Of a stretch of DNA of 30,838 bases, positions 1 to 30,838 are shown one piece after another (position 1 is the first letter of the stretch; each line of letters opens with the position of its first letter). The stretch lies in the IMG/VR virus record IMGVR_UViG_3300034101_002745, positions 1 to 30,838 of that record, one strand, 5' to 3'. Both the position numbers and the translations under genes were made by a program. The DNA comes from a virus. Below the pieces are notes generated by a model. The model had not been told where the DNA came from, ran no database searches, and worked only from the letters and a program-made list of their open reading frames with translations.

Positions 1-175
1 AGAGGAAATCGCAAAAGCTGCAATCAAAGACGTGATCGCAGAAGCGAAGGCGAAAAAGGGCAGCGACAAAGACGCTGAACGCATGGAAGGCAGAGAGGCA
101 CGCAAGGCGGCGCGGCTGGGCGCACGCTTTGACCGAGGGGAGAGCATTGGAAAGGGTGCCGAGGAATGGTTAAAC
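1..175. repeat. Terminal direct repeat, left copy (circular closure)
   Basis: These 175 bases recur at 30664-30838. I see two differences: position 127 (C here, T at 30790) and position 148 (T here, C at 30811). Both fall in third codon positions of the tape measure gene and are synonymous (Arg and Ile). The repeat lets the gene that runs off the right end continue in frame at base 176. It therefore most likely marks assembly overlap of a circular or circularly permuted genome, not a biological terminal repeat. Confidence 0.95.
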
Positions 176-349
176 GCTTTCAGGGAACGCGAGAAGGCAC
201 GCGGCGGGATTGCCGGTCTGAAAGAGGGCATCGACACCGCGCAAAAGAACCTTGACGCATTGCAGGATCAAGGTAAAACGCTAACAAAAATAGAAGTCTT
301 GTTAGCTGGTAACCTGGCAAAGATCGACCAGAAAATCAGACTAGGATAA
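2..349 (+). CDS. Tape measure protein, C-terminal part (gene crosses the window junction)
   Basis: This is the 3' end of the gene that starts at 29318. Joining 29318-30838 to 176-349 gives one uninterrupted frame of 564 residues. The part here is a charged, Ala/Lys/Glu-rich helix ending with a heptad-like region (residues such as LDALQDQGKTLTKIEVLL) typical of a coiled coil. The tape measure protein fills the tail tube, sets its length and is injected with the DNA. 564 residues is short for the family, predicting a short to medium siphovirus tail. The stop is 10 nt before the start of the next gene at 360. The internal Met at 32 is not a separate gene start; the open frame continues upstream. 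Confidence 0.85.
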   Translation, partial: EEIAKAAIKDVIAEAKAKKGSDKDAERMEGREARKAARLGARFDRGESIGKGAEEWLNAFREREKARGGIAGLKEGIDTAQKNLDALQDQGKTLTKIEVLLAGNLAKIDQKIRLG

Positions 350-359
350 AGGGGGAACG

Positions 360-908
360 ATGAAACGAGCATTGATGATGGCAATCGGCGCGGCTTGCGC
401 TTGCGCGGTCGAAGCGGCGAATGAGTTTACCGGCACGCTGATTAGTAGGCCCGCTGAATGGAAGTATACCAAGACCAGCGGGTCAAGCACGCTCTCACAG
501 GGGTTCGGTGACTTCGTGTTTTGGCGGCACACGAACGGGACAAACGCCTATCAGATGACGACGGTTGCGGTTGACACGGCGGCACTAACGAACACGCAAC
601 AGCGGACGGTTAGTATCGGCGCAATCGTTGACGGGTTCGGAGATGTGCGGTCGTTTGCGGTGGTTCGGTTTCTGGCATTGCAGGCCGCATCAAACAACGT
701 CGGCAACGTGAAACTTGGCGGCGCGGCTGTTGACCCGTTCGGCGCATGGACGGTTGACGGCACAAACGGCGTAACGGTGGCACCGGGCGGCATGATGATG
801 ATCGTTGCACCGCAGGCCGGGTACACGGTCGGGACTGGAACAAACATCATGATCGAGGCCACAGGCGGCGCAGCAACGTACTATCTCTACATCGGCGGCA
901 ACGAGTAA
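360..908 (+). CDS. Tail-module beta-sandwich protein with N-terminal signal peptide
   Basis: 182 residues; ATG preceded by AAAGGGGGAACG, a good ribosome binding site. The N-terminus is a textbook Sec signal: MKR, a hydrophobic stretch of about 12 residues, and a likely cleavage after VEA (residues 17-19). The remainder is rich in Gly, Thr, Val and Asn. Its C-terminal half (AVDPFGAWTVDG, then VAPGGMMMIVAPQAGYTVGTGTN) resembles, from memory, small beta-sandwich proteins found near tail genes of many siphoviruses that normally lack a signal peptide. It lies directly after the tape measure gene, so a tail-tip or tail-decoration role is inferred. The export signal is unusual for a virion protein and is shared with the products at 2314 and 25967. 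A secreted non-virion role is the main alternative. Confidence 0.8.
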   Translation: MKRALMMAIGAACACAVEAANEFTGTLISRPAEWKYTKTSGSSTLSQGFGDFVFWRHTNGTNAYQMTTVAVDTAALTNTQQRTVSIGAIVDGFGDVRSFAVVRFLALQAASNNVGNVKLGGAAVDPFGAWTVDGTNGVTVAPGGMMMIVAPQAGYTVGTGTNIMIEATGGAATYYLYIGGNE

Positions 909-918
909 CGGAGGGGCA

Positions 919-1236
919 ATGGCTCTCAACGCTACCATAACCTCATCCAACTATGATTACACGGTCACGCAAACAGATCCGTCACGCGTGCCGCGTTATC
1001 GCTACGTAGACGGCTCATGGGTGCTGGCCGGGCACGTTGTAACAAACACATCGCGCCAGCGCACGCTTTGGACGGCAGCGACAAAGGCGGCGATTGATGC
1101 GTATATATCGACGTACATCGCACCAAGTGGCGCTGAAGCGTCAATCAACCCGACCGTGCAAAACCTGATTGTCGGGTCTTGGCAGCTCGAAATCGTTGTT
1201 GCTACAAAGACGGTCACATGGGAGGCCGCAACGTGA
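919..1236 (+). CDS. Hypothetical tail-module protein
   Basis: 105 residues, starting at an ATG 7 nt after GGAGGGG; it lies 10 nt after the preceding stop. No signal peptide or membrane segment. The sequence is Thr/Ala/Val-rich (RYRYVDGSWVLAGHVVTNTSRQRTLW), compatible with a small beta-rich structural protein, but I do not recognise the family. Its TGA overlaps the GTG start of the next gene (GTGA), so the two are translationally coupled. Position between the tape measure and fibre genes suggests a tail-tip or baseplate component. Confidence 0.75.
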   Translation: MALNATITSSNYDYTVTQTDPSRVPRYRYVDGSWVLAGHVVTNTSRQRTLWTAATKAAIDAYISTYIAPSGAEASINPTVQNLIVGSWQLEIVVATKTVTWEAAT

Positions 1237-1565
1237 GATTCTTTGCAAACCAATTACAGGCCGGGCAAACGGTAAACGCCGAAGGGTTTGCCAAGGGTTT
1301 GCAAGCGTTGGCTGATGCGGTCGAATTGATGGAGGGTGACGGTTGCTATATTACATGGTCGGCACTGAATATCCCGACGATCCATGTTGACCTTTCGTCG
1401 TCATCAAGCGGCATGGATGCGCTCTTCGCCGCGCTATCAACGCTCTATTCCCCCTCGCACGTATTAGGCCGGAAGCCGGTTGATGAAAACGATTTGACGA
1501 AGGGCTATGAATACGGTTGGGTTGAGACGGTGACGCACGCATCGCAGCACCCGGAGGCGGAATGA
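1233..1565 (+). CDS. Hypothetical tail-module protein, GTG start
   Basis: 110 residues. I chose GTG 1233 because GGAGG lies 8 nt upstream and the start overlaps the preceding stop. An in-frame ATG at 1179 would overlap the previous gene by 58 nt and has no ribosome binding site. The middle holds a serine run (DLSSSSSGMDALFAAL). The C-terminal segment (VLGRKPVDENDLTKGYEYGWVETVTH) looks globular. There is no recognisable domain. It overlaps the next ATG by 4 nt. Role inferred only from position: part of the tail tip or fibre assembly. Confidence 0.7.
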   Translation: MRFFANQLQAGQTVNAEGFAKGLQALADAVELMEGDGCYITWSALNIPTIHVDLSSSSSGMDALFAALSTLYSPSHVLGRKPVDENDLTKGYEYGWVETVTHASQHPEAE

Positions 1566-2299
1566 GTGACGCGGGCAAAGTGTTGATTGGCACGGACGGA
1601 AATCCGCTGTTGAGTGCGGACGGAAAGATTGTTCTTGCGGATAATCTGTATCCAAAAACTGCGATACCAGCCGGCTGGGTGCTTAATGTATCGGGCTTGT
1701 CGTATTTCAATCACGTGGACAATGCCCTTGCATGGGACAGGTCTGATAGCGCAAATGGGACATACCCTGATTTCCAGGCGTCTCTCGGTGCACAATCTTG
1801 GAGTGGTTCGTCGGCGTCAGATGACTCGCCGGTTGGGTTTTTGGGATTAAGTATTCAGGAAAACGGTGCGACGTTTGATAGGTTTTTTGATACGCAACTC
1901 ATTAAGCTTCCGATCACAGGATGGGACACGACGCTTGAATGGACCCGCGTCAACAAGTTGAAACTCAATTTTGAAGTTTGGCCTGCCTTTTATAACGATG
2001 ACTGGTCGGCTTACGATATAAACTTTAAAGCGTACATGGGGCAAGGATCGACCATTACTGAGCCGTCTGGTTCAAATGAGCCGTGGACTGGCGATGGGTG
2101 GGCGTTGATTGGTGAAGGGTCAACATCAAACCCGAACGCGGCTATATTCACCGGAAGCGTAGACTTGACAATGCGTGATGATGGAGGCAATCTATACTTT
2201 GCGCTTTGGGCTGATAATCCAGCCAGTCCGAACGTAGTAAGACAAGACTCCATACTTTATATCACATCAATCAGCGTCATTTACAACCTCGCCACTTAA
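1562..2299 (+). CDS. Putative minor tail or fibre protein
   Basis: 245 residues, ATGA overlap with the preceding gene and a GGAGG ribosome binding site. The N-terminus (KVLIGTDGNPLLSADGKIVLADN) is a short repeat-like beta motif of the kind seen at the head of phage tail-fibre and minor tail proteins. The rest is aromatic-rich (many Trp, Tyr and Phe) and would suit a lectin- or jelly-roll-like beta-sandwich that binds carbohydrate. The central part is visibly more AT-rich than neighbouring genes, suggesting a recently acquired module. I infer receptor contact or adhesion from composition and from the neighbouring fibre gene; the family is not recognised. Confidence 0.7.
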   Translation: MSDAGKVLIGTDGNPLLSADGKIVLADNLYPKTAIPAGWVLNVSGLSYFNHVDNALAWDRSDSANGTYPDFQASLGAQSWSGSSASDDSPVGFLGLSIQENGATFDRFFDTQLIKLPITGWDTTLEWTRVNKLKLNFEVWPAFYNDDWSAYDINFKAYMGQGSTITEPSGSNEPWTGDGWALIGEGSTSNPNAAIFTGSVDLTMRDDGGNLYFALWADNPASPNVVRQDSILYITSISVIYNLAT

Positions 2300-2313
2300 C
2301 GAAGGGACACGCA

Positions 2314-4992
2314 ATGAGAAAACTGACCGCAATCGCAATCGCCACACTGACAGCCTGGACGCTGTACGCCGCACCCGCAGACGACCGCAACTGGGCAACC
2401 CGCGTCAAGTGCGAGCTTCAGACGGCGGGCGGTGAGTCGCTCCAGACGCTGACATGGCAGCAAGGCACGACGCCGCTGCTATCGTTTGACCAGTACCGGC
2501 AGGGCAAGGAACTGTCGGTCACGAACGCGGCAAACACGAACGTGACCGCTATCCTGTTTATCGGCGCGTCGGCAACGAACTCCAGTTACGTGATAGTGAC
2601 CAATTACGCGGTTGTCAATAACGGCTTCCTCTTCAAGGTGCCGACCGTTGGCACGAACACGCAAGGGAACGCGGCGGGCTGGTGGTACGCGGTCTATTTT
2701 GAGCAAGCCGGGTCTCGCTACTGGACGGGAAACGGGCGGCTTGACATCATCAAAACCACGAGCACGGCTGACGGGCTGGCGTGGAGCGCGATTGTGCCGC
2801 CTGTCGTTATTACGGCAATCGACGCCACGAACGCCGCGCAATCGGTCGTCGGCGCGTCTGGGGCAGTCTGGCGGGTTGAATGGCTCGCCGGAGACACCAA
2901 CGAAGCCGCGCTCCGTGCAGCCGGCGACGTGGCGGGCAGCAACTACACCGACGCCGTTTCCGCTGGTAAGATCTCTACCAACGACGCCGCCTACCTCGCG
3001 GCCTGCACCAACTCGGCATACTACGCCGGGCTGACGACATACGTTTCCAACCGCGTGACGTACATCGGCACAAACGCCTTTACTGGCGGAGGCGGCACGG
3101 CGCAGACGAACGTCGCGCACAACTCCCTGCTTGGCATCCTCGGCGCTGGCACGCTGCACGTTTCGGACATCCAGACGAACCTGATTGCCGGTGCGTTGCA
3201 AGGCAGTAACGCGGTAACGATTTGGGGCGCGGACGGATTTAAAGCCGGATATGGCAGCAACATCGCGGCGGCGGTCAGTGCGTCTGTGGCAGGAGATGTT
3301 ATTGCAATTGGACCAGGCATTTTCTCTTCGGGCACTGCGGCTTTGCGGATGAACCCAAATACTACGCTTGTCGGCTCTGGCGCGTTGACGACACGCATCC
3401 TCGCGCCCGTAACATTTACAGGGACCGGAATCGTGCAACCAACCAATAATTGTCGGATTGAAAATCTCTCTATAGAAGCAGATGTGAGTCATGTCGTGGC
3501 AGGGGAATATGTGATGGCAATACACATAATCACAGGGTCAACCAATGTTTATATTCGAAACTGTAATTTAGTCGGAGCCGCTGACGGAGTCTACATGTAC
3601 TCGGCACAAGGGGTAAAAATTGAGAATTGCAAAATATGGTCAGCCTTTGATGGCATACTAATTTCTTCGGGCAGTGTGTATGATGTTGTAAATTGTGAAA
3701 TAATAGTAGACGCTACATTATGGCCTGGGGGGGCAGGTAGTATAGCGAATGGAGTAGTTGTAGTCGGTAGCACGGGCACGGTATCGTTTTGCACAATCAC
3801 GGTATCGGGATCAAGCGTGGAAAATTACGCCGTTTCATCCGCCGGCAGTGTAACTCTAAATATGTGTGTATTGTCTAGTTCTGGTTCAGGAACCGTTGCA
3901 GATATATATGTAATAAATGGGGTAACAACAGAATACGGTTGTAAATATACGACACAGATAGGCGCAGTCACACACGGCATATTGCGAGGCGACGGGTCAA
4001 CAATCACGGTCGGCGGCACGAACCTGCAAACCCTGCTCGACGGCAAGCTGAACACGAATGGCATGACTGACGCGATCCACGGCGCACGCGGCGGGCTTAA
4101 CCTGCACAACCTCGCAGATGCGAACGGCGCGGGGTTCTATTCGGCGGATCACTACAAGGCGGTAGAAAGCATGAAAGGCCGGACGAACGTATGGAATAGC
4201 GCGGCGGCGGGCGGCGTGACAAACGTCATTCTCTCCACGCCCATCTCCACACTATCCACCGGCGCGGTCGTGACGGTCACGCCGTCGCAATCCAAGCGCA
4301 TCTATCAGGTGTCAGCCTCATCTCCGATCACGCTGACCAACGACCTGACGCAACTCGCCGCGAACTGCACAACGAACTACGAATGGGAAACGTGGATCAA
4401 TTACACCGACACCAACGCCCTCTCGACCGTTTGGGATAGCCGCATCGCGTGGCAGCAGCAGACGCCTGATCTGACGGTTACTGGACTCTACAAGTTTGCG
4501 TTCTCGACGGCGTGCGGCACAAACATCGCTGGACGTCAGTCATATCCGACAGTGTACAAGACTCAAAAAATACCGGTCGGCTACGCAGTGGGAACCTCTT
4601 CTGGGACATATCTTGTGATGAACCGGATCAACTACACATTGCCCGCGCTGACAAACTCGATTTCGGTTATCGCCCCCGATGTTTATCCGAGAATCATAAG
4701 CACAACCTTATATGGCGGGATCGGTACAAATAGCGTTTTGCTGTCTATCGCACGCGGCAATTTCTACACGGCAAGCGCCACACCGATTAACACGACAAAA
4801 GAGTTCATCGAAATCAACACAACCACCACGGTCAAGTCTTTTTACCAACCGGCGCAGACTAGTAGAAACGATTTCGACTATTTTGTGGTTGCGCATAAAT
4901 ACGTCACCGGGGCAATCAATATCCCGTATGTCGATACACGGCCAGCCAACGAACTCGAAACCGCCGCCTATAACGCAGGCTGGAGGCCGTAA
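2314..4992 (+). CDS. Large secreted-type tail fibre/tailspike with right-handed beta-helix
   Basis: 892 residues; ATG after GAAGGGACACGCA. Residues 1-20 form a Sec-type signal (MRKLTAIAIATLTAWTLYA, cleavage at LYA/AP). Residues about 20-290 are Asn/Thr/Ala-rich and beta-like. Residues about 300-555 show pectate-lyase-type parallel beta-helix repeats: recurrent short rungs such as VYIRNCNLVGAADGVYMY and VKIENCKIWSAFDGILIS. Residues about 570-620 contain a helical neck (LQTLLDGKLNTNGMTDAIHG), then a C-terminal beta domain to residue 892. This architecture fits a trimeric receptor-binding fibre or spike, possibly with glycan-cleaving activity. The helix-coding part (about 3290-3970) is much more AT-rich than the flanks, indicating module exchange. 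A signal peptide on such a protein is odd. No neighbouring chaperone or intramolecular autoprotease motif was recognised. Confidence 0.85.
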   Translation: MRKLTAIAIATLTAWTLYAAPADDRNWATRVKCELQTAGGESLQTLTWQQGTTPLLSFDQYRQGKELSVTNAANTNVTAILFIGASATNSSYVIVTNYAVVNNGFLFKVPTVGTNTQGNAAGWWYAVYFEQAGSRYWTGNGRLDIIKTTSTADGLAWSAIVPPVVITAIDATNAAQSVVGASGAVWRVEWLAGDTNEAALRAAGDVAGSNYTDAVSAGKISTNDAAYLAACTNSAYYAGLTTYVSNRVTYIGTNAFTGGGGTAQTNVAHNSLLGILGAGTLHVSDIQTNLIAGALQGSNAVTIWGADGFKAGYGSNIAAAVSASVAGDVIAIGPGIFSSGTAALRMNPNTTLVGSGALTTRILAPVTFTGTGIVQPTNNCRIENLSIEADVSHVVAGEYVMAIHIITGSTNVYIRNCNLVGAADGVYMYSAQGVKIENCKIWSAFDGILISSGSVYDVVNCEIIVDATLWPGGAGSIANGVVVVGSTGTVSFCTITVSGSSVENYAVSSAGSVTLNMCVLSSSGSGTVADIYVINGVTTEYGCKYTTQIGAVTHGILRGDGSTITVGGTNLQTLLDGKLNTNGMTDAIHGARGGLNLHNLADANGAGFYSADHYKAVESMKGRTNVWNSAAAGGVTNVILSTPISTLSTGAVVTVTPSQSKRIYQVSASSPITLTNDLTQLAANCTTNYEWETWINYTDTNALSTVWDSRIAWQQQTPDLTVTGLYKFAFSTACGTNIAGRQSYPTVYKTQKIPVGYAVGTSSGTYLVMNRINYTLPALTNSISVIAPDVYPRIISTTLYGGIGTNSVLLSIARGNFYTASATPINTTKEFIEINTTTTVKSFYQPAQTSRNDFDYFVVAHKYVTGAINIPYVDTRPANELETAAYNAGWRP

Positions 4993-5025
4993 CCATGCAC
5001 CGAAACGCGGAAAGGATCAACTGAT

Positions 5026-5349
5026 ATGGGAATCAATGAGGAGCTTTTAGGCCAGTACGCCTTATCTGCGTCCAAACTGTTTAGGGGTGAGTCACTCGAC
5101 CCGCTTACGCTTAACCAGTTTCACGGCGCGACTGGCCTGCTACTGTTGGAGGTCAACAAGCGGTGTCTAGGCCGATGTGAAACAGGGTCACTGAAAGACG
5201 CCGTTGTCAGAAACTTCCGCATGATCGTTGTTTGCGCGTCCATCGTGTCAGGCGTGATTGGTGTTTTTGCCACAGGCAAACTGCCAAAATTGAGCAGCTT
5301 GCTCAATGGTAGCGAAACAGTGGTCAAGGCGATGGTCAATGCGGACTGA
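5026..5349 (+). CDS. Small single-span membrane protein, holin candidate
   Basis: 107 residues. One clear hydrophobic segment at about residues 65-83 (MIVVCASIVSGVIGVFATG) follows a soluble helical N-terminal part and is followed by a short basic/polar tail. The nearest ribosome binding site-like sequence (GGAAAGGA) is somewhat far from the ATG; a 9-codon ORF at 4995-5024 ends just before this start and may couple translation. Position after the fibre gene and before two more tiny membrane-type proteins suggests a lysis cassette, so a holin or accessory lysis role is inferred. A virion-associated membrane protein is the alternative. The family is not recognised. Confidence 0.7.
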   Translation: MGINEELLGQYALSASKLFRGESLDPLTLNQFHGATGLLLLEVNKRCLGRCETGSLKDAVVRNFRMIVVCASIVSGVIGVFATGKLPKLSSLLNGSETVVKAMVNAD

Positions 5350-5362
5350 ACGGGGGTGCGAA

Positions 5363-5464
5363 ATGACCGCTGTAATCAGGTTTCTGGAATGGCTGTCCCG
5401 CGTGGGGCGGGCAATGGAGGCATGGGCGGACGGAGAATCGAAAACAACAGGAGGCGTGGAATGA
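5363..5464 (+). CDS. 33-residue amphipathic peptide
   Basis: A very short ORF (MTAVIRFLEWLSRVGRAM...) whose first 22 residues would form an amphipathic, tryptophan-containing helix (Trp10, Trp21) with Arg on one face. Its stop overlaps the next start as ATGA at 5461, and GGGGGTGCGAA lies before its ATG. The tight coupling within a row of small membrane proteins supports it as real. It could help disturb the membrane at lysis, but that is inference from composition and position. It may also serve only as a coupling leader for the next gene. Confidence 0.5.
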   Translation: MTAVIRFLEWLSRVGRAMEAWADGESKTTGGVE

Positions 5465-5586
5465 GTGCACAGTATGCAGCGTTGGGTGTTCAAGTGGCGG
5501 CGGCAATTCTGAAATGGTGGAGTGAACGCAAGGCCGCAAAAGCGAAAGCGAAAGCGGAGAAAGAGAAAGCGGCGGTGAAGCCGTGA
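5461..5586 (+). CDS. 41-residue membrane peptide with basic tail, lysis candidate
   Basis: Start ATG 5461 chosen for its AGGAGG ribosome binding site 7-8 nt upstream and the ATGA overlap; a longer version from GTG 5356 lacks a site and would encode an out-of-character Arg/Gly-rich leader. Residues 4-20 are hydrophobic (YAALGVQVAAAILKWW). The rest is a Lys/Ala/Glu helix (KAKAKAEKEKAAVKP). A short span plus a strongly charged C-terminus is the layout of small holin-like proteins. Function inferred only; the family is not recognised. Confidence 0.55.
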   Translation: MSAQYAALGVQVAAAILKWWSERKAAKAKAKAEKEKAAVKP

Positions 5587-6107
5587 GCGCGTCCGCAAAG
5601 TTCAAGCCGCACTTTACCGGCACCTATCAACTGGTTCCAGCTGGTAGCATGATGCGGCGGCGGCTTCTGTTCAAAGAGCCGGTCGCGCTATATGACTTCC
5701 AGAATGACTCGGTTGCGCCGCTGACCTTCTGGCGTGACATTGATTCGTTCATCCGCCCGTTTCGGCATTTCGACAAGTGCGACTTCGGATCGGTTCCGAC
5801 TTTGCTGCAATCGCTGGTCAGCCCGACATGCGCGGCGCGTGCGTTTATCATCCACGATGCGGCGTATGAGTTTCATAGCTGGTGGACCGAGGATGGGCTT
5901 GTAGAGTGTTCGCAGCGTGAGGCGGATGATATGCTCTACCACATGATGCGGGCTGAGGGTTGCAGCGTATGGCTCGCGTCGAAAGCGTGGGCTGGCGTCC
6001 GGGCTGGCGGCTGGACGTGCTGGCGCAAACCGATGGCGACAATCGAAAACGCCCGCCGTCTGGAGCGTGCATCAATGCCCGGCTTTGAGGATCAACCGGC
6101 GGACTAA
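5583..6107 (+). CDS. DUF1353-family phage protein
   Basis: 174 residues from a GTG that overlaps the preceding TGA. The central and C-terminal parts carry the DUF1353 pattern as I know it: a SVPTLLQSL segment, then AFIIHDAAYE (His-Asp), then READDMLYHMMRAEG, and a C-terminal AWAGVRAGGWTCW. The family is common in tailed phages beside lysis or tail genes and has no established biochemical role that I can name. The invariant HD and AD(D) residues would suit a metal site. It is the last gene before the major terminator and follows three small membrane-type proteins, so involvement in lysis is a reasonable guess. It is not a recognisable muramidase or amidase. Confidence 0.8.
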   Translation: MSASAKFKPHFTGTYQLVPAGSMMRRRLLFKEPVALYDFQNDSVAPLTFWRDIDSFIRPFRHFDKCDFGSVPTLLQSLVSPTCAARAFIIHDAAYEFHSWWTEDGLVECSQREADDMLYHMMRAEGCSVWLASKAWAGVRAGGWTCWRKPMATIENARRLERASMPGFEDQPAD

Positions 6108-6123
6108 CCCACCGCCGTTCCCC

Positions 6124-6172
6124 GGCCCGCCGTGCGCGTCACCTTTCCGCGTGCGGCGGGCCTTCTTTTTTT
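6124..6172 (+). terminator. Strong intrinsic terminator closing the late operon
   Basis: A 15-bp stem (6124-6138 with 6148-6162, two G-T pairs) closes a 9-nt loop and is followed by TTCTTTTTTT. It lies 17 nt after the DUF1353 stop and just before the early promoter, so it separates late from early transcription. Confidence 0.93.
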
Positions 6173-6273
6173 CCGCTTTCCCCGCTTGCGAATCAGTCCG
6201 CACTTTGTAACCCGCTAAAAATCAGACACTTGCGAGCCGAATAAAATAATATAAAAATAAATAAAAATAACTG

Positions 6274-6302
6274 TTGACAGCGAAACGGTCTTATGAGATA
6301 CT
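6274..6302 (+). promoter_or_regulatory. Main early promoter (sigma70-like, extended -10)
   Basis: TTGACA at 6274-6279, a 17-nt spacer ending in TGA, then GATACT at 6297-6302. About 30 nt directly upstream (6240-6270) consist almost only of A and T in a repeated TAAAAATAAA pattern, like an UP element. The predicted transcript begins around 6309 and has a GGGCG/CGCCC hairpin just before the first ribosome binding site. It should drive the early operon starting at 6353. The region 6173-6352 holds no other gene. Confidence 0.8.
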
Positions 6303-6352
6303 GCTCTCAATCAAGGGGCGATAGGCGCCCGGAGATGAAAGGGAGAAACGAC

Positions 6353-6511
6353 ATGAAAAACAGATACAAGGTTGAAACAAGAGGAAACAGCTATGTTGTG
6401 GTCTGCACTGATACGTTATCAATTGTCAGGTGGTTCAATTCAAACAGGCAAGCACCAGAACAGCGTCATGCTGCTGTTTGTTTTGCGAATGAGTTGAACA
6501 GTAAGCAGTAA
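6353..6511 (+). CDS. Small hypothetical early protein
   Basis: 52 residues; start at ATG 6353 behind AAAGGGAG. An in-frame ATG at 6293 lies inside the promoter and is rejected. The protein begins MKNRYKVETRGNSYVVVC, a beta-hairpin-like start, followed by a helix containing RHAAVCFANELN. First gene of the early transcript. No known domain; such first early proteins often act on host functions, but nothing here shows that. Confidence 0.7.
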   Translation: MKNRYKVETRGNSYVVVCTDTLSIVRWFNSNRQAPEQRHAAVCFANELNSKQ

Positions 6512-6518
6512 CCAACCC

Positions 6519-6539
6519 GCGCCGGACGGCCACGGCGCA
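6519..6539 (+). repeat. Repeated leader hairpin, copy 1
   Basis: A 21-nt element, exactly repeated at 9109-9129. It forms a perfect 6-bp hairpin (GCGCCG with CGGCGC, loop GACGGCCA). It lies 15 nt upstream of the ATG at 6555, close to the ribosome binding site. There is no T-tract, so a translational control or mRNA-processing role fits better than termination. Confidence 0.75.
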
Positions 6540-6554
6540 CGAAAGGCGAAACAG

Positions 6555-6803
6555 ATGAAAGAGGCGACAGAGTTTTACGAGGCGCAGCAGCTTTCGTGCG
6601 GAGATGACGGTATACCCGTGCTGACAGCAGACGGAAATCAGAAATGGTTTCGGCTCGGCGGTCGCACTCTTGAAGGTGCTCGCGGTGCGATTGCCTTATC
6701 CCGTCATGCTCGCGGCATTTCCGAACGGTTCATCGGCAATGGCGACTCGGTGGCAATTTTTCGCATCCGGCACTTTGTCGGCACGGTTGAAACAGTGGAG
6801 TAA
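6555..6803 (+). CDS. Hypothetical early protein
   Basis: 82 residues, behind GAAAGGCGAAACAG and a repeated leader hairpin. Sequence MKEATEFYEAQQLSCGDDGIPVLTADG suggests an alpha/beta domain; the end (VAIFRIRHFVGTVETVE) is beta-like. I do not recognise the family. It is the second gene of the early operon. After its stop, a GCCGG/CCGGC hairpin with a TCAA loop (6812-6825) sits just ahead of the next ribosome binding site. Confidence 0.65.
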   Translation: MKEATEFYEAQQLSCGDDGIPVLTADGNQKWFRLGGRTLEGARGAIALSRHARGISERFIGNGDSVAIFRIRHFVGTVETVE

Positions 6804-6837
6804 CAACAACAGCCGGTCAACCGGCAGAAAGGCAAGC

Positions 6838-7020
6838 ATGAAGCAGGAGAAATACACGGGCAGCAAGACGGCACACCGCATTTTCACGCTGGCAATCCCG
6901 GCGGATGTTTGGCAGGTGGCGGAAGAAGAGTCACGGCGGGATAACAACCGGCCCCTTGGCCCGACGCTGGTCAAGATGCTCCAGCGGGCGATTGCACGGC
7001 GGAAGGCGGTGGCGCAATGA
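6838..7020 (+). CDS. Ribbon-helix-helix-like DNA-binding protein (candidate regulator)
   Basis: 60 residues, from ATG 6838 with GAAAGG upstream. A short beta strand (HRIFTLAIPADVW) is followed by two helices (WQVAEEESRRDNN, then PLGPTLVKMLQRAIARRKAV). That matches the size and order of Arc/MetJ-type ribbon-helix-helix repressors, in which the strand pair enters the DNA major groove as a dimer. It is the only obvious transcription-factor-like protein in the early region. Identification is by pattern only. Its stop overlaps the next start (ATGA). Confidence 0.55.
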   Translation: MKQEKYTGSKTAHRIFTLAIPADVWQVAEEESRRDNNRPLGPTLVKMLQRAIARRKAVAQ

Positions 7021-7190
7021 GTATCACAATCTCGCAACTGTGGGGGTTGGCATTCATGGCGTTTGCGGTCGGGCTGCTGGTCTGCGGAATCGTGCTCGAC
7101 ATCCGCATTGCGGCAAGCAGGGAGAAGCGGGAACGGCAAGCGGCGGCACGGTCGGGCGCGATCCTGACCGGGAAAGGCGGTGGAAAGTGA
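7017..7190 (+). CDS. 57-residue single-span membrane protein
   Basis: ATGA overlap with the preceding gene. Residues about 7-29 (LWGLAFMAFAVGLLVCGIVLDI) make one membrane helix. The remainder is strongly basic (ASREKRERQAAARSGAILTGKGGGK), predicting a cytoplasmic tail by the positive-inside rule. It is followed without gap by a second membrane protein starting at 7187. No family recognised; the two may form a small early membrane complex, for example in superinfection control, but that is inference. Confidence 0.6.
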   Translation: MSITISQLWGLAFMAFAVGLLVCGIVLDIRIAASREKRERQAAARSGAILTGKGGGK

Positions 7191-7456
7191 GTGAGATAAA
7201 ACCGAAAAGCGATTGGGTTACAAAAGACAAGTGGATCATTCGCTGCATGGCCGCAGAAAACACCGTGCGGGCGCAGGACATCGAACTGAACACGCAACGG
7301 CAAGCACTGGCGAAAGCCGAATTGGACGCCCGTTGGCTGCAAGACGAGGTTGACCGGCTGCGGAAGGTTGCACGCGGTTGGGGCATCGCATGGGCGGTCG
7401 CGGTGACTTGCCTTGCGGTGATAGCCGCCGCACGGTTGATCGGAGGTGCGCAGTGA
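7187..7456 (+). CDS. Coiled-coil protein with C-terminal membrane anchor
   Basis: 89 residues from a GTG overlapping the previous stop. Residues about 25-63 form a charged heptad-like helix (QDIELNTQRQALAKAELDARWLQDEVDRLRKV). Residues about 67-86 are a membrane span (GIAWAVAVTCLAVIAAARLI), leaving almost no C-terminal tail: a tail-anchored layout. Longer in-frame starts upstream are rejected because they overlap two preceding genes. Pairs with the membrane protein at 7017. Function unknown. Confidence 0.7.
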   Translation: MSEIKPKSDWVTKDKWIIRCMAAENTVRAQDIELNTQRQALAKAELDARWLQDEVDRLRKVARGWGIAWAVAVTCLAVIAAARLIGGAQ

Positions 7457-8358
7457 TTATGTCAAACTCAATCTTTCGGGCGTTCCTGCAATGCCCGGCG
7501 CGTGCGCTGGCGATGCACAAGGGGCGCATACTCGGCACGGATGACGCGCCGGAATGGACAGAGCCGACAAGCCGCGCTATGGCGTGCGGCACGCTGTTTG
7601 ACCGAATGGTTTTGTCCGGTTACGTGCCGGGTGACAAGCCTGACATGGCGGCGCTGTCTGCGGCCTGTGCGTCAACCTATGGCAACGGGGACAGCGCAAT
7701 CGAACACCTGACCACGAAAAAAGGCGAGTGGAATAGTTACGCGCAAGTAACAATCAAGGCGGCGCAAAAGCTGCTTGCCGACCCGGTTGCGGCGGCGATG
7801 ATTGCCAGAGGCGAGAAGCACGTTGCCGTCAATACCGAACTGTCTCCGCTCTGGACGTGGCGCGGTGAGATTGACCTGCTTACATCGATCAACGGCAAGC
7901 GCACGGTGGTTGACATCAAACACCCCGGCAGCACTGAAGACGGCTGGCTCGTCTGCGGCGGGAAAAACGTCAAAGCGCCGTGGTATGACACCTGGGGCTA
8001 CTGGTTCCAGCTTGCCGGATATCAGTACGCCGTAGAGTCAAAGGACGGTACGCAGGCACTCGGCTTGACCGGCGCGGGCATCCTTTACGCAACGAATAGC
8101 GACCCGTCAGCGGTTGGCTACGTGGCGCTTGCCGACAACGTGGAGCGGTGGCTGACGGTGCTGTTTGGCGGCGTCTTTACCAGCGGCGGCGGGATGCTTG
8201 ACAAAATCGCCGCAATCGTGACGGGCGCGGTGCCTGCTCCGTCATGCGGCAAGTGTGACTTTTGCGCAAGTAAGTCGCTTGTGCAGATACCGGATAGCGA
8301 GCCCGCGCTTCCGGTTGTCGGGGATGAATACGGGTTGACAGAAGGGGTGACGATATGA
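7453..8358 (+). CDS. RecB/Cas4-like PD-(D/E)XK exonuclease with probable Fe-S cysteines (RecE-like role)
   Basis: 301 residues from GTG 7453, which overlaps the preceding TGA and lies 5 nt after GGAGGT; ATG 7459 in the same frame is the alternative. Numbering from that ATG: Asp139 (RGEIDLL), Asp152-x-Lys154 (VVDIKHPG) and Gln185-x3-Tyr189 (QLAGYQY) form the nuclease core of the RecB/DUF3799 type. Cys12 (QCPARA) and a C-terminal CxxCxxC cluster (Cys263, 266, 269) are placed as in Cas4/AddB proteins that bind a 4Fe-4S cluster. Next to recT, it should be the 5'-3' resecting exonuclease that supplies 3' single strands for annealing. Confidence 0.85.
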   Translation: MIMSNSIFRAFLQCPARALAMHKGRILGTDDAPEWTEPTSRAMACGTLFDRMVLSGYVPGDKPDMAALSAACASTYGNGDSAIEHLTTKKGEWNSYAQVTIKAAQKLLADPVAAAMIARGEKHVAVNTELSPLWTWRGEIDLLTSINGKRTVVDIKHPGSTEDGWLVCGGKNVKAPWYDTWGYWFQLAGYQYAVESKDGTQALGLTGAGILYATNSDPSAVGYVALADNVERWLTVLFGGVFTSGGGMLDKIAAIVTGAVPAPSCGKCDFCASKSLVQIPDSEPALPVVGDEYGLTEGVTI

Positions 8359-9098
8359 GTGAAGAGACGAAACACGATGAAGGGTATGCGGTGACGCGCC
8401 GCGCCGGTGACGCCGTGGCAATCACGCCGCAGGGTGGCATCGGATTCAAGACGCTTGCCGACATGCTGGACTTCGGCAACGTGGTATCAAAATCCGGTTT
8501 TGCGCCGAAAGGCATGGAGAAACCGGAATCAATCGCAATCGCCGTACAGCACGGTTTGGAGCTTGGTCTTGCGCCGATGCAAGCACTCCAGTCCATTGCC
8601 GTAATCAACGGGCGGCCCGGCATCTATGGCGACGTGGCGCTTGCGCTTGTCCGGTCAAGCGGCAAGTGTGAGGCGTACACGCAGGAAATGGTCAAGGGCA
8701 AGGGCGAGGATGACAGCGGGGCGCGTGTCACATCAAAGCGCATCGGTGCGGCAGAGGCAATCGTGACGACATTCACGGTGGCGGATGCAAAGCGGGCCGG
8801 TTTGTGGGGCAAGGCTGGCCCCTGGACGCAATACCCGGCGCGTATGCTGGTCTGGCGTGCAAGGGGGTTCAATCTGCGGGACAACTTCGGTGACGTTTTG
8901 CGCGGGCTGAAAACCGTCGAGGAGTTACAGGATATACCGGCAGACGGTGATCCGATCAACAAGGCGCGTCCGGTGCGCGGTAAGGCATCGTCCCCGCTTG
9001 CCGCCGTGGTAGTACCAACCGACACCGCAAACGCGCATGACGGGGCGGAAACGGCGCAGCAACCGGCAACGGATGACTTGTCAGACTTGCCACTGTGA
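8355..9098 (+). CDS. recT: RecT-family single-strand annealing protein
   Basis: 247 residues, ATGA overlap with the exonuclease gene. The region FGNVVSKSGFAPKGMEKPES, then IAVQHGLELGLAP-MQALQSIAVINGRP, and the later GPWTQYPARMLVWRARGF are hallmark RecT-family segments. The family pairs complementary single strands and promotes strand exchange, working with a partner exonuclease. The C-terminal ~55 residues are low-complexity (Ala, Thr, Asp) and end in DDLSDLPL, reminiscent of a protein-interaction tip. Coupled translation with the exonuclease fits the usual RecE-RecT pairing. Together with SSB- and RuvC-like genes downstream it forms the phage recombination system. Confidence 0.9.
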   Translation: MSEETKHDEGYAVTRRAGDAVAITPQGGIGFKTLADMLDFGNVVSKSGFAPKGMEKPESIAIAVQHGLELGLAPMQALQSIAVINGRPGIYGDVALALVRSSGKCEAYTQEMVKGKGEDDSGARVTSKRIGAAEAIVTTFTVADAKRAGLWGKAGPWTQYPARMLVWRARGFNLRDNFGDVLRGLKTVEELQDIPADGDPINKARPVRGKASSPLAAVVVPTDTANAHDGAETAQQPATDDLSDLPL

Positions 9099-9108
9099 CA
9101 ACACGAAA

Positions 9109-9129
9109 GCGCCGGACGGCCACGGCGCA
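9109..9129 (+). repeat. Repeated leader hairpin, copy 2
   Basis: Exact second copy of the 21-nt element at 6519-6539 with the same GCGCCG/CGGCGC stem. It lies 13 nt upstream of the SSB-like start at 9143, with AAGGA between, so both copies sit at the same place relative to a start codon. Conservation over 2.6 kb of noncoding sequence suggests selection or a recent copying event. Confidence 0.75.
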
Positions 9130-9142
9130 TTAAGGACAAGCA

Positions 9143-9505
9143 ATGAGTGACCAAATGACAATCACATTCGAGGGGCTTTGCGTCGGCGCGAAAACGCTGA
9201 CCAGTGCCAAAACTGGCAAGGAATACAGCATCCTGACTTTCGAGCGGCAGGAAAAGTACAAGGACGTTGTGACCGTGCAGCAATTCGAGGCGACGGCGTC
9301 GGTGTTAGTGCGAGCCGTGGCGCACATCGGCGACGTGGTAAACGTGACGCTGCGGGTCGGGGCGCGGATGGGCAAAGATCGCTACTGGCCCAATTTCACG
9401 GTTGTCAGCGCGACGAAACTGGCATCGTTGCCGGGCGCGGTTACGACCGACCCGACAGGCGCGGCGCCGGACGGGCAGGCGGAAAGCACAGACCTCCCAT
9501 TTTGA
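9143..9505 (+). CDS. Single-stranded DNA-binding protein (SSB-like)
   Basis: 120 residues, ribosome binding site TTAAGGA. The first ~95 residues form an alternating beta pattern (TITFEGLCVGAKTLTSAKTGKEYSILTF...VVNVTLRVG) consistent with an OB fold. The last ~25 residues are Gly/Pro/Ala-rich and end in STDLPF, close to the acidic DxxxPF tip by which bacterial SSBs recruit replication and repair partners. Location between recT and a RuvC-like gene supports the assignment. The OB fold is inferred from pattern and the C-terminal tip, not from a detailed family match. Confidence 0.75.
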   Translation: MSDQMTITFEGLCVGAKTLTSAKTGKEYSILTFERQEKYKDVVTVQQFEATASVLVRAVAHIGDVVNVTLRVGARMGKDRYWPNFTVVSATKLASLPGAVTTDPTGAAPDGQAESTDLPF

Positions 9506-9519
9506 TCGATAAACACACC

Positions 9520-9544
9520 CCCGCCCGTGGGGTCAAACGCGGGC
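9520..9544 (+). promoter_or_regulatory. Leader hairpin with GGGTCAAAC loop
   Basis: Two overlapping 5-bp stems are possible (CCCGC 9520-9524 with GCGGG 9539-9543; GCCCG 9523-9527 with CGGGC 9540-9544). The loop contains GGGGTCAAAC. The terminator at 19853 has nearly the same loop. No T-tract follows; instead a ribosome binding site for the gene at 9557 comes directly after. Confidence 0.45.
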
Positions 9545-9556
9545 AGAGAGGACGAT

Positions 9557-9826
9557 ATGAGTCTGAAAGATTACGCGGTCAACCGGGACAAGTTTGAACG
9601 GTCAGGGAATGGTTCGGGAAGTCTGACGCTGGACTTTCCTTGCTGCGTTTGTTTTCACCGATTCCGCAAGGACACCGAAGAGCCTTGCCGGACGTGCGAT
9701 CACAACGTCAACGCCGTGAAGGACGCGCCGCCCGTCCAGTCCGACCAGCACGCGGACGAAGACCCGCACGAGAAGGACGAAATCCGCGCTGGCATTCCGC
9801 CGTTTCAGGTGAACGCGGAACGGTAA
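9557..9826 (+). CDS. Small zinc-finger-like protein
   Basis: 89 residues; ATG 9557 follows GAGAGGACGAT. Residues about 29-50 hold CCVC...EPCRTC, a four-Cys arrangement (CxxC with CxxC about 14 residues later) expected to bind zinc. The C-terminal half is acidic and His-rich (SDQHADEDPHEKDE). No precise family is recognised; the four-Cys core resembles small phage proteins that contact nucleic acid or RNA polymerase. An upstream in-frame ATG at 9527 has no ribosome binding site. Confidence 0.65.
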   Translation: MSLKDYAVNRDKFERSGNGSGSLTLDFPCCVCFHRFRKDTEEPCRTCDHNVNAVKDAPPVQSDQHADEDPHEKDEIRAGIPPFQVNAER

Positions 9827-9842
9827 CGAAAGGGGTGATGAA

Positions 9843-10247
9843 GTGAGCCAAGATCCAAATAGCGCGTCGTATTGCGATGATACGACAATCGAGGATGATC
9901 GCAAGGCGTGTGCGGAACGTGAGCAGCTGGAGCGCGAGCTTGCGGCCATGACCGCCGAACGGGACGCGCTTGTCCAGACGTGCGGCGAACTTTGCCCGCA
10001 TTGCGGGTGGCGCGGATTGCGCGGAGATCCAGAGCAATGCGCGTTTTGCCAGAACGCGAAACTGTCCGCAGACCTGCACAACATGACCGCCCGCGCCGAG
10101 CTTGCCGAGCGGCAGGTGGAGGTGCTGTGCAAACAGATCGGAGAGACAGGCTGGTGCCCAACAGAACAAACGTGTCAAAGTGGAAAGACAGGATGCTCCG
10201 GCTGCTGGGCCGCATGGTCACGCGCCGAAGCGAAGAAAGGGGGCTGA
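9843..10247 (+). CDS. Zinc-ribbon coiled-coil protein, tandem copy 1
   Basis: 134 residues from GTG 9843 behind AAAGGGG. A helical, Glu/Arg/Ala-rich segment (REQLERELAAMTAERDAL) leads into a zinc ribbon (CPHCGWRGLRGDPEQCAFC, CxxC-x11-CxxC), then a second helix (AELAERQVEVL) and a Cys-rich C-terminus (CPTEQTCQSGKTGCSGCWAAW). The central part is about 93 percent identical in DNA to the next gene. The LERELAAM coiled-coil style is common in phage early proteins of unknown function. Zinc binding is a strong inference; the biological role is unknown. Confidence 0.75.
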   Translation: MSQDPNSASYCDDTTIEDDRKACAEREQLERELAAMTAERDALVQTCGELCPHCGWRGLRGDPEQCAFCQNAKLSADLHNMTARAELAERQVEVLCKQIGETGWCPTEQTCQSGKTGCSGCWAAWSRAEAKKGG

Positions 10248-10550
10248 TTATGGATGCGACAGAGACACCGAGAACGGACGCCGTTTGGCGCAACAAGTCA
10301 TTCGGATTCTATGAAATGCGAGACATCGCAAACACACTGGAGCGCGAGCTTGCGGCCATGACCGCCGAGCGTGACGCGCTTGTCCAGACGTGCGGAGAAC
10401 TTTGCCCGCGTTGCGGGTGGCGCGGATTGCGCGGCGATCCAGAGCAATGCGCGTTTTGCCAGAACGCGAAACTGTCCGCAGACCTGTACAATATGACCGC
10501 CCGTGCGGAGCTGGCCGAGCGGCAGGTGGCGGTGTTGTGCAAGCGGATTG
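9927..10550 (+). repeat. Tandem duplication covering the cores of two adjacent genes
   Basis: Bases 9927-10140 match 10337-10550 at a fixed offset of 410 with roughly 15 differences in 214, most of them silent. A second block, 10195-10244 against 10611-10660, matches at offset 416. N-terminal parts and a short stretch between the blocks differ. The pattern indicates duplication of a whole gene followed by divergence, or gene conversion of the conserved core. Confidence 0.9.
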
Positions 10551-10669
10551 CAGAATTGATGTACCAAAACGAGTGCCCGACCGGGGAAGACTGCGAAAAA
10601 TACAAGGATTGTTCCGGCTGCTGGGCCGCATGGTCACGCGCCGAAGCGGAGAAAGGGGGCAAGGGATGA
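10250..10669 (+). CDS. Zinc-ribbon coiled-coil protein, tandem copy 2
   Basis: 139 residues; ATG 10250 behind AAAGGGGG. Its N-terminus (MDATETPRTDAVW) is a leader motif that I know from many phage early proteins of the Ea22-like type, and differs from copy 1. From residue about 30 it parallels the previous gene: helix, zinc ribbon (CPRCGWRGLRGDPEQCAFC), helix, then a Cys-rich C-terminus (CPTGEDCEKYKDCSGCWAAW). All ribbon cysteines are kept, so both copies are probably functional. Longer in-frame starts upstream lie inside the previous gene and are rejected. Role unknown. Confidence 0.75.
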   Translation: MDATETPRTDAVWRNKSFGFYEMRDIANTLERELAAMTAERDALVQTCGELCPRCGWRGLRGDPEQCAFCQNAKLSADLYNMTARAELAERQVAVLCKRIAELMYQNECPTGEDCEKYKDCSGCWAAWSRAEAEKGGKG

Positions 10670-11136
10670 AAACAATTCTCACAATCGACCCCGGCGCGTC
10701 CGGTGGGCTGATTCTGCGGAACAGTGACGGCGGAGTTACGGCGTGCAAAATGCCGCCTACCGAGGGTGATGTTGTCGCCTTCATACAGGGCGCGTCAACC
10801 GCACCGGGCGCACGCGTGGCATACGTGGAGCACGTCGGCGGCTTCACTGGCGACGGGCAGCCGGGAAGCGCCATGTTCAAGTTCGGGCGCGGCGTCGGGA
10901 TCACAATCGGCGCGTTAATGGCGTTCGGCTGGCGGTTGATCGAAGTCACGCCGCAGAAGTGGCAGCAGTACATCGGACTCGGCACGCGGGGCGGCATGTC
11001 AAAAACCGAGTGGAAGAACAAGCTGAAATCGGAAGCGCAACGGCGGTTTCCAGACCAGACGGTCACGCTGTCAACCGCAGACGCGCTTTTGATGATGGAT
11101 TACGCGATCAATCAGGAGGCCCGCAATGACCGCTAA
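10666..11136 (+). CDS. RuvC-like Holliday junction resolvase
   Basis: 156 residues; the ATG overlaps the previous stop region (GGGATGA) with AAGGG just upstream. RNase H-fold nuclease motifs are visible: Asp8 in LTIDPGASGG, Glu55 in VAYVEHVGG, and Asp139/Asp145 in STADALLMMDYA. The middle segment (TPQKWQQYIGL) also fits RuvC-like phage resolvases. It should cut four-way junctions made during recombination and replication, so that branched DNA can be packaged. It sits downstream of the exonuclease, RecT and SSB genes, completing the recombination set. Confidence 0.88.
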   Translation: MKTILTIDPGASGGLILRNSDGGVTACKMPPTEGDVVAFIQGASTAPGARVAYVEHVGGFTGDGQPGSAMFKFGRGVGITIGALMAFGWRLIEVTPQKWQQYIGLGTRGGMSKTEWKNKLKSEAQRRFPDQTVTLSTADALLMMDYAINQEARNDR

Positions 11137-11389
11137 ACCGTTTCGGCCGGCCGTCCGTGGCATCATGCGGGCGGCAATCATTACGGGCGGCACCCATTCG
11201 AGGGTTTGCCGGTTCGTCGAGTTCGACACGCGCAAGGGCCGCTATGCCGTCTACCGTGCGATTGGCGGGCGGTTGGGGCGGCGGCTGGTACTTGCGCAGG
11301 GGTCACAGGCTGACGCGTTGCTACACGGTTGCGCGGAGGGCTGGTGTCTGAATATGCCTGGCGTGTGGAAGAAAGGGGTGGCGAAGTGA
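11126..11389 (+). CDS. Small basic hypothetical protein
   Basis: 87 residues, overlapping the resolvase gene by 11 nt, with AGGAGG 7 nt before the ATG. Arg-rich (RKGRYAVYRAIGGRLGRRLVLAQG), beta-like centre and a C-terminal CAEGWCLNMPGVW segment. No family recognised. Basic charge could mean nucleic acid contact. Its stop overlaps the next GTG start. Confidence 0.65.
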   Translation: MTAKPFRPAVRGIMRAAIITGGTHSRVCRFVEFDTRKGRYAVYRAIGGRLGRRLVLAQGSQADALLHGCAEGWCLNMPGVWKKGVAK

Positions 11390-11550
11390 AACATGACTTA
11401 CTATGGTTCGAGGAATACGCGGGAAACGTCGATGTGTTAAAGCCGCTGACGCCGCAAGAGTGGAAAGAATTGGCCGCGCTGCTGCATGAGGTAAACAACG
11501 TGCAAGGCCAGGCGGCGAAACAGGCGGAGCAGGGAAAGGGGGCGGGATGA
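11386..11550 (+). CDS. 54-residue hypothetical protein
   Basis: GTG start overlapping the preceding TGA, with AAAGGGGTGGCGAA upstream; the stop overlaps the methyltransferase ATG (ATGA). Sequence MKHDLLWFEEYAGNVDVLKPLTPQEWKELAALLHEVNNVQGQ is a helical, mostly acidic protein. It is coupled at both ends. It may be a small partner of the neighbouring DNA enzymes, but nothing identifies it. Confidence 0.6.
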   Translation: MKHDLLWFEEYAGNVDVLKPLTPQEWKELAALLHEVNNVQGQAAKQAEQGKGAG

Positions 11551-12599
11551 CCACAATACTCACAGGCGATTGCCTTTCCGTCATGCCGACACTCATGGCG
11601 AACAGCGTGGACAGCATCGTGTCAGACCCGCCTTATGGCCTGTCCTTCATGGGCAAGGACTGGGATCACGGCGTTCCCGGTGAACACTTCTGGCGCGAGG
11701 CGTTGCGCGTTGCCAAGCCTGGGGCGCACCTTCTCGCCTTCGGCGGCACACGGACGTTTCACCGCCTGGCCGTGGCGATTGAAGACGCGGGATGGGAGAT
11801 CCGCGACACGATCATGTGGGTGTATGGCAGCGGGTTTCCAAAGTCGCTGGACGTGAGCAAGGCGATTGACAAGGCGGCGGGGGCGGTAAGGGAAGTTATC
11901 GGTACTCGTACATCGGCCTATGGAACGGAAACAGCGTCGGGCGAGCGCACGTCCCGCGATGATGGAGGGGCTGGTTTATGGTGTGGTGGTGATGCAAAGC
12001 AGGTTTCTTTGACCGGAGCCCCCGCGACCGACGCCGCCCGCCAGTGGCAAGGCTGGGGCACCGCCCTCAAACCCGCATGGGAGCCGATCATCGTCGCACG
12101 CAAGCCTCTGGATGGCACGGTCGCGGCAAATGTGCTCAAGTGGGGGACGGGGGCAATCAACGTTGACGGGTGCAGGGTGGAGGCTGAACCGTGGACGCGC
12201 AAGGGTTTTCGAGACGACATGCGAGGCGGAAACTTCGCAAGCGGGAGCGGAAAGAAGATTCTGATAGGAAGCGGTGTGGCCGAATCGAATCCACTTGGCC
12301 GCTGGCCGGCCAACCTGCTCCACGACGGCAGCCAGATGGTGCTGGAGTTGTTTCCGGTTACAACGAGCGGCAAACCATGCGGCAAGCGAAACGTGGCCGG
12401 GTTTGCCACAGCAACCGAACGCGGCACGGACCTGACTGGCTTTGGCGACTCCGGTTCCGCCGCCCGCTTCTTCTACTGCGCAAAGGCGAGCAAAGCCGAC
12501 AGGGACGAGGGGTGCGAGGGGCTGGCCTACGTCCTTAATGATGACTGCCCGCAAGAGGCAAAAAAAGAAATTGAAACCCTGTTGACATCAATGCGCTAA
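11547..12599 (+). CDS. DNA methyltransferase, N-terminal part (split by an endonuclease gene)
   Basis: 350 residues containing the catalytic motif DPPYG (residues 27-31) and the following GKDWDHG...HFWREALRVAKPGAHLLAFGGTRTFHR typical of phage N6-adenine/N4-cytosine methyltransferases. The central region (FPKSLDVSKAIDKAAG, PAWEPIIVARKPLDGTVAANVLKWGTGAINVDGCRV) also fits. At about residues 310-325 it reaches FFYCAKASKADRDEGCEGL, which in uninterrupted relatives leads into HPTVKP and the SAM-binding motif. Here the frame ends at TAA 12597, and the missing part appears at 13344-13695 behind the endonuclease gene. Alone, this piece lacks the SAM site, so it is inactive unless it pairs with the downstream fragment. 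Confidence 0.85.
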   Translation: MTTILTGDCLSVMPTLMANSVDSIVSDPPYGLSFMGKDWDHGVPGEHFWREALRVAKPGAHLLAFGGTRTFHRLAVAIEDAGWEIRDTIMWVYGSGFPKSLDVSKAIDKAAGAVREVIGTRTSAYGTETASGERTSRDDGGAGLWCGGDAKQVSLTGAPATDAARQWQGWGTALKPAWEPIIVARKPLDGTVAANVLKWGTGAINVDGCRVEAEPWTRKGFRDDMRGGNFASGSGKKILIGSGVAESNPLGRWPANLLHDGSQMVLELFPVTTSGKPCGKRNVAGFATATERGTDLTGFGDSGSAARFFYCAKASKADRDEGCEGLAYVLNDDCPQEAKKEIETLLTSMR

Positions 12600-12610
12600 T
12601 GCGGTACTAT
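12582..12610 (+). promoter_or_regulatory. Promoter of the inserted endonuclease gene
   Basis: TTGACA at 12582-12587, exactly 17 nt, then TACTAT at 12605-12610. It straddles the stop of the methyltransferase fragment. The ATG of the endonuclease follows only 6 nt after the -10, so the transcript would start at or next to the A of the ATG (leaderless). There is no ribosome binding site in TAGACT. Confidence 0.75.
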
Positions 12611-12616
12611 TAGACT

Positions 12617-13342
12617 ATGAGAGGCACAGAAGGCTATAAGGTCAGGACGATCACCTGCGCGAAATGCGGCAAGGTGGACACGCGCCGCCGACCTTCGGGG
12701 CGCAAGTATTGCTCTCTGGAATGCTACAGGGCGTCACCAAAGCCGGAGCGCAAGACAGGGAAGCATTGCAAGTGCGGAAAGTGCGGCAATCCGATCTATG
12801 TGAGGCGGTGTCAGGTCAGAGGCGTGAACTACTGCTCGGTAGCTTGTCTAAACGCGGCGCAGTCTCGCAAAGTAGAATACGTTTGCCGAGTGTGCGGGAA
12901 GGCGTTTGCGCTGAGTCCAAGTCTTGCGAGGGGCAAGTATTGCAGCATCGCGTGTCGCAACAACTGCCAAGAGTGGAAGCGCAACTCCGTCATTGCAGCC
13001 AACCTTGCACAACAGAACGCAAAAGGCCCTACATCGTTAGAGCTGGCCGGGTGCGCATTGCTAGACCTGCTTGGCGTGGAGTATGAAACGCAAGTCCTGA
13101 TTTGCGAGAAGTTCGTCGTTGATGTTTTGATCCCGGAGAGGCGGCTGGTCATTCAGTGGGATGGCGACTACTGGCACGGATACGGCGGGGCCACAGATGA
13201 CCGGCAGCGCAAGCGGCAACGCCTCGACAAGTCGCAAGACTCCTACATGCGCAAAGCCGGATACACCGTCCTGCGGTTTTGGGAACACGAAGTCCACAAG
13301 GAAAGCGAGAGAGTCGTTGAGAATATCAAAGCGTCAATTTGA
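12617..13342 (+). CDS. Vsr/DUF559-like endonuclease with three zinc ribbons (probable homing endonuclease)
   Basis: 241 residues. The N-terminal half has three similar zinc modules: C14/C17/C32/C36, C53/C56/C73/C77 and C90/C93/C109/C113, each CxxC...YCSxxC. The C-terminal half is a Vsr-like, DUF559-type PD-(D/E)XK nuclease: Glu142 (TSLELAG), Asp169 (FVVDVLI), then IQWDGDYWHG (Asp182, Asp184, His187), and RKAGYTVLRFWEHEV. Zinc-finger DNA recognition joined to such a nuclease is the layout of phage homing endonucleases of the EDxHD/Vsr-related group. It sits inside a methyltransferase gene, in another frame, with its own promoter. No group I or II intron core could fit in the flanks, so it is a free-standing insertion. 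Confidence 0.88.
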   Translation: MRGTEGYKVRTITCAKCGKVDTRRRPSGRKYCSLECYRASPKPERKTGKHCKCGKCGNPIYVRRCQVRGVNYCSVACLNAAQSRKVEYVCRVCGKAFALSPSLARGKYCSIACRNNCQEWKRNSVIAANLAQQNAKGPTSLELAGCALLDLLGVEYETQVLICEKFVVDVLIPERRLVIQWDGDYWHGYGGATDDRQRKRQRLDKSQDSYMRKAGYTVLRFWEHEVHKESERVVENIKASI

Positions 13343-13343
13343 A

Positions 13344-13695
13344 ATGCTGCCCGCGGAATTACGGCGGCACTTTCGGAAGGAGGATGGGGTGTGCGACCGC
13401 AACGCGCACCCCACCTAGGGCCGTCAAGCCAACCTCCCTCATGCGCTACTTGTGCCGTCTCGTCACGCCGCCCGGTGGCACAGTCCTTGATCCTTTTATG
13501 GGTAGCGGGTCAACAGGCAAGGCGGCGGTGCTGGAAGGCTTCTCGTTCGTCGGTATAGAGATGCAACCGGAATACGTTGAGATTGCGCGGTGCAGGATCA
13601 ACGCGGCAGCCGACCGCACGCCCGAACCCGCGCCCGCAATCCGTCAGGCCGATATGGAAATCGCGCTTGACACCGCACGCCCGTCTGTAGTATAA
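13344..13695 (+). pseudogene. Methyltransferase C-terminal part with a 7-nt frameshift
   Basis: An ATG at 13344, 1 nt after the endonuclease stop, opens MLPAELRRHFRKED...RNAHPT and then hits TAG at 13416. Seven bases later (13423) the conserved continuation VKPTSLMRYLCRLVTPPGGTVLDPFMGSGSTGKAA resumes in another frame and carries the SAM-binding motif DPFMGSGSTG and FVGIEMQPEYVEIA. Removing TAGGGCC (13416-13422) restores HPTVKPT. A 10-bp hairpin (13386-13412) precedes the break. Unless recoding occurs, only an 85-residue SAM-binding fragment from ATG 13441, or a slightly longer one from 13384, is made. It could be a decayed gene or the second half of a split enzyme. Confidence 0.75.
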
Positions 13696-13696
13696 A
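13667..13696 (+). promoter_or_regulatory. Promoter of the replication module
   Basis: TTGACA at 13667-13672, an 18-nt spacer and TATAAA at 13691-13696, overlapping the end of the methyltransferase fragment. A small CGCC/GGCG hairpin (13706-13719 region) and AAAGGAG follow before the ATG at 13741. Confidence 0.7.
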
Positions 13697-13740
13697 AGGC
13701 GCGTCGCCAGGATTGGCGGCACCATCAAAGGAGTAAAGCG

Positions 13741-13941
13741 ATGAACAGAGAAGACGCGATTAAAGAGATCGGACGGCTGCGCAACAGACACGTTGCAAAG
13801 CTCCTTTCCTATCTCGGCGAGTCTCCACCGTTTCTGGAGACTGCAATCAAAAAAGGCTTTTCCATGTTCGCAGAGGACGTGGAAGCCAATATCATCAACA
13901 GCGATAACGGAGTAAACAGCGATGGAAACGGCAACAGGTAA
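13741..13941 (+). CDS. Small helical protein at the head of the replication module
   Basis: 66 residues with an excellent ribosome binding site (AAAGGAG, 8 nt). Sequence MNREDAIKEIGRLRNRHVAKLLSYLGE...LETAIKKGFSMFAEDVEANI is all-helical; the tail is Asn/Asp/Gly-rich. It overlaps the initiator-like gene by 20 nt. Not recognised; position suggests a replication accessory or regulatory role. Confidence 0.7.
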   Translation: MNREDAIKEIGRLRNRHVAKLLSYLGESPPFLETAIKKGFSMFAEDVEANIINSDNGVNSDGNGNR

Positions 13942-14590
13942 ATCAGGCTTTCTGCTTTATCACGACCAACGAGCGTTTTTCTGCCTGTTGAATGACGCAG
14001 AGGCAAAGGCTCTCATTCTGGCCGTGTTCGACTACGAAACCATGCGGACGGAGCCGGGGCCAATATCACCCGCCGCTGACATGGCTTTCGTGGCGATCCG
14101 TCAAACCCTTGACCGCAACCGCGTAAAACATGACGCTATTGTGGAGCGGCGGCGTGAATATGGAAGGTTGGGAGGGTTAGCAAAAGCTAGCTTAAGCCAG
14201 CAAGAGCTAGCAAAGCCTAGCAAAGCTAGCTATACGGATACGGTAACGGATAGTGTAACGGTAACGGATACGGTAAAGGCTAAAGAGAAGAAGAACGCCT
14301 ACGGCGAGTTGCGTTCTGTTTTGCTTACCAACGAAGAACACAAGAGCCTGCTGGAAAAACACGGCGCTGACAAGCTCGCCCGTGGCATTGAGATTCTGGA
14401 CGGGTATATTGCCAGTAAGAACAAGAAATACGCAAGCCATTACGCCGTCATGAAGGCGGATAGTTGGGTTTGGGCTAGACTTGAAGAAGCAAACGCTAAG
14501 CGGTCAAGCGTAAAAGGCCCACGGAACGCCGAACACGCATCAACAATCTGGATTGACCAATCAGAAAACCGCCGCAAGGTAGACTTCTAG
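13922..14590 (+). CDS. Replication initiator-like protein carrying the origin repeats
   Basis: 222 residues. The first ~75 residues (FLLYHDQRAFFCLLNDAEAKALILAVFDYE...AFVAIRQTLDRNRVKH) fit the DUF6291-type N-terminal domain found in phage replication proteins upstream of DnaC-like loaders. A basic linker (RRREYGRLGGLAKA) is followed by a low-complexity stretch (YTDTVTDSVTVTDTVK) that is the coding side effect of DNA repeats. Residues about 125-190 form a helical C-terminal domain, probably for loader contact. As with lambda O, the protein likely binds repeats inside its own gene and opens the origin. GGAG precedes its ATG. Confidence 0.75.
   Translation: METATGKSGFLLYHDQRAFFCLLNDAEAKALILAVFDYETMRTEPGPISPAADMAFVAIRQTLDRNRVKHDAIVERRREYGRLGGLAKASLSQQELAKPSKASYTDTVTDSVTVTDTVKAKEKKNAYGELRSVLLTNEEHKSLLEKHGADKLARGIEILDGYIASKNKKYASHYAVMKADSWVWARLEEANAKRSSVKGPRNAEHASTIWIDQSENRRKVDF
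14178..14278 (+). other. Probable replication origin: two tandem repeat arrays in the initiator gene
   Basis: 14178-14230 is a run of 10-nt units with consensus TAGCAAAAGC: TAGCAAAAGC, TAGCTTAAGC, CAGCAAGAGC, TAGCAAAGCC, TAGCAAAGC and TAGC. It includes three GCTAGC palindromes about 20 nt apart, i.e. in phase with the helix. 14231-14278 is eight 6-nt units (TATACG, GATACG, GTAACG, GATAGT, GTAACG, GTAACG, GATACG, GTAAAG). Iterons inside an initiator gene directly before a helicase-loader gene are the lambdoid origin layout. An AT-rich melting zone is not obvious. Confidence 0.7.
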
Positions 14591-14599
14591 GAGGCACAC

Positions 14600-15199
14600 A
14601 TGGAAACCGAATACACGCCGAAACCGATGGACTGGTCAAAAATAATTCAGCAGGCCGGGGAGATCGCCGGGGCTGTCAACCGGATTAAAGAGCCGGTTGT
14701 CAGTGACGAAGACGTGGCCAAAGCTATTGCCGAAATCGCCAAGGACGGCTATATCCCGAACACACAGACACCGGATATCTTGCGGGCATACTTGCAGGGT
14801 TATGGCGTCATGCTATCCGGCCCGGCTGGCACTGGCAAGACGTTTCTGATGCGCTGCATGATCGGCAACGGGCGCATACAGCACGCGCAACGGGACATTG
14901 CAGACTGGGGGCTTGACCAGATACACGATTGGTTTGACTGGCGAGACGGAAAAGAGGTCTGCATTGATGACTTGGGGGCCGAGCGTCCGTCGATCAAATA
15001 CGGTGACCGGGACGAAATTATGAGGCTGGTTATTGAACGGCGGGTGAGAGAGCGGAAGGGTAGGACGCACGTAACGACGAACCTGACCGGGGAGCAGATA
15101 CGCGAGCGGTATGGTGATCGGATACTTGACCGGCTTATGGGTATGTGCAAGGTGTTCAAGATGGTCGGGCAATCACGGCGGGAAGCGAGGCCGGTATGA
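14600..15199 (+). CDS. DnaC/IstB-like helicase loader ATPase
   Basis: 199 residues with AGGAGG 6-7 nt before the ATG. Walker A GPAGTGKT at residues 74-81, Walker B VCIDDLGAE at 120-128, a sensor-like THVTTNL (156-162) and an arginine-finger region (RYGDRILDRL, 170-179) define the AAA+ helicase-loader fold. It would load the host replicative helicase at the phage origin, as lambda P or DnaC do. The N-terminal ~60 residues should contact the helicase or initiator. It lies 9 nt after the initiator gene, in the same transcript, and its stop overlaps a small ORF. Confidence 0.88.
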   Translation: METEYTPKPMDWSKIIQQAGEIAGAVNRIKEPVVSDEDVAKAIAEIAKDGYIPNTQTPDILRAYLQGYGVMLSGPAGTGKTFLMRCMIGNGRIQHAQRDIADWGLDQIHDWFDWRDGKEVCIDDLGAERPSIKYGDRDEIMRLVIERRVRERKGRTHVTTNLTGEQIRERYGDRILDRLMGMCKVFKMVGQSRREARPV

Positions 15200-15321
15200 C
15201 GGCGGGCAATCCAAGCGCACGACCGCCCGCAGGTTCGGAGGCGGCGATGAATGACCAAGCGGGCGGCAAGCCGGTTCAGGACGGAGTGAAAATAGGTGTT
15301 GACAAGAGACCGCTCGTATGA
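15196..15321 (+). CDS. 41-residue hypothetical ORF coupled to the helicase loader
   Basis: ATGA overlap with the loader gene. The product (MTAGNPSARPPAGSEAAMNDQAGG...) is Pro/Ala/Gly-rich and looks unstructured. Its end runs through the -35 and spacer of the next promoter. It may be a real coupled small gene or chance; an internal ATG 15247 with GGCGGCG upstream is an alternative start. Confidence 0.35.
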   Translation: MTAGNPSARPPAGSEAAMNDQAGGKPVQDGVKIGVDKRPLV

Positions 15322-15327
15322 TACAAC
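15299..15327 (+). promoter_or_regulatory. Middle promoter (extended -10)
   Basis: TTGACA at 15299-15304, 17 nt ending in TGA, and TACAAC at 15322-15327. AAGGAG and the ATG of the next gene follow at 15351. It should transcribe the small-gene cluster and probably read through to the terminase gene and the terminator at 19853. Confidence 0.7.
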
Positions 15328-15350
15328 GCGCAACAAGGAGAATCAGACCG

Positions 15351-15635
15351 ATGAAAACGCAGCAGATCGAACGTGACCGAGACAGGCGGGAAGCCGAAAG
15401 GACAGACCCGCCGAAATGCCGCGCAGCCCGTAGCGATAAAGCGGATTGTTCGACGTGCCGGTGGTGGGACTCGTCGCCATTCGATGAACGATTCCTCGGC
15501 TTGTGCCGTCGCAATCCTCCGTCCGTCAAGACGCTCTGGGATGACGACAGCGAGGAACGCGATTCGTGGCCGATGACAGAGCCGGTTGAATGGTGTGGTG
15601 AACATACACCCAACAAGAAAAACGGAGGCCGATAG
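15351..15635 (+). CDS. Cysteine-rich metal-binding small protein
   Basis: 94 residues; ATG 15351 with AAGGAG 9-10 nt upstream; an in-frame ATG at 15318 lies inside the promoter and is rejected. Cysteines are arranged as CSTCRWWDSS...GLCRRNPPS...WCGEH, with a conserved-looking trailing W...EPVEWCGE. I know this pattern from short phage and bacterial proteins whose four cysteines are thought to bind a metal or Fe-S centre; no function is established. The N-terminus is highly charged. Confidence 0.75.
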   Translation: MKTQQIERDRDRREAERTDPPKCRAARSDKADCSTCRWWDSSPFDERFLGLCRRNPPSVKTLWDDDSEERDSWPMTEPVEWCGEHTPNKKNGGR

Positions 15636-15797
15636 ATGAATGACCGACCGAAAAACCCGCACGCCGTTGCACTCGGACAGCGCAACAAGGGCAAGAAGAA
15701 GCGCATCACGCCGGAGCTTGCCAAGGCGATGCGGGAGCGCCTGGCCTTCCACCGAGTCAAGCGGTGGGTCAACCGCAAACCGAAGGAGGCTGTATGA
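15636..15797 (+). CDS. 53-residue basic protein
   Basis: AACGGAGGCC lies just before the ATG. Sequence MNDRPKNPHAVALGQRNKGKKKRITPELAKAMRERLAFHRVKRWVNRKP has about one third Lys/Arg, and NPHAVALG is a start motif seen in several tiny basic bacterial and phage proteins. Nucleic acid binding is likely from charge alone. It overlaps the next start by 4 nt. Too short to stand out by length, but strong ribosome binding sites on both sides support it. Confidence 0.65.
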   Translation: MNDRPKNPHAVALGQRNKGKKKRITPELAKAMRERLAFHRVKRWVNRKPKEAV

Positions 15798-15964
15798 CCG
15801 TGCTCGAATCCATCCGCGTGCTCGGCATCACGTCCGAAACGCTGTTTGCCCGTGTTGCCGATTCGCTGCGTCACGGATTGCCGGAAGAGGCGCGGGCACA
15901 GTTGCGCGTGTTTGACAAGGCGGTCGAGGAGTTGGAGCGGCTGACGAAACAGGGGCAGCAATGA
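15794..15964 (+). CDS. 56-residue helical protein
   Basis: ATGA overlap and AAGGAGG 5 nt before the ATG (15794). MTVLESIRVLGITSETLFARVADSLRHGLPEEARAQLRVFDKAVEELERL forms two or three helices, acidic toward the C-terminus. Not recognised. It is part of a run of four overlapping tiny genes between 15636 and 16310 that must be translated by coupling. Confidence 0.65.
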   Translation: MTVLESIRVLGITSETLFARVADSLRHGLPEEARAQLRVFDKAVEELERLTKQGQQ

Positions 15965-16149
15965 GCCGCTTCACGCCACTTCGCGGGATCGGCCCGGCCT
16001 GTCGGGAGGCCGCACGCAAGACACGGCTGGCGCGGGTGTTGTACATCCGGGCGCGGCATTGGGACAAGCTGGCCGAATTGCACCACCAGCGGCTTGACAT
16101 GGCGCTATACAACGAGGTGAAACGGTTGCAGGCATCGGAGGCCGAATGA
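15961..16149 (+). CDS. 62-residue basic helical protein
   Basis: ATGA overlaps at both ends. MSRFTPLRGIGPACREAARKTRLARVLYIRARHWDKLAELHHQRLDMALYNEVKRLQ is Arg-rich and helical throughout. Charge suggests DNA or RNA contact. No family recognised. Confidence 0.65.
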   Translation: MSRFTPLRGIGPACREAARKTRLARVLYIRARHWDKLAELHHQRLDMALYNEVKRLQASEAE

Positions 16150-16310
16150 ACACGCGACAGAAGGCTTGCAGGGTCGTTTGCCCGGCCAAAACGCGGTTTC
16201 AGCGGGCGAACTGTCGGCTGGCAGACGGTCAGTGTGCGAACGCTCAGAAGATTCAGCAGGGGCTTGATAGGGTGAGAGACGAACGGAAACGGGGTAAAAC
16301 GAGCGTTTGA
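16146..16310 (+). CDS. 54-residue Cys-rich basic protein, paralogue A
   Basis: ATGA overlap with the preceding gene. Four cysteines (ACRVVC, ANC, GQC: C8, C12, C23, C30) and a Lys/Arg-rich tail. The same scheme (AC-x3-C ... C ... GQC, then Gln-rich helix and basic tail) is seen in the next gene, so the two are probable paralogues. A small zinc-binding, nucleic-acid-contacting protein is the likeliest reading. Confidence 0.6.
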   Translation: MNTRQKACRVVCPAKTRFQRANCRLADGQCANAQKIQQGLDRVRDERKRGKTSV

Positions 16311-16396
16311 CGGGCTGACCCTTATACGGACAAGGGGTAGAGCGGCAAACGGGCAAGAATCGGCACGGGAGGCGGTAAAATGAAAGGACGGGCGGA

Positions 16397-16570
16397 ATGA
16401 GTAACAAAGTGAAGGCATGCCTTGAGTTCTGTTTTAACTCGACGAACGCAGAGCGTGCATTTTGCAGGAAGCAAGGCCAGTGTGAGGATGCTAGGCTTAA
16501 GCAACAGGAACTTGACGCAATGCGTGGACGGTGTAAGATAAGGCGGGCTGCACGCGAAGGACGCCGCTAA
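16397..16570 (+). CDS. 57-residue Cys-rich basic protein, paralogue B
   Basis: ATG 16397 behind AAAGGACGGGCGGA; a 6-codon ORF starting at 16380 overlaps it as ATGA. MSNKVKACLEFCFNSTNAERAFCRKQGQCEDARLKQQELDAM shares the cysteine order and the GQC...QQ-L core with the gene at 16146. Ends in a strongly basic tail (RGRCKIRRAAREGRR). Function unknown. Confidence 0.6.
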   Translation: MSNKVKACLEFCFNSTNAERAFCRKQGQCEDARLKQQELDAMRGRCKIRRAAREGRR

Positions 16571-16812
16571 ATTATCAGGCTCGGCGGGGAGTGTCAAGAA
16601 ATGAGAATAGAAAGTTATGAACAGGCAAGCGGGCAAAACCGGACAAGTGTCCGATTAGGGCGAAAAAAGGGCAAAATGACCACCTTGCAAGGTACTTCCG
16701 GCGGTTTGGGCAGGGGAAATCCCTTTGGGCGATACCCCGGCAAAACACTGATTCACAAAACCGACATCATCTAGCGACTTGCTAGACATTAAACCAGCAG
16801 GAAAGACGCGCC
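16571..16812. promoter_or_regulatory. Palindrome-rich intergenic region upstream of the packaging genes
   Basis: 242 nt without a convincing gene. It contains three inverted repeats: CGGACA-AG-TGTCCG (16640-16653), the perfect 12-mer ACCTTGCAAGGT (16682-16693), and TCTAGC-GACTT-GCTAGA (16770-16786). Between them are GC-rich hairpins (AGGGGAAATCCCT, then GGGCGATACCCC). A location shortly before the SLOG protein and large terminase makes it a candidate cos/pac site or a multi-operator control region. A 57-codon ORF across it (16601-16774) has no ribosome binding site and odd composition. Confidence 0.55.
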
Positions 16813-17256
16813 ATGAAACTTGAAGGAAAATCACTACTTGTATTCGGCAGCCGCACGCTTGACGATTCGCGGATTGAAGCCGAGGTCGCGAAAATGGTAG
16901 AGGGTTCAGACTACCGGTTTATCGTGACGGCGCTTGACCCGTCTGGGGTATGTGAGCGCGTGAAACACTTTGCGAAGGCTTGCAGACTTGGAATCACGCT
17001 GATTCAGGTGGGGCTTGACCAAAAGCGTGCGATTGGAATGCACGCAATGAGAAGCATCGCGGCTTTAAAAATGGCGGATCACATGCTTGCGATATGGGAC
17101 GGAAAAAGCAAGGGCACGGCGGGAGAGATCAAACTTGCGAAAAAGATGGGCGTGCCTATGACCGTGGTTATTCTGGACCCTGTCAAACCTGACAGCGCAG
17201 AGCAAAACCGAAAGTTTTCCGAAATGCTGAATGACTTACGGAAAGACGCGCCATGA
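16813..17256 (+). CDS. SLOG-domain (DUF2493/YspA-like) protein
   Basis: 147 residues. Features of the SLOG Rossmann-like fold: SLLVFGSRTLDD at the N-terminus, FIVTALDPSGVCERVKHFAKACRLGI, then an R...MADHMLAIWDGKSKGTAGEIKLAKKMGVPMTVV segment whose DGKSKGT loop is the ligand-binding signature. SLOG domains bind nucleotide-derived ligands; in bacterial defence systems they sense ADP-ribose-type signals. A free-standing phage copy next to the terminase genes might modify nucleotides or sequester a defence signal, but that is inference. The last 4 nt overlap the next start. Confidence 0.75.
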   Translation: MKLEGKSLLVFGSRTLDDSRIEAEVAKMVEGSDYRFIVTALDPSGVCERVKHFAKACRLGITLIQVGLDQKRAIGMHAMRSIAALKMADHMLAIWDGKSKGTAGEIKLAKKMGVPMTVVILDPVKPDSAEQNRKFSEMLNDLRKDAP

Positions 17257-17486
17257 AACAACCCGTGCCTGACATGCCGAACACCCCGCCGCCGCCTGAA
17301 AAGCGAGCCGCAAAGACGGTCTGTTTCCGCGCGACCATCCCGGTAAAGGCGGCGGCGATTGACATTCACGGCGAAACGGGCGCACGGTTGACGCTCGAAA
17401 TTGCAGACAGCGACCTGCCTGACTTCCTGCCGATTGTGCTTTTGCGCGGCAAGCGGCTAGACGTGAAAATTACCGAGGCTGAATAA
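17253..17486 (+). CDS. Hypothetical protein upstream of large terminase
   Basis: 77 residues. The 20 nt around its start, GGAAAGACGCGCCATGAAAC, are identical to those at the preceding gene's start (16800-16819). Pro-rich N-terminus (VPDMPNTPPPPEK), then a beta-like domain (KTVCFRATIPVKAAAIDIHGE...RLTLEIAD...GKRLDVKITEAE). It occupies the place where a small terminase subunit is often found but shows no helix-turn-helix, so I do not call it that. It abuts the terminase ATG. Confidence 0.65.
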   Translation: MKQPVPDMPNTPPPPEKRAAKTVCFRATIPVKAAAIDIHGETGARLTLEIADSDLPDFLPIVLLRGKRLDVKITEAE

Positions 17487-19541
17487 ATGGGTTACGGCGT
17501 GACAAAAGGGAAGCCTGGGCGTCCTTACGCGGGCGGAATGGCGAATTCAGCCGACCGTCACGCCGTCCTTACCGCCGAGAAGTCAAAGGTTGACCGGGTG
17601 CCGTGCGAGGATCCAAAACGGCGGGCAAGGTTGGAGACGGATGATGAGGAGTGGTTGCGGTGGTACTGTCATCAGGATTTTTGGCTCCCGTTTGAAACCC
17701 CGCATAAGGCGATCATAGCAGCGGCAAGAGACGCAATGACGAACGGAGGTGACGCAATCGTGGCATCGGAGCGCGGTATAGGAAAATCCTCTACGTTATA
17801 CGGAATGGTCTTAAAGTATGCTCTTTCAGGCGAACAGCCGTTTCCGGTATATCTTCCATACAGCCAAAAAGACCAAGACCAAGGCGTCAGGTTTTGGAAA
17901 GAGAGCTTAATAGACAACGAGCGTATAGCAGCAGACTATCCAGAAATATGTGCTCCCTTCGTTCACGCCGGGGACGTTGCCCAGCGGCTAATAATGACAA
18001 CATGGAGAGATACCGGAGAGCGTACTGGTGCAAGAACTCTAACCGGAATGGGGCGTGCTGTTATCGTTTTTCCCGATGGCAGGGGTTTAATCGGCACGTC
18101 AAGCATGGGCGGAAATCCTCGCGGCATACACTATAAGCCAAAAGGAAAGGGGTCAATCAGGCCGACAATGGCTCTGATTGACGATGTGCAAACAGACGAA
18201 ACCGCAATATCGCCGGACGCTGTAAAAAAGACAGTGGCAAAGATCAACGGTGCAATCAGGGGGTTAAAGCGTGCAGGCGGAGACTTCTCTATCGTGATTG
18301 CCGGGACGTGCATTTGTGTCGGTGATGTTATGGATCATTTCTTGAATAGAAGCCGCTGGCACTCAGCCCGAATAGCTTGCGTTGAAAAATGGCCCAACGG
18401 TTGGGATGATGAGAGAAGCGAAGTGAGAATGCTATGGGATCAATGGAAAGAAAAGTTTGATTCAGGGCACGGTGAATCGTCTTTCTACCGAGCAAACAAG
18501 AAGATAATGACCGCTGGAATGGCTGTATCTTCACCTCGATGGTACAAGCAGAAGTTGGAAAAGAACAACTCAGACAAGCGTAGTAAAACCTCTCCACCTG
18601 TTGATTGCTTTCACGGCGTCATGCGCGAATACTTCACGATGGGGCATGAGGCGTTTATGGCAGAGCGGCAGCAACAGCCGGTCGACCCGGTTAACCTTGC
18701 GGGGCCGTATCTCATATCGCCGCCGATGATCCTGAAACGCCGTAACGGTTTCACTCCGATGCAGGTGCCGGATTGGTGCGCCATCCGGCTGGCCTCGTCA
18801 GACATCAATCCGAGCTACGCGCTTTCAACGGTGCTGCCCGGTTTCGGGATTGACCAGACGGCGGCTATGCTTTGGCACGGGATACACCCGTTGGCGATCC
18901 GTTCAGACCTTCCGGCGCCGGAGTTCGCCCGGCAGCTATTCGGACAGCTTACGGCGCACGGGCGGTTTCTCGCTTCGCTCCCTTGCAAGCCGGAAGCCTG
19001 GGGGATCGACGCGGGCGGCGCCCAGTTCGACGCGGTGGTCAGGTTCGCTTCCGAGTCTGTGAGCCTGTGCGGTATTCAGGCGTACGCAATGACCGGGCGC
19101 GGGTGGAAGGCATACAAACCATACGGCAAGACGGCAATTCCTGCGCAGATACGTGAGCAATGCCATGGGTGCATGGATCAAAAAGAGGGGAGGCGTATCC
19201 GGTGGGTGGCGTGGAACAGCGACTACTGGAAAGAGATTGCGCAGCGGGCATGGCTTGGGGAAGTAGGCTCGCCGGGTTCAATCAGCATCCCGACCGGTGA
19301 TCACCGCGAACTATCGGATCAGATCGTAGCGCAACCGCTGCTAAAAAAGGGCATAGGCTTAAGCGGAGCAATGGAGTGGATTTTCAAGCCTGATAATCTA
19401 TGTTCCAAGCACGATTTTGGTGACGCGATGGCACAATCTTACGCGCTTGCCGCCTATGTTGGCATAGGCACGGGCGGGCGCGTGTCAAAACCAAAACAAA
19501 AGGCGTGCGTGCCGATGCGCAGGCCGTCAATGGGGAGATGA
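17487..19541 (+). CDS. terL: Terminase large subunit
   Basis: 684 residues. ATPase: Walker A-like ASERGIGKSS (residues 93-102, Lys100) and Walker B PTMALIDDVQTDE (226-238). Nuclease of the RNase H type: Asp439 (SSDINPSYALS), Asp508 (WGIDAGGAQFDAVV) and Asp643/Asp646 (KHDFGDAMAQSYAL). The protein powers DNA translocation into the prohead and cuts the concatemer. It is longer than the commonest TerL proteins (about 450-600) and has an extra N-terminal ~60 residues plus a basic C-terminal tail (KPKQKACVPMRRPSMGR). The 5' two fifths of the gene are visibly less GC-rich than the nuclease part, which suggests mosaic origin. The start directly follows the upstream stop. Confidence 0.92.
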   Translation: MGYGVTKGKPGRPYAGGMANSADRHAVLTAEKSKVDRVPCEDPKRRARLETDDEEWLRWYCHQDFWLPFETPHKAIIAAARDAMTNGGDAIVASERGIGKSSTLYGMVLKYALSGEQPFPVYLPYSQKDQDQGVRFWKESLIDNERIAADYPEICAPFVHAGDVAQRLIMTTWRDTGERTGARTLTGMGRAVIVFPDGRGLIGTSSMGGNPRGIHYKPKGKGSIRPTMALIDDVQTDETAISPDAVKKTVAKINGAIRGLKRAGGDFSIVIAGTCICVGDVMDHFLNRSRWHSARIACVEKWPNGWDDERSEVRMLWDQWKEKFDSGHGESSFYRANKKIMTAGMAVSSPRWYKQKLEKNNSDKRSKTSPPVDCFHGVMREYFTMGHEAFMAERQQQPVDPVNLAGPYLISPPMILKRRNGFTPMQVPDWCAIRLASSDINPSYALSTVLPGFGIDQTAAMLWHGIHPLAIRSDLPAPEFARQLFGQLTAHGRFLASLPCKPEAWGIDAGGAQFDAVVRFASESVSLCGIQAYAMTGRGWKAYKPYGKTAIPAQIREQCHGCMDQKEGRRIRWVAWNSDYWKEIAQRAWLGEVGSPGSISIPTGDHRELSDQIVAQPLLKKGIGLSGAMEWIFKPDNLCSKHDFGDAMAQSYALAAYVGIGTGGRVSKPKQKACVPMRRPSMGR

Positions 19542-19544
19542 GAA

Positions 19545-19841
19545 ATGGCAAGACCGTATAAGACACGCGACCCGCAGCCAATGCAACGCGACCCTGCGAT
19601 TGAGAACGCGCCGCCGTTGCCGAATGAAAACCGGCCCGCGGTGCTGGTTCAGGTGCCGACCGTGCCGACCGTGCATTGCGCGAGGTGCGGCGGGGTGAAG
19701 TTCAATAACAACAGCGCGACCCGGCCCAGTCTTGCGGCTGACAAGATGACGCGGCGCAAGCAGTGCATGCAGTGCGGACAGTGGCATGTCATGCAGAGCG
19801 CACCGACCGAGATTGAGCGGGCGCGGTATTGGGGGAAGTAA
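19545..19841 (+). CDS. Small zinc-finger protein after the terminase
   Basis: 98 residues; GGGAGATGAGAA before the ATG. A Pro-rich N-terminal half (APPLPNENRPAVLVQVPTVPTVH) leads to CARCGG...KQCMQCGQWHVM, two CxxC pairs about 32 residues apart, a probable zinc ribbon. The end is helical (PTEIERARYWGK). Last gene before the terminator at 19853, so cotranscribed with the terminase. A DNA-binding packaging accessory (small-terminase-like role) is possible but unproven. Confidence 0.7.
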   Translation: MARPYKTRDPQPMQRDPAIENAPPLPNENRPAVLVQVPTVPTVHCARCGGVKFNNNSATRPSLAADKMTRRKQCMQCGQWHVMQSAPTEIERARYWGK

Positions 19842-19852
19842 CCGCAGACCGT

Positions 19853-19889
19853 CCCGCGCTTGGGTCAAACCGGGCGCGGGATTTATTTT
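19853..19889 (+). terminator. Intrinsic terminator after the terminase unit
   Basis: CCCGCGC (19853-19859) pairs with GCGCGGG (19874-19880), extended by TTGG/CCGG through two G-T pairs, loop GTCAAA, then ATTTATTTT. It ends the terminase transcript 12 nt after the last stop and directly precedes a new promoter. Confidence 0.85.
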
Positions 19890-19899
19890 ATATTAGCAC

Positions 19900-19928
19900 T
19901 TGACATATAAATAATAAGATGATAAATA
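19900..19928 (+). promoter_or_regulatory. Promoter of the zinc-finger/ParB-like unit
   Basis: TTGACA at 19900-19905, a 17-nt very AT-rich spacer ending in TGA, and TAAATA at 19923-19928. It shares the extended -10 TGA with the promoters at 6274 and 15299. The following leader has AATTGGAGG and the ATG at 19972. Confidence 0.75.
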
Positions 19929-19971
19929 TGCACCCAACAGCGGGCAATGTGTCCGCTAATTGGAGGCAATC

Positions 19972-20106
19972 ATGGCTAACAAACACACGTGCAAGCGGTG
20001 CGGTTACGAATGGGAGAGCCGATACGCGCATCCCCCGCGTGCCTGCCCGAAATGCAAAAGCTATCGGTGGGCGCTGCCGGTCAAAGAACGGAGGCCGGTC
20101 AAGTGA
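19972..20106 (+). CDS. 44-residue zinc-ribbon protein
   Basis: Strong ribosome binding site (GGAGG, 6 nt). CKRCGYEWESRYAHPPRACPKCKSYRW is a rubredoxin-like CxxC-x14-CxxC ribbon with the aromatic spacing typical of small nucleic-acid-binding proteins. First gene behind its own promoter. The same type of mini zinc ribbon is common in phages; role likely regulatory, unproven. Its stop overlaps the next GTG. Confidence 0.75.
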   Translation: MANKHTCKRCGYEWESRYAHPPRACPKCKSYRWALPVKERRPVK

Positions 20107-20282
20107 ACGATTCTGTATGTTCAATCTGTGCAAAACCAATGACGTCCAACAAGTATGGATGCCATGCGTCTTGCGGTCGGAAAGCAAATCCCAATCAACA
20201 CAAAGAGCCAAGCGCGAGAAAACCGGCAACAACTGATCGAATTCGTGTTTGGCGCAAAACAGAAAATGAGGCTGTCAAGTGA
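20103..20282 (+). CDS. 59-residue zinc-finger protein
   Basis: GTG start overlapping the preceding TGA, with GGAGG 9 nt upstream. CSICAKPMTSNKYGCHASCGRK carries a CxxC...CxxxC cluster; the rest is basic (NPNQHKEPSARKPATTDRIRVWRKT). Probably a zinc-stabilised nucleic-acid-binding protein. Coupled at both ends (GTGA). Confidence 0.65.
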   Translation: MNDSVCSICAKPMTSNKYGCHASCGRKANPNQHKEPSARKPATTDRIRVWRKTENEAVK

Positions 20283-20851
20283 ATGACATGACAAAACCGG
20301 AGCGCATCCAACTGGAGGAACTGGAGACCGTTATCAGCAACGGGATTCAGACATTCGCCGAGGTTGGAAACGCGCTGTTGGCAATCCAAGAAGGGAAGCT
20401 GTACAGGGCCGGGTATAAGACGTTTGAGCGCTATTGCCGTGAAAAGTGGGGGTTTGTTCAACAGTCAGCAACTCGGTTTATAAGGGCGGCGGAAGTGATC
20501 GACAATCTGAAAAGTGAACCCATGGGTTCACTTCCGCAGTCAGAGAGGGTTGCCCGTCCGCTGACCAAGCTGCCCGCCTCCGAACAGCCCGCCGCATGGC
20601 AGGCCGCAACGGACAAGGCGCAGTCAGAGGGGCGCACCGTGCGGGCGCGTGACGTGGAAGAGGCGGTCGAGGAGAAACGCGCAAAAGAGGAGGCGGCAGC
20701 ACAACCGGCAACAGACGAAAGCAGGGGGCCGTCGAAAGGCGTCCGGCTTGCAAGTGAGGCAATCGCCTGCTTGTCAAGGATTCCAAAGAATGACAGGACA
20801 CGCGCCGAAGCGTGGAGCATGGTTTCAAACTGGCTTAAAGCCAACAAGTGA
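20279..20851 (+). CDS. ParB-associated/KorB-like helical DNA-binding protein
   Basis: 190 residues from GTG 20279 overlapping the upstream stop. The motif AEVGNALLAIQEGKLYRAGYKTFERYCREKWGFVQQSATRFIRAAEVIDNL, followed by VARPLTKLPASEQPAAWQAA, is familiar from phage and plasmid proteins that include a helix-turn-helix and often occur with ParB-type proteins. The C-terminal half is a long charged Ala/Glu-rich helix (EEAVEEKRAKEEAAAQ). It probably binds DNA specifically. A role in partition, gene control or DNA packaging is possible. The ParB-domain gene follows 10 nt downstream. Confidence 0.7.
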   Translation: MNDMTKPERIQLEELETVISNGIQTFAEVGNALLAIQEGKLYRAGYKTFERYCREKWGFVQQSATRFIRAAEVIDNLKSEPMGSLPQSERVARPLTKLPASEQPAAWQAATDKAQSEGRTVRARDVEEAVEEKRAKEEAAAQPATDESRGPSKGVRLASEAIACLSRIPKNDRTRAEAWSMVSNWLKANK

Positions 20852-20861
20852 GGATCACAAA

Positions 20862-21623
20862 ATGAAAGCACTGATTCAAGAGACGAAGAATTACGGGCGG
20901 TTTGACTTCGATGTGGAAAACAGGGACTTTGATCCCGGAAAACATCGTGACCTTTTCAAGAAGTTGCAGGCTCACGGATTCGACCCGGCGCGTCCAATCG
21001 TGTGCACACGCGGTAAAAACGGGCGTCTTGTTGTGGTTGACGGGCAGCACCGTTTGAACTTTTGCAGAGACCTGCAAATCCCGGTGTATTTCACAATCAC
21101 AGAGCACGCAGACCCGCGTGAATTCAACTCGTCAAGCATCGGCTGGAGCATCGCTGATTGGGTCAAGTCGTGGCGGTGCTCTGGAAACGAGCATTACGAA
21201 ACGCTGGCAAACTTTGTTGAGAAATACAAGTTGCCTGTTACGACATCGGCAAACATGCTCGCCGGAATTGATAACGGAGGCGGTGCTCACACAGTTGACA
21301 AGATCAAGAAGGGGACGTTTGAAGTCGTTGACGTTCAGTTTGCCGAAGCAACGGCGCAAGCGATTATCTCAATCGTGGAGCACTTCAAAGAGGCGAAGAG
21401 TTTCTTTTTTGTTGCGGCGGTGTCTAAATGCGTGCGGGTGAAAGAGTTCAAGCTGGATCACCTGATACGCAAGATCACTAAGTTTCCGGGACTGTTGAAG
21501 CCGTGCGCCCGCATCGATCAGTATCTCGAAGACATCCAGGCGCTCTACAACTACGCCGACAAGAAGGGGCAAATCCCGTTGAAGTTCCTTGCGAATCAGA
21601 TTAGCAAGACGGCGGCAAAATAA
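20862..21623 (+). CDS. ParB/sulfiredoxin-fold domain protein
   Basis: 253 residues, ATG behind GTGAGGATCACAAA. Residues about 20-85 form a ParB N-terminal-like domain with the signature LVVVDGQHRLNFCRDLQIPVYF, the nucleotide-binding GxxR-like loop region in this superfamily. The remaining ~170 residues are helical (FVEKYKLPVTTSANMLAG, then FFFVAAVSKCVRVKEF) and probably bind DNA or partner proteins. Members act as CTP-dependent clamps, nucleases or regulators. Which applies here is not visible. Last gene of its unit; a terminator follows 22 nt on. Confidence 0.8.
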   Translation: MKALIQETKNYGRFDFDVENRDFDPGKHRDLFKKLQAHGFDPARPIVCTRGKNGRLVVVDGQHRLNFCRDLQIPVYFTITEHADPREFNSSSIGWSIADWVKSWRCSGNEHYETLANFVEKYKLPVTTSANMLAGIDNGGGAHTVDKIKKGTFEVVDVQFAEATAQAIISIVEHFKEAKSFFFVAAVSKCVRVKEFKLDHLIRKITKFPGLLKPCARIDQYLEDIQALYNYADKKGQIPLKFLANQISKTAAK

Positions 21624-21645
21624 CCACCTTCCATCCATCCAACCG

Positions 21646-21674
21646 ACCCCACCTTTAACCGGGTGGGGTTTTTT
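21646..21674 (+). terminator. Intrinsic terminator after the ParB-like unit
   Basis: ACCCCACC (21646-21653) pairs with GGTGGGGT (21662-21669) around an 8-nt loop and is followed by a run of six T (21669-21674). Confidence 0.9.
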
Positions 21675-21711
21675 GCTTTTCCGGTTTTCGTACAATTCTG
21701 CGCCACCCCTA

Positions 21712-21740
21712 TTGACGGCGCGCCCGTATTATGAAAACAT
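21712..21740 (+). promoter_or_regulatory. Possible late promoter
   Basis: TTGACG at 21712-21717, 17 nt ending in TGA, then AAACAT (21735-21740), a poor -10 though the extended TGA is present. It is the only promoter-like sequence between the terminator at 21646 and the structural operon. A late activator may be needed. Downstream, a 14-codon ORF (21739-21783) and a TGCGGA/TCCGCA hairpin (21763-21780) precede a second terminator-like hairpin. Confidence 0.4.
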
Positions 21741-21802
21741 GACGCCGAAAACAACCGGGCAGTGCGGACGGCCATCCGCATAGTCCAAAGCTGACTGAAT
21801 GA

Positions 21803-21849
21803 GACGCGGCTTGTAGGAGCCTACACTTCTACAGCCGCGTCTTTGTTTT
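21803..21849 (+). terminator. Attenuator-like terminator before the structural operon
   Basis: GACGCGGCT-T-GTAG (21803-21816) pairs with CTACAGCCGCGTC (21829-21841) with one bulged T, followed by TTTGTTTT. A competing perfect inverted repeat, TGTAGG-AG-CCTACA (21812-21825), uses part of the same left arm. The structural operon starts 30 nt further on, so readthrough must be controlled. Confidence 0.75.
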
Positions 21850-21879
21850 GCCCGGTAAACTTTTTGAAGGGGCGCGACA

Positions 21880-22419
21880 ATGGGCTACATGCCGCAAACC
21901 ATAATCGCCGGTGAAACAATCTGGATTGCCGCCGCGAATACCGCGCAAGACAAGTCAGATATCACGATTGACGGCGCGACCCCGGCAGCCGGTTACACGC
22001 TCACTTTCCAGTTTGCCGCACAGCCGACGCCGATACCCGTTGCGGCGGTTGCCAACGGCGCGGGTACGGGCTGGACGATTGAAGTCACCGCCGCGCAGAC
22101 GCTGGCATGGAAGGCAGGAAGCGTGGCCTATGCCGCATACGCGACGCTCGCAGGCCGGTCATACGCTGTCGAGAGCGGCGCGATCACCGTCAAGCCGTCA
22201 CCGCTGGCGACATCCTCATGGACGGCGGTCATTGCGGCTTGCGATGCGGCTATCCTGACCTACGCCGGAGACCCGAACGGCAGCCTATCTGTGGACGGAA
22301 TGTCGGTATCGTATCGCAGCCTGACCGACCTGACAAACCTGCGTGACTACGCCCGCACGATGGAGCAACGAGAAACCGGCAACCGGCCCTTGCGGATTAT
22401 CAGAGCGAGGTTCACATGA
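21880..22419 (+). CDS. Head-tail joining protein: beta domain fused to gpW-like C-terminus
   Basis: 179 residues; GAAGGGGCGCGACA before the ATG. Residues about 1-110 form a Thr/Ala-rich beta-sandwich-like domain (TIIAGETIWIAAANTAQDKSDITIDG...TFQFAAQ...). The C-terminal ~65 residues (WTAVIAACDAAILTYAGDP, SLSVDGMSVSYRSLTDLTNLRDYARTMEQRE) resemble gpW, the small lambda head-completion protein, which is only 68 residues. The place between terminase and portal is gpW's place. The fusion suggests a connector protein with an added capsid- or DNA-facing domain. ATGA overlap with the portal gene. Confidence 0.7.
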   Translation: MGYMPQTIIAGETIWIAAANTAQDKSDITIDGATPAAGYTLTFQFAAQPTPIPVAAVANGAGTGWTIEVTAAQTLAWKAGSVAYAAYATLAGRSYAVESGAITVKPSPLATSSWTAVIAACDAAILTYAGDPNGSLSVDGMSVSYRSLTDLTNLRDYARTMEQRETGNRPLRIIRARFT

Positions 22420-24089
22420 CGTTTAACTGGCCTTGGGGAAAGAACCGAGCGCACCGCCCGCAATCATTCGGCGTGCGTGGTTTTCAGGCCGCGCAGACCG
22501 ACCGCCTGCTCGCCGGTTGGAAGTATGACGGGGGTTTCACGCCGTCTGAAATCTCGTCCTATCTCGACACGATCCGGGGCCGGTCGCGTCAAATGGCGAA
22601 GGACTCCCCACACTTCCGGCGCTGGTTGCAGCTTTCGGCAATCAACATCGTCGGGGAAGGTTTCGCGCTGAAATCAACGCCGCATGACGGGGCCCCGGGC
22701 GGGAAAGACTACAAGCTAGACGAACAGGCGGCGCGTTTCATTGAGTGGCATTGGTGGCGCTTCTGCAATTACCGCGACCCGTCAACCGGGCTGACATGGT
22801 GCGACGCGACCGGGCGCAAGACCGACGCCGAGATTGACCGATTAAACGTCAAGACGCAAAAGCGTGACGGCGAATACTTTATCCACATCATGCGCACATC
22901 GGCCAATCCATACGGCGTGGCGTGGCGCGTGTTGCGGCCTGATTGGTGCGATCACACTTACAACAGCACCGGGCTTGCGAATGGTAACATTGTTCACTGC
23001 GGCGTTGAAATGACAGAGCATGACCGCCGCCCGGTGGCGTACTACTTTCACACCGTCCCGAAAAACGCCTATGCCTTCAACGGGCGCGGGTTGCCGCTTG
23101 TCCGCATACCGGCAACCGAGATTATTCACGGCTTTACGCAAGAGGACGAAGACCAGCCGCGCGGCATCCCAGAAGGTTACGCCGGGCTGATGAAGCTGAA
23201 AATGATTGACGAGCTAGACCGGGCGGAGTTGACAGCGGCGCGTGAGGACGCCTGTTCAACGCGGTCTTATGAAGCAGATCGGGCGGCGGACATGGACGCC
23301 TTTTCAGACCTGACGCAGCCGGATAACTCCGACGCTGCACAGGCACTTATGGCCGAGAAAGAGCCAGGCCAATCCATGATCCTGCCGCCCGGTTGGCGTG
23401 AGAAGGTCAACACCCCGCAGCATCCGAACCGTGAGCACGCGCCGTTTAAGGACGGCATGTTGAAAGACGTGGCATCGGCGTTCGGCGTGGAGTATTCCAA
23501 CTACACGAACAACTGGAGCGGGGTATCATTCTCCAGCGTGCGCGTCGGGACAATCAGCGAGCGTGACGGGTACATCGTCCAACAGAATGACTTTATCAGC
23601 CAATGCAAGACGCCGCAATTTCTCGCATGGTTGCGGTCTTTCCTGTCGCTTTCGGTTTCTGGTCAACTGCCGATTGCCAAGTTTGACAAGTTCGCAGAGC
23701 ACGAATATCGCGGGCGGCGCTGGATGTGGGTTGACCCGATGAAGGACATGAACGCCGCTGTTATCGCCGTTGATCGCAAGTGGAAAACGAATACCCAAGT
23801 CGCGTCCGACATGGGGTCTGATTACGCTGACAATGTGGAAACATGGAAGCGCGAACAGTTGCTTGTTGCGGGTGACAGCAAGGAGAATGTGCCGGTTCTT
23901 AATGGAGCGCAGATCACGGCGGCGCTTGAAGTCATGCAGAATTATGCGGCTGGTGACATCGGAAAAGAGTCTGCGGTTGCGCTACTCACTGCGGCAGGCG
24001 TGCCAGCCGACGCCGCGCAAAACATGGTATCAAAACAGATCGTAAAGGAGGCAGACGATGAAGACGAAGACGCCACAGCAGACAAGTGA
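22416..24089 (+). CDS. Portal protein, lambda gpB family
   Basis: 557 residues, close to lambda gpB (533). Family features: GRSRQMAKDSPHFRRWLQLSAINIVGEGFAL near the N-terminus, HWWRFCNYRDPSTGLTW, REGEYFIH-type segment (QKRDGEYFIHIMR), PATEIIHGFTQEDEDQPRGIP, and the ELTAAREDACSTRSYEAD stem-like region, then FGVEYSNYTNNWSGVSFSSVRVGTISERDGY. It makes the dodecameric ring through which DNA enters and leaves the head. The C-terminus is acidic (KEADDEDEDATADK), and its last 32 nt overlap the protease-capsid gene. GAGG precedes the ATG. Confidence 0.9.
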   Translation: MTFNWPWGKNRAHRPQSFGVRGFQAAQTDRLLAGWKYDGGFTPSEISSYLDTIRGRSRQMAKDSPHFRRWLQLSAINIVGEGFALKSTPHDGAPGGKDYKLDEQAARFIEWHWWRFCNYRDPSTGLTWCDATGRKTDAEIDRLNVKTQKRDGEYFIHIMRTSANPYGVAWRVLRPDWCDHTYNSTGLANGNIVHCGVEMTEHDRRPVAYYFHTVPKNAYAFNGRGLPLVRIPATEIIHGFTQEDEDQPRGIPEGYAGLMKLKMIDELDRAELTAAREDACSTRSYEADRAADMDAFSDLTQPDNSDAAQALMAEKEPGQSMILPPGWREKVNTPQHPNREHAPFKDGMLKDVASAFGVEYSNYTNNWSGVSFSSVRVGTISERDGYIVQQNDFISQCKTPQFLAWLRSFLSLSVSGQLPIAKFDKFAEHEYRGRRWMWVDPMKDMNAAVIAVDRKWKTNTQVASDMGSDYADNVETWKREQLLVAGDSKENVPVLNGAQITAALEVMQNYAAGDIGKESAVALLTAAGVPADAAQNMVSKQIVKEADDEDEDATADK

Positions 24090-25893
24090 AAAGACCGAGG
24101 CACCTGATTTGATGATCCGGGCCGCAACGGTTGACATCCGCGCCGCAGATGGTGACGCGCCTGCACAGGTGCGCATGTCGGTTTCGAGTGAAGAGCCTGT
24201 TCTGACGATGGTCTACCTAAATGACAAGTGGCAGCGGGCATACGAGATCCTTGACCACGGCGAAGGCAGTATTGACATGAGCCGTTGCAAGGATGGCCTC
24301 GTGATTCTCGACCGGCATTTTGGCGATCAGGTCGGCTTGATGGCAGTTGAATTGAACAATCGTAAGATGGACGGGCCTGTCGAGTTTTGCTCCGGGCAGA
24401 GAGCGCAAGACATTTCAAAGGACGCGGCAAAAGGACTCCGGCGCAACGTATCAGTGGGATATCTGGTACGCGCCGGAGCTTATCGCATCGAAGGGGAAAA
24501 GGATGGCGTACCGGTGGTACGGGCGCTGTCTTGGACGCCCTACGAAGCGAGCTTTGAGCCGGTGCCTGCGGATACAACGGTCGGCGTAAACCGCGCCGCC
24601 AATCACACCAAAACGGCTGTTGAAACAGCCAAGGAGATCAGAATGGAACCCAAAGACATGGCCGCTCTTTTTGAGCGTGCGGCGAAGTTTGGTATCGGCG
24701 CGGACAAGGTTTCGGCGCTGGTTGCGGACGGCAAGGGCCGGGCCGAGTTGGACGCGATGATCGTGGACAAGCAGGCGGATGACCTCGCCAGCGAGCGCAA
24801 GACCCTTGTGGAGTTCAAGAGCCGCAAGACGGATCGCGCCGAGGCTGGAACCCCGCCCGCCGTTGGCTCGGCTGAAATCGGACTGACCCCGGCGCAGGCG
24901 CGGTCGTACAGCATGCTGCGTGCGATCCAAGGCCAGATTCCGAATTCCGGTGTGGACGCCGGTTTCGAGCGTGAGTGCTCGCAGGAAGTCGCCAAGAAGC
25001 TCGGTCGTGCGGCTCGCGGTTTCTTCGTCCCTTACGATGTGCAGGTTGCCAAGCGCGATTTGCAGATTGCCGGGGCCGGAACCGGATCGAAGTTCGTCGC
25101 CACGAACCTGCTCGCCGGTGACTTTATCACCGCGCTGCGTGCGAACATGGCACTCCCCAAGCTGGGCGTGCGCGTTCTGTCCGGTCTTGTCGGTGACATC
25201 GCCATTCCGAAGGGCGCGGCGGTCACGGCAACGTGGGGCATTGAGACGGCTGACGCCGACGAAGTGACTCCCGTTCTTTCGCAGGTCACTGGCACGCCGA
25301 AGACGGTCAAGGCCCGGACGAATATCAGCCGCAAGCTGATTATGCAGTCCAGTCTGGACGTGGAAGCGTTTGTCCAGAACGAGCTGGCTGTTGCGCTGGC
25401 CGTTGCGATTGACAAGGCCGCGTTCAACGGCGCGGGCACCGCCGAGCCGACTGGACTTCTGACCGGCCCGATCAGCACGGACGTCGCTGTCACCGCTGGC
25501 ACGCCGACCTACGCCGAGATGTGCAACCTCGTCGCCACGGTGACGGGGAAGAACGTCAATCTGGACATGCTCAAGTTCGCCGTGACGAACGAAGTGTTCT
25601 GGAAGTTGGCTGCTACGGCGACCAGCACGAACGGGCCGCTGTTCATTGCCGACATCCTGTCCGGCAAGATCATGGGCCGCGAGACGGTGGTTTCCGAAAA
25701 CGTGACCGCAAACTACGGCTTCATCGGCGACTGGTCGCAGATGATCCTCGGCATGTGGGGCAATGGCCTCGACATCCTGGTTGACCCCTACAGCGGCAGC
25801 AGCAGCGGGCTGGTGAAGGTTGTCAGCTTCATGGACGCCGACATCATGGTTGCGCAGGCCGACGCCTTCGCACACGCCGACATCACTTCGTAG
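24058..25893 (+). CDS. HK97-type prohead protease fused to major capsid protein
   Basis: 611 residues, ATG behind AAAGGAGGCAGACG. Residues about 18-180 are an S78-type prohead protease with likely catalytic His87 (LDRHFGDQ) and Ser132 (RNVSVGYLV). Residues about 195-290 are a charged helical delta/scaffold region (MAALFERAAKFG...LVEFKSRKTDRAE). Residues about 290-611 are the HK97-fold capsid: YDVQVAKRDLQ, LLAGDFITALRANMALPKLGVRVLSG, ISRKLIMQSSLDVEAFVQNELAVALAVAIDKAAFNG, and a C-terminal EVFWKLAATATST...GFIGDWSQMILGMWGNGLDILVDPYS. Protease, scaffold and shell are in one frame; self-cleavage must free the shell protein. An internal ribosome binding site at 24631 offers a second route. Confidence 0.92.
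   Translation: MKTKTPQQTSEKTEAPDLMIRAATVDIRAADGDAPAQVRMSVSSEEPVLTMVYLNDKWQRAYEILDHGEGSIDMSRCKDGLVILDRHFGDQVGLMAVELNNRKMDGPVEFCSGQRAQDISKDAAKGLRRNVSVGYLVRAGAYRIEGEKDGVPVVRALSWTPYEASFEPVPADTTVGVNRAANHTKTAVETAKEIRMEPKDMAALFERAAKFGIGADKVSALVADGKGRAELDAMIVDKQADDLASERKTLVEFKSRKTDRAEAGTPPAVGSAEIGLTPAQARSYSMLRAIQGQIPNSGVDAGFERECSQEVAKKLGRAARGFFVPYDVQVAKRDLQIAGAGTGSKFVATNLLAGDFITALRANMALPKLGVRVLSGLVGDIAIPKGAAVTATWGIETADADEVTPVLSQVTGTPKTVKARTNISRKLIMQSSLDVEAFVQNELAVALAVAIDKAAFNGAGTAEPTGLLTGPISTDVAVTAGTPTYAEMCNLVATVTGKNVNLDMLKFAVTNEVFWKLAATATSTNGPLFIADILSGKIMGRETVVSENVTANYGFIGDWSQMILGMWGNGLDILVDPYSGSSSGLVKVVSFMDADIMVAQADAFAHADITS
24631..24645 (+). promoter_or_regulatory. Internal ribosome binding site and start for free scaffold-capsid protein
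   Basis: AAGGAG (24631-24636), 6 nt, then ATG (24643-24645) in frame with the fusion gene at codon 196, exactly at the junction between protease and delta/scaffold region. Initiation here would give a 416-residue protein, close to the usual length of HK97-type capsid precursors. This resembles the nested scaffold start inside lambda gene C. Confidence 0.65.
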
Positions 25894-25911
25894 TCGGTGG
25901 TTCACAATGAC

Positions 25912-25940
25912 GCCGGTCTGGCCTGAAAAACCAGACCGGC
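25912..25940 (+). terminator. Intercistronic hairpin between capsid and decoration-like genes
   Basis: Perfect 10-bp stem GCCGGTCTGG (25912-25921) / CCAGACCGGC (25931-25940), loop CCTGAAAAA. No T-tract follows; the next ribosome binding site is 15 nt away. It may be a weak terminator, a 3'-end stabiliser for capsid mRNA, or a processing site. Confidence 0.5.
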
Positions 25941-25966
25941 TCACACAGCAAAAAGGAGATGACAAA

Positions 25967-26419
25967 ATGAAGCGATATCTGATTGCGGGCCTGTTGCTCG
26001 CTACGTTTGCGCTGACTTCGCACGCCGCGCTTGACGTGTATGACTCCGTGACCGTCAGCACGCTCGGCAACCCGACGCTTGTGCCGGTCGGCACAACGGT
26101 CACGAATACCGCCGTGGACGTTGCCAACTGCAAGGGCATCGGGAACCTGATTATCACGGTCGGGGCCGGGGCTACGAACGCGGCTGACTACGTTTGCACC
26201 GTCACGCTCAAACACTCGGCGGCAAGCGCGGGAACGTATACGACCGTCACCAATGGCACCGGTACTGCGATGGTTTTCACGACCGCCGCAAGCAACGGAG
26301 TCGGGCGCGTCGTATCGAGCAAACTGGAAGCGGAAGTCTTGAAACGCTACCTGCGGCTTGAAGGCGCGGCGGTCGGCCAAGACGGAAGTTTCGGCGGCGT
26401 ATTCCTCTACAGCAAGTAA
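25967..26419 (+). CDS. Decoration-like head protein with N-terminal signal peptide
   Basis: 150 residues; ATG 25967 behind AAAAGGAGATGACAAA. An in-frame start at 25820 would overlap the capsid gene and is rejected. Residues 1-20 (MKRYLIAGLLLATFALTSHA) are a classic Sec signal with an SHA/A cleavage site. The mature part (TVDVANCKGIGNLIITVGAGATNAADYVCTVTLKHSAAS..., ending KRYLRLEGAAVGQDGSFGGVFLYSK) matches, from memory, small beta-sandwich proteins encoded right after major capsid genes, normally without a signal. Head decoration is inferred from position; export is implied by sequence, so the two conflict. One Cys pair (mature) could form a disulphide outside the cytoplasm. Confidence 0.8.
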   Translation: MKRYLIAGLLLATFALTSHAALDVYDSVTVSTLGNPTLVPVGTTVTNTAVDVANCKGIGNLIITVGAGATNAADYVCTVTLKHSAASAGTYTTVTNGTGTAMVFTTAASNGVGRVVSSKLEAEVLKRYLRLEGAAVGQDGSFGGVFLYSK

Positions 26420-26432
26420 CAATGGGAAGCAC

Positions 26433-26765
26433 ATGTCCGACATCGGCACAACGGCTTTCAATGCGATATACGGCGCAATGCCAGAGGTACGGGCTACCGC
26501 AACCTTTGGCCGCACGGTAGTCGCTCGTTGCCTTTGCTCCGGTGTCGGGCAAACCCGCAACCCTACCGAGATAGGGGCGGGCATTGAGTACGATGTTAGT
26601 CTGCGGATTGTGGCGACGGATGATCCGGCAACCGGGTCAAAGCTAGGCGACATCGTGAAGGTGACGGCATACGGTCAGTCCGTGGCAACGTCTTATCGGA
26701 TCACGGGCAAGCGGGCAATCGGCGGCATTATCAATTTCTCACTGGAGTATCAGCATGGCCAGTAG
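26433..26765 (+). CDS. Head-tail connector, FII position
   Basis: 110 residues. ATG 26433 chosen (weak site GGGAAG upstream); longer in-frame starts run into the preceding gene. MSDIGTTAFNAIYGAMPEVRATATFGRTVVARCLCSG, then a beta-rich body (YDVSLRIVATDD, DIVKVTAYGQ, YRITGKRAIGGIINFSLEYQ). Length and place match lambda gpFII (117 residues), the protein that completes the head and binds the tail; sequence identity to it is not evident. Overlaps the next gene by 11 nt. Confidence 0.65.
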   Translation: MSDIGTTAFNAIYGAMPEVRATATFGRTVVARCLCSGVGQTRNPTEIGAGIEYDVSLRIVATDDPATGSKLGDIVKVTAYGQSVATSYRITGKRAIGGIINFSLEYQHGQ

Positions 26766-27408
26766 CGCGGGCATAAGTATCGACGTACCGCAGGCCACGA
26801 TTGCGGCCTTGCGCCGGTCTATGGATCGCGCCGGGACGGAGTTCGGGAAGTCCGTCCGTTCGCAGGTCAAGATTGCGGCGTGGTCAATCGGCAAGACTCT
26901 CGGCACGGCGACGCGGGTAGCGGATAGGCACATCCCGCTTGCAAGGGTTAGCCGGAAGGAAGCGAAGCTGCTAAGCATTGAACGGCGCACCGGGCTGCAA
27001 TCATTCATCGGCACCAAGTATTTCGGCGGCAAGGCAAAACAGATCACCATTTTTGCGAAGGGCATTGCAGCGGCGAAGCGTGACATCCGTGCGCAGAATT
27101 ATAGATTCGGCCTTGCGAAACTCTCATGGCGTGCATCCATCGGCGGGCTTGGATCACAGGCGGGAATGGGCGTATCGAAAGCGAACGCAAAGACTTTGCA
27201 GAAGGCCATGCAGCGGGCGGCGGTGGCGCGGAATCTGAAAGGCGATAACCCGTCAATCATGGTAGGCAGCTATCTCCCTTACACGCAAGATGCTCTTATC
27301 GGCGGGCCGTCTGCGATTGCACCGGCGATTGACCGGGCGGCGCGGATGATGATGCACAACATGGACTCGAAAGCGGCGAAGATCGTAAAGGAAATGGCGA
27401 CCGCATGA
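26755..27408 (+). CDS. Tail completion/connector protein, Z position
   Basis: 217 residues, Lys/Arg/Ala-rich and largely helical at the N-terminus (QATIAALRRSMDRAGTEFGKSVRSQVKIAAWSIGKTLG), then a Gly/basic beta part (QSFIGTKYFGGKAKQITIFAKG). C-terminal VGSYLPYTQDALIGGPSAIAPAIDRAARMMMHNM. Lambda gpZ (192 residues) and HK97 gp10-type proteins have the same place, size and basic character. ATGA overlap with the next gene. Confidence 0.65.
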   Translation: MASSAGISIDVPQATIAALRRSMDRAGTEFGKSVRSQVKIAAWSIGKTLGTATRVADRHIPLARVSRKEAKLLSIERRTGLQSFIGTKYFGGKAKQITIFAKGIAAAKRDIRAQNYRFGLAKLSWRASIGGLGSQAGMGVSKANAKTLQKAMQRAAVARNLKGDNPSIMVGSYLPYTQDALIGGPSAIAPAIDRAARMMMHNMDSKAAKIVKEMATA

Positions 27409-27887
27409 ACGCACCGAGGATCATAGAGTTGGGGCTTGCGGCGGTGCTATTGAAGCACGGTGAGCTAGGCGCGGGAACGTCCGTCCGTCCGTGGCGTTCG
27501 CTGGCGTCGACAAAGACCGATCAAAGCCGCGTCTTGCCGTGTGTGGACATCCGCTGCACGGCGGCGCAACACGACGAGGATCAGGCGACGCAAAGCTGCC
27601 TGTGCGATATTACGATCCAGACCAGCGGGCCGGAAGATGCAGACCATGCACAGATTACGGCGATTGAGGACAGCGTTCGGGACACGCTCGAAAGGCTTTA
27701 CGATCAAACGAAGGCTGGTGCCGGTGACGAATATGCAACCTTTATCGCGTCCGTCGCGGAAGAGTCAGACGGGCTTTTCATCCTGGGCGGCTTCCGGTTT
27801 AACGGCGGATCGGCTCCGATGGATGATGACGACTCCAACCTTTTGACAATCTCAATCACTGCCGACTTTGCCAAGTCTGGCGGGTAA
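27405..27887 (+). CDS. Tail terminator protein, U position
   Basis: 160 residues, translationally coupled to the preceding gene. RIIELGLAAVLLKHGELGAGTSVRPWRS, a middle beta region (CLCDITIQTSG), a helix (QITAIEDSVRDTLERLYDQTK) and a C-terminal FRFNGGSAPMDDDDSNLLTISITADFAKSGG. The alpha/beta order and the position before the major tail protein match lambda gpU-type tail terminators that stop tube growth and join the tail to the head. Assigned by synteny and pattern. Confidence 0.65.
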   Translation: MNAPRIIELGLAAVLLKHGELGAGTSVRPWRSLASTKTDQSRVLPCVDIRCTAAQHDEDQATQSCLCDITIQTSGPEDADHAQITAIEDSVRDTLERLYDQTKAGAGDEYATFIASVAEESDGLFILGGFRFNGGSAPMDDDDSNLLTISITADFAKSGG

Positions 27888-27909
27888 CAACACAACACAA
27901 GGGGGCAGT

Positions 27910-28632
27910 ATGGCAGACCAATACGGAGCGCTGACAGACCATTTCGGTCTTACCGGAACAGGCGGGGCGCTTGAAAACAAGGCGGTACTTGTTGCGTCAA
28001 GTTCGACGCCGGTTGCAAAATCGGTGAACCGTGCGCAGGATGCGAACGGCGATAACGCGGCAGAAGCGTTGGCAGGGCAAACGGCGGCTGGAACGCTTGC
28101 CGAGGTATCCTGCACTTACGCGCTGTCACAAGCGACGGTCAACCTGAACACGTTGAAACTCGGTGAGATTGCGGCAAACAAAATCGCCGCAACGCTGTCG
28201 GCTGTCACGTCCAACAGCGCATGGCCGCAGATCACGGTTACCGGGCTTATCAACGCGATCACGGTTGTCGCACCGACCGGGAAACTCAACACGTTCAGCA
28301 TTGCCGATTCGATCACGCTGACCAATGCCAAGCGAGCGCAGCTTCTCGACTTCACGGTTGACGCGGATTGCCGGTTGACCGGATCGACGTACGCCGCGTC
28401 CATCGAAACAGCAGAGCAGGCAAACGGCGTCGGTGTGATCGTGGCGCACGGTATCAGCGGCGGCGTGGTTACGCAGTCTTGCGAGCTTGTGGCGGTTGCG
28501 GACGTTGCGGCATGGACACCCGGCGTGACGTGGAAAGAGACGCAGAAGCCCGGAGCTGACGAAGGCGCGGCGGCTTGGCACACGACCAGCGGCGCGGCTG
28601 AGAAGATCCTTGCGCGTGACGCATCGGCGTAA
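27910..28632 (+). CDS. Major tail tube protein
   Basis: 240 residues, similar to lambda gpV (246). ATG 27910 follows AAGGGGGCAGT; an in-frame upstream start overlaps the previous gene and is rejected. Beta-rich throughout with repeated Thr/Ala/Val strands (VSCTYALSQATVNLNTLKLGEI, FSIADSITLTNAKRAQLLDFTVDADCRLTGS), and ending WKETQKPGADEGAAAWHTTSGAAEKILARDASA. It lies directly before the chaperone-position and tape measure genes, where the tube protein is expected. Assigned from length, composition and synteny. Confidence 0.75.
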   Translation: MADQYGALTDHFGLTGTGGALENKAVLVASSSTPVAKSVNRAQDANGDNAAEALAGQTAAGTLAEVSCTYALSQATVNLNTLKLGEIAANKIAATLSAVTSNSAWPQITVTGLINAITVVAPTGKLNTFSIADSITLTNAKRAQLLDFTVDADCRLTGSTYAASIETAEQANGVGVIVAHGISGGVVTQSCELVAVADVAAWTPGVTWKETQKPGADEGAAAWHTTSGAAEKILARDASA

Positions 28633-28647
28633 ACATGGGGCGTGTGA

Positions 28648-29328
28648 ATGGGTAACGGCGCACAGGATTGCGGGCGGTTAAACGACCTCGCGGCGGAGGC
28701 TATTCAAGACCTCCGTTCGCGGGGTTGCACAGTTACCGATTCCGATGTGTGCCGATTGAACGCGCTGGCGTGGCGGATACAATCGCCAGCCGTTCAACGC
28801 GAGCTTTCCAAGGGCCGACCGGTGCAATGCGGCAACGTGTGGTTATGGCCTCGCTCTATGTTGGCTTGCGCGTGGTTCGAGGATGTGGGGTGCCGTTGCT
28901 GTGACCCGGAGATGGCCCTTGCTTACGCTATGGCGCATAGCCATAGTGAGACGCTGCCAACGGCGACGGATGCGGACGTTAGGTGCTGGAGCCGCACCGT
29001 TAGGGCTACGCGGCGTCAGATGCGCGTGGCGATTGGTGAGGTGCTTGCACAGGATCAACAAGACGAACAGCCGCCTGTGGAATCCAAGCCTTGCACGTTG
29101 GGGGAGCTATCAAGCGTTCTTGTGGCGATGTGCGGCGGCAAGCCTGACGATTGGGAGCGGCTGGTTTCTCTTGAATACGCACGCGACATGCTGACAACGC
29201 ACACGGCGCAGCAATCGGCGGGCGGAAAGGGCGGAATCTCGCCAGAGGTTGCACGGGCCGAGCGTGCGTTCGGTTGGGTGATTGTTAAAATCCGCAGACG
29301 TGGAAAGGTTGGCAGCAATGGCGGATAG
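28648..29328 (+). CDS. Protein at the tail-assembly-chaperone position
   Basis: 226 residues between major tail and tape measure genes, where gpG/gpGT-type chaperones are expected. Helical N-terminus (CGRLNDLAAEAIQDLRSRGCTVTDSDVCRLNALAWRI), two Cys-rich spots (GCRCCDPEMALAYAMAHSH), and a helical C-terminal half (LGELSSVLVAMCGGKPDDWERLVSLEYARDMLTTH). I found no convincing slippery heptamer and no second overlapping frame, so the usual programmed frameshift is not evident. The ribosome binding site (GGGGCG) is weak; overlaps the tape measure ATG by 11 nt. Confidence 0.65.
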   Translation: MGNGAQDCGRLNDLAAEAIQDLRSRGCTVTDSDVCRLNALAWRIQSPAVQRELSKGRPVQCGNVWLWPRSMLACAWFEDVGCRCCDPEMALAYAMAHSHSETLPTATDADVRCWSRTVRATRRQMRVAIGEVLAQDQQDEQPPVESKPCTLGELSSVLVAMCGGKPDDWERLVSLEYARDMLTTHTAQQSAGGKGGISPEVARAERAFGWVIVKIRRRGKVGSNGG

Positions 29329-30838
29329 GAAACTCACGCTTGTAGTTGACGCAAAGAACAAGACAAAAGCGGCACTCGCTTCGGTCGGTGACTCACTGGC
29401 GAAAATAGGGCAGACCGCGCTGAACGTCGGCAAGATGATCGCGGGCGCATTGACCGGGGCGGCGGTGGCGGTGGCGGCGTTTGCTGGCAAAGCGCTGTCT
29501 GCATGGGCTGCGCAAGAAACCGCCTCGCGTGCTATGGCTGGAGCACTAACAGCATACGGAGAATCCGCCGTGAAAGCGTTGCCGGAACTTGAGCGTCTCG
29601 CGTCGGCAATTCAAGACGAAACCGGGGCTGCTGATGAATCAACGCTTGCGGGCATGGCAAAAATGCGGATGCTCGGCGTTCAGACTTCCAAGCTTGGCGA
29701 GGCCGCAAAAGCCGTTATCGCGTTGAAGGCTGTCGGTATGGAAGAGGCGGCGGCACAGAAGGCCGTGGCGATGGCGATGCAAGGCAATTACACGCTGTTG
29801 CAAAGATACGTGCCAGCATTGAGAGACGCCGCAGACGAAACCGAAAAAGCCCGAATCGTCAATCAGCTTTTTGCGGCGGGCTACGAACAGCAGAAAGGGC
29901 TACTCAATACTACAGGCGGCGCGTGGGCTGCATTGAAGGGGCGCGTCGGGGATTTATGGGAAGAGGTCGGCAAGGCAATCGCGCAGAATGGAGACCTTGT
30001 TGCGGTGCTCACGAAAGCCGGAAACAAGGTCAAAGAACTGACCGCTGACTTTGCGAACTGGGTTTCAAACGGCGGCATGATTGATGCAATCGCAACGGCG
30101 CAGCAGTTTGGCGAAAACATGCGCAGCACCTTTACGCTTGCGGGTGTGTACGCAAAAGGGTTTTTTAAGGGCGGGATCACCGAACCGGCAGCACAGGCGT
30201 TTCAGTATTTGGGAAGCGTGGCGGTAGCGGCTTGGGATGTGCTGAAAGATTTATTCAGCGGGAAAAGCGTAGAGGCATCGTTTCAGACGTTCAAGTCCTC
30301 GCTTGCCGGTGGGTTTGTTGAAGAGTCACAGGCGTTCAAGACGATGTATGCAGAGTTGGACGCCGAACGCGCAAAGCACACCGGCGAGACAGAGAGAATC
30401 CAAGCAGACCTCATTGGAAAGCTGAAACAGAATAACGAGAAGCGGGTGTCTGACGCAACATCCGCATTACAGGAAATCACAGAGGCAGAGCAAGCCGCAG
30501 CAGATGCACGGATAGCCGCAGAAAAAGAGAAAAACGAAGAACTGAAAAAGTTGTCGGGTGAGCGGGCGCAATTAGAACAGGACTACGCAAAAGCTCTTGA
30601 CGACGAACAATCAAAGGCATGGGAAAACCGAAAGAAAGAACTCCAAGACGAGCTGGAGCTGAAAGAGGAAATCGCAAAAGCTGCAATCAAAGACGTGATC
30701 GCAGAAGCGAAGGCGAAAAAGGGCAGCGACAAAGACGCTGAACGCATGGAAGGCAGAGAGGCACGCAAGGCGGCGCGGCTGGGCGCACGTTTTGACCGAG
30801 GGGAGAGCATCGGAAAGGGTGCCGAGGAATGGTTAAAC
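29318..30838 (+). CDS. Tape measure protein, N-terminal 507 residues (continues at base 176)
   Basis: ATG 29318 overlaps the previous gene by 11 nt, with GAAAGG 9 nt upstream. No stop occurs before the window end; the frame continues at 176-349 for 564 residues in total. The N-terminus KLTLVVDAKNKTKAALASVGDSLAKIGQTAL and a hydrophobic segment (IAGALTGAAVAVAAFAG, about residues 47-63) are typical of tape measure proteins, as is the AIQDETGAADESTLAGMAKMRMLG...AAKAVIALKAVGMEEAAAQKAVAMAMQGNYTLLQRYVP region of the phage prophage-tail-length family. Residues from about 345 form a long charged coiled coil (ELDAERAKHTGETERIQADLIGKLKQ...). It sets tail length and aids DNA entry. Confidence 0.9.
   Translation, partial: MADRKLTLVVDAKNKTKAALASVGDSLAKIGQTALNVGKMIAGALTGAAVAVAAFAGKALSAWAAQETASRAMAGALTAYGESAVKALPELERLASAIQDETGAADESTLAGMAKMRMLGVQTSKLGEAAKAVIALKAVGMEEAAAQKAVAMAMQGNYTLLQRYVPALRDAADETEKARIVNQLFAAGYEQQKGLLNTTGGAWAALKGRVGDLWEEVGKAIAQNGDLVAVLTKAGNKVKELTADFANWVSNGGMIDAIATAQQFGENMRSTFTLAGVYAKGFFKGGITEPAAQAFQYLGSVAVAAWDVLKDLFSGKSVEASFQTFKSSLAGGFVEESQAFKTMYAELDAERAKHTGETERIQADLIGKLKQNNEKRVSDATSALQEITEAEQAAADARIAAEKEKNEELKKLSGERAQLEQDYAKALDDEQSKAWENRKKELQDELELKEEIAKAAIKDVIAEAKAKKGSDKDAERMEGREARKAARLGARFDRGESIGKGAEEWLN
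30664..30838. repeat. Terminal direct repeat, right copy
   Basis: Same 175 bases as 1-175 apart from 30790 (T instead of C) and 30811 (C instead of T). See the left copy for interpretation: the unique genome length is 30663 bp. Confidence 0.95.

Follow-up and report, generated by a model that had tools for sequence, protein, structure and literature searches.

Conserved Sec-type signal peptides on virion-type genes of tailed phages with relatives in Lentisphaerota and Kiritimatiellota: possible export of exterior virion proteins

In a clade of tailed phages whose identified relatives occur in Lentisphaerota and Kiritimatiellota (gut and environmental bacteria), predicted Sec signal peptides stand on a restricted set of virion-type genes, in front of domains known from other phages, and they are conserved as a class while their sequences turn over completely. 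We describe the trait from one window, the whole stretch of 30,838 nucleotides that was analysed (IMG/VR record IMGVR_UViG_3300034101_002745), which is a near-complete tailed-phage genome of ~30.7 kb because the two ends of the contig share a 175-bp overlap (98.9% identity). Structural proteins of tailed phages are generally taken to be cytoplasmic. That the signals are under selection as a class is well supported by the sequence comparisons, and from these we infer that the proteins would actually be exported, would be located on the virion and would attach to it from outside. The most far-reaching reading, to which we assign a probability of roughly 0.4, is a two-compartment assembly in the phages of Lentisphaerota and Kiritimatiellota and in a few separate acquirers, with a cytoplasmic core and a Sec-exported periplasmic coat added at lysis; the narrower proposition that exterior virion proteins pass through Sec, are cut, reach their fold in the periplasm and bind particles at lysis stands, in our judgement, at even odds. 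If the clade exports receptor-binding and decoration proteins, virion assembly can be split between compartments, annotators can no longer take a signal peptide to mark a gene as "not structural", and the periplasm might be a place where exported fibres undergo modification or cross-linking; co-infecting phages might also share them. The finding also concerns a host group with little phage biology.

All main genes of the window lie on the + strand, and those used here are as follows, with the three signal-bearing genes called SP1, SP2 and SP3.

17487-19541, + strand, terminase (phrog_38)
21880-22419, + strand, head-tail joining protein (phrog_5774)
22416..24089, + strand, portal protein, without signal (PF05136, E=1.1e-65)
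24058..25893, + strand, fused prohead protease-major capsid protein (MCP), without signal, anchor of the tree (PF05065, E=4.5e-31; phrog_617, E=1.5e-88)
25967..26419, + strand, SP3, 150-aa jelly-roll protein right after the MCP, predicted Sec signal 1-20 (SHA/AL), phrog_5707 family
29282..30838 and across the contig junction into 2-349, + strand, tape-measure-like protein, without signal, directly upstream of SP1
360..908, + strand, SP1, 182 aa, predicted Sec signal 1-19 (cleavage VEA/AN), mature part of the phrog_22694 family
919-1236, about 1218-1565 and 1562-2299, + strand, three tail-region genes between SP1 and SP2, none with a signal
2314..4992, + strand, SP2, 892-aa putative tail fibre or spike, predicted Sec signal 1-19 (LYA/AP)
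5583..6107, + strand, DUF1353 protein downstream of the fibre gene (PF07087, E=1.1e-9)

Signals were sought with a home-made detector that scores a K/R n-region, a hydrophobic core and an A-x-A motif. Under strict settings (ATG start, Shine-Dalgarno sequence, score of at least 5.8) exactly three genes of the whole window are hit, at 360-908, 2314-4992 and 25967-26419. The first-pass annotation had reported clear Sec signals on the first two, and both ORFs are indeed present at these coordinates with ATG starts and Shine-Dalgarno-like sequences: GGGGGAACG precedes the ATG at 360 and the predicted signal reads MKRALMMAIGAACACAVEA/ANEF, while GAAGGGACACGCA precedes the ATG at 2314 and the predicted signal reads MRKLTAIAIATLTAWTLYA/APAD. 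It had also counted three signals within one structural operon; confinement to a tail operon does not hold, as the best-conserved case follows the MCP gene. With loose settings the detector also reports hits in 7 of the 103 antisense ORFs, which lends some colour to the idea of chance hydrophobic N-termini or wrong start codons; a single genome is therefore insufficient proof, and the weight has to rest on comparison. In the clade loci (285 kb) strict hits number 35 in sense against 1 in antisense, a bias that agrees with the earlier view of the signals as improbable by chance and, together with their conservation among orthologues, refutes the chance explanation; the SP3 gene of the window, moreover, has no alternative start codon at the mature end, which speaks against a wrong start. 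We regard this explanation as having a negligible probability. In loci with distant MCPs (322 kb), the corresponding numbers are 6 sense and 3 antisense.

The 33 signals collected for SP1-SP3 have the features expected of Sec/signal peptidase I substrates, namely a positive n-region, an uncharged hydrophobic core, small residues at -3 and -1 and a length of about 18-30 residues. The residue at -1 is Ala in 32 and Gly in 1, that at -3 is mostly A or V, the first six residues always carry a net charge of +1 or +2, and the lengths run from 18 to 29. Judged by sequence, the signals fit the signal peptidase I profile and are hard to explain by any other use. One such use would be as hydrophobic assembly tags, docking assembly at the inner membrane, or as substrates of the prohead protease; the capsid gene does carry a fused protease domain, and export is presumed. 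However, the near-invariant alanine at -1, the small residue at -3, the positive n-region and the free turnover of the core match only signal peptidase I among known systems, and the same signal is borne by fibres far from the capsid protease, so that we consider the tag or protease-substrate explanation improbable.

The signal behind the MCP was followed through the relatives of the phage. Scans with the MCP, and then with an MCP alignment, gave 11, 5 and 63 loci, and wherever a clade locus allowed a judgement, L018 excepted, the gene after the MCP combines a signal with the same domain; L018 has no such gene behind its MCP. On the MCP tree the post-MCP signal is present in 23 of 24 clade rows and absent in 22 of the 24 other rows, which requires 3 label changes, a number as low being reached in 0 of 500 shuffles; the non-clade rows L069 and L070 bear a signal on a different post-MCP gene. 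Conservation in related phages, proposed earlier as a check, is thus borne out for this gene and also for the fibre gene, whose signal is found in 6 of 6 relatives. Across the SP3 orthologues, the signals retain a mean pairwise identity of only 24% over 20 residues, yet the n-, h- and c-regions are kept in 21 of 21, whereas neutral simulation to 35% identity keeps 4% of signals at the strict threshold and 26% at the loose one. Since the signal is conserved across MCPs down to about 37% identity despite full sequence turnover, selection is indicated.

Behind the signal, SP3 resembles a known phage protein. Positions 4-110 of the phrog_5707 profile align to SP3 residues 23-133 (E=5.3e-12), and in L023 and L015 the profile likewise aligns behind the signal. 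An AF2 model (pLDDT 86) consists of a signal helix and an eight-stranded beta domain, and among viral predictions it comes closest to a 115-residue protein of phage PPpW-3 (TMt 0.75). We take this protein to be ORF7, also of 115 residues, whose gene stands two places behind that of a fused MCP-peptidase and which has no signal at its start. The small post-MCP beta proteins of the phrog_5707 or PPpW-3 ORF7 type are like SP3 in family or fold and in their place after a (fused protease) MCP, but those known members that we examined lack a signal peptide. The modelled jelly-roll fold and the position of the gene directly behind that of the MCP make SP3 a putative capsid decoration protein. A PDB sequence search with an SP3 profile returned chance matches only, and a search of the Phages collection gave no match to SP3. 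In L026 (7746-8564) and L032 (3253-4035) the SP3 orthologues have the jelly-roll domain twice in tandem after one signal. At L069 3951 and L070 9225, in a distant MCP lineage, an unrelated post-MCP gene of ~200 aa has its own signal, MKISIKVLIALAIASASITSQA/Q.

SP1 likewise belongs to a phage-wide family. Phrog_22694 matches SP1 residues 58-175 (E=9e-10) and the L036 homologue at 1.2e-26; in other phages it is a head-module protein of unknown function, or at least often lies in the head module. The Microcystis phage Mae-JY04 protein (WWT39696.1), a homologue of the SP1 mature part, has no signal and is encoded in the head module between the MCP and the head-tail adaptor. Among ~20 members of the family, signals occur in the window, L004, L036/L037, L170, L175 and L181, with L176 borderline and the rest without; most members are thus unsignalled, whereas SP1 of the window is signalled and follows the tape measure instead of lying in the head module. 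The L024 homologue starts with MATTLSGTL exactly at the position where the L036 signal would be cut, and in relatives such as this the signal has been gained or lost. Relatives lacking the hydrophobic N-terminus, which the first-pass annotation had named as evidence against its interpretation, do therefore exist, but only for some relatives of the 360-908 gene (such as L024 and the Microcystis phage protein). Because signal-free homologues begin at the cleavage position, we conclude that the signal was added to phage virion-type proteins. Repeated gain or loss in the SP1 family might also be expected if the signals were relics of captured host surface genes that have yet to be purged. Against this, SP3 and SP1 belong to phage families with signal-free phage relatives, which implies that the signal was gained on phage genes, and conservation across MCPs to about 37% identity with full turnover implies selection; the relic explanation is disfavoured and seems to us very improbable. 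A single-protein scan of viral contigs with SP1 gave no match, and the distant relatives were reached through alignments. In L004, the closest relative in the tail region, SP1 (8060-8188, against 360-908 in the window) is only 42 aa long: its signal is intact, but just the final 23 residues follow (TNLLVVNTGTNSATYYLYIAGNE), and ~140 residues of the domain are missing in frame.

SP2 has a repetitive, beta-rich and asparagine/threonine-rich mature part. Its six signal-bearing members are those of the window, L004, L014, L023, L187 and L188. The closest, L004, reads MNTMQRNARTLTAILALVTGAATLTRA/APADDRNWATR, so that the mature start is shared while the signal differs, and the distant ones (L014, L023, L187, L188) have starts of the type MR/MK...A, with APAPYP after the predicted cut. 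SP2 follows the tape measure and has beta-rich repeats, and its L023 homologue weakly matches the minor tail protein phrog_6183 (E=2.7e-4); on these grounds we take SP2 to be a probable tail fibre. The label "beta-helix" once given to 2314-4992 was a reading of the sequence that finds no backing here: no Pfam or PHROG model matches SP2, and the structure model of its N-terminus has a pLDDT of 35. Inspection by eye raised the suspicion of a BppU-like baseplate domain at that N-terminus. As with SP1, a single-protein scan of viral contigs gave no match and distant relatives were reached through alignments; a search of the Phages collection gave no match to SP2 or to its L014 and L023 relatives.

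Within the clade, strict hits fall almost only on the post-MCP gene and on the fibre cluster that follows the tape measure (in L014, L015, L017, L018, L023), where L014, L015, L017 and L018 have two to three signal-bearing genes close together. The clade genes for MCP, portal, connector, tape measure and tube bear no signals. The signalled genes are those expected on the outside of the particle, and the unsignalled genes build its core. One MAG with a relative of the phage is from Lentisphaerae, and others come from rumen and gut, Kiritimatiellae among them; two relatives sit integrated next to host genes, namely DnaK on the prophage contig of L015 and SecDF on the contig of L018. The trait is not shared by every phage of the host phylum. 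Of 59 portal loci, which differ in length and come from 241 genomes belonging to the same GTDB phylum, 47 have no strict hit downstream of the portal; in several a single lipoprotein appears near the end of the cluster, and just two of the 241 genomes look alike (G177 with L131 and L155; G245 with L132). The trait is therefore a property of certain phages and not of the whole phylum. The tailed phages WC36-2 and zth2-2, reported from cultured strains of Lentisphaerae and unrelated to the clade, have no such genes. L155, with separate protease and MCP, and L170, with another MCP type, bear a signal on the gene behind their MCP, which in L170 matches the tail-fibre phrog_892 (E=8.7e-23); these cases show that the trait arose in, or moved between, several capsid lineages.

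Virion proteins that use Sec with a cleaved signal are familiar from the coat proteins of inoviruses (pVIII/pIII), but there the mature protein is inserted in the membrane and virions are extruded, whereas mature SP1-SP3 have no TM segment and the phage is a tailed dsDNA phage. Phage envelope proteins of the lambda Lom/Bor and T5 Llp type also have export signals; they are moron or early genes with lipobox or outer-membrane anchors that act on the host surface, in contrast to SP1-SP3, which are virion-module genes. Exterior proteins able to bind completed capsids, as proposed for SP3, include T4 Hoc/Soc, lambda gpD and T5 pb10; these are made and added in the cytoplasm without a signal, and no sequence relation to SP3 has been shown. 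In the open-access papers searched we found no report of signals on capsid-decoration or fibre proteins of such tailed phages; the conservation on virion-type proteins supports the idea of a shared export strategy. According to one paper, DGR targets of phages, unlike the DGR proteins of bacteria, have no signal peptides (PMC6199706), and a paper on rumen phages mentions one or two signal peptides, unassigned, from two Bacteroides phages (PMC5723332).

Under two-compartment assembly, the MCP, portal, connectors, tape measure and tail tube would stay in the cytoplasm, where DNA-filled particles would be built. Late in infection the SP3 decoration protein, the SP1 head-type protein and the tail fibre(s) would be translocated by the host SecYEG and cut by signal peptidase I; the mature exterior proteins would then fold or trimerise in the periplasm and be stored there until the inner membrane is breached at lysis, when they would meet and bind the particles, much as the first-pass annotation had suggested with attachment to the virion after lysis. 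Decoration by loading from outside is plausible because purified capsids take up T5 pb10 in vitro, at an affinity of about pM (PMC5292684). Counted against two-compartment assembly are the tail-region proteins between SP1 and SP2, which have no signals, the frequent lack of a signal in SP1 relatives, and the lack of such genes in WC36-2 and zth2-2. Candidate reasons for export are folding, glycosylation or the avoidance of premature assembly. Chronic non-lytic release was set aside as a reason, since in Lentisphaerae extrusion was seen for filamentous phages only and the exit of hexagonal ones was not observed (PMC11361711).

The mature proteins also bear on where exported products would go. 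Mature SP1-SP3 contain no TM-like segment (the highest 19-residue KD mean is 1.58) and no PEP-CTERM, and a lipobox is absent, the signals ending in A-x-A without Cys at +1. The earlier suggestion of anchoring on the infected cell is consequently unsupported; moreover, for one of the proteins, from the capsid module, ordinary phages encode homologues at the corresponding position. A signal without an anchor does predict a secreted or periplasmic fate, as would be expected if SP1-SP3 were exported but not part of the virion and instead served as soluble factors in the periplasm or outside the cell (decoys, superinfection blockers, glycan-binding or matrix proteins), having been recruited from genes that once encoded virion parts. 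Lectin-like folds in some of the proteins (the SP3 jelly roll; LamG, PF13385, in L014) and the reduction of SP1 in L004 to little beyond its signal fit such a recruitment, but the post-MCP position is held across the clade, relatives sit at or near that position in ordinary phages, and fibre-type proteins occupy the expected fibre position. We therefore consider soluble factors unlikely, though far from negligible, and prefer two-compartment assembly.

Several further observations concern neighbouring genes and other phages. The genes between SP1 and SP2 (919..2299) have L004 homologues in the same order. Comparing 1562-2299 of the window with L004 8847-9479, the first ~30 and last ~8 residues are kept and the middle is unrelated, as though a receptor-binding or accessory module lacking a signal had been exchanged. 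The DUF1353 protein (5583..6107) is possibly part of a lysis cassette. In Verrucomicrobiota prophages (L111 16941, L112 18379, L121 18064, L130 17040, L140 16354) a small lipoprotein with a ...GC lipobox, possibly a spanin or exclusion protein, is encoded ~16-18 kb after the portal. Finally, the adjacent ORFs of the window at 9843-10247 and 10248-10669 are near-duplicates (MTAERDALVQTCGELCPHCGWRGLRGDPEQCAFCQNAKLSADL...) with zinc-finger-like cysteines, and their sequences point to a recent tandem duplication.

Follow-up and report, generated by a model that had tools for sequence, protein, structure and literature searches.

A predicted Sec signal peptide, kept by selection, on a capsid cement-family protein of tailed phages

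The heads of tailed phages are taught to be wholly cytoplasmic products, which raises the question of what a Sec-type signal peptide would do on a protein encoded beside the major capsid protein (MCP) of such a phage. The gene concerned (25967-26419, plus strand; ATG at 25967, stop at 26417-26419; 150 aa) lies in a window of 30,838 nucleotides, a term used here for the whole stretch of viral DNA analyzed (IMG/VR record IMGVR_UViG_3300034101_002745). Since a 175-base direct repeat (98.9%) is present at the termini (1-175 and 30664-30838) and the tape-measure gene crosses both ends, the window probably represents a complete genome, circularly permuted and about 30.66 kb long. The phage is tailed and has a terminase, a portal and an HK97-type capsid. 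Upstream, on the same strand, are a gene for a portal protein without signal (22416-24089; Pfam Phage_portal_2, E 1e-65) and, as the direct neighbour, a protease-MCP fusion gene (24058-25893; phrog_617, E 1.5e-88; Pfam Phage_capsid, E 4.5e-31) whose product carries an N-terminal protease domain (phrog_617/phrog_4523). The gene under study is the first after the MCP gene and precedes the genes leading to the tape measure. A sequence-only reading of this DNA had located it between the MCP and connector genes; the MCP side is borne out by family matches, whereas the connector side is an assignment by position, the following gene (26433-26765, 110 aa) giving no match in the family search. Elsewhere in the window, a DUF1353 protein (5583-6107; Pfam E 1e-9) is encoded close to small putative membrane genes (5026-5586); this is possibly the lysis region, and no endolysin was recognised.

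The protein starts with a predicted Sec signal peptide, MKRYLIAGLLLATFALTSHA (25967-26026, plus strand), made of a KR n-region, a hydrophobic and uncharged core and an SHA-A junction at which cleavage is predicted. Signals were scored with a rule of our own that combines a net positive n-region, a nine-residue uncharged hydrophobic window and the -3/-1 rule (cut 3.4), calibrated on E. coli K-12 proteins whose location is known, of which 17/17 Sec, 0/15 inner-membrane and 1/54 cytosolic (mqo) proteins passed. The window protein passed with a score of 3.87, the lowest in its family; the cut preferred by the rule lies a few residues upstream of SHA-A, which was taken from the homologous junction, where the -3/-1 rule is kept. 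The basic n-region, uncharged core, small -3 and -1 residues and length within 15-30 residues are those of Sec/signal peptidase I substrates. A lipobox cysteine at +1, as in lipoproteins cut by signal peptidase II, is absent from the junction in all 22 homologues described below, and the search for a twin-arginine (Tat) motif was likewise negative, the window protein starting with MKRYL and RR occurring in 0/22 homologues. Disulfide formation was considered as a reason for export and rejected, since the two cysteines of the window protein are not conserved.

Homologues were sought by gathering related MCP genes from viral contigs and species genomes and reading the gene 3' of each; direct tblastn of the protein against the phage collection gave no match, and the homologues thus came mostly from MCP neighbourhoods. 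Within one MCP clade, a signal of 18-24 residues precedes this body in 22/22 distinct homologues. Aligned at the homologous junction, they show Ala (21) or Gly (one) at position -1 and a small residue at position -3 in all 22 (A16, S2, V2, C1, G1). The signals themselves have diverged, with a median pairwise identity of 0.28 over their first 18 residues. Between the window and its relative L018, 12 of 20 signal residues differ with the signal character preserved throughout, and the mature start LDVYDSVTV is kept. Random substitution down to 25-35% identity left 3-7% of sequences passing the rule, against 21/21 of the natural sequences tested. Such retention at low identity indicates that the signal is under selection, and it is a better argument than the comparison with other forward ORFs of the same contigs, of which 4/190 passed (three of the four being special-case signal-bearing genes); the Fisher value for 22/22 against 4/190 (3e-26) ignores shared ancestry and is inflated by relatedness. 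One protein that passes the rule, L015 (Persinger gp6), is not a cement homologue and was counted as a false positive, and the passes at L026:3635, L078:13594 and L056/L076 (reverse-strand ORFs) look false as well.

Could the signal be an artefact, produced by a misplaced start codon or by hydrophobic residues that fell together by chance? An in-frame GTG at codon 24 would offer a later start. However, AAAGGAGATGACAAA lies directly 5' of the ATG, with a ribosome binding site, AAAGGAGATGAC (25951-25963, plus strand), that places the start codon ahead of the signal. In 22/22 homologues an SD-like motif stands 3-15 nt 5' of the start codon that opens the signal, as against 3/54 of the later in-frame start codons; no SD accompanies the later in-frame starts of the gene in the window. 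Together with the conservation in 22 phages and the drift test, this rules out a chance stretch or wrong start, an explanation that we regard as scarcely credible. These comparisons show a predicted Sec-type, cleavable signal, correctly started and kept by selection on a cement-family protein. The complete Sec signal proposed from the sequence alone is thereby confirmed.

The identity of the body was addressed by structure prediction and profile searches. AlphaFold2 modelled the full protein with a mean pLDDT of 85.2 and a pTM of 0.74, as a detached helix (residues 3-25), a linker with pLDDT below 50 (residues 21-25) and a beta-sandwich with strands over residues 28-149 (pLDDT ~90), in agreement with the beta-sandwich-like body suggested earlier. 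The model has the eight strands and ~125 residues of a jellyroll cement. The predicted mature domain (ALDVYDSVTV...FLYSK; 26027-26416, plus strand) matches phrog_5707 (residues 23-133, E 5e-12). VIA-align gave Z scores of 9.9 for XepA (104 residues, the best match), 9.4 for YomS, 8.7 for the BPP-1 cement, 8.0 for Carin1 and 7.9 for the KHP40 cement, a Z near 8 being weak evidence when taken alone; the top Foldseek matches in the PDB were TNF-like lectins. A profile (A4) built from signal-less members and mature bodies of signal-bearing ones was searched against 177,635 PDB sequences, and ranked first the BPP-1 cementing protein (3j4u_H, E 1.5e-4) and second the Carin1 Capsid Decoration Protein (8cjz_B, E 0.04). 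A profile of the signal-bearing group alone found no cement protein in the PDB, and the cement link therefore depends on the signal-less members. The gene adjoins the MCP gene, the place expected of the cement family. Because fold, homology and gene place agree, the body is assigned, by sequence and model, to the BPP-1/Carin1 family of jellyroll capsid cements. In the BPP-1 virion, where the trace of the cement protein begins at Met1, the protein dimerises at the two-fold axes and its N-terminal loop packs on the capsid (PMC3863775); cleavage after SHA would give the window protein an N-terminus comparable to that Met1.

The distribution of the signal was compared with an MCP tree of 51 rows (without L069). 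The signal-bearing clade (bootstrap 100/SH-aLRT 100, stem 1.08) contains 22 members with the signal, two without the gene and none with a signal-less version; the signal-less homologue of S-LBS1 falls outside. A second, distant MCP lineage (L070/L071) also carries a signal, on a longer cement-like body of ~200 aa encoded after the MCP gene (L070:3900-4640, L071:9225-9836). Two changes account for this distribution; although the tree is compatible with gain or loss, it is read most simply as a gain at the clade's base. Outside the clade, nine same-position proteins have the body without the signal. A body HMM of the signal-bearing group found four of these nine (E 5e-9 to 3e-5), the best of about 1000 shuffled controls reaching E 9e-4, a level at which this HMM alone does not secure the homology of L057/L009; aligned by hhalign, the profiles of the two groups gave a probability of 96% (E 1e-9). 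The possibility that same-body homologues would all start after residue 20, held to speak against a signal, thus applies outside the clade and fails within it. Behind a single signal, the cement body is duplicated in tandem in L025/L026 and L032/L033, an arrangement that, judged by analogy, fits a fused dimer and would be consistent with the dimeric BPP-1 cement. The gene is absent from its MCP-adjacent place in clade members L079 and L089, and hence is dispensable; it is likewise absent from several host-class prophages (L079/L090, L089, L095, L098, L101). MCP-like frames with one or two internal TAA codons were observed in host-class prophages L087, L097 and L100 (G434, G089, G572), as the outcome of recoding, frame errors or decay.

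Of the metagenome-assembled genomes (MAGs) that contain prophages with the gene, some are named Lentisphaerae and Kiritimatiellae and others come from the rumen, and by these prophages the hosts are Kiritimatiellae/Lentisphaerae-type bacteria. Signal peptidase I (PF10502, above cut-off) is encoded in 3/3 host genomes. No second copy of the cement gene was found in whole host genomes, and among 387 genomes of the phylum the one convincing match was the known prophage itself, indicating that this is not a host gene.

On this basis, a route can be proposed in which the cement protein, with its BPP-1-type jellyroll body, would be made as a Sec preprotein, exported by the host SecA/SecYEG and cut after SHA by the host signal peptidase I, the mature jellyroll, starting ALDVYD, folding outside the cytoplasm. 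Heads would meanwhile be assembled and filled in the cytoplasm without cement, and lysis would mix the compartments and let the exported cement bind their outer surface, so that virion maturation would end, outside the cytoplasm, with decoration of the head. That the host exports and cleaves the protein is predicted from sequence with good confidence. Coating of the heads by mature cement once lysis has brought the compartments together may be held with moderate confidence, since it is to the outside of finished heads that cement binds. As a whole, this reading of an exported, cleaved cement that coats heads at lysis has, in our estimate, about an even chance of being right. The earlier expectation that export should remove the protein from assembly is not a necessary one, as a protein that binds the head exterior could join after lysis. 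A precedent to the opposite effect is phage lambda, whose heads break down during DNA packaging when they lack cement (PMC3863775); were the same true here, cement would be needed in the cytoplasm and export would be harmful.

The main rival to coating at lysis accepts export and cleavage and places the product outside the virion: the cement jellyroll would have been repurposed as a secreted or periplasmic protein resembling XepA, perhaps a glycan-binding adhesin, a superinfection blocker or a lysis helper. Jellyrolls are common, and the model aligns best with one of them, XepA (Z 9.9), a protein exported while the phage develops and missing from mature particles (PMC6834076). The TNF-like lectins at the top of the Foldseek matches and the loss of the gene in L079/L089 point the same way. 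However, the body is still recognisably cement, its tandem forms mimic the cement dimer, and in every member the gene sits beside that of the MCP and tracks the MCP lineage; moreover, XepA is encoded in a lytic cassette, and the window gene is not. We consider repurposing unlikely, though a real contender.

Two further alternatives differ in how the signal is used. Rather than directing export, the short hydrophobic leader might keep the cement away from proheads, or tethered to the inner membrane; cleavage, perhaps by the prohead protease domain that the phage fuses to its MCP, would then be followed by decoration in the cytoplasm. The N-terminal protease domain of the MCP product and the cytoplasmic maturation of normal tailed-phage heads are in keeping with such a role. 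By contrast, the leader obeys the rules of host Sec (K/R start, uncharged hydrophobic core, AxA-type junction), a pattern that a prohead-protease site would not be expected to show, and Sec would take in a hydrophobic helix of this kind if it were free; this explanation is accordingly judged improbable. The signal might otherwise be an uncleaved anchor, with heads finished at the inner membrane. The single helix modelled for residues 3-25 would suit an anchor, but the small -3/-1 residues at the homologous junction in 22/22, the junction linker with pLDDT below 50 and the capsid contact made by the N-terminus of the BPP-1 cement (PMC3863775) make it highly improbable. The same considerations apply to the suggestion that the signal is uncleaved and masked. 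Since the N-terminal loop of the BPP-1 cement packs on the capsid, an extra hydrophobic helix would be awkward there (PMC3863775), and with the -3/-1 rule kept, this becomes the least likely of the options that the sequence-only reading had listed. The released decoy or receptor blocker also named there is a conjectural candidate role. What stands of that reading is a conserved Sec-type signal on a head-decoration protein, whose body is tied to cement by homology.

Signals are not confined to the cement gene. In the window, a 182-aa protein matching phrog_22694 (360-908, plus strand) begins with MKRALMMAIGAACACAVEA followed by ANEF. A 39% identical homologue with its own signal is encoded right after the cement gene in L036/L037 (L036:3642-4190), and that of L024 (L024:5343-5797) lacks a signal, its start codon lying at the body behind a ribosome site of its own; this protein repeats the same on/off pattern of the signal as the cement. 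These homologues came by tblastn in the loci already collected, a related-locus search with the protein having returned nothing; its AlphaFold2 model (pLDDT 34) was discarded. An 892-aa fibre/tailspike-like protein (2314-4992, plus strand), with beta-helix-like repeats judged by eye and no family match, carries MRKLTAIAIATLTAWTLYA before APADDRNWATR, and in L018 (L018:9510-9625) a different signal, MNTMQRNARTLTAILALVTGAATLTRA, precedes an identical APADDRNWATR. Tail-distal genes of host prophages also bear Sec-like signals: in G001 those for a 497-aa protein and a LamG-domain protein (L120:2106-3596 and L120:1354-2106, minus strand, one with Laminin_G_3), and in G002 those for two small proteins (L123:6630-6962 and L123:8618-9187). 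The terminase, portal and MCP of the host prophages have no signals. The proteins with signals thus look exterior or accessory, and their putative place in the virion is read from gene position. Signal-bearing tail-fibre-like proteins may share the route of the cement. Extended to the whole clade, the exterior proteins (cement, spike/fibre and perhaps the 360-908 protein) would all travel via Sec and be added outside the cytoplasm, the virion reaching its final form after lysis; this generalisation is tentative and, at present, somewhat doubtful. In L055, a distant relative with signal-less cement, three successive signal genes (fibre-like, LamG-like and 161 aa) lie between portal and MCP (L055:4832-6803).

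In the open-licence literature, neither a tailed-phage decoration protein with a signal peptide nor any phage of this clade was found to have been described. A selected Sec signal on a cement would mean either that maturation is split between the cytoplasm and the periplasm or medium, or that a capsid protein now serves as a secreted factor, and within the literature searched either outcome would be new for tailed phages. On the practical side, annotation pipelines that filter on signal peptides would drop such structural genes from the virion proteome.

Among known systems, the coat proteins of filamentous phages are virion proteins made with Sec signals; their assembly takes place in the membrane, and these phages are not tailed. 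The window phage shares with them a Sec signal on a putative virion protein and differs in being tailed, with an HK97-type capsid. XepA and YomS of Bacillus subtilis prophages (6i56, 6i5o) share the jellyroll fold; the available part of the XepA source mentions no signal peptide and places the gene in a lysis cassette, unlike the window gene, which directly follows that of the MCP (PMC6834076). The homologue of Synechococcus phage S-LBS1 (SLBS1_A07) has the same body and MCP neighbourhood, but starts at the body. For phrog_5707, the body is common to both and 14/16 signal-bearing members match; the match begins at profile position 4, right after the signal, which makes the family model signal-less. 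The Carin1 decoration protein is alike in its jellyroll (Z 8.0 with 8cjz_A, 18% identity) and its weak profile match, the solved chain aligning with model residues 28-148, that is, the body only. The BPP-1 cement Bbp16 (3j4u) resembles the window protein in its jellyroll (Z 8.7, rmsd 3.2 over 109 residues, 18% identity), in a mature length of ~130 residues and in profile homology, and differs in having no signal peptide: its Met1 is traced in the virion, whereas in the window protein a predicted 20-residue Sec signal precedes the body.
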